NCBI GenBank assembly: GCA_014238205.1
Contig: JABABM010000001.1
Coordinates: forward strand, 62,001-126,000
Direction of reading: 5' to 3'
DNA: 64,000 bases
From: Phycisphaerales bacterium
Lineage (GTDB): Bacteria > Planctomycetota > Phycisphaerae > Phycisphaerales > SM1A02
Part shown: piece by piece, positions 1 through 64,000 of the stretch
Position numbering within the stretch: the first letter of the stretch is position 1
How the letters are laid out: every line of letters starts with the position of its first letter
Position numbers and translations under genes: made by a program
The notes under the pieces: model-generated
What the model saw: only the letters and a program-made list of their open reading frames with translations
Told to the model about the DNA's origin: nothing
Databases searched by the model: none

Positions 1-185
1 TCTTGTATTGACTTGCTCTTGGTGTGCCGGAAGGGCTCGTACCCTCTCCTCCCAGATACTGGGTCGGTTTCAAAGGGCCTCTGACTGAAAAATCGACAAA
101 GGGTGGTTCTCTTTTCATGAAATCACCGGATGGGATATGGATGGTGTTTTTATCCGTATCCAACGTAGCAGGGGGAGGTTGTATT
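1..185. other. Non-coding window edge
   Basis: I see no convincing gene here. It lies downstream of the minus-strand DCC/lipase-maturation-factor gene. The short reading frames that cross it continue antisense into that gene and look like shadows. The only structure I find is the inverted repeat at 134-162, listed separately. Confidence 0.5.
134..162 (-). terminator. Possible terminator hairpin
   Basis: A 10-bp inverted repeat (134-143 with 153-162, one G-T wobble) encloses a 9-nt loop. It begins 24 bases past the stop of the minus-strand gene that ends at 186. No clear U-tract follows, so its role as a terminator is inferred from position. Confidence 0.35.
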
Positions 186-2132
186 CTATCGGAGGCCTGT
201 CTTCAGCAGTTCCTCGGTGGGAATCACTCCCGAGCTGAAATCCGGTGTGCTGGTCCACCAGTCACCATTTTCGGATCGTTCCACCCTGCTGGTGAACTGG
301 TATTGGTCGAGGTGCCAGCGAAGGTATCTGGGGCCACCAGTGTCCTGGAAGGGGGCGTACTCCAGCAGGTCCAGGACCGGTTTCCTGTTTTGGGCAAGGG
401 CCACGAGGAGGTCCGGCATGATCATGAGCCCCTCGATGTTCGGTTGGTTCGGGAGGGCCTCGGCGTAGAGTCCATCGAACCAGAGTTGCCAGTCCAGCCG
501 CGGCATGTCCGGGATGCAGAATGAGGGTCGCCGATCCAGTGGGCCTGGCTTGTAGGTGAAGACGTATGGTTCCCAATCCACTCCGTCATTCGATGCTTCG
601 ATTCGCAACTCGGGTCGGGTCGTTGTCATGGTGCGGAACAGGCCATAGCCGTTGACAAGCCGGTAGCCGGCGAAGAACTTCCGCCAGTCTTCCATTGCGG
701 GCCGACCGCTGAGTTGGGCCCAGCATGTTGGAATGCCCAGTGAGAGTATGAAGATCAGCACGCCGGCGTTGAGCAATCGACGTGGCTGGGATTCAAGCCT
801 GACCAGTCCCGCGCGTATCTTCCAACGAACACTTCGTGGCCAGAGCAGGAGCAGTTGGGCATCATCCAGCAGCAGGAAACAGAGCACGATGGTCAGCAGG
901 TTGAAGAATCCGTAATTGCCCGTTGCCATGATGATCAACTGGAAACCCACAATCCCCACAAAGGCGATGAATCGTACGACTCTCGGTCCGAAGATGAGCA
1001 ATGGCAGTCCCAGTTCGACGACGAACATGAGGAAGCACGAGGCCTTCTGGAACCAGTCGGCGGCACCAGCCATGTACCAGGCGATCCAGGTCGGGAGAGG
1101 TTGGGTCCAGTAGTGGTAGGAGAGGGCGGTGCAGTCCCACCAGGTCGGGTCGCCGGACTGGAGCTTCACGAAGCCGGAGGTGAACATGAATCTCGCCAGG
1201 AGCCACAGCAGCATCAGCCGGATCGCATTTGATGGTCGCCTGGCCCCCGGTGCATTGAGCCTCCAGTGAAATGGGGCGAGGAAGATCGCAAGGAACCCCG
1301 TTTCAAGGAGCAGTGCGTCCCACTGGTAGTTGTAGAAGACATCGCCACCGTTGACGATCGAGAGGTAGGAAATCCAGCAGACCAGAAGCATGGCCATCGG
1401 TGCCAGCCCGATCACGAGCAGCGAGGCTGCGATGGCTCCGGTGATCCACAGGGCCTGGAGCATCGGATCGCCTGCGTCAAGCCAGAGGAGCGTGGGCAAC
1501 TGGTTGAACGGTGCCACTCCGAATACGGTTTCGATGAAGGAGAATCGTTCGGAAACAGGGCGGATGCCGTTGGAACCGACAAGTCCCTTCAGTTGCCACC
1601 CGGCCGACAGGAACGCCGCCAGGTACACCAGCCCAAGCAGGCGGAGAAACACCCTGCGTGCAAGCAGGGTCGTCGAAGGAGCTGCCACGTTTCCATGAAG
1701 CAGGGTGCTGGTTCGATCCGCTGCAGCCCGGTGCTTCGATACCCACGAGTAGATCGCAGTTCCAACCCTGCGTGCCAGCGATGCATGCTCATGAAGCCAG
1801 AGTGGCCATGCCCGGACTCCAACGAGTTGAAGCACGCGGTAGCAGGCTGCTGCACCCGTTCGGATGCTGCCGTCGGGCTCGATGACGTGCAAGGCCTGCT
1901 TGAAGGAATCTTCGGAGATATTCGGGTACTGGTCCCGGGCGTTCTGCAGGGAGGACCATGCAATGCCCTCGTTCTTCAAATTCCAGTACCGGCGAATCCA
2001 TCGACGGCAGAAGCGGCAGTCTCCATCGAATATGACCACCGGGTGGGGAGAAGGCAGGGGAGTTTCGGGAACGTGCGCATCACACTGCTCTTCGCACCTG
2101 CTTCCACAATCCTGGCATGCATTGCAACCCAT
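186..2132 (-). CDS. DCC-type thiol-disulfide domain fused to lipase maturation factor/HTTM-like membrane protein
   Basis: This 648-residue protein has two recognisable parts. Residues about 30-150 match the DCC (DUF393) thioredoxin-like family, with the signature FDGDCRFCRRW at 35-45. From about residue 160 it is a polytopic membrane protein resembling the lipase maturation factor family, including the stretch PTWWDCTALSYHYWTQPLP. The C-terminal soluble part (from about 480) fits the LMF beta-rich domain. The first 17 residues carry five cysteines (3, 6, 9, 13, 17), which is unusual. In eukaryotes LMF1 helps lipases fold in the ER; the bacterial role is unknown, and a function in periplasmic thiol chemistry or protein folding is inference. 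It is the last gene of a minus-strand run of exported proteins, 104 bases after the anchor-B gene and separated from it by a hairpin. The family calls are firm; the function is not. Confidence 0.85.
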   Translation of the reverse strand: MGCNACQDCGSRCEEQCDAHVPETPLPSPHPVVIFDGDCRFCRRWIRRYWNLKNEGIAWSSLQNARDQYPNISEDSFKQALHVIEPDGSIRTGAAACYRVLQLVGVRAWPLWLHEHASLARRVGTAIYSWVSKHRAAADRTSTLLHGNVAAPSTTLLARRVFLRLLGLVYLAAFLSAGWQLKGLVGSNGIRPVSERFSFIETVFGVAPFNQLPTLLWLDAGDPMLQALWITGAIAASLLVIGLAPMAMLLVCWISYLSIVNGGDVFYNYQWDALLLETGFLAIFLAPFHWRLNAPGARRPSNAIRLMLLWLLARFMFTSGFVKLQSGDPTWWDCTALSYHYWTQPLPTWIAWYMAGAADWFQKASCFLMFVVELGLPLLIFGPRVVRFIAFVGIVGFQLIIMATGNYGFFNLLTIVLCFLLLDDAQLLLLWPRSVRWKIRAGLVRLESQPRRLLNAGVLIFILSLGIPTCWAQLSGRPAMEDWRKFFAGYRLVNGYGLFRTMTTTRPELRIEASNDGVDWEPYVFTYKPGPLDRRPSFCIPDMPRLDWQLWFDGLYAEALPNQPNIEGLMIMPDLLVALAQNRKPVLDLLEYAPFQDTGGPRYLRWHLDQYQFTSRVERSENGDWWTSTPDFSSGVIPTEELLKTGLR

Positions 2133-2174
2133 GAAGGGGGCATGGTATGTGATCGAGCCCTGGAGGCATCATGA

Positions 2175-2206
2175 CCACGGGCCCGCTCCTGGAAGCGGGC
2201 CCGTGG
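2175..2206 (-). terminator. Strong GC hairpin, putative terminator
   Basis: Perfect 13-bp arms (2175-2187 and 2194-2206) surround a 6-nt loop. The hairpin sits between the stop of the choice-of-anchor-B gene at 2237 and the start of the DCC/LMF gene at 2132. No U-run follows, so it may be a Rho-assisted terminator or an RNA-stabilising hairpin within an operon. Confidence 0.6.
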
Positions 2207-2236
2207 GGCAAGGTCATGGATTGCAACTTCGAATGC

Positions 2237-4507
2237 TCAGCAATCACCCCAGGCGGCGATGATTGCAAGCAGGTCACCAACGTCAACAGTGCCGCTGCCA
2301 TCGATGTCGTAGTCTGGATCGCTCTGGCTCCAGTTGGCGATGATGGCGAGGAGGTCGTTGACGTTGACCACGCCATCACTGCCCGCCACGTCCTCTGGAC
2401 AGGCAGGCTCGACGTCGCATGAGATGGCCGAAATGATGATGGCATCCACACCGGCTTCGATCACGGATCCGGCGTTGGCATCCTCGGCAGTGAAGCGGAG
2501 GCGGAACTGGTTGCTCGGAGTGACACCGGGTATGTCCGCTACGACGAATGAAACGTCATGCCAGCCACCCGTTGTTCCTTCTCCGGTCGGGCCGACTGTT
2601 TCAAGGTTCGTCCAACTCTCGCCACCATCATCGGAGATCTCGACCAGGAACACATCGTTGCCGGGATCGGCCCCGAAGTTGTTCGAGTACCAGCGTGTAT
2701 ATCCAAGAACGGCATTCTCGTCAGAGGCATCAAGTACAGACGAAGTGAGGATAGTCGTGCCGTCATCGACATCGCTGTTACCCTCGACATTGTCCGTCAG
2801 CCAGCACTGGCCACTCCCATCAGCGTCATTGGGTGGATCACCTCGGACACCTCCGCCGGCAGGTACGCCACGATTCCACTGGCCATCCACGGCAGTGCCG
2901 GTTACAGACCAGCCCGTATCGGTTTCGCAGTTGTCGTTGAACGAGATATCGATGCCGGAGGCGACGAGATCTTCGAAGGTCGCGCTGGGAGCATTGCTCG
3001 GGATCGTCCGGGTCTGTCCACCAACCGACGATGCGGTGAGATACCAGGAGACGGTTTCACTACAGGCAAGTGCTGGGAATGCTGCGGCATATTCGTTGGT
3101 TCCACCTGCAGCAGCCAGATCGACACTTCCACTGTTCGATGGGGAGTCATACATGAGCTTCAGTGAACCGGTATCCAGTTCACCACCATTGATGGCTTCG
3201 ATGCGTACGAGCACCTCATCTCCGCCATTCGGATCCAGGAAGTCGAACTCCCCGGCAAGAAGTTCAATCTCGAACTCGGCCTGCTCCATGCTCCAGACGA
3301 AGAGTCCCCGCTCGAGATCCGAACCGATGATCGTTCCACTGGGGTAGTACGGGTACGTGCTCCAGAGCCCGTTGAAACTCACGCCATCACTGCCAGGCCA
3401 CGTGTCGAAGTAGGCGACCTGAACGGGTGCGACGGGGTTCGACGCATCAAACACCCTGATCCCACTCGTGTAGTTCGCCTCGAAGATCATGTCTCCCTTG
3501 ACATAGAGGTTGTGATCGATCGATGTCGAGCCGGATGTGAACGTGCCGGCCTGGAATGGATTCTCGAGATCGGACACGTCGAGGATACGGGTGGTTGTCA
3601 GGCTGCCCGTGTTCTGCTCATCGAGTTCATCATTGAGGTAGAAGTACTGGCGGTCTTCAGAGAGCCAGCCCTGGTGGGAATAATTCGGGTTTGTGTGCTG
3701 CACACATGCCAACTGGATGATGTTGCTCTTGTTCGTGACGTCGAGGATGCACAGCCCTGATTCATCCCATCCACCGTTGAACCCACCGCAGCAGAAGGCG
3801 ATCTGCTTTCCCGCCCACGGTCCACTGTCATAGGTCACGACCTGGGCGTCGTGTACGTAGCGTGCAGGCCAGGATCCCACGTAGGTCGGTGTGGTTGGAT
3901 CTGCAAGCGAGTAGATCCGAAGTCCGTTGTCGCCGCCACCGGTCCTGTAGAGGAAGCCGCTGTCGGTATCGATTACCACATTGTGCGTCGCGGATGTTCC
4001 CGTGTCGTCAACCGTGTTGACCAGTTGCACGAATCCAAGATCGATGTTGGCCAGGCTCATGACCTGAATGCCCGAGCCGCCTTCACTCACCGCGTAGGCA
4101 TAGTTTCCGTAAGTCTTGATGTCACGCCAGAGGCTGTTGGGGCCCGAGATGAGGTCGACGACCTGTGCGTTCCCTGGATTGGTCACTTCGACGTAGACGG
4201 TGTGACTGCTGGTTCCGATGATGGCGTATTCACGACCTGAGGAGGAAACGTACCCCCAGCAGTCATTGCCGGTAGAGCCTCCACCGATCGACGACAGGGG
4301 AAGCCAACTCATCAGCGTCATGTCCTGGAACTCGAAGTCACCAACTGCCGAAAGCGCTTCCCGGCTGTTCGTGGCCAGGTCTGCCCTGTAGGCGGGTCCT
4401 TCCCATGCGGGAACACGATCCTGAGCCTTTGGATCATCAATGTGGGCCAAGGCAACGGTCAGGCATGCTCCGGCAATGGCAGCAACAGCGAGAGTTGATG
4501 TTTTCAC
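2237..4507 (-). CDS. Choice-of-anchor B family secreted protein with dockerin-like C-terminus
   Basis: This 756-residue exported protein begins with a signal peptide (about residues 1-21). Residues about 40-430 form the choice-of-anchor-B repeat region, with phrases such as GREYAIIGTSSHTVYVEV and WRDIKTYGNYAYAVSEG that are typical of this beta-propeller-like family. Residues about 530-690 look like a beta-sandwich (jelly-roll) module. The C-terminus carries two dockerin-like calcium-binding repeats (DGVVNVNDLLAIIANW and DGSGTVDVGDLLAIIAAWG) and ends in Gly-Asp-Cys, as in GC-type dockerin-anchored proteins of Phycisphaerae. The family is named for variable C-terminal anchors and its molecular function is unknown. 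It lies downstream of the di-heme peroxidase gene in the same orientation. Surface attachment or outer-membrane sorting through the tag is inferred. Confidence 0.88.
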   Translation of the reverse strand: MKTSTLAVAAIAGACLTVALAHIDDPKAQDRVPAWEGPAYRADLATNSREALSAVGDFEFQDMTLMSWLPLSSIGGGSTGNDCWGYVSSSGREYAIIGTSSHTVYVEVTNPGNAQVVDLISGPNSLWRDIKTYGNYAYAVSEGGSGIQVMSLANIDLGFVQLVNTVDDTGTSATHNVVIDTDSGFLYRTGGGDNGLRIYSLADPTTPTYVGSWPARYVHDAQVVTYDSGPWAGKQIAFCCGGFNGGWDESGLCILDVTNKSNIIQLACVQHTNPNYSHQGWLSEDRQYFYLNDELDEQNTGSLTTTRILDVSDLENPFQAGTFTSGSTSIDHNLYVKGDMIFEANYTSGIRVFDASNPVAPVQVAYFDTWPGSDGVSFNGLWSTYPYYPSGTIIGSDLERGLFVWSMEQAEFEIELLAGEFDFLDPNGGDEVLVRIEAINGGELDTGSLKLMYDSPSNSGSVDLAAAGGTNEYAAAFPALACSETVSWYLTASSVGGQTRTIPSNAPSATFEDLVASGIDISFNDNCETDTGWSVTGTAVDGQWNRGVPAGGGVRGDPPNDADGSGQCWLTDNVEGNSDVDDGTTILTSSVLDASDENAVLGYTRWYSNNFGADPGNDVFLVEISDDGGESWTNLETVGPTGEGTTGGWHDVSFVVADIPGVTPSNQFRLRFTAEDANAGSVIEAGVDAIIISAISCDVEPACPEDVAGSDGVVNVNDLLAIIANWSQSDPDYDIDGSGTVDVGDLLAIIAAWGDC

Positions 4508-4542
4508 GAGTTGTTCTTCCTCTCAAAGGTCTCAACCAATGG

Positions 4543-4560
4543 TCCTGCCTGTGGGCAGGA
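4543..4560 (-). terminator. Short inverted repeat between peroxidase and anchor-B genes
   Basis: Seven-bp perfect arms (4543-4549 and 4554-4560) with a 4-nt loop lie about 73 bases past the peroxidase stop. There is no U-tract. It may be an intra-operon processing or attenuation site, and support is positional only. Confidence 0.3.
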
Positions 4561-4632
4561 GTAGAACCCGAGTCAAATGTACAACGGCGTTCTGGGGGGA
4601 GCCAGCGGTTATTGGAGCATCCAGAGGTGTTT

Positions 4633-5937
4633 TTATTGCTCTACACCCTCATTTGAGTCTGGGTGTGGGTGCTCCTGGACCTGGTGGGGGCGTGAGGGTG
4701 CCTGGAGCAGGGATTCCTCGGGTAGTGGGCTTTCAAGCGAGTGGAGAAATGCCAGGAGATCTGCCAGTTCCGCTTCGTCAAGATTCAACGGTTTCAGAAC
4801 AGCTTCCTGGTGATGGTCCTGGAGTTCCATGTCCTCCAGGGTGTTGTAGTAGAGCAGTACGTCCATGAGCGTATTGAAATGACCCTGGTGCATGTAGGGG
4901 GCGGTACTGGTGATGTTCCGCAGGGTGGGGGTCTTGAAGGCACCCCAATGCTCCTGCCCTCGCTTGGTCGACCTGGTCCGTCGTGCCTTGTCGCCCACTG
5001 GATCATCACTGAAGGAACCGTGCGCGGAGAGTGCACTTTTCTGGACAAGCGGGATTCCATCGAAGCGGCCGGGATCTCTCAGAGGCTGTCCATCGACCAT
5101 GTGGTGTGCAGGAAGACCGATGTTGTGGAACTCGAAGTCGGTGAACAGTGGACCCGAGTGGCACTGCCTGCATCCGGCCTTGCCAACGAAGAGTTTCAGC
5201 CCTCGTTGTGCAGAGGGTGACAGCGCAGCCATCCCGGCGGGGTCGGAGTTCCTGAGTCCCTCAACGAACAGATCGAAGGGAGCGTTTCCTCCCCGAAGCC
5301 GGGATTCGTATGCGGCCACTGCCTTGGCGAGGTTCGTCATGGCCCTGTTGACCGCCTCGCGGTCCGCCTGGTCCATCGCCTTCCACGCGTCGGATGTTCC
5401 ATGGGATCCTGGTGGGAATCGTTCCACGTCCTCCATCGGGGGCAACACTCCGAACAGGTCCGTGTACGCAGCCCGGTAGCCGTCATCTGAATGGATGCGT
5501 CGAACGAAATCCACCCTGCTGCTTCCGAACTCGGATGGATGCTCTATGGGATGCAGTGCCTGCGACCAGAGGGTGTCTGCTCGTCCATCCCAGAAGAACC
5601 AGCGTTGGTGTGCCACGTTCAACAAGCCGGGCGTATGTCGTGTGCCAGGTGCCAGCCCCTTGGCGATCGATCGCCCATCGGTGAATGCTCGAGGTGGTTG
5701 ATGACACGTGGAGCAGGATACGGCGCCATTGCGTGAGAAGCCCGTATCGAAGAACAGGGCCTGCCCGAGCAGTGCAGCGCCGGGATTCTTGTCCCAGTCA
5801 TTCGTCGGATCATCCGGGACAGGCGGAATCGGACTGTGCTGGAGGATTCGACGTTTTTCCTGCGGGGTGAAGTCGATGCCCGCCTCTTCGGCAACGCCGT
5901 GCAGCAGGGCGATGATGCATGCGGCAACGAGCATCAA
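4633..5937 (-). CDS. Di-heme cytochrome c peroxidase, MauG/CcpA family
   Basis: The product has 434 residues and a short hydrophobic leader (about residues 1-16), consistent with periplasmic export. Two c-type haem sites are visible: CSTCH at residues 75-79 and CRQCH near residue 257. The flanks are typical of bacterial di-heme peroxidases (FFDTGFSRNGAVSCSTCHQP, FFWDGRADTLWSQALHPIEHP, and near the C-terminus MHQGHFNTLMDVLLYYNT). The family either reduces hydrogen peroxide with electrons from small cytochromes or, in MauG and MbnH, oxidises a partner protein by long-range electron transfer. Its start overlaps the stop of the upstream YtkA-like lipoprotein gene by 4 bases (ATGA), so the two are probably translationally coupled. 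The neighbouring small lipoprotein and NHL protein are candidate partners, but this is inference. Confidence 0.92.
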   Translation of the reverse strand: MMLVAACIIALLHGVAEEAGIDFTPQEKRRILQHSPIPPVPDDPTNDWDKNPGAALLGQALFFDTGFSRNGAVSCSTCHQPPRAFTDGRSIAKGLAPGTRHTPGLLNVAHQRWFFWDGRADTLWSQALHPIEHPSEFGSSRVDFVRRIHSDDGYRAAYTDLFGVLPPMEDVERFPPGSHGTSDAWKAMDQADREAVNRAMTNLAKAVAAYESRLRGGNAPFDLFVEGLRNSDPAGMAALSPSAQRGLKLFVGKAGCRQCHSGPLFTDFEFHNIGLPAHHMVDGQPLRDPGRFDGIPLVQKSALSAHGSFSDDPVGDKARRTRSTKRGQEHWGAFKTPTLRNITSTAPYMHQGHFNTLMDVLLYYNTLEDMELQDHHQEAVLKPLNLDEAELADLLAFLHSLESPLPEESLLQAPSRPHQVQEHPHPDSNEGVEQ

Positions 5938-6359
5938 TCCACCTCGATGGAGACCTGGGCTCTTCGAATCACCTCATCGCGACTGATGTCGAAGTAGATC
6001 ACCCAGTCGCCGGGCATGTGGAAGAGCATGTCCTGGACGCGCCAGTGCCCCGGGCCGACACGCTCAATCGCGGGCGTGTGGTTCATGCCATGTCGATGCT
6101 GCGGCATGGCTGCATCGACACTGAGCATGACGTCCGCCGCAGGTGATCCGGTTCCGGCATCAAGGACTCTGGCGTCGATGACAAAGAACTCGTTGACTGG
6201 GATCGGGTCCGGGTTCGTTTCCCATTCCACGATGAAGGTCCCGTCATTGCTCAGGAGACCGGAATGGAGCCTGGCCCGTTCGGTGCTGCCGGGGCCAGGT
6301 GTACTGCACCCGTGTGTAAGAAGAATTACTGACAACAGGACGATCAAGCGAGTCTGCAT
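5934..6359 (-). CDS. Small lipoprotein with YtkA/FixH-like domain
   Basis: From the ATG at 6359 the product is 141 residues with a lipoprotein signal peptide ending in the lipobox-like LLTHGC. An upstream in-frame start at 6392 would add eleven residues before the signal peptide and is less likely. Residues about 45-141 resemble the YtkA/FixH beta-sandwich: FFVIDARVLDAGTGSPAADV, then the His/Met-rich AAMPQHRHGMNHTP, then GHWRVQDMLFHMPGDWVIYF. His/Met-rich loops of this kind are found in copper-associated periplasmic proteins, so metal binding is possible but unproven. It overlaps the peroxidase start by 4 bases and follows the NHL gene closely, suggesting one operon. Confidence 0.8.
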   Translation of the reverse strand: MQTRLIVLLSVILLTHGCSTPGPGSTERARLHSGLLSNDGTFIVEWETNPDPIPVNEFFVIDARVLDAGTGSPAADVMLSVDAAMPQHRHGMNHTPAIERVGPGHWRVQDMLFHMPGDWVIYFDISRDEVIRRAQVSIEVD

Positions 6360-6388
6360 GGTGCCACCGTGTTGAAGAAGAAGCCTGT

Positions 6389-8242
6389 TCAAGGAGTTGA
6401 TCCAGCCCGAAGAGGATGTCCCTGGGGCAGGTTGTTCGGTGAGTAGGACCGTCCTGCGCCAAAGGTCATCAACCAGGTGCCGTCGGGTTCGAAGACCTGG
6501 CAGCGGTGGTTGCCGTGATCCAGTACGAAAACCCGGTCATCGGCATCGACCACGATACCGGCTGGGCGCCAGAACTGTGCATGGTCGGTGCCCCGGATTC
6601 CCCAGCTTCCAATCCGACTCCCATTCCCGTCAAACCGGGTCACGGAGTGCTTCCCGGTATCCGTGACATAGATCGATCCATCCACCCCGACCGCGATCGA
6701 ATCAGGTCGTTCCATGTCGTTGAGCTCGAAGAGACGTGTAAGTGAGCCACTCCTGTCGAACCGGAAGACTCGACTTCGAGAAAGAATCAGCAGCGTGTCG
6801 CTTGCCGGATCGTGAACGATGGCTTCCGGGAGAAGCGGATCGTCTACGAACTCGTCCAGGGATTCCCAGATGTCGAGAAGTTCCATGGATGGTCCAAGCA
6901 CATGGACTCGGCCATCTCCACCATCGAGCAGGTACCAGATGCCATCCGGTGTACGAGCCGCATCGAGAATCCTCGATGGAGCTGTTGAAGCGGGGAGGGG
7001 CCGCGTGCTCGTGAGGCGTCCCATGTCGGGATCGAATCGCGGCTCGTCGGGTGGTGGCAGCGAGATCGTCCAGGCGTGGTATTGACCCTGTGCGGCGTCA
7101 AGCATGTGGAGTTGGCCATTTACTGCATCCCAGTCAAGGGCGACCAGGTTCCCGAATGACTGGGGACCATCCCCGTTGGACCAGAGCGAGGTAAGCCTGA
7201 TAGGTGATCTGCGCTGGTGATCAAAGACAAGGGCCACCTGTGATTCCGGTTCCCATACGACGAGGATCCTGTCCTCCAGGCTCACGACTGGTCCGAAATG
7301 CGATTGAACACCGCTTCGGGGTTCACCTGAAGGTCGTGCATCCTCGTACCCGGGATCATGTTGATGGAAGACCTGGATGCGTTCTTCAAAGGGCTCCGCA
7401 ACAGCAAGTCGTGTTTCATCCTCGGAGACGGCGATCGCTGCCGGATAGTGGATCCGGCCATCACCCTCCCTTGGTTTCAGCGCATGCATTCCCCAGGCAT
7501 GGAGGAACTTTCCATCGGGAGAGAATGCCTGGATCCGGTGATTCAGTTGATCGGCGACGCGGATGACACCACCCGTGGCATCGATCCCGGATGGTTGAGC
7601 CATCAGCCCCGGGTGACTGCCGCGGCTGCCGATCTGTGCAAGAAGTTGTCCGTCGCCCCGGAAGACCTGCACCCTGTGGTTGTCGGTGTCAGCCACGGCG
7701 ATTCGACCATCGGCAAGGACGGCGACACCCGAAGGACGACGAAACTGCCCTGGTCCTGTCCCACGTTCACCGATGACCCGGAGAGGGGCTCCCTGCTGGT
7801 CAAGCACGAGGATCCGGTCGTTCCCGGTATCGGCGACCACGATGAGATCTTCATGTGCATGGACATCCATCGGCATCCGCATCGGCCCCATGGGGGTGTC
7901 CTTCGTGTCGAACACCTCCGTTTGTGTTCCTTCCTGGTTGATCCGCAGGATTCGATGTCGACCGGATTCCGCAACAAGGACGGAACCAGTTTGATCCACG
8001 TCGATTCCAAGAGGCCGTACCAGGCCACTGGCAATGAGGCGCCACTGCGCTCCATCCTTGATCATCAGGTCGCCCGTATCGGAGGCGGCGGTCACGAGGT
8101 TCCTGTCCGAGGTCCACGCCACGCCGACGGGACCATCGAGTTCTTCGTGGGTTGTTCCTGGAGTATCGATCGGCGCTGCTGGCAGGGGACTGCTGAGCAG
8201 GGTGATCACAAGGGGCAGGATGGCGCTGGAACGTCGAACCAT
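6389..8242 (-). CDS. Exported NHL-repeat beta-propeller protein
   Basis: This 617-residue protein has a signal peptide (about residues 1-23). NHL repeats are visible as phrases such as RPLGIDVDQTGSVLVAES, RRPSGVAVLADGRIAVADTD with NHRVQVF, and AQPSGIDATGGVIRVAD with NHRIQAF. There are five consecutive repeats in the N-terminal half and two more near the C-terminus (RPDSIAVGVDGSIYVTDTG, WRPAGIVVDADDRVFVLDHG). NHL propellers are mostly scaffolds for protein or ligand binding; a few are lyases, but I see no enzymatic signature here. It lies between DUF1501 and the YtkA-like lipoprotein on the same strand with gaps under 40 bases, so co-transcription is likely. Its substrate or partner is unknown. 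Confidence 0.85.
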   Translation of the reverse strand: MVRRSSAILPLVITLLSSPLPAAPIDTPGTTHEELDGPVGVAWTSDRNLVTAASDTGDLMIKDGAQWRLIASGLVRPLGIDVDQTGSVLVAESGRHRILRINQEGTQTEVFDTKDTPMGPMRMPMDVHAHEDLIVVADTGNDRILVLDQQGAPLRVIGERGTGPGQFRRPSGVAVLADGRIAVADTDNHRVQVFRGDGQLLAQIGSRGSHPGLMAQPSGIDATGGVIRVADQLNHRIQAFSPDGKFLHAWGMHALKPREGDGRIHYPAAIAVSEDETRLAVAEPFEERIQVFHQHDPGYEDARPSGEPRSGVQSHFGPVVSLEDRILVVWEPESQVALVFDHQRRSPIRLTSLWSNGDGPQSFGNLVALDWDAVNGQLHMLDAAQGQYHAWTISLPPPDEPRFDPDMGRLTSTRPLPASTAPSRILDAARTPDGIWYLLDGGDGRVHVLGPSMELLDIWESLDEFVDDPLLPEAIVHDPASDTLLILSRSRVFRFDRSGSLTRLFELNDMERPDSIAVGVDGSIYVTDTGKHSVTRFDGNGSRIGSWGIRGTDHAQFWRPAGIVVDADDRVFVLDHGNHRCQVFEPDGTWLMTFGAGRSYSPNNLPQGHPLRAGSTP

Positions 8243-8280
8243 GGAGTCACTGGAAGTATGGCCAATGGTAGGCGATGGAC

Positions 8281-9576
8281 TCAGGTCTTGATCAACGGGA
8301 CCGTTTTCCAGTTGCCCTTGAGGATTCCGCTTGAGTCTGCACCCATCCAGTCTTCAAGGACCGAGGCGTAGAGTGTGCGGAAGTCGATCGTATGGACGAG
8401 ATCGCCCTGGTCGAGTTTCGACATGGACGGATGGGTTCCATGGACGCCTGGATGCACCATGTCACCGATGAAGTAGGTCGGTGCGGCCGTTCCGTGATCC
8501 GTGCCACTGGATCCGTTCTGGGCGACTCGACGGCCGAATTCGGAAAAGACCATCGTCAGGACTCGCCCCTGGTTTCCCTGGGCCTGGATGTCGCGTTGGA
8601 AGGCGAGGAGTGAATCACCCACCTGCTCGAGCAGCCGGGCATGTTGTGTGGCCTGGTTGGCATGCGTGTCAAAGCCCGAGAGCGTGACGTAGTAGACGCG
8701 AGTTTGAAGTTCCGCACGAATCATGGCCGCGACCATTCGCAACTGGTTGGCGAGATTCGAGTTTGGATACGTCACCAGCGGCGAGACCCCGACTGCCTTT
8801 CGTACGCGGTCGGAGGAGATGCGTGCGTCGAGCGTCGTTCGCTTGAGAAAGGCGGCCTGGGACTCTTCTTCCGCCACCATCCCCGCGTGGGGAGTCTTTG
8901 CGATCGTCTCGTAGGGTGATTCAAGATTCTGATCAAGATCGGTGCCCATCCATCGGAACAGTTCCGAGCGTTCGAAACTCACGGGCATCTGGGTGCGTCC
9001 CTGCATTGCCAGAGGCGCCTGTCGCCCAATGGCGATCCCAGCCTCGGGATTCGGCGTACCATCGCAGGTATTGTCGAAGTAGCGGCCAAGCCAGCCGTCG
9101 CTCTTGCCATTCGTGTCGGCCGAGTGCCAGATGTCCATCGACGAGAAATGAGACCGGTTGGGATTTGGATACCCGACTCCCTGGACGATGCCGGCGCTGC
9201 CTTCGTCCATGAGTTCCTTCAACCCGCGGAGACTCGGGTGGAGCCCGATGCCCTGTACTCCATCAAGTTCAAGCGCGGCGTCTTCTCCTCGGCCGGGAGC
9301 CTGAAGGGCGAGTCCGGGTCGCAGGTTGTAGTACTCGCTGCTGCCATAGGGGACGACCGAGTTGAGCCCATCATTTCCCCCGCCGAGTTGAACAACCACG
9401 AAGACACGGTCTTCCGGAACCCCGGCCTGTGATGTGACAAGTGAACCCAGGGGCAGCATCATTCCACGCGCCGTCTGCTCGATGAACAGTGGCGTGGTGG
9501 CTACCAGCGATGCGAGTGTGGCGCCCTGTTGCAGGAACAGTCGTCGACTCCAGGGTGTTGTGTTGTGGTCATCCAT
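8281..9576 (-). CDS. DUF1501 family protein with Tat signal
   Basis: This 431-residue protein begins with a twin-arginine signal, SRRLFLQ at about residues 10-16, followed by a hydrophobic stretch, so it is probably exported folded. The core shows VVVQLGGGNDGLNSVVPYG, characteristic of DUF1501, a family related to the alkaline-phosphatase/sulfatase superfamily and very common in planctomycetes. Other landmarks are SSMDIWHSADTNGKSDGWLG and the C-terminal SEFGRRVAQNGSSGTDHGTA. No biochemical function is established. It lies 30 bases after DUF1800; this pairing in tandem is a recurrent planctomycete arrangement and suggests a shared function. Confidence 0.93.
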   Translation of the reverse strand: MDDHNTTPWSRRLFLQQGATLASLVATTPLFIEQTARGMMLPLGSLVTSQAGVPEDRVFVVVQLGGGNDGLNSVVPYGSSEYYNLRPGLALQAPGRGEDAALELDGVQGIGLHPSLRGLKELMDEGSAGIVQGVGYPNPNRSHFSSMDIWHSADTNGKSDGWLGRYFDNTCDGTPNPEAGIAIGRQAPLAMQGRTQMPVSFERSELFRWMGTDLDQNLESPYETIAKTPHAGMVAEEESQAAFLKRTTLDARISSDRVRKAVGVSPLVTYPNSNLANQLRMVAAMIRAELQTRVYYVTLSGFDTHANQATQHARLLEQVGDSLLAFQRDIQAQGNQGRVLTMVFSEFGRRVAQNGSSGTDHGTAAPTYFIGDMVHPGVHGTHPSMSKLDQGDLVHTIDFRTLYASVLEDWMGADSSGILKGNWKTVPLIKT

Positions 9577-9606
9577 GGTGCATGCCTCCAGGGCGAACGT
9601 GATTCC

Positions 9607-11112
9607 TCAACTGAGCTGATACTCTGGCGCCGCGGTGATCAGCGCCAGGATGTTGATGAGCGTCGTATTGTCGAAACGACCCCCGCGGTTGTTGACGTAC
9701 TCGACCCATTCGTCGATGCGTTTTCCATCGGGTGCTGCGACTGGATGGGCGAAGCGAAGCAGGTACACGATTCCATCCTGCACGGTGCTCGATCCCTCGA
9801 TGTCTTCAAGGTGTTGTACAAGATGGGTCGCGTCATACTCGGTACTACCCCCTCTGTCCCACGCACGACTTCCTTCGTCACGACCTGTGAGGAGATAGAG
9901 CAGGATGTTCTGCCGGATGAACAGGGTTGAGGTGTTGATCCACTTCCGGCCACCTTCCCATCCCTTCACGGAGGGGGGGTGGAAGATGCTCTGTCCCATC
10001 AGGGCACATGCTTCGTTGAGCTTCGGAAGATTCCGGGTCGGCGTTCGCAGGGAACGGATGGCCTGGATCACCAGCTGGACAGGACTCTTGATGACGGCGC
10101 CGACGTTGTCCTCGTCGTAGAAGTGCTCCGAGAGGAACAACTGCCTCAGGACGGGCTTCAGTTCCCACTTGGAACTCTTCAATTTGGCAGCCATCTTCCG
10201 GATGACCGACTGCTGCTCCCTGGTGAAGCCGTTCGGGGAATCATTGACGAAGTACCTGTACAACTTTTCACAGATGAACTGTGATGCACTTGGTCGCGTG
10301 AAGATCATTTCCACGAAGTCATGTCCATCCCAGCGGCCACTCTTGCCGAAGATGGACTTCAGTCCATCATCGTGGTTGTTTGAGAGATACTGGAATTCAT
10401 CATCGCGGTAGGTGTAGCCAGTCAGGGTACGTGCACCCTGCTTGATGTCCTGTTCGCCGTACCCGCGACCCTCGCCGAGGGTGAAGAGTTCCATGAGTTC
10501 TCTTGCCAGGTTCTCGTTGGGACTGTTCTTGTTGTTCTGGTTGTTGTTCAGGTACTTGATCATCGCTGGATCACGGATGATCCCGTGTACCAGGTCATCC
10601 TTGAAGTTCCCGACGGCATTGCTCCGGAACAACTGGTTCTGGAGGAACAAGTGGTAACTGTCCTCGATCGGGCGATAGGCAGCGGCGAAGTGGCCGTGCC
10701 AGAAGAGCGTCATCTTCTCCTGGAACGGGCGGGGGGTCTCGATCATCCTCTCCAGCCACCAGGTCTGGATGTTCGCCATCTGCCTGCGGTCGATTCGTTG
10801 TCGCTCCTGGCGTTGTTTCCGGAACTCCTCGAGTGCCGTCTCGTTTCCCTGCTGCCTCGCTTGATTGAATCGCTGCCGTTCATTTCCTGAGCGGGGTTTC
10901 ATGATGTTCGAATCGAAGTTGTCCGGAAGCACGGCCTCCGTCTCGACGTCCCGGTAGTCGATGAGGTAATCGACGGCGTCCTCTGGGCCCATGTTTCGAA
11001 GTGCAAGGATGTTGCCCGGAGTCCCACCAAAACCTGCTCGATTCAACAGGTGCTGCGCCTTCCAATAGTTGAAGTCGCGATCTTTGACTTTCTTCATGGA
11101 GGTGGTGCCCAT
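9607..11112 (-). CDS. DUF1800 family protein
   Basis: The product has 501 residues and matches the DUF1800 family throughout. The start region AQHLLNRAGFGGTPGNILAL, the central TLFWHGHFAA, and NENLARELMELFTLGEG followed by YGEQDIKQGARTLTGYTY are all diagnostic. The family's biochemical role is not known. I see no obvious cleavable signal peptide, although DUF1800 proteins are usually thought to be exported with their DUF1501 partner. It is the first gene of the minus-strand secreted-protein run and lies 92 bases downstream of copA. Confidence 0.93.
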   Translation of the reverse strand: MGTTSMKKVKDRDFNYWKAQHLLNRAGFGGTPGNILALRNMGPEDAVDYLIDYRDVETEAVLPDNFDSNIMKPRSGNERQRFNQARQQGNETALEEFRKQRQERQRIDRRQMANIQTWWLERMIETPRPFQEKMTLFWHGHFAAAYRPIEDSYHLFLQNQLFRSNAVGNFKDDLVHGIIRDPAMIKYLNNNQNNKNSPNENLARELMELFTLGEGRGYGEQDIKQGARTLTGYTYRDDEFQYLSNNHDDGLKSIFGKSGRWDGHDFVEMIFTRPSASQFICEKLYRYFVNDSPNGFTREQQSVIRKMAAKLKSSKWELKPVLRQLFLSEHFYDEDNVGAVIKSPVQLVIQAIRSLRTPTRNLPKLNEACALMGQSIFHPPSVKGWEGGRKWINTSTLFIRQNILLYLLTGRDEGSRAWDRGGSTEYDATHLVQHLEDIEGSSTVQDGIVYLLRFAHPVAAPDGKRIDEWVEYVNNRGGRFDNTTLINILALITAAPEYQLS

Positions 11113-11204
11113 GCTGAGAACTCCCTGTTCAGCGTGATTCTACGATCCAGAGCGGGTGTCGTATCCCCAAAATGAGTCGAAATGAACTCCCAGGGGCCGG
11201 TCAA

Positions 11205-13391
11205 TCAGGAATTCTCAGTTGATTGGGCTGCCCGCCGCCGTATCAGGCCCCTGAGACGAATGGCGTTGCCTATGACGGTGATGTCACTGATTCCCATGGC
11301 ACCCGCGGCAAGAAGGGGGCCCCATGTGCCCAGCAGCCCAAGGGCGGCCAGAGGCACCATGGCGGAGTTGTAGACGAATGCGAAGAAGAGGTTCTGCTTG
11401 ATGACACGCAATGTCTCTCGTGCCGTTGCGATCGTGGTGGGAATCGCCTGAACCTGTTCACCGGGCACGACGATCGAGGCCGTTTCAACAGCGATGTTCG
11501 TCCCGGTTCCAAGTGACACGCCGACATCCGCCATGGCCAGTGCGCCGGCATCATTGATGCCGTCGCCGACCATGATCGTTCCACCTTCAAGGGAGTGGAT
11601 GAACTCCGTCTTTTCCTCGGGGGTCTGCTCGGCATGAACAGCGCCCGCCTCGATCCCGACTCGTGAGGCGATGTCCATTGCAGCGTTGTGACGGTCACCG
11701 GAAAGCATGTGGACCTGCAGGCCGAGTGTTCCAATCGCAGCAACTGCTCCGGAGGCATCAGCCCTGGGTTCATCCGACATCGTCACGCGTGCTACGGGAG
11801 TTTCATCGATCAGGACTCGACAGGTTGCCACGTCGTCTCGGCCGACTTCGACAAGCTGTCCATCGACACGACCGACAACACCATGTCCGGCAGTCGCCTT
11901 GAATTCCTCGGCACCCGGGATGTCCAGACCCCGATCAACAGCGGCTTCGACCAGGGCCCTTGCCAGTGGGTGTTCACTTGAAGCCTCTACGGCAGCGGCA
12001 AGCCTGAGAATCATCGACTCGTCATGGCTGGATCCGATCAGTTCGATCTTCGTGACACGGGGTCGACCCACCGTGAGTGTCCCCGTCTTGTCGAATATCA
12101 CGTGCCGGGCGCTGCCCGTGATTTCAAGCGCGGGCGCCGACTTGATGAGGATTCCCATGCGGCTGCTTTCACTGGCACCGACCATGATGGCCATGGGAGT
12201 TGCCAGCCCCAGTGCGCAGGGGCAGGAGATGATCAGTACGGTGACGACTGCTATGACGCCTGCCTGGAATGTCAGTGCATCGCCCCTTGTAATAGCAAGA
12301 ATACTCCAGCCAACGAGGGTCACAATCGCTATCAGGAGGATCGTTGGAACGAAGATGGAACTGACCTTGTCTGCGAGTCGCTGGATCTCCGTCTTGGATG
12401 CCATTGCGCCCGTTACCAGTTCAGCTATGCGGGCAATGGTCGTGTTCCGTCCGTCGACACGCGCCTCGATGACAAGTCGCCCTGTCGTATTCATGCTTCC
12501 AGACACGACCGGGTCGTTGACACTTCGTTGAACAGGTATGGGTTCACCCGTGACAACCGATTCATCAAGATCCGATTGGCCTTCAAGCACGATCCCGTCG
12601 ATGGGCACACGTGCTCCAGGGCGGATGAGGAGTCGGTCGCCCGGTTGCACGTCGACGCTTGGAACCTCCCGCGTACTGCCATCCTCCTCGAGTCGCTCGG
12701 CGGTTTCCGGCTGCAATTCGAGCAGTTCCCTTACTGCGGACCCGGCCTTCGCAGAGGAACGTGCTTCGAACCAGTGCCCGAGGCTGATGATCCCGAAGAG
12801 AGCAGCGGCTTCGGTGAAGTACATCGGTTGGCCGGTTTCGATTCCGATCAGTTCGAGAATGAACAGGACGAGCGAGAAGACATAGGCCGTTGATGCACCG
12901 ATCGAGATGAGGGTGTCCATGTTCGTCGTTCGATTCAGAGCAGCCTTCCACGCGGAGACATAGAACCCGGTGCCGACGGTGATGACGACGAAGGTCGCCA
13001 GGACGAGCAGAACCCACGGTGTCCAGGGAGCGTGCACGGTCCAATGGAGCAGGAACATGGGGACGGCCACACCGAGGCCGAGGACAGCTCGGCGTCTCCA
13101 CTCCCGCTCGTGCTGCTGCTGTCGCTCCTCGAGCTCGCTTCCAAGTTCAGCTGGAGTCTGGCGATGTACGAGGACGGTGGCACCGTAGCCGGCAGCTATC
13201 ACGGCTTCAGCAAGTTCATCAGCATCCAGGTTCTGCCCACGGACAGTTGCCCTGGCCTGGGTCAGGCTGACCGTGGCCTCTTCAACCCCGGGGCTCGCGG
13301 CAAGAGAGGATTCAACCTTGGCGACACAGGCGGCACAGTTCAGGCCACTGAGTTTCAGATCGATCGTGCAGTCATCATGTAAATCGGCCAT
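11205..13391 (-). CDS. copA: Copper-translocating P1B-type ATPase
   Basis: From the ATG at 13391 the protein has 728 residues. It has an N-terminal heavy-metal-associated domain with the CxxC metal site (Cys19/Cys22 in GLNCAAC), followed by membrane helices. The core contains the CPC membrane metal site in SCPCALGLATP, the phosphorylation motif DKTGTLT, and the hinge motif GDGINDAGALAMADVG. This places it in the CopA/CtpA group, which uses ATP to move Cu(I) out of the cytoplasm. A TTG at 13445, preceded by a good GGAAGG ribosome site, is an alternative start adding 18 residues. The ATG gives the usual family N-terminus but has no clear ribosome site. Copper specificity is inferred from the CPC and HMA motifs. 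Confidence 0.93.
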   Translation of the reverse strand: MADLHDDCTIDLKLSGLNCAACVAKVESSLAASPGVEEATVSLTQARATVRGQNLDADELAEAVIAAGYGATVLVHRQTPAELGSELEERQQQHEREWRRRAVLGLGVAVPMFLLHWTVHAPWTPWVLLVLATFVVITVGTGFYVSAWKAALNRTTNMDTLISIGASTAYVFSLVLFILELIGIETGQPMYFTEAAALFGIISLGHWFEARSSAKAGSAVRELLELQPETAERLEEDGSTREVPSVDVQPGDRLLIRPGARVPIDGIVLEGQSDLDESVVTGEPIPVQRSVNDPVVSGSMNTTGRLVIEARVDGRNTTIARIAELVTGAMASKTEIQRLADKVSSIFVPTILLIAIVTLVGWSILAITRGDALTFQAGVIAVVTVLIISCPCALGLATPMAIMVGASESSRMGILIKSAPALEITGSARHVIFDKTGTLTVGRPRVTKIELIGSSHDESMILRLAAAVEASSEHPLARALVEAAVDRGLDIPGAEEFKATAGHGVVGRVDGQLVEVGRDDVATCRVLIDETPVARVTMSDEPRADASGAVAAIGTLGLQVHMLSGDRHNAAMDIASRVGIEAGAVHAEQTPEEKTEFIHSLEGGTIMVGDGINDAGALAMADVGVSLGTGTNIAVETASIVVPGEQVQAIPTTIATARETLRVIKQNLFFAFVYNSAMVPLAALGLLGTWGPLLAAGAMGISDITVIGNAIRLRGLIRRRAAQSTENS

Positions 13392-13477
13392 ACAAGGGTT
13401 GATAATAGGCTCTTCACTGAACTTGAAGTTGATCTGGATGTACAACAGCCTTCCCGGACCGATACACTGTGTGATTC

Positions 13478-13789
13478 ATGGCATCCAGGACATGGACATC
13501 TCGACCCATCCGGAACCTTGCAGGGCCGACCCTGCTGGCTGTCGTGGCCATTCTGGCGGGATCATCGGGAGTTCCCCGTGGAGTCGCCGCTCCAGGACTG
13601 GCTGCCGTCGCTGTCGCAGCGGCATCCCTGGCGGTATTCAGTGATGACGTTTCCGGGGTTGTCCACGGTCCAGCGGCTGAATCTGGAGCTTGCCATGCAG
13701 TGATCGGCAGGGACCTGGTCATCGATGGCAGGGCGGAGCAGAGTCGGATCAGTCTCCACCATCTCGTTCTTCCACCACCAGCAGCCTGA
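13478..13789 (+). CDS. Small hypothetical protein with N-terminal hydrophobic leader
   Basis: This 103-residue frame shows codon choice compatible with a real gene and a hydrophobic N-terminal half (LAGPTLLAVVAILAG, then LAAVAVAAASLAVF). That could be a signal peptide plus one membrane helix. The C-terminal half is soluble and ends in His/Pro-rich LHHLVLPPPAA. I do not recognise the family. It sits between divergent copA and secA and ends 77 bases before the secA start, so it could be the first gene of a secA transcript. It may be spurious. Confidence 0.45.
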   Translation: MASRTWTSRPIRNLAGPTLLAVVAILAGSSGVPRGVAAPGLAAVAVAAASLAVFSDDVSGVVHGPAAESGACHAVIGRDLVIDGRAEQSRISLHHLVLPPPAA

Positions 13790-13866
13790 TGCGTTGATTG
13801 CCGCTTCTCCATGTTGGTGAAGCGGGGCGTATCAGGGTTGCATCAAGGCAAGGTGGAGAACACATC

Positions 13867-16800
13867 GTGGCTATTCCAGTTGTTTCAAAAGTCGGAAAGA
13901 TGGTCTTCGGTACCCGCAACGAGCGGATGGTCAAGCGGTACCTGCACATCGTCGAGGAAGTCTCCGCCCGGGACGATGAGATTCGTTGTTTGACCGATCC
14001 GGAGCTTCGTTCGCTCACGGATGTATACCGCGAGCGAATGGAGGCAGGCGAAAGTCCTGTTGACATGATTCCCGAGGTCTTTGCGGTTGCACGGGAAGCG
14101 ATGGATCGTGCGGTTGGCATCAGGAACATCTTCAATCCTGCCTTGCAGTTCGATCCCAGCCGGCTGCCTGACGAGGCGCGTGCCCTGTACGAAGAAGTCA
14201 GGACGACGATAGAAGCAACGGATGGGCGTCCCCCGATCGACGACCTGCTCGGGGGAGTCGAAGACATTCCCGCGTGGTTGTTCGTGGACATTCCTCCCGC
14301 TCTCTACGAGGCGGTTCGAGCCATCGAGCCTGTTTCGAAGCCCCCGTTCAGGGCAAGACCCTTCGATGTTCAGATCATCGGTGCCATCGTGCTGTACGAG
14401 GGTCGCATTGCGGAAATGAAGACGGGGGAGGGGAAGACCATCGTTGCTCCGCTTGCCTGCTACCTCTCGGCACTCTCTGGAGAGCAGGTGCATGTCGTTA
14501 CGGTCAATGACTACCTCGTGCAGCGTGACAGGGACTGGACATTCCCCTTCTTCCGGGCTCTTGGATTGCGAGTCGGTGCCATCCACCCGGCACACATGCA
14601 ACCTCCCCAGGTCAAGCAGGCGATGTACATGTGCGACGTCGTCTATGGAACAACCTCCGAGTTTGGTTTCGACTTCCTCCGTGACAACATGAAGTTGTCC
14701 GTGCAGGAGCAGGTGCAGCATCGAAGGAACCGGGCGATCGTCGACGAGGTTGATTCGACCCTGATCGACGAGGCACGGACTCCATTGATCATTTCGGGGT
14801 TGGCTCACGAGCAGACGCCCCGGTACGACCTGGCTGACGGTCTTGCCAAGAAGTTGATCGAGGCCCAGAAACCATGGGATTCAGTCGATGCCAGCGTTCA
14901 GTCCAGCATCCTCGAGATCTCCGGCCTGGAAGGTGATATTCGCAATGCTCGCGAGAAGTCCGAGATTCCGGCATTGAAAGAGCGGCTTGATGCGGCGAAA
15001 ACTCGACTTCCAGGTCTCGAGGATCAGCGGGATCAGCATCCACGCTACTACGAGGTTGAACTGGACAAGAAGCGGGCAACACTGACCCACGAGGGCATTG
15101 CCGAAGCGCAGCGAACCGCCGGCATCGGTTCCTTCTACGTGGGGGACAATATCGATGTTCCCCACCTGCTGGAACAGTCGATTCGAGCCTACACCGTCTA
15201 CCAGAGGGACCGGGATTACATCGTCGCGCCCAATGAGAATGGCGAGCAGGGAGTCATCATCATCGACCAGAACACGGGTCGAAAGATGATCGGTCGACAA
15301 TGGTCGGATGGTCTCCACCAGGCCGTCGAGGCCAAGGAACGCGTTCCCATCAAGCAGGAAACGCAGACCATGGCGACGATCACGATCCAGAACTTCTTCA
15401 AGCTCTACGACCACCTGGCCGGCATGACCGGTACGGCGGACACGGAGGCCACGGAGTTCTACGAGATCTACAACCTGGACGTCGTCGTCATTCCCACCAA
15501 CGTTCCGATCTGTCGAAATGACCATGAGGATGTGGTCTACCTGAACTTCAAGGACAAGTCGGACGCGATCCTCGAGGAGATCCGGGCATTTCACGATGTG
15601 GGTCGCCCGATCCTGGTTGGGACAACGAGCGTCGAGCGATCGAAGGAGTTGTCGGATCAACTGACACAGAGGTACGGCATCAAGCATGAAGTGCTCAATG
15701 CCGAGCAGCATGATCGAGAGTCGGAAATCATCAAGGGCGCCGGTGAACTGGGTGCCGTGATGGTTGCTACGAACATGGCCGGTCGTGGTACCGACATCAA
15801 GCTTGGTTCCTTCTCGTCGACCGATCTCATCGATCACTGGAAGCAGCGTGATATCTGCTCTTCCTCCGTCAACGCAGCCATGGAAGAAGACGAGATCATC
15901 AGGCTGGCCCGCCGCCACGTGGCCTCGCGAGAACTGGGCATGTCAAAGCAGGATGTGGCCGCATTGTCGGATGATGAGGTCCGGCGTCGTCTGCTGGAAG
16001 CCTGGTACGTCGCACACTGCTATGGCAAGGAATCAAAGGCCTCTTCGATGTCCGATGCAGGGCTTGTGAAGGCACTCGATGACTCTGACAGTTGCATGTA
16101 TCACCACCTGAGGCTCTACAGGGACATCGAGGATCTCGGTGGACTGCACGTCATAGGGACCGAGCGGCACGAGTCACGTCGAATCGACAACCAGTTGCGG
16201 GGACGAAGTGGTCGGCAGGGTGACAATGGTTCATCCCGTTTCTTCCTGAGCCTCGAGGATGACCTCATGAAGATGTTTGCCGGGCCGACGACGCTCAAGG
16301 TGCTCAGTCGACTGGGAATGAAGGAAGGGGACGCCATCGAGCACCCCATGCTCAGTCGATCGGTCGGCAAGGCGCAACGGAAGGTCGAGGAACGAAACTT
16401 CCTGATTCGAAAGAACATCCTCGAGTACGACGAGGTCATGGACCATCAGCGTCATGACTTCTACGGGATGCGGCAGAGTGTTCTTGAGGGACGAGGAATC
16501 AAGGACAGGATCTTCGAACACCTCGACGTGGGAATCGAGGATGCCTGCTGGCGTTTCCTTGATGACCTGTACCTTGGCACCTGCATGTCGGAATGGGTCC
16601 GGGAGCACCTTGGAGTCAGCATTCCGGCTGAGCGGTTTGGAGGCAAGGATCGCGAGGATCTGCATGACCTGGTTCGACGCGAAGGCAAGGAGGAGGCGGC
16701 AAGTACGATCGAGGTGACACTCGGGGAATATCTCTCCGAGGAGATCAATCTCGGCAAGGGCAAGATCGTCGAGCGGGATATCCACGGTGATGACTACCAG

Positions 16801-18006
16801 GGACTGGCCGACTGGGCACGTGGACACTTCCAGGCCGATTTGAATCCCTCTGAACTTCGAGCGTTGGACAGGCGTGGAGTGATCGATGCACTCCAATCGG
16901 CTGCTGACACGTTGATCGACAATGCTGACCTGGCGGGGCTTGATCCCTTTCTCGTGGAGCATCATGCACAGCATGAGTTGGCGAGTTGGGTTGCCTCGAA
17001 ATTCGGCACCGAAGTTCCTCCGGAGACATACGAGGACCTTGAGAATCCTGAAGAGGCAGTTGAATGCATCCGCGCTGAAGCCAGAGCACTCTACGCCCAG
17101 CGGGAACTCCGGTACCCGGTGGAGTTCACGATGGACATGGCGACAATGGCGATGGAACAGAATCCACAGGCGGCACTTGCCCGGTTCTGCAGTTGGGCCC
17201 ACCAGCGATATGAACTTGATTGGAAACCGGATGCACTTCCATCAACCAACCCTCTCGTGCTCAGGGATATTCTCCTTGCCGAAGCAGCCAGATGGGATGA
17301 TGACCGGAAATTGCAACGTGCGAAGAAGGCACTGGAGGAAAGCGAGGGTGCCCAGGGCCTCTCCGACTGGTTCCAGGAGCACATGGGCATTCCACTGTCG
17401 AAGGAGGAGCGTGATCGAGCAGAGGATGATCGCGAGCCAGTCGCCGTGGAGCATGTCAACGCGGTTCTCAGGAGCGAGATGCTCCACTTCGAGCGTTGGA
17501 TTCTTCTGCAGATCGTCGACGGTGCCTGGAAGGATCACCTCTATGCCATGGACCAGTTGAGGGAATCCATCGGGTATCGGTCATTCAGTCAACGCGACCC
17601 ACGCATCGAGTTCAAGCGTGAGGGTGCCAACCTCTACGAGGAAATGCACATGGAGATCCGTGACCGGATCACGGACCTGATCTTCAAGGCGAAACTCCAG
17701 GTCCAGGCAAGACCTGCGGCACAACAGCCCCAGGCAGCACCTTCTGGGCAGGCCCAGGCGACACAGGAACCTGCTCCAGGAGGAGGTTCGGAAGAAGCAC
17801 CTGTTGCAACCAGGCAGGCCGAGGTCGCAGCAAGTTCCGGAACAGCTCAGCAGCGCCAGGATATTGCAGCTGCTGAGCAGGCAGGTGTTCAGCAGCCCAA
17901 GGCACGCAAGCGACAGCCGGCAACGGCAGCAGCCAGCGTGGGCAGGAATGAACCATGTCCCTGTGGAAGCGGCAAGAAGTTCAAGAAGTGCTGCGGGGCG
18001 AAGTAG
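13867..18006 (+). CDS. secA: Preprotein translocase ATPase SecA, extended form
   Basis: SecA drives unfolded precursors through SecYEG with ATP. The GTG at 13867, after GGTGGAG, gives a normal SecA N-terminus (FGTRNERMVKRY). The product is 1379 residues, well above the roughly 900 of E. coli. Walker A (MKTGEGKT) is at 184-191, followed by VDEVDSTLIDEARTPLIISG. The second motor domain has VGTTSVERSKELS, TNMAGRGTDIKLG and IDNQLRGRSGRQGD. The extra length comes from a coiled-coil-like insert at about 330-400, an insert after TDIKLG, and a long helical C-terminal region. An Ala/Gln-rich linker leads to the SEC-C zinc motif CPCGSGKKFKKCC (1364-1376), which in other SecAs binds SecB or ribosomes. 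Its last 26 bases overlap the convergent membrane-protein gene. Confidence 0.96.
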   Translation: MAIPVVSKVGKMVFGTRNERMVKRYLHIVEEVSARDDEIRCLTDPELRSLTDVYRERMEAGESPVDMIPEVFAVAREAMDRAVGIRNIFNPALQFDPSRLPDEARALYEEVRTTIEATDGRPPIDDLLGGVEDIPAWLFVDIPPALYEAVRAIEPVSKPPFRARPFDVQIIGAIVLYEGRIAEMKTGEGKTIVAPLACYLSALSGEQVHVVTVNDYLVQRDRDWTFPFFRALGLRVGAIHPAHMQPPQVKQAMYMCDVVYGTTSEFGFDFLRDNMKLSVQEQVQHRRNRAIVDEVDSTLIDEARTPLIISGLAHEQTPRYDLADGLAKKLIEAQKPWDSVDASVQSSILEISGLEGDIRNAREKSEIPALKERLDAAKTRLPGLEDQRDQHPRYYEVELDKKRATLTHEGIAEAQRTAGIGSFYVGDNIDVPHLLEQSIRAYTVYQRDRDYIVAPNENGEQGVIIIDQNTGRKMIGRQWSDGLHQAVEAKERVPIKQETQTMATITIQNFFKLYDHLAGMTGTADTEATEFYEIYNLDVVVIPTNVPICRNDHEDVVYLNFKDKSDAILEEIRAFHDVGRPILVGTTSVERSKELSDQLTQRYGIKHEVLNAEQHDRESEIIKGAGELGAVMVATNMAGRGTDIKLGSFSSTDLIDHWKQRDICSSSVNAAMEEDEIIRLARRHVASRELGMSKQDVAALSDDEVRRRLLEAWYVAHCYGKESKASSMSDAGLVKALDDSDSCMYHHLRLYRDIEDLGGLHVIGTERHESRRIDNQLRGRSGRQGDNGSSRFFLSLEDDLMKMFAGPTTLKVLSRLGMKEGDAIEHPMLSRSVGKAQRKVEERNFLIRKNILEYDEVMDHQRHDFYGMRQSVLEGRGIKDRIFEHLDVGIEDACWRFLDDLYLGTCMSEWVREHLGVSIPAERFGGKDREDLHDLVRREGKEEAASTIEVTLGEYLSEEINLGKGKIVERDIHGDDYQGLADWARGHFQADLNPSELRALDRRGVIDALQSAADTLIDNADLAGLDPFLVEHHAQHELASWVASKFGTEVPPETYEDLENPEEAVECIRAEARALYAQRELRYPVEFTMDMATMAMEQNPQAALARFCSWAHQRYELDWKPDALPSTNPLVLRDILLAEAARWDDDRKLQRAKKALEESEGAQGLSDWFQEHMGIPLSKEERDRAEDDREPVAVEHVNAVLRSEMLHFERWILLQIVDGAWKDHLYAMDQLRESIGYRSFSQRDPRIEFKREGANLYEEMHMEIRDRITDLIFKAKLQVQARPAAQQPQAAPSGQAQATQEPAPGGGSEEAPVATRQAEVAASSGTAQQRQDIAAAEQAGVQQPKARKRQPATAAASVGRNEPCPCGSGKKFKKCCGAK

Positions 18007-19126
18007 AAGGTCGTGGCAGGAGGACTGCCGTCGTGCAGATGATCAGGACCGATCCAAGAAGCCACCAGGTCGCCGAGTGGATCATCCCGATCTCAGCCAG
18101 GGGCAACGCTGCGATGATCGCTGCGGCCAGGATCATCATCGACTTCCTGGTGCGCTTCGCAGGACGAAGCGGTCCCATGAATGCAAGCATCCAGGCTGGA
18201 ACGGCCAGGCCGTAGAAGGCAAGAAAGCGGAGATAGGTGTCCTCCAGGAGCCAATCCTCCGCATGGTGACCTCCCAGCCACCGGGCGACCCAGACCACGG
18301 GAATGGGTACCAGTGCAGCTACCAGCAGCCATGGGGTCGATCCCCATCGGTTGGGAGCAGCCTGGTTCGTGGCCAGCAGTTCACGCAGGTGCGCGCCGAC
18401 CGTGAACACGACCTGGAAGAACCAGAACAGAACAACGAGTCCGAACGGAGCCGGTGAATCGATGTGGTAGTAGGACGTGACGAAGCACAGTACGGACAGG
18501 AAGGCCAGGCCGAAGATGGCGAAGGCGTGCGTGCTTGGTGTTTCCTGTCGAGCACGGTGGAAGGTCAGGTCGAGGTAGGGCGAGAGCAGGAACCCCAGGC
18601 AGAGCAATGGGAGCAGTCCCCAGAGTTCAGGTTGCGAGCGGCTTCCCGTGGTTCCGATCTGGTTCATGAAATGCGTGCCTACGGCATCGAATGTACCGGC
18701 CACCTGGAGCATGAGCAGCCCTGCAAGAATGAGCCAGGCCGTGGAAGGGAGCAGCGCAATGCACCCGGCCAGGACCAGGACCAGGCCCGGGACGGCCAGG
18801 ATCAGGAACGTCTCACTGCTTCCAAGTTGGAGCCAGTCCAGTGCCGCGAACAACGCGGTGATCCAGAACAACTGGAAACCGATGGTGAAGACGGAGAACC
18901 AACGCATCGCCCCGCGATGCTGCTCGACAAGCTGTTCGGATCGTTTTCTTGATCCCACCACGTAGCCCATCGCGGCGCAACCGAGAACATTGGGAATCGC
19001 AAAGGCCCAGAAGCCCGGCCATCCCCAACGATCGAGGAGAAGCAGCGGCAGCCACATGCCGATGCACCACGTCCAACTTGATGTACAGAACAATCCCCAC
19101 CCTATGGTGCGGAAGAAGGAGTTCAT
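17981..19126 (-). CDS. Polytopic membrane protein of unknown function
   Basis: This 381-residue protein is hydrophobic throughout, with roughly nine or ten predicted membrane segments, for example CIGMWLPLLLL near residues 22-32 and several Trp/Leu/Phe-rich spans to the end. A short basic loop, GSRKRSEQLVEQ, follows the second helix. I do not recognise the family; the overall look is that of a transporter- or permease-like integral membrane protein. The start overlaps the stop of the upstream DUF4442 gene by 4 bases, so the pair is probably co-translated. Its 3' end runs 26 bases into the end of secA on the other strand. Confidence 0.75.
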   Translation of the reverse strand: MNSFFRTIGWGLFCTSSWTWCIGMWLPLLLLDRWGWPGFWAFAIPNVLGCAAMGYVVGSRKRSEQLVEQHRGAMRWFSVFTIGFQLFWITALFAALDWLQLGSSETFLILAVPGLVLVLAGCIALLPSTAWLILAGLLMLQVAGTFDAVGTHFMNQIGTTGSRSQPELWGLLPLLCLGFLLSPYLDLTFHRARQETPSTHAFAIFGLAFLSVLCFVTSYYHIDSPAPFGLVVLFWFFQVVFTVGAHLRELLATNQAAPNRWGSTPWLLVAALVPIPVVWVARWLGGHHAEDWLLEDTYLRFLAFYGLAVPAWMLAFMGPLRPAKRTRKSMMILAAAIIAALPLAEIGMIHSATWWLLGSVLIICTTAVLLPRPSTSPRSTS

Positions 19127-19761
19127 CCTTCGGTGTTTCGACTGCCCGAGTTCAAGCGTCGACGTCGATTCTTGTCTTCGATCATGCGTTTGGGCGTGCA
19201 GTGAAAGATCATGTGGCAGCGTCCAACGCGAAGGTCACGACCTCTTTTCTTGAGAACCTGGTGGACTTCGAGATCAAGGTCTATGTTGAACTCTTCACCT
19301 TGTTCACATTCAGTCTTGATGTTCCTGATGACATTCTCACCTTCACGAATGGTGTAGACAGCAGGGCCGAGACATGGTCGGAGGAACTCGTATTTCATTT
19401 CCTTGCAGACGACGGCGTAGTCACTGCCGCATTCGCTGAAGAGGAACATGCCTCCTGCAACCTCGGAGTTGCCCAGGAGGGCGGCGCCAGCCATGGCGTT
19501 GTACCAATTCCGGTTCACCCTTTTGAACGGGAGGACCGCTGCAAAGCGTGGATTCCCGAGTTGTTTCATGTGGATTCCTGATCGCCATGCGAAGGGCAGC
19601 CAGATCAGGGAGCACACCCGATGCCAGAAGTTGTTCCTGGTGCTCAGGCGACTGATGAATGCTTCGATCCGCTGGAACAGGGTCAGCCGAACGGACCCAC
19701 CTTCAGGCTGAAGGGCCAGTTCCGTCTGCACTGTGGCGTCGGATTCAAATTGCATCGTCAT
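19123..19761 (-). CDS. DUF4442 hot-dog thioesterase-like protein
   Basis: This 212-residue protein resembles the DUF4442 branch of the hot-dog fold (PaaI-like thioesterases). Recognisable stretches are IHMKQLGNPRFAAVLPFKRV, then NRNWYNAMAGAALLGNSEVA, and the strand YEFLRPCLGPAVYTI. The family is thought to act on acyl-CoA or acyl-carrier thioesters but is poorly characterised. An N-terminal amphipathic part (about 30-60) precedes the hot-dog core, and a basic C-terminal tail (KRMIEDKNRRRRL) follows it. The stop overlaps the start of the downstream membrane-protein gene (ATGA). It diverges from the sugar-isomerase gene with a 112-base intergenic region that probably holds both promoters. Confidence 0.75.
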   Translation of the reverse strand: MTMQFESDATVQTELALQPEGGSVRLTLFQRIEAFISRLSTRNNFWHRVCSLIWLPFAWRSGIHMKQLGNPRFAAVLPFKRVNRNWYNAMAGAALLGNSEVAGGMFLFSECGSDYAVVCKEMKYEFLRPCLGPAVYTIREGENVIRNIKTECEQGEEFNIDLDLEVHQVLKKRGRDLRVGRCHMIFHCTPKRMIEDKNRRRRLNSGSRNTEG

Positions 19762-19873
19762 GGGGAATACTCACGGGCAGGGCCAACCAGCCCCTCCAGG
19801 AAGGCGGTATCTTAGTTCCCTCGGGGTGTTGAATCCACCCAAAATGAGCCACACCTCCCAGTAGGGACATTTC

Positions 19874-20698
19874 ATGCCTATCGACCGTATTGGACTGTGT
19901 TCTTGGAGCCTTCAGCAGGGGAATCCTCAATCTCTTGTCGACGCGGTCAAGGAGACGGGCCTTGAGGCAGTCCAATTGGCCATGACTCCCATGGTCCTCG
20001 ATCCGGAGGCATGGGGGGATTGCATTGAACGACTGGCTGCTGAGGAGATCAGGATTCTCAGCGGAATGATGGCGCCTCTTGGAGAAGATTATTCCTCACT
20101 CAAGAGCATTGCCCTGACAGGAGGTATCCGCCCCGATGAGACCTGGCCTGAAAACGAGGAAATGGCCGGGTCGATCGCTCGACTCGCGGGAGAACATGGG
20201 ATCGATCTTGTGTCACTTCATGCCGGCTTCATGCCGGACTCTCCTGGTGATCCGGAACGGTCCGTGGTCATTGATCGGTTGCGTCGTCTGGTCGACATCC
20301 ATGCAGAGTTCGGCGTATCCGTGGCGCTCGAGACGGGGCAGGAAACGGCAGCGACCCTGCTTGATGTGATTGCCGATGTAGAACGTGACACCCTGGGAGT
20401 GAACTTTGATCCTGCGAACATGATCCTGTATGGAATGGGAGATCCCATCGAGGCATTGCAGTTATTGGGTCCGCATGTCATGCAACTTCACATCAAGGAC
20501 GCGGTCTCGACGGATGTGCCGGGGACCTGGGGGCAGGAAGTTCCAGTAGGCTCCGGTGATGTGGACTGGCCCGCATTTCTCGGGATTGTCCAGGCGCTCC
20601 CCCGAACCGTGCATGCAATCATCGAGCGGGAAGCTGGAGATGATCGAGTCGAGGACATCCAGGGAGCCTTGAGGTTCCTGGAAGGCAGGACAGCATGA
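19874..20698 (+). CDS. Sugar phosphate isomerase/epimerase-like TIM barrel
   Basis: This 274-residue protein fits the xylose-isomerase-like TIM-barrel family, which also includes endonuclease IV-type folds. Landmarks are IGLCSWSLQQ at the N-terminus, VSLHAGFMPDS, the metal-binding GVNFDPANMILYGMGDPIEA, and HVMQLHIKDAV with a downstream GSGDVDW. These strands carry the Glu/Asp/His ligands for a divalent metal. The family catalyses isomerisation or epimerisation of keto-sugars, but the substrate cannot be read from sequence. There is no signal peptide, so it is cytoplasmic. Its stop overlaps the start of the gamma-glutamyltransferase gene by 4 bases. Confidence 0.85.
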   Translation: MPIDRIGLCSWSLQQGNPQSLVDAVKETGLEAVQLAMTPMVLDPEAWGDCIERLAAEEIRILSGMMAPLGEDYSSLKSIALTGGIRPDETWPENEEMAGSIARLAGEHGIDLVSLHAGFMPDSPGDPERSVVIDRLRRLVDIHAEFGVSVALETGQETAATLLDVIADVERDTLGVNFDPANMILYGMGDPIEALQLLGPHVMQLHIKDAVSTDVPGTWGQEVPVGSGDVDWPAFLGIVQALPRTVHAIIEREAGDDRVEDIQGALRFLEGRTA

Positions 20699-22404
20699 CT
20701 GGCAGGGTGATCGGGATTCTTGCAATGACCGTGCTGCTGGCTTCAACAGCCTGCAGGAGTCTTCCGGTCCAGCCTGTCTATGACAATGCCGCTGTCGCCG
20801 CCGACCATCCCCTCGCTTCCAAGGCCGGAGTGGAGATGCTCCGGCAGGGGGGGAATGCAGTTGACGCAGCCGTTGCAGCAAGTTTCTGTCTCTCGGTCGT
20901 TGATCCATTCAGTTGCGGCATCGGCGGTGGCGGGTTCATGCTCGTCTGGGACCCGGAGACCGGGAATGGCTGGGCTCTGAACTACCGGGAAACTGCGCCG
21001 GCTGCCATCGATGAGACGACCTACGTCGACATGAAGGATCCGCTTGCAAGTCGTTTCGGCGCATGGTCCGTCGGTGTCCCTGGAAATGTCGCGGGCCTGC
21101 TGGAAGCGCTTGACCGTTGGGGAACACTTGATCGGAAGACTGTTCTCGGCCCGGCAATACGGCACGCCGAAAATGGATTTGCCGTCAATGCTGCCTATGT
21201 TGCAGCGGTCGAGAAGGTCGGCGGGTATCGGGAATCACATCCGGAACTGAAGGTGGTGTCGCAATGGCTCTGGGAGCACCTCTGTCTTGAAGGTCGAATA
21301 CGAGTCGGCGACATCCTGCGTCAACCAGAGCAGGCATCGGCCCTGCGATTGATTGCACGGGATGGAGTCGATGCCTTCTATGGCGGACCCATCGGCAAGT
21401 CGATTGCATCAACAGTGCGGCAGCATGGTGGGGGGATGACTGCAGGTGATATTGCCCGGTACAAGGTTCGCCTTGACCGCCCGCTTGCATCACGCGAGGT
21501 TCTTGGCAACTACACCATGCTCTCAATGCCACCACCAAGCAGTGGGGGCATCGCAATGCAGCAGATGTTCCGGATCATTGATGCCCGCATCAATGATGTC
21601 CCCGATCTGGCTCCGGGCAGCCCCGGTTACATCCATCTTGTCACCGAAGCAATGAAACATGCCTTTGCCGACAGGGCCACGCACCTGGCCGATGGTGAGC
21701 AGGTTGCTGTCCCTGTTGATCAACTCCTCGATCGCGACTATCTCCTCGATCGTGCGCATGGGATCGACATGAGTCAGACCGGTGACACCTTCGAATACGG
21801 CTCGAGCGTCCCACCTCCCGATGACAGCGGAACCAGCCATGTGAGTGTTGTTGATTCACGAGGCATGGCGGTCGCCTGCACGGAGACGATCAATCTCGGT
21901 TTTGGATCCATGCTGGCAGTCCCCGAGTACGGGATCGTTCTGAATGATGAACTCGACGATTTTACGACTACTCCAGGTGTGCCCAATGCCTTCGGCCTTC
22001 GACAGTCGGCTGGCAATGCTCCTGCTCCGGGGAAGCGGCCCTTGAGCTCGATGTCGCCGACGATCATTCTCGAGGATGGCCGTGTCCGTCTTGTCGCGGG
22101 CGCATCCGGTGGGCCTCGAATCATCACCGGTACCTTCCAGGTCATTCTGAATTGTCTGCTCTTCGACATGACACCCATCGAGGCTGTCAGGCAGGCACGG
22201 TTTCACCATCAATGGCTCCCTGACACCCTCCAGTTCGAGGAAGCCTGGACGCAGGATGGTGTCATCGAGTTAATGGAGGCACGGGGACACGTCACCGGTC
22301 GTCGGGGTTCCGTAGGGGTAGTCCAGGTTGTCGAGGTTCTTCCTGGAGGGGCCAAGCTTCCTGCTTCCGACCCTCGCAAGGGCGGTATTCCAGACGGGTT
22401 CTAG
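20695..22404 (+). CDS. ggt: Gamma-glutamyltransferase, lipoprotein-type leader
   Basis: This 569-residue protein belongs to the gamma-glutamyltransferase family. It is made as a precursor that cleaves itself to expose a catalytic threonine, and it hydrolyses or transfers the glutamyl group of glutathione and related peptides. The nucleophile is Thr380 in DDSGTSHVSVVD. Other signatures are the N-terminal AADHPLASKAGVEMLRQGGN and GGGGFMLVWD, and the oxyanion-loop and substrate region KRPLSSMSPTIILEDG with ASGGPRIITG. The N-terminus (LLASTACRS) looks like a lipobox, so it is probably a periplasmic lipoprotein. It starts within the stop of the sugar-isomerase gene, and the same transcript may continue into the FmdB-like gene 21 bases downstream. 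Confidence 0.95.
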   Translation: MTGRVIGILAMTVLLASTACRSLPVQPVYDNAAVAADHPLASKAGVEMLRQGGNAVDAAVAASFCLSVVDPFSCGIGGGGFMLVWDPETGNGWALNYRETAPAAIDETTYVDMKDPLASRFGAWSVGVPGNVAGLLEALDRWGTLDRKTVLGPAIRHAENGFAVNAAYVAAVEKVGGYRESHPELKVVSQWLWEHLCLEGRIRVGDILRQPEQASALRLIARDGVDAFYGGPIGKSIASTVRQHGGGMTAGDIARYKVRLDRPLASREVLGNYTMLSMPPPSSGGIAMQQMFRIIDARINDVPDLAPGSPGYIHLVTEAMKHAFADRATHLADGEQVAVPVDQLLDRDYLLDRAHGIDMSQTGDTFEYGSSVPPPDDSGTSHVSVVDSRGMAVACTETINLGFGSMLAVPEYGIVLNDELDDFTTTPGVPNAFGLRQSAGNAPAPGKRPLSSMSPTIILEDGRVRLVAGASGGPRIITGTFQVILNCLLFDMTPIEAVRQARFHHQWLPDTLQFEEAWTQDGVIELMEARGHVTGRRGSVGVVQVVEVLPGGAKLPASDPRKGGIPDGF

Positions 22405-22425
22405 GTGCGTGCATACAATGAGTGC

Positions 22426-22719
22426 ATGCCGATGTACATCTACGAGATCATTGAACCTGATGGAACTCCCGGGGAACGAATCGAAGTCTTCCAGAAGATG
22501 TCTGATGATCCACTGACGGAGCATCCTGAGAACGGCAAGCCTGTGAAGCGTGTAGTTGCTCCAGTCAACATCGCGGGGAACTGGTCCGACACGGCTACGA
22601 AACAGAAGCTGAGCAACAAGAATCTCGATCGTCTTGGTTTCACCAAGTACGAGCGGGCAGGAGACGGCACCTATGAGAAGAAGGCGGGGCAGGGTCCCGA
22701 TGCCATCTCAGCTGACTGA
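22426..22719 (+). CDS. FmdB-like small protein lacking the zinc-ribbon cysteines
   Basis: From the ATG at 22426 this 97-residue protein begins MPMYIYEIIEPDG and continues IEVFQKMSDDPLTEHPENGK, closely tracking the FmdB family start in which CxxC pairs bind zinc. Here the two cysteine pairs are replaced (EPDG and HPENG), and the protein has no cysteine at all. The remainder, VNIAGNWSDTATKQKLSNKN, matches FmdB-like proteins seen in planctomycetes. Members are annotated as regulators, but their function is uncertain; without the zinc site it is probably not a classic zinc ribbon. It lies 21 bases after ggt and is followed by a hairpin terminator. Confidence 0.75.
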   Translation: MPMYIYEIIEPDGTPGERIEVFQKMSDDPLTEHPENGKPVKRVVAPVNIAGNWSDTATKQKLSNKNLDRLGFTKYERAGDGTYEKKAGQGPDAISAD

Positions 22720-22746
22720 GACGGAGATCTTCCAGGAGCGCAGGAA

Positions 22747-22773
22747 CAGGCCGGCCCATTGATGGCCGGCCTG
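22747..22773. terminator. Bidirectional hairpin terminator
   Basis: Perfect 10-bp GC-rich arms (22747-22756 and 22764-22773) enclose a 7-nt loop. The hairpin lies between the convergent FmdB-like gene and tsf, so it can serve both. The plus side is followed by a weak T-containing stretch (CGTTTCAG). Confidence 0.7.
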
Positions 22774-22795
22774 CGTTTCAGTCATTTGGAAATGT

Positions 22796-23590
22796 TCAGC
22801 TGCCGAGGGTGTATCGAATGAACTTCGTCACCTTGACGTTGTCTGGAAGAACATCGCTGATGGTCATGCTTTCATCGATGACGTACTTCTGGGCCATGAG
22901 GGTATTCTCCTCGAGGTACTTTCTCACCTTGCCCTCGGCCATCTTTCCGGCGATCTCATCGTTCTTGCCGCTGTCCTTCGCCTCAGCCAGTGCATTGTTT
23001 CGAATCGTTTCAAGTGCGGCGGGGTCGACGTCATCAGCATCGATGCCGAGCGGGTCATGGAAGACGATGTGCTGACAGATTCCCTTCAGTGCATCAGCCG
23101 GCGCTTCGTTGTCGACCTGCAGAAGGCAGGCACGCTTGCCATCATGGTGAACGTAGGAACCGTAGGCTCCTCCATCAAGCCGGATGCCACGGGCGAAGTT
23201 CACGTTCTCACCAGTCGTGATGCGAAGGTTGTCCACGAGTCCGGTCATGGTCTCGTCGGCATTGACGTCACCAGCGGGCATGCCCAGGGCATGGTTGGCA
23301 ATGTCATCGGTTGCCTTGAGGAAGTCCTCGGTCTTGGCGGTGAAGTCGGTCTCGGTCTGGATTTCGACGATCGAAGCCTTGTCACCCGTGATGGCGATTC
23401 CGATTCGCCCTTCACCGGTTGTACGCTCCGTCCGTGTATCCATCTTGCCCTTGCGTTTTTCACGGAGCCAGTTCTCGGCGGCCTCGATGTCGCCACTGTT
23501 CTCCTGGAGGGCCTTCTTGCAGTCCATCATGCCCAGCCCGGTCTTGTCTCTGAGGGCAGCAACATCCTTTGCGGCGATGGTGGTGGTCAT
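22796..23590 (-). CDS. tsf: Elongation factor Ts
   Basis: EF-Ts recharges EF-Tu by exchanging GDP for GTP during translation. This 264-residue protein has the full N-terminal UBA-like module and EF-Ts signature (VAALRDKTGLGMMDCKKALQ) followed by GDIEAAENWLREKRKGK. The core continues with the dimerisation-like region and ends VKVTKFIRYTLGS. The length is close to that of the bacterial family. It follows rpsB on the same strand after 84 bases, the classical rpsB-tsf order, and has no promoter of its own that I can see. A hairpin at 22747-22773 ends the unit. Confidence 0.97.
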   Translation of the reverse strand: MTTTIAAKDVAALRDKTGLGMMDCKKALQENSGDIEAAENWLREKRKGKMDTRTERTTGEGRIGIAITGDKASIVEIQTETDFTAKTEDFLKATDDIANHALGMPAGDVNADETMTGLVDNLRITTGENVNFARGIRLDGGAYGSYVHHDGKRACLLQVDNEAPADALKGICQHIVFHDPLGIDADDVDPAALETIRNNALAEAKDSGKNDEIAGKMAEGKVRKYLEENTLMAQKYVIDESMTISDVLPDNVKVTKFIRYTLGS

Positions 23591-23674
23591 GGTGTCTGTC
23601 TCCGTTGAATGCGTAGTGCGTTTTCAATCTGCTTCATCAAGCGGGAGTTTTCTTCACGCAGGATGAACGGGTTG

Positions 23675-24541
23675 TCATTTCTGTTCTGTCGTTGCTTCCG
23701 CTGCTGTTTCAGTCGCAGCTTTTTTCATTTCCGGTGCTGGATCGGCAGATTTTGAAGCCGCTTCTTTCTTCGAGCTGTACTTGGAGCGCGAAGAACGAGG
23801 CTTCTTCTTCTTCTCCTGGTCCTCTTCCGAAGATTCCTCCTGCTCCACATTGGAGCCACGCATGGCCATGCCTTCCATGACAGCATCAGACAGTATCTGC
23901 ATGACGACATCGATGGAACGCATCGAGTCGTCATTGCCGGGAATCGGAATATCGACGAGTTCTGGGTTGCCATCGGTATCGATCAGGGCGATTGTCGGAA
24001 TACCGAGCACCTTGGCTTCCTTGATGGCGTTGATTTCTCGAGTCGAATCTATCACGAAGACGGCGCCGGGCTGGCTGGTCATGTTCCGGATGCCCTGGAG
24101 GTTCCGGGTGATCTTCCGCTTCTCACGCATCAACTGTGATGTCATCTTCTTCGAATAGGTTTCGATTTCACCCGACTCGACAAGTGCCTCAAGCTCGACC
24201 AGGCGCTTCAGTCGCTCTCGAATCGTTCTGAAGTTCGTCAATGTGCCTCCAAGCCATCGCTCGGTCACCCATGGCATGCCGGTTTCGCCACAGTGTGTTT
24301 CGATGCTTGATTTGGCCTGGCGCTTCGTTCCGACAAAGACAATGCTCTTGCCGGAAGCTACGGTCTTCGTCACGTATTTCTTCGCGAGCAGCAGACCACG
24401 GATGGTCTGGCGGATATCGATGATGTGGATTCTGTTCCGGGTGCCCCAGATGTAGGGTTTCATCCGGGGATTCCATGCACTCTTCTTCTGTCCGAAGTGA
24501 ATGCCTGCTTCCAGGAGATCCTGGACAAGTTGATCGGCCAT
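23675..24541 (-). CDS. rpsB: 30S ribosomal protein S2 with charged C-terminal tail
   Basis: S2 is a small-subunit ribosomal protein bound late in assembly. The ATG at 24541 is chosen because GAGGAGG lies just upstream on the minus strand; a frame start at 24565 would place that ribosome site inside the gene. The 288-residue product starts MADQLVQDLLEAGIHFGQKK and contains the S2 signatures NRIHIIDIRQT, WVTERWLGGTLTNFRTI and ALIDTDGNPELVDIPIPGND. After the core (about residue 225) it carries a roughly 60-residue tail rich in Glu, Lys, Ser and Ala, longer than in E. coli. Transcription probably starts at the promoter at 24705-24733, leaving a leader of about 150 bases where S2 autoregulation could act (inference). 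Confidence 0.97.
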   Translation of the reverse strand: MADQLVQDLLEAGIHFGQKKSAWNPRMKPYIWGTRNRIHIIDIRQTIRGLLLAKKYVTKTVASGKSIVFVGTKRQAKSSIETHCGETGMPWVTERWLGGTLTNFRTIRERLKRLVELEALVESGEIETYSKKMTSQLMREKRKITRNLQGIRNMTSQPGAVFVIDSTREINAIKEAKVLGIPTIALIDTDGNPELVDIPIPGNDDSMRSIDVVMQILSDAVMEGMAMRGSNVEQEESSEEDQEKKKKPRSSRSKYSSKKEAASKSADPAPEMKKAATETAAEATTEQK

Positions 24542-24704
24542 GAAGGCCTCCTCGTACAGCGACACCGGCTCGATGTTCGTGGTTCATCTCGCCCAGGGCG
24601 CTTGTGGTGTGGTGCTGGGCACCAATCAGGGTTGATTCGGTTCAATCCAGCCACGACCTGGAGGAACCGCCCCGATCGACCGAAGGGTGTCGGGGAAAAG
24701 GAAG

Positions 24705-24733
24705 ATTGTAGTTGGACCCCACCAGGTCTACAA
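24705..24733 (-). promoter_or_regulatory. Putative sigma70-type promoter of rpsB-tsf
   Basis: On the minus strand a -35-like TTGTAG (24728-24733) is separated by exactly 17 bases from a -10-like TACAAT (24705-24710). It lies between pyrC and rpsB. The -10 is one base from consensus, while the -35 matches only in its TTG. Confidence 0.5.
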
Positions 24734-24752
24734 GGTTGGATTTACAGGGTCT

Positions 24753-26069
24753 TCAGGCAACAGCGATCCTGGTGTCCTGGTACACGACCTTGCCGGAAAC
24801 AATGGTTGCCATGGCCCTGCCACGTACGTTCCACCCCTTGAACGGGCAATTCCTGCCCGTACTCCTGAATGAACCTGGATCAATGATCCATTCGGCGTCC
24901 GGATCGATGATGGTCAGGTCTGCAGGCCCTCCTTCACGGAGCATGCCGATGCCCTGCGTATCAAGACCGACGAGTGCTGCTGGGTTGCAGGTCATCATTG
25001 CAAGCATTCCAGGCCAGTCGACAACGCCTTCATCAATGAGGGCTTTCCGGTAGAGGGGCAGGGCGCATTCAAGACCGACGATTCCGAATGATGCAGAAGC
25101 GAAATCGGTCTCCTTCGTATGCAGCGGGTGAGGCGCATGGTCCGTTCCGAGAATCGTGATGGTTCCATCGGCGATGCCGAGCTTGATGGCCTCGATGTCT
25201 TCCCTTCGCCGCAGCGGAGGATTCATCTTTGCCGCCGTGTCGTATCCTGCGCATGCTTCCTCGGTAAGGAGCAGATGGTGAGGAGATGCTTCCCCGGTTG
25301 CAGGCTGGCCATCGGCTCGTGCAGTTCGGATCAGGTCGATGCTGCCTCCGCTGGAAAGATGCTGGGCGTGGTACCTGGCCCCGATGTCCTTGTTCAACGT
25401 GAGATCCCGTTCCAGCATCGACTCCTCGGCGCTGGCGGGCCAACCCACGAGTCCCATCTTCATCGCAAGCGCACCGGCATTCATGGAGGCTCCACGCGTG
25501 GTCGAGGGATCCTGGCAATGTTGCATGAAGCAGGTATCTGCATCGGCAACTGCCTTGAGAACAGAGTTCATCATTGCTTCATCGGCGACGCCATCTCCAT
25601 CATCGGAGATGCCTGAGGCGCCGGCCTGGACGAGTTCTGCGATAGGAGCGAGTTGTTCGCCTCGTCGCCCAATGGTTCCACATCCAACCGTATGGATGCG
25701 TGTGAGGCCGATATCCAACCCCTGATCAAGCACATACTTGATGCGATCAGGCGTATCGAGTGCCGGCTTGGTGTTGGGCATGCAGCAGACGGTCGAGAAT
25801 CCACCAGCGACAGCAGCAGCGGAACCGGAGGCAATCGTCTCGTCATGCACCTGGCCCCGGTGTGGATCCCTGAAGTGAACGTGGATATCAACAAGCCCGG
25901 GGCAGACGATGCAGCCGCCTGCTTCGATGACATTGATGTCGCCGGGGTTTGAGTCAATCGATGACTTGATTGCAGTAATGCGGTCATTCTCAATGAGAAC
26001 GTCGCTGGTCGTATCGAGCCCGCTTGCCGGGTCGATCACCCTGCCTCCACGAATCAGCATCGACATCAC
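24753..26069 (-). CDS. pyrC: Dihydroorotase, class I
   Basis: Dihydroorotase closes carbamoyl-aspartate to dihydroorotate, the third step of pyrimidine synthesis. The 438-residue protein has the amidohydrolase layout: LIRGGRVIDPASGLD at the start and the metal-binding HxH in VDIHVHFRDPHRGQ. Further metal or catalytic residues lie in GISDDGDGVADE, FMQHCQDPS, YHAQHLSS and ILGTDHAPH. The AGGFSTVCCMPNTKP stretch is diagnostic. All expected metal ligands are present, so it is probably an active enzyme rather than the inactive PyrC-like partner found with some PyrB proteins. No other pyrimidine gene is adjacent. It precedes the rpsB promoter on the same strand. Confidence 0.93.
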   Translation of the reverse strand: MMSMLIRGGRVIDPASGLDTTSDVLIENDRITAIKSSIDSNPGDINVIEAGGCIVCPGLVDIHVHFRDPHRGQVHDETIASGSAAAVAGGFSTVCCMPNTKPALDTPDRIKYVLDQGLDIGLTRIHTVGCGTIGRRGEQLAPIAELVQAGASGISDDGDGVADEAMMNSVLKAVADADTCFMQHCQDPSTTRGASMNAGALAMKMGLVGWPASAEESMLERDLTLNKDIGARYHAQHLSSGGSIDLIRTARADGQPATGEASPHHLLLTEEACAGYDTAAKMNPPLRRREDIEAIKLGIADGTITILGTDHAPHPLHTKETDFASASFGIVGLECALPLYRKALIDEGVVDWPGMLAMMTCNPAALVGLDTQGIGMLREGGPADLTIIDPDAEWIIDPGSFRSTGRNCPFKGWNVRGRAMATIVSGKVVYQDTRIAVA

Positions 26070-26099
26070 ATCATTCTACCAGAGCAGGCGCATGAGAAA

Positions 26100-26127
26100 G
26101 GAGGCCCCTCGAATGCGAGAGGCCTCC
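26100..26127 (-). terminator. Rho-independent terminator
   Basis: An inverted repeat of about 12 bp (GGAGGCC at 26100-26106 with GGCCTCC at 26121-26127, plus inner pairs with one mismatch) lies 29 bases past the cysteine-rich lipoprotein gene. On the minus strand it is followed by TTTCTC, consistent with intrinsic termination. Confidence 0.75.
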
Positions 26128-26155
26128 CTGGTTGAATCTGGTGATTCGTTCCGGT

Positions 26156-26485
26156 TTACTGCTTGTTCTTGCCTGACAAGGGGCATCCGCCGGTCTTGTT
26201 GCCCTTTGCACCGGGGCAGCAGGAAGACTTGGCTGCATCATCATTGAATGCGCCGAGACTTGAAGCCTTGTTCTTGTCGGCACAGCAGGCCTTGGTGCAG
26301 TCTGAGCCGCACTTGGTCTTGCTCTTGGCGGTGCAGGCAGTTTTGCAGGCGGTGCTGCAGCTGGAAGCGCAGGCGGGTGCGTCATCGGCAGCGCTGAGGC
26401 TTGGTGATGTCGTTGAACTGGTACTCGTGCAACCAGCGATTGCGAGAACGATGCAGATCCCGAGGGTCTTGAGCATGAAATTCAT
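26156..26485 (-). CDS. Small cysteine-rich lipoprotein, possibly metal-binding
   Basis: This 109-residue protein has a lipoprotein signal peptide with lipobox LAIAGC at about residues 14-19. The mature part contains eleven more cysteines in about 90 residues, in patterns such as CASSCSTACKTACTAK, CGSDCTKACC, SSCCPG and GGCPL. It is also rich in lysine, serine and alanine. The spacing recalls metallothionein-like or cysteine-rich metal-chelating proteins, but I cannot assign a family. It is alone between pyrC and divergent uvrC, with its own terminator. A metal-buffering or redox role at the membrane is inference; the cysteines could equally form disulfides in the periplasm. Confidence 0.75.
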   Translation of the reverse strand: MNFMLKTLGICIVLAIAGCTSTSSTTSPSLSAADDAPACASSCSTACKTACTAKSKTKCGSDCTKACCADKNKASSLGAFNDDAAKSSCCPGAKGNKTGGCPLSGKNKQ

Positions 26486-26676
26486 TCCGATCTCCTGTCT
26501 GAAATGTGGTCGTGCCCAACACGCGGGGATCTGACCAAATTGGGGTTTTCTGGTTCCGTGACTATACCACTAGAACGTGCCAATGCCCTCATTCTTTCAT
26601 CTATAGCTCGCACAAAAACGCCCTTTCAAGCCAGTTGAAAGGGGTGCAGGCCATACAGAGGGTCTAGGATGACTCC

Positions 26677-28041
26677 ATGCCGCAAGGTGGATCCGATTTC
26701 TCAAGCAGTCAAATGCAGAACCAGGCCCGTGCCAAGGCACTCCCGGAGGGTCCCGGGGTCTACCTGTTCAAGGATGTGGCAGGCCATGTCCTCTACGTGG
26801 GGAAGGCCAACTCCCTGCGATCTCGAGTCTGTTCCTACTTTACGTCTTCCACGGATCTGGGGCCTCGCAAGCAGCCGATGCTGGAACTCGTTGACGAAAT
26901 AGAGGTCATCGAGACCGAGGGTGAGTGGGATGCACTGCTGCTCGAATCGCGACTCATCAAGGACACGAGGCCTCGATTCAACGTGCTGCTGAAGGACGAC
27001 AAGACCTACCCCTACCTGGTTGTAACGACGCGAGAAGAGTTCCCCGCGGTGTACGTGACGCGTGTCCCCGCAGACCATCCCGGGGCCCGGGTTTTCGGAC
27101 CCTTTACTTCAACAGGAGCGCTTCGTGAAGCCATGCAACTCCTGCAGCAGATCTTCCGTTTCAGAACCTGCCACCTGGACATCAAACAAGGGGATCCGGT
27201 CAACAGGCATTTTCGCCCATGCCTCCTCCACGCCATTGACATGTGTACGGCCCCGTGCGCAGATCGCATAACTCCGGAAGAGTACGGTCGAGACATCACG
27301 CGTTTCATCCGCTTCATCGGTACGCAGCGGACGAATGTCCTGGATGAACTTCGCCTGGAAATGAACACGGCTTCGCAAGAGCGTGAGTACGAGAAGGCCG
27401 CATCGCTTCGTGACCAGTTGTCCGCCATCGAAAAACTCTCTGAACGGGAAACGCGGAGGCGGGGGGAAGGCGCTGCCTGGCAGCCGGAGGTGACTGTCTT
27501 TGCAACTGATCCTGCATCTTCGTTGCGATCACTTCAGAAGGTTCTTCAGCTCGACGATCCAGTGCGATGCATGGAAGCCATCGACATTGCACACCTCGGT
27601 GGCCGCGAGACGGTCGGCGCAAAGGTCTGTTTCATCGACGGGCGACCATGGCGGGATGGCTATCGCCGATACAAGATCAGGACGGCGGCGAATGACGACT
27701 ACCAGGCAATGCGTGAGGTCGTATCCCGAAGATATCGTGAAGCGGGGCAGGGCCATGAGCTGTACCCCGATGTCATTCTCATCGATGGGGGCCGTGGCCA
27801 ACTCAATGCGGCCCTTGAGATCTTTGCTGGACTGGAAGTACAGCCTCCGAGGGTTGTCGCTCTTGCCAAGCAGGAGGAGGTCCTGTTCATCGATGGAATC
27901 GATGAACCCCTGAAACTCAGTCGTCATCATGCCGGTCTTCGACTCTGCCAGGCGATTCGTGATGAGGCGCATCGGTTCGCACAGCAGTACCACCACCTGC
28001 TCCGTTCGAAGAAGATCAGCGAAGGCACAACCGGGGCATGA
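26677..28041 (+). CDS. uvrC: UvrC-like excinuclease subunit lacking the C-terminal HhH domain
   Basis: UvrC makes the dual incisions of nucleotide excision repair. This 454-residue protein has the N-terminal GIY-YIG nuclease (GPGVYLFKDVAG, LYVGKANSLRSRV, and Glu in DALLLESRLIKD). Next come the four cysteines associated with an iron-sulfur cluster (CHLDIKQ, RPCLLHAIDMCTAPC), a UVR motif (EREYEKAASLRDQLSAIEKL), and the RNase H-like nuclease. That nuclease keeps its acidic and His residues in AIDIAHLGGRE, VILIDGGRGQLNAA and RDEAHRFAQQYH. It stops soon after this point, whereas typical UvrC (about 600 residues) continues into tandem helix-hairpin-helix motifs. The stop overlaps the next gene by 4 bases, so this looks like a natural end rather than a frameshift. 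Confidence 0.9.
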   Translation: MPQGGSDFSSSQMQNQARAKALPEGPGVYLFKDVAGHVLYVGKANSLRSRVCSYFTSSTDLGPRKQPMLELVDEIEVIETEGEWDALLLESRLIKDTRPRFNVLLKDDKTYPYLVVTTREEFPAVYVTRVPADHPGARVFGPFTSTGALREAMQLLQQIFRFRTCHLDIKQGDPVNRHFRPCLLHAIDMCTAPCADRITPEEYGRDITRFIRFIGTQRTNVLDELRLEMNTASQEREYEKAASLRDQLSAIEKLSERETRRRGEGAAWQPEVTVFATDPASSLRSLQKVLQLDDPVRCMEAIDIAHLGGRETVGAKVCFIDGRPWRDGYRRYKIRTAANDDYQAMREVVSRRYREAGQGHELYPDVILIDGGRGQLNAALEIFAGLEVQPPRVVALAKQEEVLFIDGIDEPLKLSRHHAGLRLCQAIRDEAHRFAQQYHHLLRSKKISEGTTGA

Positions 28042-28328
28042 GTCTTCATATCACCCAGGACGGTCCTGATGTGCTCTTGTCGATCAAGGTGGTTCCCGGT
28101 GCTTCCGGAGATTCGATATCCGGAGTGCTCGGCAGCAGATTGAAGCTTCGAGTGAGTGCACCTCCCGAGGGAGGGAAGGCCAACCGTGGAGTCGAGCGCC
28201 TGCTGGAGGAACTGCTTGATGCACATGGCCGGGTCGAGGTGGAGTCCGGGCATGGATCTGCGAAGAAGACGGTACGAATCAAGGGTGCCGAAATCGATCC
28301 GGTTCGAAAGGCCCTGGTTGCCGAGTAG
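28038..28328 (+). CDS. DUF167/YggU family protein
   Basis: This 96-residue protein matches the DUF167 (YggU) family: ISIKV-like strand LLSIKVVPGASGD, then LKLRVSAPPEGGKANRGVERL, and the closing SGHGSAKKTVRIKG. The family is widespread and small, and its function is not established. Its start overlaps the uvrC stop by 4 bases, so it is probably co-translated. It converges on ftsH with only 2 bases between the stops. Confidence 0.92.
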   Translation: MSLHITQDGPDVLLSIKVVPGASGDSISGVLGSRLKLRVSAPPEGGKANRGVERLLEELLDAHGRVEVESGHGSAKKTVRIKGAEIDPVRKALVAE

Positions 28329-28330
28329 TA

Positions 28331-30391
28331 CTATGCGGGAGCCGGGAGCATTCCACCAGCTTCGTCTGTTCGATCTTCGACATCAGTCGATGTCGAAGTT
28401 GCCGGAGGTTTCGTCGACTCGGACTCGAGAAGATCCGCGACCGTGGGTCGATCCAGGGTGCGTCCCTCCATGAGCAGAGTGACTTCATCGCCCTGGAGCG
28501 TTTCGTACTTGAGAAGCGCCTCGGCGATGGCTTTGACCTTCGGCCAGTGTTCCTCGAGGATCTGGCGGGTCTCCGAGTACGCCTCGTCGATGAATCGCTT
28601 GATCTCTTCGTCGATGATACGTGCCGTGTCCTGCGAATAGTCCTTTTCAGAAAGGAACATCTCCTGGCTGTCTTCGCCGGAGTAGCGGACGAATCCAAGT
28701 CGATCGGACATGCCCCATTCAAGAACCATGTGCCGTGCATAGTTGGTCACCATCTGGATGTCCATCGCAGCACCGGATGAGATGTCTTCGGTCTTTCGTT
28801 CCTCCGCGATGCGACCTCCGCAGAGCACCCGCATCGTGGCTGAGAGGTAGCGCATGCTGTATCCATACCTGTCACGTTCCGGAAGGCTGAAGGTAGCACC
28901 CATCGCCTGTCCACGCGGGATGATCGTCACCTTGTGTACCGGGTCCGCATCCTCAAGGAGTGCCTGGACGGCGGCATGGCCTGCTTCGTGGTAGGCGGTG
29001 GCAACTCGCTCCTGTTCCTCCACTTTTCGACTCTTCCTTGCGCGGCCGAATCGGATCTTGTCCCGGGCTTCCTCGAGGTCATGCTGTTCGATGAAGTCCT
29101 TGTTTTCGAGGGTCGCCAGAATCGCAGCCTCGTTGATGAGGGCGGCCAGGTCGGCGCCGGAGAACATCGGTGTCCCCCGGGCTGAACGCTCAAGGTCGAC
29201 ATCCTCGCCCATCTTGACATTCCGTCCATGAACTTCGAGGATCATCTTTCGACCTTCCAGATCAGGCAGTGTGACCTGGACCTGGCGATCGAATCGACCG
29301 GGTCTGGTCAATGCAGGGTCAAGCACATCGGCGCGGTTCGTTGCCGCGATGACGATGACCTGGTCTGTCTGCTCGAAACCATCCATCTCCACGAGGATGG
29401 CATTCAGAGTCTGTTCCCGCTCATCATGTCCGCCGCTGCTGAATCCACCGCCCCTGCGTCGACCAACGGCATCGATCTCGTCGAGGAAGATGATGCAGGG
29501 GGAGTTTTCCTTGGCCTGTTTGAAGAGATCTCGCACACGGCTTGCGCCGACACCGACGAACATCTCTACGAAGTCTGAACCTGAGATCGAGAAGAAGGGA
29601 GCATCCGCTTCACCTGCAATGGCCTTTGCCAGCAGTGTCTTGCCACATCCGGGAGGTCCTACGAGAAGAACGCCCCGTGGAATGCGACCACCAAGCCGTT
29701 GAAACTTCTTCGGGCTCTTGAGGAACTCGACGATCTCGAGAACTTCATCCTTTGCTTCATCGATGCCGGCGACATCGGTGAAGCGGACCGTCGAGGCGTC
29801 CTTCGTTGACAGTCGATGCTTCGACTTTCCGAAGTTGCCGAGCATGCCGCCTGGTCCGCCACCGGCGCCCCGCATCGACCGGGCGATCAGGAACCAGATG
29901 AAGAGGACGATCAGGAGAAACGGTCCGATTGTGACGAGCAGTTGGAGCCAGATGGACTGGCCGGTACTGGCTTCATGATCAACCCCGAGTGCATCGAGTT
30001 GTTCGAGGTAGTAGCCTCGTTCGCCCGAGTCGATCTTGACGTAGACGGGCGCAGGTTCGCTTGTGTTGTTGAGTGCCGGATCGTGCGCACGGATCATCGC
30101 GACAATCCGGTCATTCTGCACGACCACGGGCATGGGGTTGCCGGGAGAAGATTCCGCCAGCTTTCCGCCATCAGGGTTGATGAGCACCTTGAAGTTCTGC
30201 CAACCCTTGACTTCCTTGCCGGAGGGGGAGTTGTTCAGGAGTGCAAAGAAGATCAGCAGTACACCGAGGATGAGGACCCAGCTCATGAGTCCACGCCCAA
30301 GCTTGCCCTGCGGGGGAGTTCCCTTGTTCGGATCCTGCTGGCCCGGCTTGTTCTGTTGATCCCCGCCTGGGGGTGGCTGCTCGTTTGACAT
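28331..30391 (-). CDS. ftsH: ATP-dependent zinc metalloprotease FtsH
   Basis: FtsH is a membrane-anchored AAA+ protease that degrades misfolded membrane proteins and regulators. From the ATG at 30391 it is 686 residues; an upstream frame start at 30463 would add 24 basic residues with no family match. The N-terminus is Pro/Gln/Gly-rich for about 35 residues, then comes the first membrane helix ([18 protein letters not shown]), a periplasmic domain, and a second helix ([19 protein letters not shown]). The AAA domain shows [21 protein letters not shown] and the second region of homology [20 protein letters not shown]. The zinc protease site HEAGH is in [12 protein letters not shown]. Length and order are normal for the family. 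Confidence 0.97.
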
Positions 30392-30491
30392 GTTCGTATG
30401 TCCCCGGTTGACCCGGTGTACCCGGGCTCTTCTCTTCGTACGTTCCTCGGAACCGGTGCTCATCGGTCCAGCACCGGAACCTCACCATTCT

Positions 30492-30507
30492 AGGCCACCA
30501 GTGGCCT
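30492..30507 (-). terminator. Short hairpin downstream of the LptE-like gene
   Basis: Six-bp perfect arms (30492-30497 and 30502-30507) with a 4-nt loop lie 30 bases after the LptE-like stop and upstream of ftsH. There is no U-run, so termination is only suggested by position. Confidence 0.35.
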
Positions 30508-30536
30508 GAAATCGATGTCCTCGGTCTGCCGGGTGT

Positions 30537-31055
30537 CTACCAGGCCGACTGTAGCTCATCGACCACATCGGTCGCCAACTGCTGTACGACCTCGAATTCA
30601 CCTAGTTCGATGACTTCGCTGGATGGTGTAGTAGGTACGAATAGGCCACCACCCTCGAATTTCAGCCTTTCAACGATGGTTCGGTCCGTTTCGAGGTTCG
30701 TCCAGTTGAAATCAATCGTCACACCAACCACGACTTCCTCATCGAGATTGCTGCTGCCACGGTTCTGGGAAAGGCTGGTCAGCTCGACATTCACGATCCT
30801 GCCGGTGAGAAGGGTCTCCGCGTTCATCTCATTCGTGACTTTATAGGGCGTACGTGATTCGATGGTCGCCACAAGGGCCTTCGTGAGCAGGAATCCGATC
30901 TGCCTGTAATGGGTTTCGTTCTCGAATGTATTCACGGCAATGGTCGTGTACTGGGTCGGGTACGCGGACTTCGTTGACCAGCCTTGTCGAGGATCATCCG
31001 AACAACTGACAAGAATCGCCGAGGCAATCATCAGGATGAGCGCGATCCTGTTCAT
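30537..31055 (-). CDS. LptE-like LPS-assembly lipoprotein
   Basis: This 172-residue lipoprotein has a signal peptide ending ILVSCS (lipobox). The sequence YTTIAVNTFENETHYRQIGF followed by LLTKALVATIESRTPYKV and ETLLTGRIVNVELTSLSQN matches the LptE-like family. In Gram-negative bacteria LptE plugs the LptD barrel that places lipopolysaccharide in the outer membrane. Planctomycetes carry related proteins, consistent with a diderm envelope. It overlaps the upstream BamD-like gene by 4 bases, so two outer-membrane biogenesis factors are translated together. Family assignment is by pattern and somewhat distant. Confidence 0.8.
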   Translation of the reverse strand: MNRIALILMIASAILVSCSDDPRQGWSTKSAYPTQYTTIAVNTFENETHYRQIGFLLTKALVATIESRTPYKVTNEMNAETLLTGRIVNVELTSLSQNRGSSNLDEEVVVGVTIDFNWTNLETDRTIVERLKFEGGGLFVPTTPSSEVIELGEFEVVQQLATDVVDELQSAW

Positions 31056-32137
31056 GATTCCTCCTCCTGCTCGTCTTCAGCCGACCCATCCTGCACGCCG
31101 AGGATCGCGTGACGAAGGAGTGCGTAGTTCGGTGTCTTCTCAAGTACATGTTCCGGAAGCCGGGGAAGAATCGACGGTATCAACTCCAGTGCTCGGACAC
31201 ATGATCCTGTCTCCGGATATCGTTCAACCAGTCGTCGAATACACAGTTCCGCTCCGATCGGATCGGCGACGACGAGGTACCAGTTCGCCGTCGAGAGAAG
31301 TTTCTCAGCTTCCGATTCCTCGATCCTGGTCAGCAGGGCGCTGGCCCCGAGCCGTTCGGCTTCCGCAGGCTGTGATGCAATCAACTGGAGCAGTTCGATC
31401 TTGGCTTCGATGAGACCGACCACGTCGAACTCCGGTCCCTTGAATGTCGCCAGGTTCGTGTAGATCAGCCGCCGCCTCGCCATGTCGAGGTAGGGAGATT
31501 TTGGATACTTCTTGATGAAGATCGCATACATGTCGGCAGCGAGGGCCATCCGCCGTTGGCGGAAATAGAGATCCCCCGGCTCCATCCCGGACATCTCGGC
31601 GAGTTGACTTCCCGGCATTCGTTCCTGGATCCGGATGAACAGTTCCTCGGCTTCATCTTCAGCGTTGGCAAATCGTATTCCCCAGAGTTTTCTTCTCTTC
31701 CCATGGGCGTATTCCACGGCAATCTGGAACTCGCGTGCGCATGCCTGGGCGAAGACCGGGCTTGAGGGCCACCGCCGTACGATGTACTCGTACTCGTAGA
31801 GCGCCTCGTACTCGTCATTGAGTGCCACCAGGGAGTCCGCCTTGATCATCATCGCTTCGTCGAGCATCTCCGAATTCGGGTTCCGCTCGATCCATCGTTC
31901 GGAGAGGTTCAAGGCCCGGTCGGCCCGCCCCTCGGCAAGCAGTTTTCGAATCTGCCCCAGTTGCCCTGCAAGCGAACCTGGTTCCGGACTGTGCTCCAGC
32001 GTCCATTCGTCGTGTGAATCCAGTTCATAGGATTCCTGCGCCTGGATCGAGTCGACGCCCCAGAACAGGAGCAGCGTGAGGCAGGCTGCCCCGGAGAAAG
32101 GGGAGTTCCATCGGCGGGACGAGTGGCGGGGCATCAT
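31052..32137 (-). CDS. BamD-like tetratricopeptide outer-membrane assembly protein
   Basis: This 361-residue exported protein has a signal peptide ending near SIQAQE. It then shows tetratricopeptide-type repeats: ALNLSERWIERNPNSEMLDE, ALYEYEYIVRRWPSSPVFAQ, and AADMYAIFIKKYPKSPYLDM with ARRRLIYTNLA. The pattern 'Y..fi..yP.Sp....A' is typical of BamD/YfiO proteins of the beta-barrel assembly machine. It lacks an obvious lipobox (the last signal residues are DSIQAQ), unlike classic BamD lipoproteins. Its stop overlaps the start of the LptE-like gene. The BamD assignment is probable but other TPR outer-membrane factors are possible. Confidence 0.75.
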   Translation of the reverse strand: MMPRHSSRRWNSPFSGAACLTLLLFWGVDSIQAQESYELDSHDEWTLEHSPEPGSLAGQLGQIRKLLAEGRADRALNLSERWIERNPNSEMLDEAMMIKADSLVALNDEYEALYEYEYIVRRWPSSPVFAQACAREFQIAVEYAHGKRRKLWGIRFANAEDEAEELFIRIQERMPGSQLAEMSGMEPGDLYFRQRRMALAADMYAIFIKKYPKSPYLDMARRRLIYTNLATFKGPEFDVVGLIEAKIELLQLIASQPAEAERLGASALLTRIEESEAEKLLSTANWYLVVADPIGAELCIRRLVERYPETGSCVRALELIPSILPRLPEHVLEKTPNYALLRHAILGVQDGSAEDEQEEES

Positions 32138-32570
32138 GGCTACATGGTACGGGAAGGCAGGAAATCACGGCCCGTTGACCACCTTGCAAGGGGGCTGACA
32201 TGCATCCTGGGGTCGAAGCGCAAAAAACGACATTCGAGGAATCTCCCGGCATCGACCGATGACAGCGGTGCCCTGCCTCGTCAATGGGAGGTGGGGGTTG
32301 CGCGCCGGTGCATTCCGCGTTGGGCATGGAGGCCCTCCAACCGGCTGCGCAGTGTTTGCGCATCATGCGCCCCGGAGCCATGGATGGCCAGTGACAGTCG
32401 GAAGACTGAACATCATGGATACGGATCTCGCGGGACATGCAGCAGGGCTGCATGTCCTGATCGACCAGGCATGAAAGGTCGGCCCGGGTTGGTATCCGGC
32501 CGCAGTTGAGAGTCAAGGGGACAGGATGTCCCGCCGGTCAAGGATGGATCGGATACGCCAGGAAGGCGAC
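32138..32570. other. Intergenic region upstream of fliO, with a strong hairpin
   Basis: This stretch separates the divergent BamD-like and fliO genes and should hold both promoters. I find no convincing gene. A perfect 11-bp inverted repeat with a 3-nt loop is present (32433-32443 with 32447-32457). A smaller 6-bp TGCGCA repeat also lies near 32350-32370. Short reading frames here have no family match or ribosome site. If fliO starts at 32526 instead of 32571 the last 45 bases are coding. Confidence 0.5.
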
Positions 32571-33203
32571 ATGCGTTTGACGGGAACAGCTCCATCGAGG
32601 GTGACGGCAGCGGTCTTGCCTGCCCTGCTCCTGCTGTGTTCAGCTACGGTTGCGGACTCGACTGCCGGGACTGTTTCCGGTTCGAACGAAGGCATGCCGC
32701 TTGGTGTTTCCAACGGTCTCTTCAGCGGGCGACCGGTTGTCGACGGGGCCTCGTCAATGTCGATGTTCAATGGAGGAGGCAGCGAAATCATTCGCGTGCT
32801 CCTGGCACTTGGAGTCGTCATCGGCCTGCTCCTCCTGGTTCGATGGTGCATTCGACGTGGGAGTGGTCTTCTTCCCGGAACGAGCAGGCCACAGGGTCTG
32901 CTGAAGGTGCATGCCAGGTACCCGATGGGCAGGGGACACCACCTGGTTCTGCTGCAGGTTGGAAACAGGATGTTGCTTGTGCACCAGTCTGCAGGTCGGA
33001 TGCAGACACTGACGGAATTCAGCGATGTCCAGGAACTCTCGGAACTGCACGATTGCCTTGAAGAGGCAGGGCGAGGATTGACTGCAACCGGAAAGCCCAC
33101 GCGAAACATGCCTCAGCAGCACGAAGGTGGTGTTGTCGACCTTACTTCATCTCGCCGCGTTCCAGGTTGGCGACGCCTTGTCGGCTGGAGGCCGGTTTCA
33201 TGA
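32571..33203 (+). CDS. fliO: Flagellar biosynthesis protein FliO
   Basis: FliO helps assemble FliP in the flagellar type III export gate. The protein has an N-terminal signal-like segment (VTAAVLPALLLLCSATVA) and one membrane helix (IIRVLLALGVVIGLLLLVRW). After these comes the cytoplasmic FliO domain with LLKVHARYPMGRGHHLVLLQ and VGNRMLLVHQSAG. I chose the ATG at 32571, preceded by GGAAGG and followed by the signal segment; an ATG at 32526 preceded by AGGGGACAGG would add 15 residues. The gene ends by overlapping fliP (ATGA). FliO is poorly conserved, so the call leans on context as well as pattern. Confidence 0.85.
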   Translation: MRLTGTAPSRVTAAVLPALLLLCSATVADSTAGTVSGSNEGMPLGVSNGLFSGRPVVDGASSMSMFNGGGSEIIRVLLALGVVIGLLLLVRWCIRRGSGLLPGTSRPQGLLKVHARYPMGRGHHLVLLQVGNRMLLVHQSAGRMQTLTEFSDVQELSELHDCLEEAGRGLTATGKPTRNMPQQHEGGVVDLTSSRRVPGWRRLVGWRPVS

Positions 33204-34069
33204 GCTGCCTGCGACGCAACTCGACCTGCCTGGTCATCATCTGCATGACAACCCTGGGCATTGCCTGCCAGGCAGGGGCTGCCCCGGTGGAGCCGGGCAT
33301 CGAGGTTCTGAATCCGATCGAGATTCTCGAAGAGGTATCAGAATCGATCCCTGGAATGGATGGTGGACTGAGTTCGACCATGAACATCATCCTGCTCCTG
33401 ACCGTGTTGAGCATTGCCCCGTCGATTCTCATTCTCTGCACGTGTTTCACCCGGATCGTGATCGTCCTTGGACTGCTCAAGCAGGCACTGGGTACGCAGA
33501 ACCTGCCCCCGAGCCAGGTCATCATCGGGTTGAGCCTCTTCATCACGCTCGCCGTCATGGCCCCGACGCTTTCGGCCATGTACGAACGGGGGATCGGTCC
33601 CTACCTGGATGGTGAGGAAGAAAGCTACGAGGTGGCCTGGGATGAGACGAAGCAGCCCTTGCGGGATTTCATGTTCGCCCAGATCGAGGCGACCGGAAAC
33701 TGGTCCGGTGTCTACATGATGTTGAACTACAGGGGAATCGATACATCCGATCCATCGACCCTGGTTCGCAGTGATGTCGATCTTCTCACGCTCATCCCCG
33801 CCTACGTTCTGAGCGAGTTGAAGGTCGCCTTCCTGATCGGGTTCCGGATCTACCTGCCCTTCCTGGTCATCGATCTGATCATCGCAAGCATGCTTGTTTC
33901 GATGGGCATGCTCATGCTCCCGCCCGTCCTGATCTCACTGCCATTCAAGCTCCTGCTCTTCGTTCTCGTCGATGGATGGCAGCTGGTTACAGGCTCACTT
34001 GTTTCCTCCGTCATGCAGCCGGAGGTGATGCCCCTGGCGGCGGGCATCGTTGCAGGGGGAGGCCCGTAG
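33200..34069 (+). CDS. fliP: Flagellar export gate protein FliP
   Basis: FliP forms the pentameric core of the flagellar export gate. The ATG at 33200 overlaps the fliO stop and gives 289 residues with a cleavable N-terminal signal, as in other FliPs. Diagnostic stretches are SIAPSILILCTCFTRIVIVL, GLLKQALGTQNLPPSQVIIG, LTLIPAYVLSELKVAFLIGF and the MLMLPPVLISLPFKLLLFVL helix. The central loop (about 130-190) is the expected soluble segment. Length and order match the family. It is part of the fliO-fliP-fliQ-fliR-flhB-flhA unit. Confidence 0.97.
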   Translation: MSCLRRNSTCLVIICMTTLGIACQAGAAPVEPGIEVLNPIEILEEVSESIPGMDGGLSSTMNIILLLTVLSIAPSILILCTCFTRIVIVLGLLKQALGTQNLPPSQVIIGLSLFITLAVMAPTLSAMYERGIGPYLDGEEESYEVAWDETKQPLRDFMFAQIEATGNWSGVYMMLNYRGIDTSDPSTLVRSDVDLLTLIPAYVLSELKVAFLIGFRIYLPFLVIDLIIASMLVSMGMLMLPPVLISLPFKLLLFVLVDGWQLVTGSLVSSVMQPEVMPLAAGIVAGGGP

Positions 34070-34106
34070 TGCGCCATGCTCGAACTGAAACCGCGTGGAG
34101 GTGTGC

Positions 34107-34358
34107 ATGACTGCCGAAGGCATCGATGCCATTCGTCTTGCCCTGATGTACACGTTGCTGCTGTCTGCACCGATCCTGGGTGCGGGCCTGCTCGTGGGCC
34201 TGCTCGTCAGTCTCATCCAGGCCGTTACGCAGATCCAGGAGCAGACGCTGAGTTTCGTTCCCAAGATCGTCGCGATGCTGCTTGTCTCCATCGTGCTGCT
34301 TTCCTGGTTGATGGCAAAGCTTGCTGACTTCGCCGTGGAGATGTTCACCGCCTTCTGA
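34107..34358 (+). CDS. fliQ: Flagellar export gate protein FliQ
   Basis: FliQ is an 83-residue membrane protein of two helices that wraps the FliP core. The ATG at 34107 follows a good GGAGGTG ribosome site. The sequence MTAEGIDAIRLALMYTLLLS, then LVGLLVSLIQAVTQIQEQTL and SFVPKIVAMLLVSIVLLSWL is a close family match, including the conserved QIQEQTL loop. It sits 37 bases after fliP and is followed closely by fliR. Confidence 0.97.
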   Translation: MTAEGIDAIRLALMYTLLLSAPILGAGLLVGLLVSLIQAVTQIQEQTLSFVPKIVAMLLVSIVLLSWLMAKLADFAVEMFTAF

Positions 34359-34374
34359 CCCATGTGCACTTCCC

Positions 34375-35154
34375 ATGAACACAATCCTTGTCCACCTGCC
34401 CGCAGCTCTCCTCGTCATCCTCCGGATTGGCGGACTGATGGTTTTTGCTCCAGTCCTCAGCTCGAAGGTCGTCCCGGTACGACTTCGCATCGTGCTGACG
34501 CTTGTCCTGGGCGTATCGATGTACCCGATCCTGCTGGGCATCGGTGCAGTTTCAACCGAGGGCCTGTCACTCGAACCTGGGACATTCCTGCCATTGGCGG
34601 TTCGGGAAGTCTTCATCGGGATGGTGATCGGCCTGGTCGCTTCGCTGCCACTGGTCGCCCTGCAGATGGGTGGCCTGCTGATGGGCCAGCAGATGGGTCT
34701 TGGCTTTGCAACGCTCTACGACCCTGCGATGGACGACCAGGGGGATGTGCTCGGGCGATTGTTCTTCTTCCTGGCGTTGGCATCGTTTCTCCTCGTCAAT
34801 GGCCACGAAGCCGTGGTGACTGCGGTTCTTCACAGTTTCGATCATGTTCCGGCCGGATCCTTCTCGGTGGATTCAGGTGTTCTGTCGCTGCTTTCTGGAA
34901 TGCTGCTCTCGGCAATGGAGGTGTCCCTCCGGATCGCCGTACCGGTGATCGCCATCATTTTCCTGATGAGCATCGCAATGGGATTCGTTTCCAGGACGGT
35001 TCCGCAGTTCAACATCCTGAGTCTTGGCTTTCCACTGAGGATCCTCGTGGGATTCACGGTCATGATTGCGGGGCTGGTCGTGATCGAGAACGTGGTGATG
35101 GAAGCCATCGACACTACGTTGAATGGGATCACCACATGGGTCGAAACACGATGA
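34375..35154 (+). CDS. fliR: Flagellar export gate protein FliR
   Basis: FliR is the single-copy component of the export gate, with six membrane helices. From the ATG at 34375, 16 bases after fliQ, the product is 259 residues. Typical regions are LVILRIGGLMVFAPVLSS, the conserved LALQMGGLLMGQQMGLGF with ATLYDPAMDDQGDVLG, and RTVPQFNILSLGFPLRILVG. The length is normal. It precedes flhB by 12 bases in the same operon. Confidence 0.97.
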   Translation: MNTILVHLPAALLVILRIGGLMVFAPVLSSKVVPVRLRIVLTLVLGVSMYPILLGIGAVSTEGLSLEPGTFLPLAVREVFIGMVIGLVASLPLVALQMGGLLMGQQMGLGFATLYDPAMDDQGDVLGRLFFFLALASFLLVNGHEAVVTAVLHSFDHVPAGSFSVDSGVLSLLSGMLLSAMEVSLRIAVPVIAIIFLMSIAMGFVSRTVPQFNILSLGFPLRILVGFTVMIAGLVVIENVVMEAIDTTLNGITTWVETR

Positions 35155-35166
35155 CTGGAGCTCCGC

Positions 35167-36237
35167 ATGCCCGATGATCTCGGTGATCGAACCGAACAGG
35201 CGACCCCGCGGCGGCTTCGACAGGCCAGGGCTGATGGGCAGGTCGCGCGCAGCCATGACCTGGGCGCCGCAATCGCACTCTTGCTTGCGACGTTGGCAAC
35301 CTGGTTCGCAGCGGGCACCATGCTCAGCGAGGGACAGGGACTTCTTGAACGTGCTCTGAACTTCTCCTTGTTCGAGGAAGGACTGGCTCCTGCGGCGATG
35401 TGGGTCTTCATCGATGATGTTCTGATGGCAGCTGCCTGGGTATTCATCCCCCTGATACTTGTCCTTGCACTGGCGTCCATTCTTTCGCAGTTCGTTCAGG
35501 TGGGGTGGCTTTTCACAGTGTCACCATTGAAGCCAAGAGCATCACGCATCAATCCGGTTGATGGCACGAAGCGGCTTCTTGGAAGTGGTGGTGCCGTGCG
35601 TGTCACGCTCGACCTGTTGAAGATCGGTGCCGTCCTGCTGGTGGCGGTACTCACCATGCTCCAGTACGCCTCTGGACTGCTGACCCTTCCATACCTGGAC
35701 CTTCAGACGGGGATGGAACAGGTCGGGATGTGCCTGCTGGACCTGGCCCTTCGCGTCGGCGGCGTTCTTCTCCTGCTTGGTTTCGTGGACCTTGCCTGGC
35801 AACGCTGGAAATACAAGCAGGACCTGAAGATGACCAGGCAGCAGGTCAGGGACGAACTGAGGGATGCCGAGGGCGATCCAGAAATCCGGCGTCGTCGCAG
35901 GCAGCAGGTATTGCAGGATGCCGGCGAAGGACAGGTGGATGCCAGTGCCCGAGTCCGGATTCTCCTGGTGGGGCCAGGACCCGTGGCGGTACTGATCGAG
36001 CATGATCGAGCCGGTTCCTCCAGCCCGATGGTGCTTGCCGGAGCCCGGGGAGATGCTGCCAGGCGGTTGCAGCAGGAGGCGACGGACGCGTCGACCTCCA
36101 TCATTGAAACCGGTTCGCTGGCCAGCGAACTTCATGAACAGGTTGCCAGCGGGAAACGTGTTCCCGAGCACATGTTCCGGGGCGTCGCCGAGGCACTCGC
36201 CGACATGTATCGCGACAACGGGAATGAGACACCATGA
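35167..36237 (+). CDS. flhB: Flagellar export switch protein FlhB without the NPTH motif
   Basis: FlhB controls the switch of export substrates from rod/hook proteins to filament proteins. The product has 356 residues and starts MPDDLGDRTEQATPRRLRQA, the standard FlhB opening (E-x-T-P-x-R-x-x-x-A), after a GGAG ribosome site. Four membrane helices follow, and the cytoplasmic linker KMTRQQVRDELRDAEGDPEI matches the family. In normal FlhB the linker leads to NPTH, where the chain cleaves itself. Here the equivalent position (269-272) reads GPGP within RILLVGPGPVAVLIE, while both flanks and the C-terminal GKRVPEHMFRGVAEALADMY align well. The motif loss therefore appears real and not a frameshift. 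The stop overlaps flhA. Confidence 0.94.
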   Translation: MPDDLGDRTEQATPRRLRQARADGQVARSHDLGAAIALLLATLATWFAAGTMLSEGQGLLERALNFSLFEEGLAPAAMWVFIDDVLMAAAWVFIPLILVLALASILSQFVQVGWLFTVSPLKPRASRINPVDGTKRLLGSGGAVRVTLDLLKIGAVLLVAVLTMLQYASGLLTLPYLDLQTGMEQVGMCLLDLALRVGGVLLLLGFVDLAWQRWKYKQDLKMTRQQVRDELRDAEGDPEIRRRRRQQVLQDAGEGQVDASARVRILLVGPGPVAVLIEHDRAGSSSPMVLAGARGDAARRLQQEATDASTSIIETGSLASELHEQVASGKRVPEHMFRGVAEALADMYRDNGNETP

Positions 36238-38384
36238 CGCGTATTCCCGTCTCCAATCCGATCCTCGATCTGGGTGTCCGCCTGAGTCGGTGGAAGCATC
36301 TACTCGTTCCGGTGGCGATCCTCTTTCTCCTTGCAGTGCTGGTTGTCCCACTTCCACCCGTGCTGCTGGACATGCTCATTGCCGTCAACATTTCGCTTGC
36401 AGCAGTCATCCTGTTGACGACCATCTACATGGAGCGGCCACTGGAGTTCAGCGTCTTCCCCGCGTTGCTCCTGGGGGCCACCCTGTTCCGCCTGGTCCTG
36501 AACGTTGCTTCGACGCGATTGATTCTCGATGCCGATGCTCCAAGCCCGGAGGGGGCGATGGATGTTGCCGGCAACGTGATCGAAGCGTTCGGCACCTTCG
36601 TTGCAGGTTCCTCCGTGATCGTCGGCCTGGTCATCTTCCTGATTCTCGTGATCGTGCAGTTCGTGGTGATCACGAAGGGAGCGACTCGCATGAGCGAGGT
36701 TGCGGCACGATTCACGCTGGATGCCATGCCCGGGAAGCAGATGGCCATCGATGCGGATCTCTCCGCGGGTCTTGTCGACGAAGACACTGCGAGAGAGCGA
36801 CGCCAGGATGTCACACGCGAAGCGGATTTCTACGGGGCGATGGATGGAGCGAGCAAGTTCGTACGTGGTGATGCCATTGCGGCGTTGATCATCACCGGCG
36901 TGAACATCATCGGCGGGATCGCCATCGGGATGTTCGTCAAGGGATGGGCCTTTGGGGATACGGTCTCGGTCTTCACGAAGCTGACCATCGGGGATGGACT
37001 CGCCTCCCAGGTTCCAGCGTTCATCATCGCGATTGCAGCAGGTCTCATCGTTGCTCGCGCAGGCGAGAAGCAGACCATCGGCGACGAGATTCCACGGCAG
37101 CTTGTTTCCCAGCCCATCGCCCTGCTCCTGGTTTCAGTCTTCCTCGTGGGCCTGGCGTTCACGCCACTGCCAACGCTGCCACTTCTCGGGGCAGGCATCG
37201 GTCTTGCAGTCATCGGGTTCGGCGTGCATTCCTACAGGCAGCATGAGGAAGCCGTGCAGGAGTCGGTTGCACGGGAGGAATCCATTGCAGCTCAGCAGCA
37301 CGCTGCACCAGTTGAATCACTCCTTTCGATGGATGCATTGGAAATCGAGATTGGATTCGGCCTCCTGCAGATCGTCGATGCTGAGCGTGGGGGAGATCTT
37401 CTCGATCGCATCGACCTGTTGCGTCGCCAGCTTGCGATTGAACTGGGGATCATCGTTCCACCTGTCAGAATCCGCGACAACATGGAGTTGGACTCGGATT
37501 CGTACAGCGTGAAACTCCGTGGAGCAACCATGGCAGTGGGAACGATCTATCCCGGCCTGTTGATGGCGATGGATACGACCGGGATCGCCGAGCCGATCGA
37601 CGGTGTTGCCGGCAAGGAACCTGCATTCGACCTGGAGGTCACCTGGGTCGAACCGGAACAGGTTGGACAGGCGGAACAGGCCGGCTACACGGTCATCGAT
37701 GCTCCCAGTGTCCTGGCAACGCACCTGTCCGAACTCATCCGTCATCACGCAGCCGATCTTCTGAGCAGGGAGGATGTGGGTCGCCTGCTCGAACAGCTTC
37801 GACTGACATCACCGAAACTCGTTGATGAAACAGTGCCATCCGTCGTGAAGCCGGGCGAACTTCAGAAGGTGATGCAGCTCCTGCTGAGAGAAGGCGTTCC
37901 CATCCGTGATCTGGAAACGGTCCTGGAGACGGTTGCCGATGGGGCCGCCGGTACTGCTGACCCGGTGATCCTTGCCGAGCATGTTCGTCATGCCCTGCGA
38001 CGCACGATTTCAAGGCAGTACGCGGAAACGGATTCACATGGAGTGATGCGGTTGGCGTGCATTACGCTGGATCCAGATTCCGAGGACCTGCTCGAGGGGT
38101 ACATCGACCGCACTCCGACATCGACGAGGCTCACCATGCCACCTTCCCTCGCGGCACACTTCGCACGATGTGCTTCAAGGATGGCGGAGCCCTTGACCCG
38201 GGCCGGGCATCGAATCGTCATCCTGGCATCCCCGGGCGTTCGCCCACAGGCATGGGAGGTTCTTGAATCTCACATGCCCGGGGTCGTAGTGCTTGCATAC
38301 AACGAGATTGATCGAGGAATAGAGATCGAGTCGATCGGCCTGCTCCACGTGGACCACGCTGGTTCGAGTGCCGGAGCCGCATGA
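36234..38384 (+). CDS. flhA: Flagellar export protein FlhA
   Basis: FlhA forms the nonameric export platform that binds chaperone-substrate complexes. This 716-residue protein has the expected N-terminal membrane half, with LLDMLIAVNISLAAVILLTT, GATLFRLVLNVASTRLIL and the FHIPEP-type region FVVITKGATRMSEVAARFTL with DAMPGKQMAIDADLSAGL. The C-terminal cytoplasmic domain begins at about residue 360 and includes IDLLRRQLAIELGIIVPPVR. Length is close to other FlhAs. The start overlaps the flhB stop by 4 bases, and the end lies just before the flhF start. Confidence 0.98.
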   Translation: MTRIPVSNPILDLGVRLSRWKHLLVPVAILFLLAVLVVPLPPVLLDMLIAVNISLAAVILLTTIYMERPLEFSVFPALLLGATLFRLVLNVASTRLILDADAPSPEGAMDVAGNVIEAFGTFVAGSSVIVGLVIFLILVIVQFVVITKGATRMSEVAARFTLDAMPGKQMAIDADLSAGLVDEDTARERRQDVTREADFYGAMDGASKFVRGDAIAALIITGVNIIGGIAIGMFVKGWAFGDTVSVFTKLTIGDGLASQVPAFIIAIAAGLIVARAGEKQTIGDEIPRQLVSQPIALLLVSVFLVGLAFTPLPTLPLLGAGIGLAVIGFGVHSYRQHEEAVQESVAREESIAAQQHAAPVESLLSMDALEIEIGFGLLQIVDAERGGDLLDRIDLLRRQLAIELGIIVPPVRIRDNMELDSDSYSVKLRGATMAVGTIYPGLLMAMDTTGIAEPIDGVAGKEPAFDLEVTWVEPEQVGQAEQAGYTVIDAPSVLATHLSELIRHHAADLLSREDVGRLLEQLRLTSPKLVDETVPSVVKPGELQKVMQLLLREGVPIRDLETVLETVADGAAGTADPVILAEHVRHALRRTISRQYAETDSHGVMRLACITLDPDSEDLLEGYIDRTPTSTRLTMPPSLAAHFARCASRMAEPLTRAGHRIVILASPGVRPQAWEVLESHMPGVVVLAYNEIDRGIEIESIGLLHVDHAGSSAGAA

Positions 38385-38406
38385 CATCATGCAAGGAGCA
38401 TCAATC

Positions 38407-39543
38407 GTGAAGCCCAGAACCTATCTTGCAGACTCGATGGAGCAGGCGGTGTCAGCCGTTCGTCGTGATCTGGGTTCAGATGCAGTCATCCTCGCCTCCC
38501 GGATCGTGCGGCGAAGAGGCCTTCTTGGTTTCATGGCCCGCCGAGTCGTGGAGTTGCGAGTCGCAACAGCCGACGAGATCCGCGTTGCGAGATCAGGCGC
38601 GGGGCCTGTTGCAGCAGCCGTGGAGGAGCCCGGTTCCACGGAGCCTGCATCGGAGGTCTTCAGGGAACTTGGTGTCATCCGCACGATGGTCGAACGTGTG
38701 CTTGACGGGCAGGACGTCGAGGCGACTTCTCCGAAGGTGCCCTCGGAACTGGTCGACATGTACACCGACTTGATCAGCCAGGAAGTCTCCGAGGAACTGG
38801 CTCACGAGGTCGTCGATGCCGTGACCTCTTCCCTGTCAGCGGAGGAGTTGACGAATCCAGAGACGGTACGAAGAACGCTGGTAGAACAGCTTGCCGGGTT
38901 CATTCCCGTCTCGACGGGATCACTGCTCTCAAGTTCACCGGACGGGCGGCCATTGACACTTGCGCTGGTCGGGCCCACGGGCGTGGGGAAGACGACGACC
39001 GTCGCCAAGATCGCCGCCGCCTACAGGATCCGCCAGAACCGGAAAGTCGGCCTCGTAACGCTCGACACCTATCGAATCGCGGCGATCGATCAGCTTCGTA
39101 CCTACGCGGAGATCATCGGTGTCCCGATGGCGGTGGCACGTTGCGCTTCGGAATTGACGAGGGCACTTGAGGACATGGCTGATCTTGATGTCATCCTGAT
39201 TGACACGGCCGGTCGCAGCCAGAAGGACTCGGCGAGGATCACCGAGTTGAAGGCTCTCCTCGAGGTTGCACGACCACATGAGACGCACCTTGTCCTGGCG
39301 GGGACGGCATCCCGGTCGGTACTTCTCCAGGAAGCTGCCGAGTTCTCCAGGGTGGGGATCGACCATGTCGTCCTGACGAAACTTGATGAGGCGGTCAGCT
39401 TCGGAATGCTCGTTGAAGTCGTGCACCGGATCGGTACTCGCTTGAGTTTCCTGACAACCGGGCAGGAAGTACCGGATCACATCGAGACGGCACGCTCGGA
39501 TCGTCTTGCCGCGATGGTCATCGGGGAGGGCATGCCGTCATGA
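38407..39543 (+). CDS. flhF: Flagellar SRP-like GTPase FlhF
   Basis: FlhF is an SRP-family GTPase that positions flagella, usually at the pole. The GTG at 38407, preceded by AAGGAG, gives the canonical N-terminus (KPRTYLADSMEQAVSAVRRD); longer starts from 38368 overlap flhA. The product is 378 residues. The G domain carries GPTGVGKTTTVAKIAAAYRI, VGLVTLDTYRIAAIDQLRTY, LIDTAGRSQKD and TKLDEAVSFGM. The N-terminal B domain is variable, as usual. The stop overlaps the flhG start (ATGA), matching the common flhF-flhG pairing in which FlhG limits FlhF activity and flagellar number. Confidence 0.96.
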   Translation: MKPRTYLADSMEQAVSAVRRDLGSDAVILASRIVRRRGLLGFMARRVVELRVATADEIRVARSGAGPVAAAVEEPGSTEPASEVFRELGVIRTMVERVLDGQDVEATSPKVPSELVDMYTDLISQEVSEELAHEVVDAVTSSLSAEELTNPETVRRTLVEQLAGFIPVSTGSLLSSSPDGRPLTLALVGPTGVGKTTTVAKIAAAYRIRQNRKVGLVTLDTYRIAAIDQLRTYAEIIGVPMAVARCASELTRALEDMADLDVILIDTAGRSQKDSARITELKALLEVARPHETHLVLAGTASRSVLLQEAAEFSRVGIDHVVLTKLDEAVSFGMLVEVVHRIGTRLSFLTTGQEVPDHIETARSDRLAAMVIGEGMPS

Positions 39544-40499
39544 AGGACCAGGCCACATCGCTTCGCCATCTCGTTGAATCATCATCCAGACCCAGTCGGG
39601 CTTTCCGCCCCCCGATCATGGAACTGCTCGGCGAGGAACCGGAACCTGGGCCCGTGGTGCAACGGAGTGCCAAGGCGATTGCCATCACGTCTGGAAAGGG
39701 CGGTGTCGGCAAGAGCAATCTCGCGGTGAACCTTGCCATTGCCATGGCGCAGTCCGGGCGGCGGGTCGTCCTGCTGGATGCGGACCTTGGCCTGGCGAAT
39801 GCGGATGTACTGTGCCGGATCACTCCGAACCGGACCATTGAACACGTGCTGTCGGGACAGTCATCGCTCAGGGAGATCATGGTGCCCGGGCCGGGAGGGT
39901 TCATGCTGGTGCCGGGAGCATCGGGTGTCTCGGGTATTGCCGACATGGATCGTCCGAGTCGCAGGCACCTGATTCGCGAACTGGTGGCACTCGAGGAAAC
40001 CTCCGACGTGATTCTCATCGATACAGGTGCCGGCATCGGCAGCAGTGTTGTCGGATTTGCAGTGGCCTCCGACCGTGTCCTGGTGTCCTGTACACCGGAA
40101 CCGACAGCCATCACGGATGCATACGGGATGATCAAGTCACTCTCTTCCGCTGACCGCGGGGTGCAGTTGAATCTCGTCGTGAACATGGCCGAGGACGATC
40201 GCGAGGGGGTCGAGGTTCACGACAGGATCAACCGTGCAAGCAGAACATTCCTCGACAGGAACGTGGAACTCCTTGGGGTGATACCGCGTGACCAACTTGT
40301 CCTTGCCGCGGTTCGAAACCAGTTGCCATTCATCATCGGGACCCCGAATTGTCCTGCTTCACGAGCAGTGCGAAGATTGGCGGTGCAACTTCTCGGAGAA
40401 CCCCACGGCCGTGAGGAACAGGGCCATGAACGCGGTTTTTTTGATCGTTTTACACGTTGGCTGGGCTTTTCTGACGAAGTTGAGCGAGCCGGACGATGA
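39540..40499 (+). CDS. flhG: MinD-like ATPase FlhG/FleN
   Basis: FlhG is a MinD/ParA-type ATPase that restrains flagellar number with FlhF. The 319-residue product has the deviant Walker A SGKGGVGKSNLAVNLA, the switch region LLDADLGLANADVLCRI, and the typical VILIDTGAGIGSSVVGFAVA stretch followed by SCTPEPTAITDAYGMIK. An N-terminal segment of about 45 residues precedes the ATPase; in other FlhG proteins this carries a DQAxxLR motif that stimulates FlhF, and here DQATSLRHLVE at 3-13 fits. No sequence-specific DNA-binding domain is evident. It starts within the flhF stop. Confidence 0.95.
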   Translation: MKDQATSLRHLVESSSRPSRAFRPPIMELLGEEPEPGPVVQRSAKAIAITSGKGGVGKSNLAVNLAIAMAQSGRRVVLLDADLGLANADVLCRITPNRTIEHVLSGQSSLREIMVPGPGGFMLVPGASGVSGIADMDRPSRRHLIRELVALEETSDVILIDTGAGIGSSVVGFAVASDRVLVSCTPEPTAITDAYGMIKSLSSADRGVQLNLVVNMAEDDREGVEVHDRINRASRTFLDRNVELLGVIPRDQLVLAAVRNQLPFIIGTPNCPASRAVRRLAVQLLGEPHGREEQGHERGFFDRFTRWLGFSDEVERAGR

Positions 40500-40785
40500 C
40501 TGGATTATCCGACAGGAGCGGAGAATGAACAGCAAGCGACAGGTTGAGAAAGTGACCCAAGGAATTTCATCTTCAGTATTGACAGGTACTTCCGACGCAG
40601 GGAGCGATGCGTCGGCTCGCCTGGATTCCAGTGGGTTGAGTTTGAATTCACGCGAACGAGCAGAATTCAGGTTCGTGTGGTAGAGTTCTTGAGGTTGAAT
40701 CGCACTCGAACGGATTCGAGCGACGACCACAATTGAACGCATGATGTGTTCAATACACGCGGCTGGATGGTCAAGGAGCAGACCG
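40500..40785. other. Hairpin-rich spacer between flhG and the flagellar sigma gene
   Basis: I see no gene in this 286-base stretch. It holds a perfect 8-bp inverted repeat (40592-40599 with 40608-40615), an imperfect 9-bp repeat (40649-40657 with 40671-40679), and a perfect 6-bp repeat near 40702-40717. It may contain a promoter for the sigma gene, for example around TAGAGT near 40681, but no convincing -35 is present. Confidence 0.45.
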
Positions 40786-41673
40786 ATGCCGAAGACGCAG
40801 ACGCAGAAAGAGCCCACACGGACGAGGGCTGGAAGTTCGGGACGCACGTCAAAACGTGCCCCGAAGCGTGCACCCAGGAAAAAGAAATCAATCACGGTCA
40901 CCGTCGAGTTGCTCGCGGAGATGGAGATTGGCGAGGTATGGGTCCTGTACCAGGTACAGGCCTCCGAGATGATCCGGAATCATCTCATTGAGAACTACCT
41001 GCACCTCGTGCGATACACCGCTGAGCGGATGCACACCCGCCTGCCCTCGGAAGTTGATGTGGAGGACCTGATGTCTTCCGGCCTCTTCGGGCTCATGGAT
41101 GCCATCGATGCATTCGACCTTGAGCGGGGTGTCAAGTTCGAGACCTACTGCACGCAGCGGATCAGGGGTGCCATCTTCGATGAACTCCGTGCCATGGACT
41201 GGGTGCCTCGCCTCGTACGTTCCCGTACGGCGAAGGTCGAAAGGGCCCGCCGGTCGCTGGAAATGGCAAGTGGTCGCCGAGCGACCGAGAATGAAATCTG
41301 TTCCAAGCTCGAGGTCGACAAGAACGAGTTTGGAAAACTGTCTCGAGACTCGAAACCGGTCGGAACCGTTTCACTGAACCGCAAGTGGTTCGAGACGGAT
41401 TCCAGCAAGGATGTCCGCGAGATCGATGTCGTCAAGGACACGCGGCAGGAGAACCCGGTTCAGAAACTGCAGCGTGACGATCTGAAGCTGCTCCTGACCA
41501 AGGGACTCTCCCGTGCCGAGCGACTCATCATCATCCTCTACTACTACGAGGAGATGACGATGAAGGAGATCGGTGTCACGCTCGACCTGTCCGAATCGCG
41601 TGTCAGCCAGATGCACTCTTCGATCCTCGCGAGGCTCAAGGCGCAGATGCAGCACAGGACGAAGGAGTTCTGA
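40786..41673 (+). CDS. fliA: RNA polymerase sigma-28 factor, FliA/WhiG type
   Basis: This sigma factor directs late flagellar gene transcription. The ATG at 40786 follows AAGGAG and gives 295 residues; the frame extends upstream to 40741 without a better start. A basic Lys/Arg-rich N-terminal extension (about 40 residues) precedes region 2. Region 2 is visible as NYLHLVRYTAERMHTRLPSE, then VDVEDLMSSGLFGLMDAIDA and VKFETYCTQRIRGAIFDELR with AMDWVPRLVR. Regions 3 and 4 follow, ending with MTMKEIGVTLDLSESRVSQM, the helix-turn-helix that reads the -35. An anti-sigma FlgM gene is not seen in the window. Its place after flhG is the common arrangement. Confidence 0.94.
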   Translation: MPKTQTQKEPTRTRAGSSGRTSKRAPKRAPRKKKSITVTVELLAEMEIGEVWVLYQVQASEMIRNHLIENYLHLVRYTAERMHTRLPSEVDVEDLMSSGLFGLMDAIDAFDLERGVKFETYCTQRIRGAIFDELRAMDWVPRLVRSRTAKVERARRSLEMASGRRATENEICSKLEVDKNEFGKLSRDSKPVGTVSLNRKWFETDSSKDVREIDVVKDTRQENPVQKLQRDDLKLLLTKGLSRAERLIIILYYYEEMTMKEIGVTLDLSESRVSQMHSSILARLKAQMQHRTKEF

Positions 41674-41696
41674 GAACACCATTGTTCGAACACCCG

Positions 41697-41724
41697 GCGG
41701 GCGTGCGATTCTTCGCACGCCTGC
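41697..41724. terminator. Bidirectional terminator hairpin
   Basis: A stem of about 12 bp (perfect 9-bp core 41700-41708 with 41713-41721, extended by three pairs including one G-T) has a 4-nt TTCT loop. It lies between the convergent sigma gene and the CoA-transferase gene and can terminate both. Confidence 0.75.
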
Positions 41725-41744
41725 TGTCATTCAATCCCGGACAC

Positions 41745-42407
41745 TCAGGCCGGCATGGTCTCGACGGACTCGGCGACCTCGATCCGGGCCGTGGTCTTCT
41801 CGAGGACTTCATCAACGGTCATGCCGGGGGCGAGCTCGGTCAGGACGAACCGTCGTTGCCCTGGATCCATGACCAGGACGCACAGGTCGGTGATGATCAT
41901 GTCGATGCAGGCAAGCCCGGTCAACGGGAGGGTGCATTCCGGGATCAGCTTGGGTGCCCCCTTCTTGCTGACGTGGTCCATCATCACGATGACCTTCTTC
42001 ACGCCGGCGACCAGGTCCATTGCACCGCCCATGCCCTTGACCATCTTGCCGGGGATCATCCAGTTGGCGATGTCTCCTGCCTCCGAGACCTCCATGGCCC
42101 CGAGGATCGCAAGGTCGATGTGTCCTCCCCGGATCATGGCGAAGGAATCAGCCGAGGAGAAGAAACTGGCCCCCGGCTCGGCTGTCACCGTCTGCTTGCC
42201 CGCATTGATCAGGTCGGCGTCGACGGCATCTTCGGTCGGGAAGGGGCCCATGCCCAGGAGGCCGTTCTCGGATTGCAGCTGCACATGGATGTCCCCAGGC
42301 ACGAAGTTGGCCACGAGGGTCGGCATGCCGATGCCGAGGTTCACGTTGAACCCGTCTTCCAGTTCACAGGCTGCTCGCCGGGCGATTCCATTTCGATCAA
42401 GGGGCAT
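41745..42407 (-). CDS. scoB: 3-oxoacid CoA-transferase subunit B
   Basis: The product transfers CoA from succinyl-CoA (or acetyl-CoA) to acetoacetate-type acids; the active enzyme needs subunit A. From the ATG at 42407 it is 220 residues, starting [20 protein letters not shown]. The frame upstream to 42494 crosses the start region of the divergent dehydrogenase and is unlikely. Subunit B signatures are [16 protein letters not shown] and the catalytic Glu in [13 protein letters not shown]. Further matches are [20 protein letters not shown] and [17 protein letters not shown]. No subunit A gene is adjacent or elsewhere in the window. It diverges from the ALDH gene with only 48 bases between starts. 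Confidence 0.93.
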
Positions 42408-42455
42408 GCCCACAGTGTAGGAAATCCTGCAGGACCGTCCTGCTAGACTGTCGGG

Positions 42456-44000
42456 ATGTCGACAACCGCATCTCTTTCCGCACTCTGGCAGCATCCTCTG
42501 GTGACCGATCCGGGAACCGCTGGTGATGACTGCGTCGTATCAACCAGCCCGGCCACCGGCGAGGCAATCGCCGCGGTCCGCCTCCAGTCCAGGAGCGACT
42601 ACGAGGATGCCGTCACGAGGGCCCAGGCCGCGCAGCGTCATTGGCGCATGCTCCCCGCGCCCAAGCGTGGCGAGATCGTCCGTCGCATCGGCAATGCCTT
42701 CAGGGAGAAGGAGCAGGAACTTGGTGCCCTGGTCACACTCGAGATGGGCAAGATCCATCCCGAGGGCGTCGGCGAGGTCATCGAGTGCATCGACATCGCC
42801 GACTTCGCCGTCGGTCTCTCGCGACAGCTCTACGGGCTGACCATCCATTCCGAGCGACCACTGCACCGGATGTACGAGCAGTGGCATCCGCTGGGCACCA
42901 TCGGGATCATCACGGCCTTCAACTTCCCCGTGGCCGTCTGGGCATGGAATGCCATGCTTGCAGCGGTCTGCGGTGACGCCATGATCTGGAAGCCCAGCCT
43001 CGTCACCCCGTTGTGCGCCATCGCCATGACGAATGTCACGCACGAGGTGATGCGAAATCAGGACATCTTCCAGCCCGAGGGCTGTGATCCCTGCGATCTC
43101 TTCGGCCTGGTCATCGGTTCCGACGAGGAAGTCGGCGAGACGATGATCGCCGACCGACGCCTGCCGTTGATCAGCGCGACCGGTTCCTGCCGGATGGGCA
43201 GGCACGTGGGCACGCAGGTGGCCAAGCGTCTTGGCCGGTGCCTGCTTGAACTGGGTGGCAACAACGCGATCATCATCACCGAGACGGCGGACCTGGACCT
43301 GGTCATCCGTGGCACGCTCTTTGGAGCAGTCGGCACGGCCGGGCAGCGTTGCACGAGCACGCGTCGTCTCTTCTGTCACACCTCGGTCGTCGATGCGGTG
43401 GCTGACGGACTGGCCAAGTCCTATGGGCAGGTCACCATCGGCGACCCGATGGATGCTTCGACGCTTGTTGGCCCGCTCATCGGGCAGCATGCGGTCGATG
43501 CGATGCGGGCGGCCATCGAGGCCGCCGTCGAGCAGGGTTGCACAGTCATCGCAGGAGGAGTCGAGGGCATTGATGCCTTCGCCGACTCGCCTGGTCATTA
43601 CGTGACGCCGACGATCGTCCGTGTGCCGCGAGGTGGCGACCCGGCGATCGCCAGGGATGAAACTTTCGCTCCGTTGCTCTACATCTACGAGTACGAGGAC
43701 ATCGATGAGGCCATCGCGATGCAGAACAGCGTCGACCAGGGACTCTCCAGCGCCATCTTCACCGACTCGGTGCGAAGCGCGGAGCGGTTCCTCTCGCATG
43801 CCGGTTCCGACTGCGGCATCGCCAATGTCAACATCGGCACCAGTGGTGCCGAGATCGGCGGGGCCTTCGGTGGCGAGAAGGACACGGGCGGCGGGCGTGA
43901 GTCGGGTTCCGATTCCTGGAAGGCCTACATGCGTCGGCAGACGTGCACCATCAACTGGGGCGAGGACCTGCCGCTGGCCCAGGGCATCGAGTTCGGTTGA
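42456..44000 (+). CDS. Aldehyde dehydrogenase, ALDH7-like (alpha-aminoadipic semialdehyde type)
   Basis: This 514-residue NAD(P)-dependent dehydrogenase oxidises an aldehyde to an acid. The ALDH catalytic cysteine is Cys299 in [12 protein letters not shown] and the general base is Glu265 in LELGGNNA, the standard 34-residue spacing. The matches [40 protein letters not shown] and [20 protein letters not shown] resemble the ALDH7/antiquitin branch, which acts on alpha-aminoadipic semialdehyde in lysine breakdown. Substrate is inferred from this resemblance. It diverges from scoB, whose family acts in ketone-body or branched-chain acid use, and is followed by a Nudix gene 4 bases after its stop. 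Confidence 0.93.
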
Positions 44001-44004
44001 TCCC

Positions 44005-44661
44005 GTGACTGCCGACGCCGATCGCTGCATCAGGCTTCGACGACCACCGGTCCTGTCCATCATTGATGAACCTTTCGTGCCCGATGGTGTCGACATCGAC
44101 CAGGTCGAGGCCCGGTGGGAATCACTGCAACGGTCGAACCCCGCCTTCTTCGATGGGCGTGCTTTGCACGTGCTGGGTGTGCATCGAAACGGGTGCGGTG
44201 GGGCGACCATCAACCTCGTCGAGTGCGCCTACCGGTTCTACGCCGTGCAGTGCGAGGACTTGGACTGTGGTGTTCGGCCCCTTGGGGTCAAGGGCATCAC
44301 GATGCATGGTGACCGGGTGCTCATGGGCCAGCGGGCAGGGTGGGTGCACCAGTACCCCGGGCTCTGGGAGTTTGCTCCAGGCGGGGGCGTGGAACCGGGT
44401 CGTGATCCTGTCGACGTGCTTCTCTCGGAACTGGCCGAGGAGACGGGCTGTTCATGTGCTGGTCAGCCGGTGGCAATCGCCCTGCTTCTGGACGAGGTCA
44501 CACGGTGCTGGGAACTGGTCTACCGGTTGCAGGTCGAGGATGAGAAGCTCAGTCCCGGGACCGATGAATACTCGGACCTGCGGTGGTGCGCCCGAAACGA
44601 GGTTCCCGGACCGCTTTCCAGCATCGCTGAACGCATGCAATCCCTCCTGCAGCACTGTTAA
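44005..44661 (+). CDS. Nudix hydrolase-like protein with altered Nudix box
   Basis: From a GTG at 44005, 4 bases after the dehydrogenase stop, the product is 218 residues. The Nudix fold is visible in VLMGQRAGWVHQYPGLWEF followed by the box GGGVEPGRDPVDVLL and SELAEETGC. Compared with the usual GX5EX7REUXEEXGU, the first Glu is Arg and the Arg before the catalytic Glu is Ser, while the ELAEE core that binds metal is intact. The N-terminal 100 residues (ending VRPLGVKGITMHG) resemble those of Nudix proteins whose box follows a separate N-terminal domain. Nudix enzymes hydrolyse nucleoside diphosphate derivatives. It may still be active; the substrate is unknown. Confidence 0.8.
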   Translation: MTADADRCIRLRRPPVLSIIDEPFVPDGVDIDQVEARWESLQRSNPAFFDGRALHVLGVHRNGCGGATINLVECAYRFYAVQCEDLDCGVRPLGVKGITMHGDRVLMGQRAGWVHQYPGLWEFAPGGGVEPGRDPVDVLLSELAEETGCSCAGQPVAIALLLDEVTRCWELVYRLQVEDEKLSPGTDEYSDLRWCARNEVPGPLSSIAERMQSLLQHC

Positions 44662-44728
44662 TCGACTTTCTCCTTGTCATGGGCATGTTCAGGGTGGACA
44701 CTGGAGTCCAACTGGAGGGAAGAGAAGC

Positions 44729-47700
44729 ATGAGAGGATCGATATCGATCGTTGCAGCGCTGTCGCTGCTGGTGTCCACCACGGCCTTGGCTGCAGGTTCG
44801 TCCGGGGAGTACCCCGACGGTTCCTGGCAACTTCAGCCACCCAGCACCGCAGAAGGTGACTGGTTCGGCGGCTCGGTCGCCATGCATGGCGACTACGTGC
44901 TCGTTGGTCAGCCAAGCAACCAGTACCACCAGGACAACCTGGGCAGTGCGCATCTCTACCAGTGGAACCAGGCCCAGGACACGTATGATCTGGTCTGGTC
45001 ACCAGGGGAAGGCACGCATTACTCCTTTGGCGAATGCGTGGCAATGACCTCTGAATGGATGGCCATCTCTGCGCCATATGAACCCGTTGACGGGTTCACT
45101 GCCGGGGTCGTCTACATCTACATGCCTGATGGAGGAGGTGGATGGAACCTGGCCTACGCGATCGAAGGGGGTTTCGGGTTCGGCAAGACTTTGCTGATCG
45201 TCGATTCCCTTCTGTTCGCGGGCAACCCGTTCCATGGCGGAGTTGGGACCAATTCGGGCAAGGTCGACATGTACCTGATGTACCCGGACCAGGCTGTCCT
45301 GTGGCTGGAGGTTGAGCCTGATGTGCCGGAGGCCTATGCGAATTTCGGAGAAGCCATTGGTTTCCACGAGAAGGGGAACGATTCAACGCTCGTAGTAGGT
45401 GCGCCCACGACACATATCGAACCCCTGGAAGACGGGGGGCGGGTCTACATCTTCAAGTTCGATGCCCAGGACGGCTGGGTCGAGGACCAGGTCATCTTTC
45501 CAAACGGTGGTTGGTTCGACTCATCAAACTTTGGCTGCTCTGTCTCAATCGATGGTGACCGGCTTGCGATCGGACATCGATGGGGGATTCAAGATTCAGG
45601 ATACGCTGACGGCACTGTTGAGCTCTGGGCACGTGAGCAGGGAAGCGCATTCACCTTCGAGCACCAGTTCAGCGAGCATGAAGGCACGCACGGATCCCTC
45701 TTTGGGGATGCAGTTGTACTGGAGGGAACGACGCTTGTCGCGGGGTGTCCCGGTGATGATGAGCAGGGAGGTGATGCCGGTGCAGCATACGTCTATGAAC
45801 TCGATGCTGAAGGTGAGTGGATCCTCGAACGCAAGTTGCTTCCTCATTTTGGCATCCCCGGTGAACAGTTCGGGGCCTGTCTTGCATTCGAGGGTGATCG
45901 CTTGATTGTCGGTACGTGGGCGTGGTTGGGTGAGGGGATTCCTGGCTCAGCCTGGGCATACGACCGCAGTGACGGCTCCTGGCAGGATGATGTGCCCCTG
46001 GTGCCAAGCCAGATCCAGACCCCGGATTCATATGCATTTGCACCCGATATTACGACGCCGAGTTACTTCGGCTTCGATCTCGTGGCAAGCGGCAGTCATG
46101 CTCTGACCACGTCTGGATTGCAAGGTGATCAAGATGCTGCGCACTTTCTTCTCCAGGGCAGTGATTCCTGGGAGGTTGTCCAGTCATTCGAGCCGCACGA
46201 AGCAATAACCCCCATATTCTTCGGATTTTCCAGCGCCATTGATGGCGGACTTGCAGCTGTAGGTGATCCATATGGAGTAGATACCACTGGTGCACAGAGC
46301 GGTGTTGTTCATATCTATGAACGAGACGAGTCATCAGAACAGTGGGAGTTTGCGGGGCTCTTGAATGGGCAATTTATGGGGGGGGAGGGGGCTGGCTTCG
46401 GATCAAGCCTTGCTCTGCAATCTGACACCGAAACAATCGTGGTCGGTGGGGTTGGTTACAACGATTCTGACGGTGGTGTATTAGTACTTCGTCCAGGTGC
46501 CATCGTCGTTCTTGACCCGCCTGTTTCTGGTCTTCGGACCAAGTTTGGGCGAGATGTATCCCTCCATGGAGATCTGCTGGCAGTCAGTGAGGGAGAAGAG
46601 CGGGAGGATGGCTCACCGAATGAAGTCCATATCTTCAGGATCGAGGAAACCGGCGAGGTCACCTTGCTTCAGTCGATACCGGACCCCAGACCAAGCAATG
46701 GACTAAATACCACCCCGTTTGGTTTTCGAATGGAGATGATTCCAGGGGGCCTTCTCGTTGGATCACCCTCGGCCGAAGACGAGATTGACCAGGTCGGGGT
46801 GGTGTATTTCTTCATTGACAACGGCTCAGGATTCAAGCTTGAGCAGGTTCTTGCCTCTGGGACCCCGGCTCCAGGCAACAACTTTGGTGCGTACCTCGTA
46901 GCAGATGATGATCTCCTTGTTGTGGGCGAAATCGGGGCTGATGACCTCGCCTACAACTCGGGAGTGAACTGGGTCTTCGAACTCGTCGAGCAGGAAGATG
47001 GTTCTTCAAGCTGGGTGCGTTGCGCGAAGTTGATCGATCCACTGGGTACCTCCGACAGTCTCTCCGCCTTCCCCGCGTTGTCCGGCGATTCAGTGCTTGT
47101 CGGGAACATAGGCGGCACGGGAGCTGCACCGAATACGGGCAACATCAGTGTTTTCAACGATATTCGTCGCAGTTACTGGACCGGGCCTCCATCGGGCAAC
47201 TGGTCGGACGAGGCGAACTGGACGCCGATTCCACCTGACAATGCACGTGCCTCCGTCTTCTCGAGTTGGCCGGGGGGCTTCCAGGCCGTGACACTTGATG
47301 AACTGACACTGCATGTGCCGCAGTTCCGCGTCGAGCTGACCCAACTTGAACTGGATATCAGTTCAGGCCTCCATTACCTGGGCAATGATTCCTCGGATCA
47401 CCTCGTCGTCAAGGGCGCCTCCTCCATGGGTGACACGTCCGTGACCTTCGATGGTTTCGGGACGTTCCTGGTCCGTGGCGACATCCTTGTGGGTGACGAC
47501 ACGAAACTTGGTCGTCTCGTTGCCGCATCCGAGTCAGCTATTGCAGCCATGAGCACGTGGCGACAGGGATCCCTCGGTCGTGTTGAATATATTCTCGAGG
47601 ACTACATCCCGAGCTACGCGGCATTCGCTTCAAACAATGCACCTCGCCTGGCAGGCACCTTGGCTGTCAGAAACCCTGGTGATGTCGAGGTCAAGCTTGG

Positions 47701-49162
47701 CGACACGTACAACATCTTCTCTTCAAATGAGGTCGATGGACCGCTTGAGACTCGATTCGACATCGTGTCGCTGCCGGGGCTTGCGCCAGGCCTGGTCTTC
47801 CGCCTTCACTACGGCGCTGATGCCGGTCGCGGAACCGAGACCATCGTGTCCATCGAGGTCGAAGAGTTCAACAGCCTCGTGGGCTTCCAGGAGCCTGACA
47901 GCTATGACATCCAGGATGGGGCAGCCACCGACGTTGTGACCATCGACCTGACAGGTGATGGGGCCGACGAGATCGCCGTCTGCGTTTCAGGTCCAGGCGG
48001 TTCGCCCGGCCAGCTCTACGTCTTCATCAATGATGGAATGGGCGGCTTCGCCTCGCAGGACATCTACCCCCTTGGAAGCGAGCCTGCCAGCATCGCGGCC
48101 GGTGACTTCGAGGGAGATGGCTGGATTGACCTGGCCGTTTCCAACTACCAGGACGACGAGGTCCGCATCTTCCGGAACGATGCTGATGGCAGTGGCATGC
48201 TCACGGAAGACACGACCCCTCTTGCGGTCGGTGTTGGTCCACTGGGCATCGCTGCCAAGGACTTCAATCATGATGGAGCTGATGACCTGATCGTCTGCTG
48301 CAGTGAGGATCGGGCAATCGAGATCTACGAGGGCTTGAACATCCGGAACCGATCCAGGGCGCCTTCACAGAAGGTCACCACGCCCGGCAAGCCGCAGGAC
48401 GTTGATCCAGAGGATGTCGTGAAGCCGAAGTTCGGCAACGTCGGGGCGACTACGAACGATCCCGACGAGATCATCACGATGAACGTGGGAACGGACGGTT
48501 CACTTGCCGATCCTGTCGGCTATCCATCCGGTGACAACCCGGGGCCCATCACGTCGGAGGATGTCGATGGAGATGGAAACTCCGACTTTGTTGCAACCAA
48601 CCAGGATGATGGTTCGGTCACGGTCCTGAAGCAGTCGGCCGGCCGGGGGTACGACCCGCCCATCATGCTTCCGCTTGGAGCAACCGCCGGCTCATTGACG
48701 ATCGTCGACATCGAGGGCGATGGTGATCAGGACATCGTGGCCGTCGTCGATGACGGGGACGGGCCGGTTGCCAAGCTGCTTCGAAACGACATGAACCTCT
48801 ACAACGGTGAGTTGCTGGTCTTTGCGGATGCAGAACCATTGCAGACGGATGTGGACCCGGTGCTCGTCGACAGCGGAGATCTCGACCAGGATGGCTTCGC
48901 CGACCTGGTGACCATCGGCGAATCAAACCAACGATCCCGTGGAGGCGCACCTTCCACCATGGAGACCCATCCAAACCAGCGGTGCAGTGGTGATGTCAAC
49001 GGGGACAACAAGGTTGACGTCAACGACCTGCTCAGGGTCATCCTGGATTGGGGTGACTGTCCGTCGACGGATTGCCCAAGCGACTTGAACCTCGATGGGA
49101 TGGTTGGCCTGGATGACCTGCTTATCGTCGTCAAGTCGTGGGGGAACTGCGATTCCAGGTGA
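44729..49162 (+). CDS. Giant secreted FG-GAP repeat protein with dockerin-like tag (first copy)
   Basis: The ATG at 44729 follows GGAGGGAAGAG and opens a signal peptide (SIVAALSLLVSTTALAAG); frames from 44063 would put it inside the Nudix gene. The product is 1477 residues. The N-terminal two thirds hold many repeats of the FG-GAP/integrin type, for example WFGGSVAMHGDYVLVGQPSN and FGCSVSIDGDRLAIGHR. A middle segment (about 810-1040) includes SYWTGPPSGNWSDEANWTPI, typical of planctomycete secreted proteins. The C-terminal VCBS-like part (VTIDLTGDGADEIAVCVSG) contains a conserved insert at 1224-1242. It ends with two dockerin-like repeats (VNGDNKVDVNDLLRVILDWG, LNLDGMVGLDDLLIVVKSWG). The function is probably surface binding; the partner is unknown. 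Confidence 0.88.
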   Translation: MRGSISIVAALSLLVSTTALAAGSSGEYPDGSWQLQPPSTAEGDWFGGSVAMHGDYVLVGQPSNQYHQDNLGSAHLYQWNQAQDTYDLVWSPGEGTHYSFGECVAMTSEWMAISAPYEPVDGFTAGVVYIYMPDGGGGWNLAYAIEGGFGFGKTLLIVDSLLFAGNPFHGGVGTNSGKVDMYLMYPDQAVLWLEVEPDVPEAYANFGEAIGFHEKGNDSTLVVGAPTTHIEPLEDGGRVYIFKFDAQDGWVEDQVIFPNGGWFDSSNFGCSVSIDGDRLAIGHRWGIQDSGYADGTVELWAREQGSAFTFEHQFSEHEGTHGSLFGDAVVLEGTTLVAGCPGDDEQGGDAGAAYVYELDAEGEWILERKLLPHFGIPGEQFGACLAFEGDRLIVGTWAWLGEGIPGSAWAYDRSDGSWQDDVPLVPSQIQTPDSYAFAPDITTPSYFGFDLVASGSHALTTSGLQGDQDAAHFLLQGSDSWEVVQSFEPHEAITPIFFGFSSAIDGGLAAVGDPYGVDTTGAQSGVVHIYERDESSEQWEFAGLLNGQFMGGEGAGFGSSLALQSDTETIVVGGVGYNDSDGGVLVLRPGAIVVLDPPVSGLRTKFGRDVSLHGDLLAVSEGEEREDGSPNEVHIFRIEETGEVTLLQSIPDPRPSNGLNTTPFGFRMEMIPGGLLVGSPSAEDEIDQVGVVYFFIDNGSGFKLEQVLASGTPAPGNNFGAYLVADDDLLVVGEIGADDLAYNSGVNWVFELVEQEDGSSSWVRCAKLIDPLGTSDSLSAFPALSGDSVLVGNIGGTGAAPNTGNISVFNDIRRSYWTGPPSGNWSDEANWTPIPPDNARASVFSSWPGGFQAVTLDELTLHVPQFRVELTQLELDISSGLHYLGNDSSDHLVVKGASSMGDTSVTFDGFGTFLVRGDILVGDDTKLGRLVAASESAIAAMSTWRQGSLGRVEYILEDYIPSYAAFASNNAPRLAGTLAVRNPGDVEVKLGDTYNIFSSNEVDGPLETRFDIVSLPGLAPGLVFRLHYGADAGRGTETIVSIEVEEFNSLVGFQEPDSYDIQDGAATDVVTIDLTGDGADEIAVCVSGPGGSPGQLYVFINDGMGGFASQDIYPLGSEPASIAAGDFEGDGWIDLAVSNYQDDEVRIFRNDADGSGMLTEDTTPLAVGVGPLGIAAKDFNHDGADDLIVCCSEDRAIEIYEGLNIRNRSRAPSQKVTTPGKPQDVDPEDVVKPKFGNVGATTNDPDEIITMNVGTDGSLADPVGYPSGDNPGPITSEDVDGDGNSDFVATNQDDGSVTVLKQSAGRGYDPPIMLPLGATAGSLTIVDIEGDGDQDIVAVVDDGDGPVAKLLRNDMNLYNGELLVFADAEPLQTDVDPVLVDSGDLDQDGFADLVTIGESNQRSRGGAPSTMETHPNQRCSGDVNGDNKVDVNDLLRVILDWGDCPSTDCPSDLNLDGMVGLDDLLIVVKSWGNCDSR

Positions 49163-49180
49163 GTCTTGAAGGGAGAAGGC

Positions 49181-52100
49181 GTGAAATCAACACTGCTGTT
49201 CATCAGCCTGCTCGTTGCGCCATTGGCCCTGCTGCACCAGGCTCAAGCAGGTGATCCCGACGGCCTCCAGGAGGATGGTTCATGGCGATTCATCTCCCCG
49301 GATCTGCAGATCGGTGATGTCTTCGGCCAGAGCGTGGTGACTCGCTCGGGGATGATCCTCATTGGTGAATCGAACTTCGCAGGCCACCCGGGACAGGCAC
49401 ACCTCCACATCAAGGACCCCATCGACTTCGCCTACGACTTCGTTGCATCCTTCAGTGATTCGACGGATCCGTCTTTCGGCAGTGCCGTGGCGATGAGCGA
49501 GGATCGGATTGCCGTCGGAGCGCCATTGGAAGTGCTTTCTGGAGGCGATCCCGGTGATCCCGACACGATCGGGGCGGTGTACCTCTACTGGTTTGATGGA
49601 ACCCAGTGGTTGTTGAGCGACATTCTCACATCCACCGTGGGCTCTGAGAACGGGTGCTGCGGGTTTGGTGAAACAGTAGTGATCGAGGGTACGACCCTGT
49701 TCGTTTCAGAACGCAATGCAGAGGTAGATGACAGCGGCCGTGTCTTCGTCTATGACATCGCGAACCCAAAAGGCGTTTCACTGCTCCAGGAACTGGTTCA
49801 AACCGGTGGCATACCAGACAGCACGTTTGGAGCAAGCATGTCAGCCAAGGACACGTACCTGTTCGTCGGTGCACCAGCATTTGGAAGCATTGAAGATGAA
49901 GGTCGCGTCTATGCCTTCCGGAATCCAGGGAACGGATATCAACAGATTCACACCGTCGCGCCCCCGGAAACGGGCACGTTCGAGTTCGGCGAGAGCATCT
50001 CCTGGTCCGGGTCCCGACTGATCATCGGCGCTCCGGGGACTCATGTAGGGCTTGACACCGAGGTGGGTGCAGTCTTCGTCTTCAAGTTTGGGGGGGAGTT
50101 TGAACAACGACTGGATCCACCGGAAATCCTGTCTGGTCGTCGATTCGGTTCTGCAGTCTCCCTTCGACAACAACGGCTCGTCATCGGGTCACCCAGGGAT
50201 GATTACCAGGGGTGGGAATCGGGTTCCGTCACGTCATGGAAACGCAACAACGGCTACTGGGCCATGCAGGAGGAGTTCCGGGCGGCCGCCGGAGAAGCCA
50301 AGGAGGAATTCGGTGCATGCCTTGACCAGAGGCAGGGCGTACTTGTTGTCGGCAACTCTGCGGAAGGCCTGGAGAACAACACGGGTGGTTCCGTCTATGC
50401 CTACGAGTGGAGTTCGGATGGCTGGGTGCCAACATTGAATCCGAAGACCATGCCGATCATGCTGCAATGGGACGAGCTTGAGAATGATCCTGTGTTGCTC
50501 GCCGCAGGATTCGGGAACGCGCTTGATTTCAGTGGTTCACACGCCGTGGTGGGTTCTCCGCTCGATGAACGAGGCAGGGTCTTTTTCTACGAGGGATCTG
50601 GATCGGATTGGGAACTCTCACAGGAACTGCAACTGCCCGATGAGCGTGGTGACCTGATCGGCTCGGCCGCTGCCATGGAAGGGGACTGGACAGTCATCGG
50701 AGTCTCGGGTGGAGAGTCAGCAGGCAACCCACGTGGGGGGACGGTGTACCTGCTCGAGCGGGGGTCGCAGCAATGGGATCCGCTGCACGTAGTACCGTCG
50801 CCGGTTGCTGATGCAGAACTTGGCACGGATGTCGCCATTGATCGCGTCAACCGGAGGTTCATCGCCGGGGCCCCAAGGCATGGGAGTACCGGGAAAGCGA
50901 TCATCGTTGAAGAAGCGGGGGGTACCTGGGAAGAACAATGGCTGGAGCCGCCCGATCCAGGGCAGGTCGTCGAGAACTTCGGATTCGGAGTGGAAGTATT
51001 TGGTGGATGGGCGATGGTTGGAGCCCCCTCCGTGGAAAACTCGGGCGCGATGTCGCGTGCATTCATCTACCGGAATGATGGGACGTCATGGCAGCACGTG
51101 CAGACCATCGATGATCCCCGACCCAATGCCCCGGCAGAGGGCGGCACCTACTTCGGGGCTCGCATCTGCTTCCTGTCGCCGATCCAGGTGGCCATCGCCG
51201 CCCCATTGTGTTCCTACAACAGGCAGTACGAGGGAATCGTCTACGTATTCGAGTTGTCGGGATCAACATGGAAGCTTGAACAGATCCTGTCATCACCTGA
51301 TCCCTCCCCAAGCAACTTCTTCGGAGTCGGTCTTGATTCCAACAGGGATGGAGCGATGGTCATCGGCGCCCCCCTGGATGACGACCTCGGCACCTCGACG
51401 GGAACGGCCTTCATCTACGAGCACGTGGATCATCCTCTCCTGGAACGTGCCATGACCTGGGATCCGATCGTCAAGCTCATCGATACGGAACTGCCACCGG
51501 AGAGCCTTCTTGGATTCACCGCCGCAATGGATGGTGGCACGGTCATGCTGGGGTACCCGGCACAGACCCTGGGCCAATCGGAATCGACCCGCAATGGGGG
51601 AGTTGCGCTCTACGGGGAAGTGCTGTGGGCATTCTGGAATGGGGATCCAGAGGGAACAGGATCATGGAATGATGATTCGAACTGGGTTCCTGTGCCGCCC
51701 GATTCAAAGCGTGGGGCCGTCTTCTCTCTCTGGCCCACCACCGGACCATGCACGGTCACGGTCGATGCGGGGAACTACCCGATCCCGGCCATCGGCGTCC
51801 TCCAGGGAAAGGTGAACTTTCTACTTCCCAATGGTCCCGCTGAGTTCGGGCAACCAGAGGTCTATCCGACCATGTTCATTCTGGGAGATCCGGAAGTCGG
51901 CTCAACGACAGTTTCCATCGACTCCTCATCAGCACCCATGTCTCTGGTTGAGGGTTTAATCCTCGGGAGTCATTCCTGGAGTGGAATCCTGGATATCGAG
52001 ACGGGTTCGACCCAGTTGCTCGAGGTGAATGGTCGATGGTTGCAGGAGGCCATGGGAATCCTCGACATCGAGATCGATCCGGGCAATGTCGTGTGGCCGG

Positions 52101-53629
52101 TCTATTCACGTCAGACTCCACAATTGGGGGGGACGTTGAATGTCGAAGTCGCTCCAGGCGCCCATTTCAACAAGGGTGATGTCGCCTACCTGATGGGTTC
52201 CCATTACACGGACGGCCCCCTTCAAACCTATTTCGACCTGGTCTCGCTGCCTGGACTTCCTGACGGACTTGTCTTCAGCTTGAAGTATGGTCCCCCGGAG
52301 AATCGAGGAGGAGGCATGTTCCCGGTCGTGAGAGTCGTCGTCGAGACGTTCAGCAGCCTGGTAGGCTTCGACCAGCCAGACGAGTATGGAGTCACGGGCT
52401 ATCCCAACGGAATGGTCCTGGCAGATCTCGATGGAGACGGCCTTGATGACATTGCCGTCTGCATCGAGGGAATCCCCGGTCAACTGCACGTCTTCATGAA
52501 CAATGGATCGGGCGGATTCGGTACCCAGGACATCTATACCATCGGCAATCATCCCATCGATGTGGCGGCAGGTGACTTTGACGGTGACGGGACGATCGAC
52601 CTGGCAACATCGAATTACGACGATGACACGATCACGATCCTGTCCAACACCGGTTCCGGCATGTTCCTCGAATCGAGCATTTCACCCCTTGCCGTCGGTA
52701 TGGGGCCGAAGGGATTGGCGGCCAAGGATCTTGACCAGGATGACTTTGACGACCTCATCGTCTGCTGCTCGGAGGACCGGGCCATCGAGGTCTACTCCGG
52801 CTTGAATCTTCGAAACGGGTCCCGTGATGCCGCCCAGAAGGTCGATACGCCCGGGAAGCCCGAGGACGTCGATCCGGAGGATGTCGTCAAGCCCAAGTTC
52901 GGCAACGTGGGAGCGACGACGACGGAGCCCGATGAGATTGTCACCATGGATGTTGGAACGGATGGTTCGCTGTCCGATCCCGTCGGGCACCCGGCAGGTG
53001 ATGACCCCGGCCCGATCACCTCGGACGATGTCGATGGTGATGGGAAGGAGGACTACGTCGTGAGCAACACTGGTGATGGCACGGTCACCGTGCTCAAGCA
53101 GTCGGATGCCCGTGGGTTCGATCCACCATTGACACTGCCGGTCGGAGGCATCGTTGGCTCGCTTGCGATGCTCGATTTCGAGGGAGACGGCGATATCGAC
53201 ATCGCCGTCGTGCAGACAGTCGATGGAAGTACAAGCGTGAAACTGCTTCGAAATGACATGAACCTCTATGAAGGTGATGCTCTGATCTTTTCCGACGGTG
53301 GACCACTGGTCCTTGATGTCGTGCCGGTCCTGATCGATGCAAGCGACATCGACGGGAACGGCTTCGAAGATCTTGTCACCATCGGTGAGCTTCCCGATCA
53401 TCGCCGCGCAGGCGAGGAAGCACCGGACAGCATCGTGGCAGTGGCGACCAACAGTCGTTGCCATGCCGATCTCAACGGCGATGCAACCGTCGACGTACTC
53501 GACCTGCTCGTCGTGATCCAGGAGTGGGGGGACTGCACGGGCTGTGCGGCCGACATCGACTTCAATGGAACCGTCGACGTCATCGACCTGCTGGAGGTCA
53601 TCGCGTCCTGGGGTGTCTGCAGTTCGTAG
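49181..53629 (+). CDS. Giant secreted FG-GAP repeat protein with dockerin-like tag (second copy)
   Basis: This 1482-residue paralogue lies 18 bases after the first copy and has the same plan: signal peptide, repeated FG-GAP units (FGSAVAMSEDRIAVGAPLE, FGASMSAKDTYLFVGAPAFG), a GTGSWNDDSNWVPVPPDSK segment, VCBS-like repeats and two dockerin-like C-terminal repeats (LNGDATVDVLDLLVVIQEWG, IDFNGTVDVIDLLEVIASWG). The GTG at 49181 is preceded by AGGGAGAAGG; a TTG at 49166 would add five residues. The region around residue 1229-1247 is nearly the same as in the first copy, whereas the N-terminal repeats are more divergent. A tandem duplication followed by divergence is the simplest explanation. FG-GAP propellers often bind calcium and partners at the cell surface, but no function is known here. 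Confidence 0.88.
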   Translation: MKSTLLFISLLVAPLALLHQAQAGDPDGLQEDGSWRFISPDLQIGDVFGQSVVTRSGMILIGESNFAGHPGQAHLHIKDPIDFAYDFVASFSDSTDPSFGSAVAMSEDRIAVGAPLEVLSGGDPGDPDTIGAVYLYWFDGTQWLLSDILTSTVGSENGCCGFGETVVIEGTTLFVSERNAEVDDSGRVFVYDIANPKGVSLLQELVQTGGIPDSTFGASMSAKDTYLFVGAPAFGSIEDEGRVYAFRNPGNGYQQIHTVAPPETGTFEFGESISWSGSRLIIGAPGTHVGLDTEVGAVFVFKFGGEFEQRLDPPEILSGRRFGSAVSLRQQRLVIGSPRDDYQGWESGSVTSWKRNNGYWAMQEEFRAAAGEAKEEFGACLDQRQGVLVVGNSAEGLENNTGGSVYAYEWSSDGWVPTLNPKTMPIMLQWDELENDPVLLAAGFGNALDFSGSHAVVGSPLDERGRVFFYEGSGSDWELSQELQLPDERGDLIGSAAAMEGDWTVIGVSGGESAGNPRGGTVYLLERGSQQWDPLHVVPSPVADAELGTDVAIDRVNRRFIAGAPRHGSTGKAIIVEEAGGTWEEQWLEPPDPGQVVENFGFGVEVFGGWAMVGAPSVENSGAMSRAFIYRNDGTSWQHVQTIDDPRPNAPAEGGTYFGARICFLSPIQVAIAAPLCSYNRQYEGIVYVFELSGSTWKLEQILSSPDPSPSNFFGVGLDSNRDGAMVIGAPLDDDLGTSTGTAFIYEHVDHPLLERAMTWDPIVKLIDTELPPESLLGFTAAMDGGTVMLGYPAQTLGQSESTRNGGVALYGEVLWAFWNGDPEGTGSWNDDSNWVPVPPDSKRGAVFSLWPTTGPCTVTVDAGNYPIPAIGVLQGKVNFLLPNGPAEFGQPEVYPTMFILGDPEVGSTTVSIDSSSAPMSLVEGLILGSHSWSGILDIETGSTQLLEVNGRWLQEAMGILDIEIDPGNVVWPVYSRQTPQLGGTLNVEVAPGAHFNKGDVAYLMGSHYTDGPLQTYFDLVSLPGLPDGLVFSLKYGPPENRGGGMFPVVRVVVETFSSLVGFDQPDEYGVTGYPNGMVLADLDGDGLDDIAVCIEGIPGQLHVFMNNGSGGFGTQDIYTIGNHPIDVAAGDFDGDGTIDLATSNYDDDTITILSNTGSGMFLESSISPLAVGMGPKGLAAKDLDQDDFDDLIVCCSEDRAIEVYSGLNLRNGSRDAAQKVDTPGKPEDVDPEDVVKPKFGNVGATTTEPDEIVTMDVGTDGSLSDPVGHPAGDDPGPITSDDVDGDGKEDYVVSNTGDGTVTVLKQSDARGFDPPLTLPVGGIVGSLAMLDFEGDGDIDIAVVQTVDGSTSVKLLRNDMNLYEGDALIFSDGGPLVLDVVPVLIDASDIDGNGFEDLVTIGELPDHRRAGEEAPDSIVAVATNSRCHADLNGDATVDVLDLLVVIQEWGDCTGCAADIDFNGTVDVIDLLEVIASWGVCSS

Positions 53630-53634
53630 GCGGC

Positions 53635-53961
53635 TCAGCCTGTTGAAAGGCAGTTGGCCACGCTCTTCAGATCGGCGACGATCTGGGGTGTTACGCGGAG
53701 TGTGAACGTCGCTCCCTGCTCGGCCCTGGCGAGTTTCGTCGTCCTGCAACGGTTGACCCACTTTCGACCGGCACGGATGTAGGTGACGTTGTCGTGGATA
53801 CGACGCTGGTTGTGCAACTGCTTGCGACCACGCTGGATCTCGGCCTGCATGCCCATGAGCCGCTCAATGGTCTTCCTGGCCGCGGTCGTGCGGGGCGCAC
53901 GGGTCACGGTGAAGGTCATCTCCTGGTTCGGGCTGATCTTGTCGGCAGTCGAGCTGGCCAT
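53635..53961 (-). CDS. Small basic protein of unknown function
   Basis: This 108-residue protein starts at ATG 53961 with GGAG about 10 bases upstream. It has about twenty Lys/Arg and few acidic residues, in a central arginine-rich helix-like region (AARKTIERLMGMQAEIQRGR, KQLHNQRRIHDNVTYIRAGR) and a C-terminal strand-like region (GATFTLRVTPQIVADLKSVA). No signal peptide is present, so it is probably cytoplasmic; nucleic-acid binding is a guess from charge. Codons end mostly in C or G, more strongly than in neighbours, which often marks high expression. It converges on the second FG-GAP gene with a 5-base gap. I do not recognise the family. Confidence 0.7.
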   Translation of the reverse strand: MASSTADKISPNQEMTFTVTRAPRTTAARKTIERLMGMQAEIQRGRKQLHNQRRIHDNVTYIRAGRKWVNRCRTTKLARAEQGATFTLRVTPQIVADLKSVANCLSTG

Positions 53962-53974
53962 TGTGGTTCTCCAT

Positions 53975-53990
53975 GCCCCTTTATCGGGGC
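53975..53990 (-). promoter_or_regulatory. Hairpin just upstream of the small basic gene
   Basis: Five-bp GCCCC/GGGGC arms (53975-53979 and 53986-53990) with a 6-nt loop lie between the FHA-ATPase gene and the small basic gene. On the minus strand the hairpin ends only a few bases before the GGAG ribosome site. It could end the ATPase transcript or affect translation of the small gene; the sequence cannot decide. Confidence 0.35.
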
Positions 53991-54064
53991 CTCAGGTGAG
54001 CCGCACAGTGTATCAGGAGCGATGGCGGTGTCCAAGAGTGTCCTTGATCAATGCCCCCTGGGCA

Positions 54065-55795
54065 TCATTCAGAGCCTGCAACCCGATCGATTTCATCGAA
54101 GGTGGTTTTACCCTCTGCTACAAGCTGGAACCCGTAGCCTTCGAGGGAGGTAAAGAGGCCCTGGTTGGCAATCTCTCGAATGCCCTTGATCGTCGGTGTC
54201 TTCATGATCAAGTCACGCATTGTGTCGGAGACCTCGAGGAGCTCGAAGAGTGCCCTGCGTCCCACGAATCCAGTTCGAAGGCATTTCTTGCAACCGGTCG
54301 GTACGAAGATCTCCGGGACGCCACCAAGAGAGGCTCCCATCTTCATGTTCTGTGTGGGAGTCGGTGTAACGCCCTTCTTGCAGGACGGACAGAGCAGGCG
54401 AACCAGTCGCTGGGCAACGACGAGGTTCAACGCGTTGGCAACCAGGAAGGATTCGATGCCCAGGTCGAGCAGTCGGAAGATGGACCCGATGGAATCCTTG
54501 GCGTGGACGGTCGTGTACACGAGGTGACCGGTCATCGAGGCCTGCATGGCGACCGTCGCGGTTTCGATGTCCCGGATTTCACCCACGAAAATCACGTCGG
54601 GGTCCTGTCGCAGGACCGATCGAAGAATGCTGCCGAAGGAGTTGCCCTGTCCCGAATCGACGGGAATCTGGGTACAGCCCTCGAGGTAATACTCGACCGG
54701 ATCCTCGATCGTAATCGCATTCCGCTGTTCAACATCGATTTCACGGAGGCATGAATACAGGGTCGTTGTCTTTCCTGAACCCGTTGGCCCGCAGGCCAGC
54801 AGCAGACCCGCGTCCTTGGTCGCAATGGTTCGAAGTTTTTCATACTGCCACGGAAGGCATCCCAGTTCATGCAGTCGGCTCGGGGCATTGGAGGAGTCCA
54901 GGACACGGATGACCAGTTTCTGCCCATGTACCGAGGGAGTCAGGCTGACACGGTAGTCCACTCGACTTCCCTTGATCGCGACGGAGAAGTGCCCGTCCTG
55001 AACCGTGTTCTTCTGACTTGTCTCGATCTGGCAGAGAATCTTCACCAGTCCGAGGATGCGCTTGAAGAGTGTTTCGGAAAGGTCAACGGCCGTGAGCATG
55101 TAGCCGTCGACACGAAGTCGGATCGTTGCTCCCTGCAACCTGGGTTCGACATGGAGGTCGGTTGCCCGAACCCGGAAGGCTGCAAACAACAGCAGTCGGA
55201 AGGCACGAATACTTTCCCCTGCATCTTCCTCGGTTCCAGTTTCAAGACCGGAGGAGGTAGCCTGGTGAAGGGTGACGCCGCGGGTATCGACCAGGCTGAT
55301 GTTCGTTTCATCGAACCCCCGATCGGTACCAATGTCGATCATCTCCCGCAACTTCATTTCATAGGAGGCCTGGCCGCCGCTTGCCACTTCCGCATGCAGG
55401 TCCAGATCGAGAGTCGCGATATCAGCGCCGAAGGGATCCTCTTCTTCTTCGCTTGCTTCCTGGAAGTTGGGAACATTGGAACGCTTATGCGTGGTGGTCT
55501 GCTCAGCATCGATGTACCTGATCTCGGTCTTGCCGATACGGACTACGTCGCCATTGTCCAGGGGCTCCAGGTCCACATCATCATTGTTGAGCTTGGTTCC
55601 ATTTCGAGAACCAAGATCACGGAGTTGGAACCCATGGTCATTTCCCTCCATGGGTTCAATGACACAATGAAATCGACTGGCTCGATCATCATCAATGACA
55701 AGGACGTTGTCATTTGACCTGCCGACCGTGATCGACTCGGTTGTCAGTTTCAGGCGTTTGCGACCCTGTCTGGTACGAACTTCAATGGCTGGCAT
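54065..55795 (-). CDS. FHA-domain fused type II secretion/type IV pilus ATPase (GspE/PilB family)
   Basis: The ATG at 55795 follows GAGGAGGA and gives 576 residues. The N-terminal 95 residues form an FHA phosphothreonine-binding domain, with GRSNDNVLVIDD, then ASRFHCVIEPM and LGSRNGTKLNNDD. After a linker (about 100-170) comes a GspE-type ATPase: the N2-like part ATDLHVEPRLQGATIRLRVD, Walker A GPTGSGKTTTLYSCL, and EDPVEYYLEGCTQIPV. The ATPase continues with VLRQDPDVIFVGEIRDIETA (Walker B) and TVHAKDSIGSIFRLLDLGIE. The tetracysteine zinc site is split between LCPSCKKG and GCKKCLRTGFVG. These ATPases power pilus or secretion pseudopilus assembly. An FHA fusion suggests control by threonine phosphorylation (inference). 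No pilin gene is adjacent. Confidence 0.92.
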   Translation of the reverse strand: MPAIEVRTRQGRKRLKLTTESITVGRSNDNVLVIDDDRASRFHCVIEPMEGNDHGFQLRDLGSRNGTKLNNDDVDLEPLDNGDVVRIGKTEIRYIDAEQTTTHKRSNVPNFQEASEEEEDPFGADIATLDLDLHAEVASGGQASYEMKLREMIDIGTDRGFDETNISLVDTRGVTLHQATSSGLETGTEEDAGESIRAFRLLLFAAFRVRATDLHVEPRLQGATIRLRVDGYMLTAVDLSETLFKRILGLVKILCQIETSQKNTVQDGHFSVAIKGSRVDYRVSLTPSVHGQKLVIRVLDSSNAPSRLHELGCLPWQYEKLRTIATKDAGLLLACGPTGSGKTTTLYSCLREIDVEQRNAITIEDPVEYYLEGCTQIPVDSGQGNSFGSILRSVLRQDPDVIFVGEIRDIETATVAMQASMTGHLVYTTVHAKDSIGSIFRLLDLGIESFLVANALNLVVAQRLVRLLCPSCKKGVTPTPTQNMKMGASLGGVPEIFVPTGCKKCLRTGFVGRRALFELLEVSDTMRDLIMKTPTIKGIREIANQGLFTSLEGYGFQLVAEGKTTFDEIDRVAGSE

Positions 55796-56177
55796 TCCAG
55801 CAGTCCTCCTCACGACCACAATGTTGTTCAAGAGATCAAGAATGCTGATTCTAGCAATCCTGCAGCGGGATACGGCACGTTGGACATGCAGGGATGGGGG
55901 GAGATTGGATTCTCGGACATGCCCCTGAATGGAGCATGAATGGACTTCCCGGCTCCAAAAGGCGATCTGGGATGAAATAGCGAGTCAACAGCCTATGAAA
56001 TCGAACCGATCAACCCGATAGAACGTATCCAGAAGAGGCATCAGTGCCATTGAGAGCCCTTGCCGGGGGGCGAACCAAGGACAAGTTGATGTAACTGCTG
56101 GACTACAATGGACTTGTATGCCAAAATTCCACCGTTCCGGATAGTTGGAACGTTGGCGAGGCATTGGAGTGGCCAAC
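55796..56177. other. Intergenic region between divergent FHA-ATPase and beta-helix genes
   Basis: This 382-base stretch should hold promoters for both genes. A -10-like TACAAT occurs at 56104-56109 on the plus strand, but its -35 is not clear. I find no open frame with a ribosome site and recognisable product, and no obvious hairpin longer than 7 bp. Confidence 0.45.
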
Positions 56178-57326
56178 GTGAGGAAGACAGGAACAACGAA
56201 GGCAGCAGGAACGACTCGGGCACCGTGGTGGGTTGCCCCGGTTGTTTCTGTTGCATTGGTATCTCCAGGAACCTTCGCTGCCACGATCAATGTGCCTGGT
56301 GATCACGATTCCATCCAGGATGCCATTGATGCCTCATCCGGGGGGGATGTCGTTCTCGTTGCTCCGGGTCGCTACAACGAGGTGCTGGATCTGAAGGGCA
56401 AGTCGATCACGCTTCGGTCGAGCTTGGATGCTGTGTCAACGATTCTCGACGGTGCTCGATTGAAGAACAGTGTCATCCACTGCGTCAACGGCGAAGGCCG
56501 CGACACCCTCATCGAGGGATTCACGATCACCGGAGGCACTGGGGACCCGGCGTACTACGGTCCGGAGACAACGATTGGTGGAGGAGCATTGGTGATCGGA
56601 AGTACTCCTCATTTTCGCAACTGCACCTTCAGGGGCAACACGGCCTCGTACAACGGGGGTGGGATGTACAACGGGAACGGGGCGGATGTGCTCCTGGAGA
56701 AATGTCGTTTCGAGAGCAACAACGCCCAGAAGGGCGGGGCTGTCTTCAACCTGGAAAGCAAGCCCGAGTTCAACTCCGTCGACTTCGAATCGAATGGAGC
56801 ACGATATGCGGGTGGAGCGATCTACAACGCCAACCGGAGCGCAGCGGTGATTCGTCATTGCAACTTCACACTGAACCTTGCAACCTACAATGGCGGTGCG
56901 ATCTACAACTACGACAGCACGCCGACCATCTCCAACTGCCTCTTCTTCAACAATGCCGCGACATACAAGGGCGGTGCCATCTACCACGGGTACAGGAGCG
57001 GAACGCTTGTCGAGGATGGAACGAGTCGATTCCAGACCGACAATGACGACATTGCAGGCGGTGGCTACCTGCTCGGAGTGGCACATCCGCACGGCGCCTG
57101 CTGTCTCGGGGGCGCCTGCATCGAGGTCGAGGAAGAGCCATGCATCGAAGCGGGTGGTGTCTGGGCAGGGGCGAACTCGACCTGCGAGGAGGTGCTTGAG
57201 GCCTTCTGTCCCAAGCCACTTGCCGGAGACATGAACAAGGATGGCGACGTCGATGTTGATGACATGGCCATTCTCATGAAAATCTGGGGCCGTCGTGGCC
57301 CCGATGGCAGGCTCAGGCCGAGGTAA
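56178..57326 (+). CDS. Secreted right-handed beta-helix repeat protein with dockerin-like end
   Basis: From a GTG at 56178 the product is 382 residues; a TTG start at 56145 is possible. A membrane-export segment (WWVAPVVSVALVSPGTFAAT) precedes INVPGDHDSIQDAIDASSGG and the pectate-lyase-like helix opening DVVLVAPGRYNEVLDLKGKS. Repeats of the type FRNCTFRGNTASYNGGGMYN and AAVIRHCNFTLNLATYNGGA run through residues about 100-280. Then comes a cysteine motif HGACCLGGACIEVEEEPCIE with GGVWAGANSTCEEV, common in secreted Phycisphaerae proteins, and one dockerin-like repeat DMNKDGDVDVDDMAILMKIW. The end lacks the second repeat seen in the other tagged proteins. Beta-helices often bind or cleave polysaccharide, but no catalytic residues are evident. 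Confidence 0.85.
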   Translation: MRKTGTTKAAGTTRAPWWVAPVVSVALVSPGTFAATINVPGDHDSIQDAIDASSGGDVVLVAPGRYNEVLDLKGKSITLRSSLDAVSTILDGARLKNSVIHCVNGEGRDTLIEGFTITGGTGDPAYYGPETTIGGGALVIGSTPHFRNCTFRGNTASYNGGGMYNGNGADVLLEKCRFESNNAQKGGAVFNLESKPEFNSVDFESNGARYAGGAIYNANRSAAVIRHCNFTLNLATYNGGAIYNYDSTPTISNCLFFNNAATYKGGAIYHGYRSGTLVEDGTSRFQTDNDDIAGGGYLLGVAHPHGACCLGGACIEVEEEPCIEAGGVWAGANSTCEEVLEAFCPKPLAGDMNKDGDVDVDDMAILMKIWGRRGPDGRLRPR

Positions 57327-57440
57327 GCCCTTCAGGCGAGTGCACTTTCGAGTCGGCAAGGGCTACTTGGAATTCCTACAATATCCATGTTCTCCCGGGT
57401 GGGCCGTGTACCACCCCCATGCGATGTTGATAGGTGACCT

Positions 57441-59339
57441 GTGAACGCCAAGATCCCCACACCTGAAACGAACTCAGAGGCGATGGAGATGGATGCCGTC
57501 GCCATCCGTTTCTGCGGTGATTCTGGTGATGGGATGCAGTTGACCGGAGGTCAGTTCACGACAACATCGGCGTTGTTCGGAAACGATTTCGCCACCTTCC
57601 CGGACTTCCCGGCGGAAATCCGGGCGCCCAGGGGCACGACGTTTGGTGTTTCCGGCTTCCAGGTCCAGTTCGCCGATCATCACATTCATACTCCAGGTGA
57701 TGCCGTCAATGCACTCGTTGCCATGAATCCGGCTGCATTCAAGATGAACATCTCGGACGTGGAGCCGGGTGGCGTCGTCATCGTCAACGAGGACGAGTTC
57801 ACGAAGGTCAACCTCAAGAAGGCCGGCTACGCTCCGGATGAAAACCCGCTTGATGATGAAACGTTGTCGACCAGGTTCCAGTTCCGACCTATTCCAATCA
57901 GTCGCCTGACTCGCGAATCTCTTGCAGATTCGGAAATGGGAGCAAAGGATGTCGATCGATGCCGGAACATGTATGCACTTGGTCTCGTGTACTGGCTGTT
58001 CGACCGCCCGCTTGATACGACGATCAACTATCTCGAGAACTACTTCGGCAGCAGGAAGAACAAGCCTGAAGTCGCGGCCATCAATGTCGCGGCGCTGAAG
58101 GCAGGCTACTACTTCGGCGAAACAGCGGAAATCTTTCCCGTCCAGTACCGGGTCAATCCGGCACCGCTCGAGACGGGTACGTACAGGAAGATCAGCGGCA
58201 CCGAGTCGACCACGCTCGGGTTCGCAGTCGCCGCCGAAAAATCGGGCATCGACATCCTCTACGCCGGCTACCCGATCACGCCTGCTTCGGAACTGCTGCA
58301 CGGCCTGAGCACCATGAAGCACCTGGGCATCAGGACGTTCCAGGCCGAGGATGAAATAGCGGCGGCATGCGCCGCCATTGGCGCGAGTTTCGCCGGGAAC
58401 CTCGGGGTGACCGGCACATCCGGACCGGGACTTGCCCTGAAGGGTGAGGCGCTCGGGCTTGCAACCATGCTTGAACTGCCGATCGTCGTAGTCGACGTTC
58501 AGCGAGCCGGGCCGGCGACTGGAATGCCGACGAAGACCGAGCAGGCTGATCTTCTCCAGGCCATGTACGGTCGAAGTGGAGAGACTCCATGTGTCATCGT
58601 GGCCCCCAGCAGTCCTTCCGACTGCTTTGAAATGATCATCGAGGCGGTTCGTCTCGCGTTCCGATGCATGTGTCCGGTCATTTTCCTGTCCGATGGTTCA
58701 ATCGCAAACGGCGCAGAGCCCTGGCGGTTGCCCGATCTGGAGTCCATAGACCCCATTCCAGTGATCCATCCAACGGAGCCTGCGCCTGGGGATGACCGGT
58801 TCAACCCGTACCGACGGGATCCTGAATCACTCTCTCGACCATGGGCAATCCCGGGAACACCTGGACTTGAACACCGTGTCGGGGGCCTTGAGAAGCAGGA
58901 TGTCACCGGGAACGTGTCCTACGACGGAGACAACCACCAGCACATGGTGGAAACCCGCGATGAGAAGGTGCGTCGTGCCCAGGATGTCATTGCGCCACTT
59001 GAGGTCGATGATCCTGGTGGATCCGATGTTCTTGTGCTCGGGTGGGGAAGTACGCGAGGTTCGATCATCGGTGCAGTGAGCAGACTTCGCGAGGAAGGCC
59101 GGTCCGTGGCGATGGCTCATGTTCGTCATCTGAATCCATTCCCAGCCAATCTCGAGGAGATCCTTGCGAGCTACTCGACGATCATCGTTCCTGAAAACAA
59201 CACCGGGCAGTTGAGGTTCCTGCTCCAGGGCAACTTCCTCAAGCCTGTCATCGGCATCAATGAAATGAAGGGCCGTTCGTTCCAGGTCAATGAACTTCGT
59301 GACCGGATTCGTGAGTGCATCGATGGGGCAACAGCATGA
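57441..59339 (+). CDS. korA: 2-oxoacid:acceptor oxidoreductase, fused gamma-alpha subunit
   Basis: This 632-residue subunit, with KorB, oxidatively decarboxylates a 2-oxoacid (probably 2-oxoglutarate) to the CoA ester using ferredoxin. The GTG at 57441 follows AGGTGA. The N-terminal gamma domain (about 20-200) carries FCGDSGDGMQLTGGQFTTTS and APRGTTFGVSGFQVQ. The alpha domain (about 210-600) has ILYAGYPITPASELLHGLST, FQAEDEIAAACAAIGASFAG and TSGPGLALKGEALGLATMLE with VDVQRAGPATGMPTKTEQAD, the typical KorA set. The fused gamma-alpha form is the two-subunit type found in aerobic and facultative bacteria as well as anaerobes. The stop overlaps korB. The 2-oxoglutarate assignment is by family resemblance. 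Confidence 0.93.
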   Translation: MNAKIPTPETNSEAMEMDAVAIRFCGDSGDGMQLTGGQFTTTSALFGNDFATFPDFPAEIRAPRGTTFGVSGFQVQFADHHIHTPGDAVNALVAMNPAAFKMNISDVEPGGVVIVNEDEFTKVNLKKAGYAPDENPLDDETLSTRFQFRPIPISRLTRESLADSEMGAKDVDRCRNMYALGLVYWLFDRPLDTTINYLENYFGSRKNKPEVAAINVAALKAGYYFGETAEIFPVQYRVNPAPLETGTYRKISGTESTTLGFAVAAEKSGIDILYAGYPITPASELLHGLSTMKHLGIRTFQAEDEIAAACAAIGASFAGNLGVTGTSGPGLALKGEALGLATMLELPIVVVDVQRAGPATGMPTKTEQADLLQAMYGRSGETPCVIVAPSSPSDCFEMIIEAVRLAFRCMCPVIFLSDGSIANGAEPWRLPDLESIDPIPVIHPTEPAPGDDRFNPYRRDPESLSRPWAIPGTPGLEHRVGGLEKQDVTGNVSYDGDNHQHMVETRDEKVRRAQDVIAPLEVDDPGGSDVLVLGWGSTRGSIIGAVSRLREEGRSVAMAHVRHLNPFPANLEEILASYSTIIVPENNTGQLRFLLQGNFLKPVIGINEMKGRSFQVNELRDRIRECIDGATA

Positions 59340-60382
59340 GCAAGGAAAATGGAACTCCCGCCAAGGATTCCGATGTCCAGTTGCCGACCTTGACGGCAAA
59401 GGACCTCACGACGGACCAGGATGTCCGCTGGTGCCCTGGGTGCGGTGACTACGCCGTCCTGGCTGCAGTCAGGAAGACGCTTCCGGGACTGGGTCGGAAC
59501 AAGGAGGATTTCGTCTTCGTCTCGGGTATCGGCTGTGCCGCGAGGTTCCCGTACTACATGGAGACGTACGGGATGCATTCGATTCACGGGCGGGCGCCTG
59601 CGTTTGCGACTGGAATCAAGATCGCCAATCCCCAGTTGGATGTCTGGTTGGTCTCCGGGGACGGTGACCTGCTCTCCATCGGGGGAAATCACACGCTTCA
59701 CATCATGAGGCGAAACGTGGATGTCAATATTCTCCTGCTCAACAACCGAATCTACGGACTCACGAAGGGACAGTATTCCCCGACCAGCGAGCGGGGGAAG
59801 GTGACCAAGTCGACTCCCGATGGTTCGATCGATTCGCCCCTGAACCCGTTGTCAATGGCGCTCGGAGCCGAATCGACCTTCATTGCCCGCGGCATCGACA
59901 TCGATGCGAAGCACTTGACCGTACTGATGCAGCGTGCTGCCGGTCACCGCGGTACGTCCTTCATCGAGGTCTACCAGGACTGCAACATCTTCAATCACCA
60001 GACATGGTTCTATGCGTCCCAGAAGGATTCGAGGGCGGACAATACCGTTGAGTGTGTCCATGGAGAGCCGCTGGTCTTCGGTGCAGATCGAGACAGGGGT
60101 ATCCGCTTCCATGAGGGAGAACTCGAGATCATCCCACTCGGGGATGCATACACGGAAGACGACTGCATGGTGCATGATGAAGGGAATCGCCTGCAGGCCT
60201 GGATGCTGACACGCATGCGACACCCCGAGTTCCCAGAGCCCCTTGGTGTGCTCTTCTGCAACCCGGATGTTCCTGCATACGACGCAGCCCTCCACGAGCA
60301 GATCTCCCATGTCCGTGAACAACGCAAGGGCCAGGACGTGGCTGCACTTGTTCGAGGCAAGGAGACCTGGGAAGTCTCTTGA
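59336..60382 (+). CDS. korB: 2-oxoacid:acceptor oxidoreductase beta subunit
   Basis: KorB binds thiamine diphosphate and the iron-sulfur cluster of the oxidoreductase. From the ATG at 59336, overlapping the korA stop, it is 348 residues. It shows DVRWCPGCGDYAVLAAVRKT, the SGIGCAARFPYYMETYGMHS stretch with IHGRAPAFATGIK, and the thiamine-binding VSGDGDLLSIGGNHTLHIMR with NVDVNILLLNNRIYGLTKGQ. Length is normal for a two-subunit enzyme. The start is preferred over an in-frame upstream ATG at 59315 because of the overlap. Its neighbour 19 bases downstream is mnmG, which may share the transcript. Confidence 0.94.
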   Translation: MSKENGTPAKDSDVQLPTLTAKDLTTDQDVRWCPGCGDYAVLAAVRKTLPGLGRNKEDFVFVSGIGCAARFPYYMETYGMHSIHGRAPAFATGIKIANPQLDVWLVSGDGDLLSIGGNHTLHIMRRNVDVNILLLNNRIYGLTKGQYSPTSERGKVTKSTPDGSIDSPLNPLSMALGAESTFIARGIDIDAKHLTVLMQRAAGHRGTSFIEVYQDCNIFNHQTWFYASQKDSRADNTVECVHGEPLVFGADRDRGIRFHEGELEIIPLGDAYTEDDCMVHDEGNRLQAWMLTRMRHPEFPEPLGVLFCNPDVPAYDAALHEQISHVREQRKGQDVAALVRGKETWEVS

Positions 60383-60401
60383 CGCTCCCAGGCATGCTTC
60401 C

Positions 60402-62366
60402 ATGGGCATCGAGTTCAACTACGACGTGATAATCATTGGCGGTGGTCATGCAGGCACCGAGGCCGCATGGGCGGCCGCTTCGGTCATCGATGGACGAGGA
60501 GAAGGTGGTCGCGTTGCACTCGTGACCATGGATCCATCAAGGATCGGGACGATGAGTTGCAATCCAGCTATCGGTGGGTTGGCCAAGGGACAGATTGCCC
60601 GTGAGATCGATGCGCTTGGTGGACTCATGGGGAGGGCCATCGACGCCACCGGAATCATGTTCAAGATGCTCAATACTTCGAAAGGGCCTGCAGTCCGTGG
60701 ACCCAGGGCCCAGGCGGACAAGGAAGCCTATCGAGTCGAGATTCAGCGTTTGATCGCTTCCTCGGACAGGATCGATGTTCTGGCCGGGAAGGTCGACGAG
60801 ATCCTCGTTCAACAGGGTCGTGTGCGAGGGGTGCAACTGCCCGCCGGGAGTGGAGTCGTCAGACCGCGTGAAGGACATTGCCAGGATGATCCTGCTGCAC
60901 GACCACGTTCGGTCTATGCCTCGACTCCTCGTGAGGGTGAACGGCAGGAGGTGCCGCTGCGGCTGAACGCATCGTCCGTCGTGCTTACGACGGGGACGTT
61001 CATGCGTGCCTTGATGCATACAGGCGAAGCACGGACTCCAGGAGGTCGGGTTGACGAGGGCTCCGCAGACGGCATCAGCGGCACCCTGAAGGATCTGGGC
61101 TTTGAACTTGGCCGACTGAAGACAGGAACCCCGCCTCGCCTCCGCAGAAGCAGTATCGACTGGGATGGCCTTGAGGGTCAGCGAGGAGATGTGGAGCCCG
61201 TTGCATTCAGTGACCTGTCACCCGGATACCTGCCCGGTGGCCGATTTCCGAGGCTGGAACAGGTCGAGTGCAGGATGACCTGCACGACTGCCTCGATCCA
61301 TGACCTCATCAGGGCCAACCTTGACAGGGCTCCCATGTTCAGCGGGCAGATCGATGCCGAAAGCGGCCCCCGGTACTGCCCGTCGATCGAGGACAAGGTC
61401 GTACGTTTCGCTGATCGTGATTCGCACCACGTATTCCTTGAACCTGAAACGCACCACTCGGAGGAGATCTACTGCAACGGCATCTCGACTTCCCTCCCCG
61501 AGGATGTCCAGGCTGAAATCGTACGAGCCATGCCAGGGTGCAGTCGTGCCGAGGTTCTACGCTGGGGATATGCGGTCGAGTACGACATGGTCCGGCCACA
61601 CCAGATCGATGCAACCTGCATGACGAAGTCGATTCCCGGTTTCTTCCTGGCAGGGCAGATCAACGGCACGAGTGGATACGAGGAAGCAGCGGGGCAGGGC
61701 GTCATTGCCGGGCTCAATGCGGCACGACTTGCCTTGGGAGAAGACCTGGTACGGCTCGGTCGTGATCAGGCGTACATCGGTGTGATGCTCGACGACCTGG
61801 TGACGAAGATTCCTCGCGAGCCCTACCGGATGTTCACCAGTCGGGCCGAGCATCGACTTCACCTTCGAGCCGACAACAGTGATGAACGGCTGACTCCCCT
61901 GGGCCGCGACCTGGGGCTGGTCTGCGATGACCGTTGGCAAGTCTGGCAGAGCCGTGAGGAACGGATGGACACGATCACGGACACAATCGAGTCCACTCGA
62001 ATTGAAGGCAACCGCTCGCTGCGTAAGCGCATCATGGATCCCGATGCAACTCCTGGAGATATATCGAGGGTGCTTGGCATGTCGGAGGTACACCTCGTTG
62101 AGCGTGTCATGACGTCGATGCGATACGAGGGGTACATCAAGCGGCAGGAAGCAGCAATACGACGACAACGAGATGCAGATGCACGGCGGATTCCATCCTG
62201 GCTTGATGTTGCCGGTGTGCGTGGGCTTCGAACCGAGGCCGCCGAATCACTGGCTCGTCATCAGCCAGCGACACTTGGGCAGGCAGGTCGGCTCGCCGGT
62301 GTCAGTCCAGCGGATCTTTCGCTGCTGTCGGTGGCCATCAGGCGTGGTCGTGTCGAACACGCCTGA
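60402..62366 (+). CDS. mnmG: tRNA uridine-5-carboxymethylaminomethyl modification enzyme MnmG (GidA)
   Basis: MnmG with MnmE modifies the wobble uridine of certain tRNAs using FAD. From the ATG at 60402 the product is 654 residues; a longer frame to 60243 overlaps korB. The FAD-binding start is YDVIIIGGGHAGTEAAWAA, followed by SCNPAIGGLAKGQIAREIDA, MFKMLNTSKGPAVRGPRAQA and, later, NGTSGYEEAAGQGVIAGLNA with TSRAEHRLHLRADNSDERLT. An insert (about 140-185, rich in Arg, Pro and charged residues) makes it slightly longer than the E. coli protein (about 629). It ends 8 bases before the convergent methyltransferase gene. Confidence 0.96.
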   Translation: MGIEFNYDVIIIGGGHAGTEAAWAAASVIDGRGEGGRVALVTMDPSRIGTMSCNPAIGGLAKGQIAREIDALGGLMGRAIDATGIMFKMLNTSKGPAVRGPRAQADKEAYRVEIQRLIASSDRIDVLAGKVDEILVQQGRVRGVQLPAGSGVVRPREGHCQDDPAARPRSVYASTPREGERQEVPLRLNASSVVLTTGTFMRALMHTGEARTPGGRVDEGSADGISGTLKDLGFELGRLKTGTPPRLRRSSIDWDGLEGQRGDVEPVAFSDLSPGYLPGGRFPRLEQVECRMTCTTASIHDLIRANLDRAPMFSGQIDAESGPRYCPSIEDKVVRFADRDSHHVFLEPETHHSEEIYCNGISTSLPEDVQAEIVRAMPGCSRAEVLRWGYAVEYDMVRPHQIDATCMTKSIPGFFLAGQINGTSGYEEAAGQGVIAGLNAARLALGEDLVRLGRDQAYIGVMLDDLVTKIPREPYRMFTSRAEHRLHLRADNSDERLTPLGRDLGLVCDDRWQVWQSREERMDTITDTIESTRIEGNRSLRKRIMDPDATPGDISRVLGMSEVHLVERVMTSMRYEGYIKRQEAAIRRQRDADARRIPSWLDVAGVRGLRTEAAESLARHQPATLGQAGRLAGVSPADLSLLSVAIRRGRVEHA

Positions 62367-62374
62367 TGCTGTGG

Positions 62375-63541
62375 TCAACCTGGTTGTTTCGTGCCTGAAT
62401 ACAGGTCGTACTTGAGCAGTCGGCAGTCAATGCCGCCATGTTCGAACGGAATGCGTCGTGCAGCTTTCAGTCCGATGGCACCAGCCAGTTCCCTGGCCGT
62501 GAATACGTACCCGTTCCAGCCGGAGCACTGCTGTTTCAGAAAGTCGCCCATCCGCTTGTACATGGTCTTGAGTTCATCCAGGTCCCCCAGCCTGCGACCG
62601 TATTCGCCGTGCAGGATGACGGTGCCCGCCTTGTCTGGAAGGGGCGTCTGGCTGAAATCGCATTCGTGGAAGGCAATGAGGTGATCAACACCAGCTGTGA
62701 CGGCATTCTTCTTCGCAGCTTCGACCATCGCCGGGTCGATGTCGGAGGCGATGATCGGGGCACCGGGCTTTCCCGTCGACTGCTTCTTGGCATCGACTCG
62801 CTGCGTCCGCCAAGCATCCTCATCGAAGGTGGCGAGGTGCTGGATGCCATACCCGCTTCGCAGGAGTCCCGGTGGTCGTTTTGTCGCCATCAATGCAGCT
62901 TCGATGGCGATTGTTCCGCTTCCACACATGGGTACGACCAATGGAGTCGTGCCGTCGTATCCCGTTTCCATGAGGAGTGCCGCCGCGATCGTTTCACGCA
63001 TCGGTGCCTTGCCGGGTATGCGCCTGTATCCACGGTCCGAGAGCTTGGTGCCTGCCAGATCAAGTGAGAGTCGAACCTGGTCATTCTTCCAGAACAGGTG
63101 GACGACAGTGCCGTCTCCCCTGGGCCCGGAGTCAGGGCGTTTTCCATGAACTTCCTGCATCCTGTCAACAATGGCATCCTTGACCTTGACATTGGCAAAC
63201 ATCGAATTCGTGATGGTCTCGTTGTTCACTGATGAGACGACCGTCAGGTATCCATCAGCAGGGATGACCCGTTCCCATGGGAGTCGCTTCGTTTCGGCAT
63301 GCAGCATGTCGGCATCCACGGCCCGGATGTCCGCGAACCGTTGGAGCACATGGAATGCAGTCCGAAGGTGCAACAGCATCTTCATGCCGTCTTCAAGCGT
63401 GCCATGGGTCATGACACCGGTGTGATCGGTTGACTCGACCGTGAGATCGAGATCCTCGATCTCACGGGCCAGGAATGGACCGAGTCCCGGGGCGCAGGTG
63501 GCCCGCAGGGGCCTTGTCATGTTGGGCGTCTGCTGGTTCAT
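62375..63541 (-). CDS. THUMP-type RNA methyltransferase (RlmL-like) with altered catalytic motif
   Basis: From the ATG at 63541, preceded by AGGAAG, the product is 388 residues. A longer frame to 63658 runs into tRNA-Pro and is rejected. It begins with a THUMP-like RNA-binding part (RATCAPGLGPFLAREIEDLD, about 10-170) and then a class I methyltransferase fold. The SAM site reads VVPMCGSGTIAIEAALMA and IIASDIDPAMVEAAKKNA. This matches the N-terminal (RlmL) part of the enzyme making m2G2445 in 23S rRNA. The catalytic NPPYG expected before RLGD is here HGEYG (311-315), in GTVILHGEYGRRLGDLDELK. Either the activity has changed or it is lost. It has an intrinsic terminator upstream, so it probably uses its own promoter. 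Confidence 0.85.
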   Translation of the reverse strand: MNQQTPNMTRPLRATCAPGLGPFLAREIEDLDLTVESTDHTGVMTHGTLEDGMKMLLHLRTAFHVLQRFADIRAVDADMLHAETKRLPWERVIPADGYLTVVSSVNNETITNSMFANVKVKDAIVDRMQEVHGKRPDSGPRGDGTVVHLFWKNDQVRLSLDLAGTKLSDRGYRRIPGKAPMRETIAAALLMETGYDGTTPLVVPMCGSGTIAIEAALMATKRPPGLLRSGYGIQHLATFDEDAWRTQRVDAKKQSTGKPGAPIIASDIDPAMVEAAKKNAVTAGVDHLIAFHECDFSQTPLPDKAGTVILHGEYGRRLGDLDELKTMYKRMGDFLKQQCSGWNGYVFTARELAGAIGLKAARRIPFEHGGIDCRLLKYDLYSGTKQPG

Positions 63542-63570
63542 CTGCTTCCTGCTCAACTGGGATCCATGGG

Positions 63571-63596
63571 AAACAGGCCGCTTCCGCGGCCTGTTT
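63571..63596 (-). terminator. Intrinsic terminator of the tRNA cluster
   Basis: A perfect 11-bp stem (63571-63581 with 63586-63596) has a GGAA tetraloop on the minus strand and ends in a TTT run. It lies between tRNA-Pro and the methyltransferase gene and should end the tRNA transcript. Confidence 0.8.
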
Positions 63597-63600
63597 TGAA

Positions 63601-63674
<74 letters not shown>

Positions 63675-63694
63675 TATGGCCTGGCCATCGGTAA

Positions 63695-63777
63695 TGGGCG
63701 AGACAGGATTCGAACCTGTGAAGGCGTACGCCAGCAGATTTACAGTCTGCCCCCTTTGTCCACTTGGGTACTCGCCC
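63695..63777 (-). tRNA. tRNA-Tyr (anticodon GTA)
   Basis: The minus-strand gene has acceptor stem GGGCGAG/CTCGCCC. The anticodon arm is CAGA-CTGTAAA-TCTG, giving anticodon GTA. A long variable arm (CTGGCGTACGCC) marks a class II tRNA, as expected for bacterial tRNA-Tyr. The T loop is GTTCGAATC. Discriminator A is encoded and CCA is not. It lies 20 bases from tRNA-Pro. Confidence 0.95.
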
Positions 63778-63846
63778 GCAAGGGGGGCAGTCTAGCCGCC
63801 TCCGACAGGCCGGGCAAGAAATGAAAGGGGTCCCAAGAGGGAGGAA

Positions 63847-63919
63847 AGCCGCCGGGCGGACTCGAACCGCCGACCTCAAGATTACAAATCATGCGCTCTG
63901 CCAACTGAGCTACGGCGGC
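63847..63919 (-). tRNA. tRNA-Thr (anticodon TGT)
   Basis: The minus-strand gene has acceptor stem GCCGCCG/CGGCGGC, D arm GCTCAGTTGGCAGAGC and T loop GTTCGAGTC. The anticodon arm CATGA-TTTGTAA-TCTTG gives anticodon TGT. One base pair in its stem (29-41) is a T-T mismatch. CCA is not encoded. It is the promoter-proximal gene of the three-tRNA cluster. Confidence 0.93.
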
Positions 63920-64000
63920 CTGATTGAGCAGGGTATGCGGCAGGGGGCAGGCAGGCAATCCGGGGCACCGAGTGCCGTTCCTGGATATCAGAAGCTGCAT

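Follow-up and report, generated by a model that had tools for sequence, protein, structure and literature searches.

Self-cleavage of FlhB, by an established mechanism of Asn cyclization, lets the cytoplasmic domain of the protein be removed, and export thereby passes from the hook type to the filament type. The stretch of DNA analyzed here, 64,000 nucleotides of a Phycisphaerales genome (hereafter the window), encodes an FlhB in which the Asn-Pro pair has been replaced. Does this lineage change export specificity in some other way, or is there nothing left for it to switch? An earlier, sequence-only reading of the locus had proposed the former, with a switch that works without cleavage or at another site. 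Our results point to the latter.

The FlhB cleavage site

The flhB gene (35167..36237, + strand; 356 aa) sits between fliR and flhA, the usual order, and its product matches Pfam family PF01312 with 272 bits against a curated cut-off of 24.4. Codons 269-272 (35971..35982, + strand; DNA GGGCCAGGACCC) lie in frame on a contig of 220 kb and encode GPGP in place of NPxH, the residues and the position that the sequence-only reading had given. With GPGP, the protein falls outside the Asn-Pro definition of the autocleaving FlhB/SctU switch proteins. It scores 240 bits against the NCBIfam model of flagellar FlhB, TIGR00328, below the cut-off of 349.25 that the FlhB of a relative in the same genus (G002) passes with 367.6 bits. 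Because the Asn that would cyclize is gone, the sequence indicates that the protein cannot cleave itself at residues 269-272 by the known mechanism. A second, normal FlhB elsewhere was considered and rejected: in a profile search of the genome (G000; 2.44 Mb, 78 contigs, 95% complete), this flhB is the sole Bac_export_2 gene found.

The genome is a draft, and an error of sequencing or assembly, or a frameshift, at 35971-35982 could account for the missing motif. The other two forward frames of flhB contain no NPxH site, and since no other frame restores the motif, a frameshift or indel at the site is ruled out. Divergence extends over the whole C-terminal domain, which leads us to reject an assembly error restricted to 12 bases, and analogous losses are found in independent genomes. 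The probability of an artefact is negligible, and the autocleavage Asn is truly lost, as had been claimed.

The loss reaches well beyond the motif. In the window FlhB, the membrane domain keeps 21 of 22 conserved columns. The cytoplasmic domain (about residues 237-348; 35875..36210, + strand) keeps 19 of 42, compared with 40 in G002, 20 in G005, and 10-12 in genus g18. The residues flanking GPGP had been read as aligning in frame with the family; the in-frame alignment holds, but the flanks are clearly degraded, and the motif is one part of 23 conserved positions lost from the domain. Across 1485 pairs of Asn-Pro FlhB proteins, identity in the cytoplasmic domain exceeds that in the membrane domain by a mean of 26 points (s.d. 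5.5; five NPxxY sequences were misclassed by the motif test in this comparison, with no material effect on the counts); in the window FlhB it falls 6.6 points short. Judged by these comparisons, the whole cytoplasmic domain has decayed, not four residues alone. A fold is still predicted for it, of the FlhB cytoplasmic type (helix, four strands, helices) with local pLDDT mostly 75-91. In a Foldseek comparison with solved structures, the predicted domain matched the cytoplasmic domains of EscU, YscU, and FlhB with a probability of 1.00, and the nearest structures include cleavage-dead, uncleaved EscU mutants.

The site in other bacteria

We aligned 135 distinct FlhB proteins that have a cytoplasmic domain, some from relatives and others from more widely across the bacteria. 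The site is NPTH in 78, NPEH in 32, and another NPxx sequence in 15 (Asn-Pro in 125 of 135), and Asn is missing from 10. Other bacteria show variation at the T and H positions, where NPTE, NPTT, NPTR, and NPNQ also occur, but none of them in this sample departs from Asn-Pro; the pair is likewise invariant in the flagellar FlhB of flagellated relatives. The ten proteins without Asn are those of the window, G005, and seven members of genus g18, together with the second FlhB copy of the flagellated G060. That places nine of the ten in this genome or in one of two related lineages that have no flagellum, and among relatives loss of the site is seen only where the flagellum has been lost.

The expectation that relatives would share GPGP is contradicted by these sites. 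G002, the nearest relative by FlhA (clade support 100/98), has NPEH, and flagellated members of the family have NPEH, NPDH, NPQH, or NPTH, with NPEH and not NPTH the common form. Reduced relatives have lost the site with differing residues (DASG, VGKT, VGNK, SGSS) or have lost the whole domain. Searching for relatives of the locus with the window FlhB as query returned none; a search with an FlhA alignment returned named planctomycetes, and every planctomycete FlhB read there keeps Asn-Pro.

Two further kinds of FlhB-like sequence came up in this survey. The second FlhB of G060 has TAPSL at the NPTH site and belongs to a second FliN-FliO-P-Q-R-FlhB cluster (L039:7377-10980), with a second FlhA on another contig; the cluster is possibly a further type III system. 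In other phyla, small separate FlhB-like C-terminal domains without NP (L119:9004-9312, L120:15639-16166, L179:17374-17793, and L153:11948-12298) lie some kilobases from the main flhB and resemble stand-alone FlhB-like proteins of the TIGR00789 type.

The export gate and the missing flagellum

All genes of the operon lie on the + strand, in the order fliO (32526..33203; PF04347), fliP (33167..34069; PF00813), fliQ (34095..34358; PF01313), fliR (34321..35154; PF01311), flhB, flhA (36234..38384; PF00771, 798 bits, full length), flhF (38368..39543; SRP54-type GTPase), flhG (39540..40499; MinD-like ATPase), and a FliA/WhiG-family sigma factor gene (40741..41673; over the TIGR02479 cut-off). The true starts of fliP and fliR are probably inside their open reading frames, and every conserved column is kept in both; flhF and flhG are syntenic. 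In the reduced lineages with contigs that extend this far, the sigma factor gene is kept; it may be unconnected to the gate. Downstream (44063-53629) are two very long FG-GAP repeat proteins, one of 1699 aa followed by one of 1487 aa that also has a dockerin type I domain. On the other side, ftsH, a small ORF, and a TPR/YfiO-like gene (28331..32137, - strand) are conserved neighbors upstream of the operon. In G002 and in the flagellated G008, motA, motB, a gene for a small membrane protein, and fliN adjoin fliO; in the window a gap stands in their place (32138..32525), and the TPR gene is followed directly by fliO.

Genome-wide Pfam profile searches, which genes too diverged for the models would escape, gave no match in G000 (a draft of 78 contigs) to flagellin (positive in 48 of 61 genomes), FliK (47 of 61), or the rod/hook proteins (Flg_bbr_C; 48 of 61). 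No FliI/SctN-type ATPase scored over the cut-off, the only matches being below it and to other ATPases; the same search was positive in all five flagellated genomes searched. MotA, MotB, and FliN are absent from their usual locus beside fliO, the one place to which this statement applies. The MS ring and export gate are present as FliE, FliF, FliOPQR, FlhB, and FlhA. FliE and FliF are encoded on another contig (C76:29092-33986), preceded by a sensor kinase and a sigma-54-type regulator. FliF (L072:18106-19986, that is, C76:32106-33986) ends in a fused FliG C-terminal domain, with no FliG N-terminal or middle domains. FliG_C was found in G000 in this fusion only. In a flagellated relative (L083), fliG-fliH-fliI-fliJ-fliK-flgE stand between fliF and a gene for a DegT-type aminotransferase; in G000 the aminotransferase gene directly follows fliF. 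Missing contigs were considered as the cause of these absences and rejected: contigs cross both loci continuously with the expected flanks, so the genes were lost by deletions inside contigs.

With no flagellin, FliK, rod/hook protein, or FliI detected, and no stator or FliN at the usual locus, there is nothing for FlhB to switch between, and the proposal of a hook-to-filament switch without cleavage or through another site is not supported. A working flagellum that exports in this way could draw on the full length of FlhB, on its predicted FlhB/EscU-like cytoplasmic fold with uncleaved EscU mutants among the nearest structures, and on intact FlhA, FlhF, FlhG, and FliA. It would have to do so with none of the missing export substrates and ATPase and no complete set of rotor and stator genes found, and no flagellated relative in our sample lacks Asn-Pro in its flagellar FlhB. 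We judge it very improbable. G002 gave no flagellin, FliK, or rod/hook match either; since that assembly is only 70% complete and contains MotA, MotB, FliN, a complete FliG, and NPEH, we treat it as probably flagellated and not as an intermediate.

Repeated reduction in the family

A comparable reduction is found in more than 30 other species of the family. Our survey covered 181 genomes, in which the C-terminal end of FlhB was read in 19 reduced loci and the rest were judged from profile coverage. The cytoplasmic part of FlhB is decayed in g18 (7 genomes), G000, and G005, and the membrane domain alone remains in g25 (11 genomes) and g61 (14 genomes). These membrane-only proteins (g25: L096-L101 and L038; g61: L102-L109) end shortly past the juxtamembrane linker, and their genes adjoin those of FliP-Q-R and FlhA. 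A rod/hook domain was found in 0 of 36 genomes (the reduced ones plus G001 and G002) versus 6 of 6 flagellated controls. FliF was found in every genome of g1, g4, and g18 and in 9 of the 11 from g25; in g61 it gave weak matches in 4 of 14. Between fliO and the sigma factor gene, the reduced lineages preserve the gene order, with flhF and flhG reduced or absent in most of g61. At the g61 loci (L102-L109), flhG is lost and flhF mostly lost between flhA and the sigma factor gene, and the sigma factor itself stays highly conserved.

On the FlhA tree, the reduced lineages call for four changes (the window lineage, G005, g18, and g25 with g61), at least three of which are forced by strongly supported branches. 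A single ancient reduction common to all reduced lineages finds no support in this tree. By these sequences, loss of the FlhB site or domain with the gate kept arose independently in at least two to three other related lineages. In all four separate cases, a lineage that lost the outer flagellum but kept the gate has also lost the FlhB site, although the events are few and some branches long. This is co-occurrence and does not prove cause.

Several smaller observations accompany the survey. In four g61 genomes (G141, G149, G135, and G145), FlhB profile matches continue through one or two in-frame stop codons, and these are possibly traces of sequence beyond the present gene end. New partners beside fliF were looked for in g18 and discounted, as most genes there are old neighbors that also occur in other family members; a 316-aa ORF directly before fliF (L079) was matched only within g18.

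Constraint on the retained gate

The window FliP, FliR, and FliA keep 100% of the columns that are conserved in flagellated relatives, and FlhA keeps 94% (106 of 107 columns in its membrane part and 44 of 48 in its cytoplasmic part). The membrane half of FlhA keeps 100-107 of the 107 columns in reduced lineages outside g61 and 89-93 in g61; the cytoplasmic half is relaxed in g18 and g61. Within g18, g25, and g61, close pairs give FlhA dN/dS values of 0.03-0.10, versus 0.02-0.10 for the essential neighbor FtsH, and FliP in reduced lineages has values in much the same low range as FtsH. FlhB is looser, at 0.10-0.42 (from close pairs only; several diverged pairs gave no value). For the window lineage, the values come from one diverged pair, with G002 (FliP 0.06, FliR 0.17), because another member of the genus, G001, is 65% complete and lacks the operon.

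The gate is under strong purifying selection in the reduced lineages, at least in g18, g25, and g61, and there the low FlhA and FliP values argue against pure relics. A functionless remnant in slow decay would nonetheless suit some of the data. The window FlhB is clearly degraded, and its weaker constraint would allow slow decay of the whole system in the window species alone; in G001 a stop codon interrupts the FliG_C part after FliF; and in genus g53 of the same family, no listed member (18 genomes shown) has an FlhB match, a complete loss. Against this stand open frames and gene order that persist in more than 30 species of five genera, FlhA and FliP dN/dS values close to those of FtsH, and the 103-105 of 107 FlhA membrane columns kept even in g18, which sits on a long branch. 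We consider a relic improbable.

A proposed mechanism for loss of the switch

The explanation that we hold with considerable confidence is that the flagellum was lost, a switch was no longer needed, and the FlhB site and domain decayed, with the gate kept under selection, probably for a nonflagellar job. The rod, hook, filament, ruler, ATPase, and most of the rotor and stator would have gone, leaving the MS-ring protein FliF with FliO-P-Q-R, FlhB, and FlhA. In Salmonella, early cargo docks on the cleaved FlhB domain, which also keeps the gate in its early mode; removal of the domain is the switch (PMC13344023). FlhB mutations that block cleavage give polyhooks, and without the cleaved domain early-cargo export is abolished; when Fluke is also removed, the gate is locked in the late mode and late cargo can be exported (PMC13344023). 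Given these deletion results, the FlhB domain would be dispensable for a gate that has no early cargo. A cell that builds no rod, hook, ruler, or filament would be under no selection for docking or switching, and for this reason the cleavage site would decay first and the remainder of the cytoplasmic domain after it, while the membrane part, on the FliPQR channel, would be retained. Relaxed constraint is the most likely cause of the loss, and such a sequence of events fits the graded series, in which site and domain are decayed in some lineages, the domain is gone in others, and the channel is kept in all.

The weakest part of this explanation is that the gate still transports protein, as it perhaps does. 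It is perhaps an ATPase-free inner-membrane channel driven by the proton motive force, and by analogy with Lysobacter it may have taken on a changed role (PMC7277350). We suggest, tentatively and with somewhat less than even confidence, that the gate has been repurposed at least three to four times in one planctomycete family, as a minimal ATPase-free, switch-free system of FliF, FliPQR, the FlhB membrane part, and FlhA, with the FlhB site lost each time and the whole cytoplasmic domain lost in one branch of two genera. If this is true, these bacteria hold living intermediates between flagellum and secretion system.

A variant of the preferred explanation is that the gate serves as a core structure of the nanotube type or of the hat-like fT3SS type and not as a protein export machine. 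The retained FliPQR-FlhB-FlhA set is the core reported for nanotubes, and the hat-like membrane structure is related to it; in Campylobacter jejuni, this structure showed no visible change in a mutant that lacks the cytoplasmic domain of FlhB (PMC9380563). The hat-like structure does not need FliF, which is nonetheless kept here, and the species imaged include none of this phylum (PMC9380563). We regard the variant as unlikely.

Comparison with known systems

These findings amount to a natural experiment in which the outer flagellum is lost, the gate is kept, and decay affects the FlhB switch but not the membrane gate. Through the family pattern, the role of FlhB in switching can be told apart from its role in the channel, and the series of partial systems offers material on the use of half a flagellum and on the origin of secretion systems from flagella. 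Reduced flagellar gene sets without flagella are already known, as is the Myxo type III system without motility parts (PMC3459982). In the open-licence literature that we searched, we found no repeated, graded loss of the FlhB switch with the membrane gate kept and no description of an FlhB consisting of the membrane domain alone.

The window protein is like flagellar FlhB (TIGR00328, NPTH autocleavage) in gene order, Pfam family, membrane domain, and predicted cytoplasmic fold, but it differs in its missing Asn-Pro, its decayed cytoplasmic domain, its score (240 versus 349 bits), and the lack of a flagellum to serve. Lysobacter enzymogenes has likewise kept export-gate genes and lost flagellin and flagella, and a changed role is reported there; however, it keeps FliI and its gate still exported foreign flagellin, whereas here FliI is absent and the FlhB switch is lost (PMC7277350). 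The hat-like structure and nanotube core share the FliPQR-FlhB-FlhA core found here, and the hat-like structure is unaffected when the cytoplasmic domain of FlhB is removed, but it was seen in species with flagellar genes (PMC9380563). The Myxo system of the Myxococcales is also a type III core without motility parts; it has been conserved for a long time, and a function has been argued for it (PMC3459982); it belongs to a nonflagellar lineage, in contrast to the systems described here, which are repeated reductions of a true flagellum.
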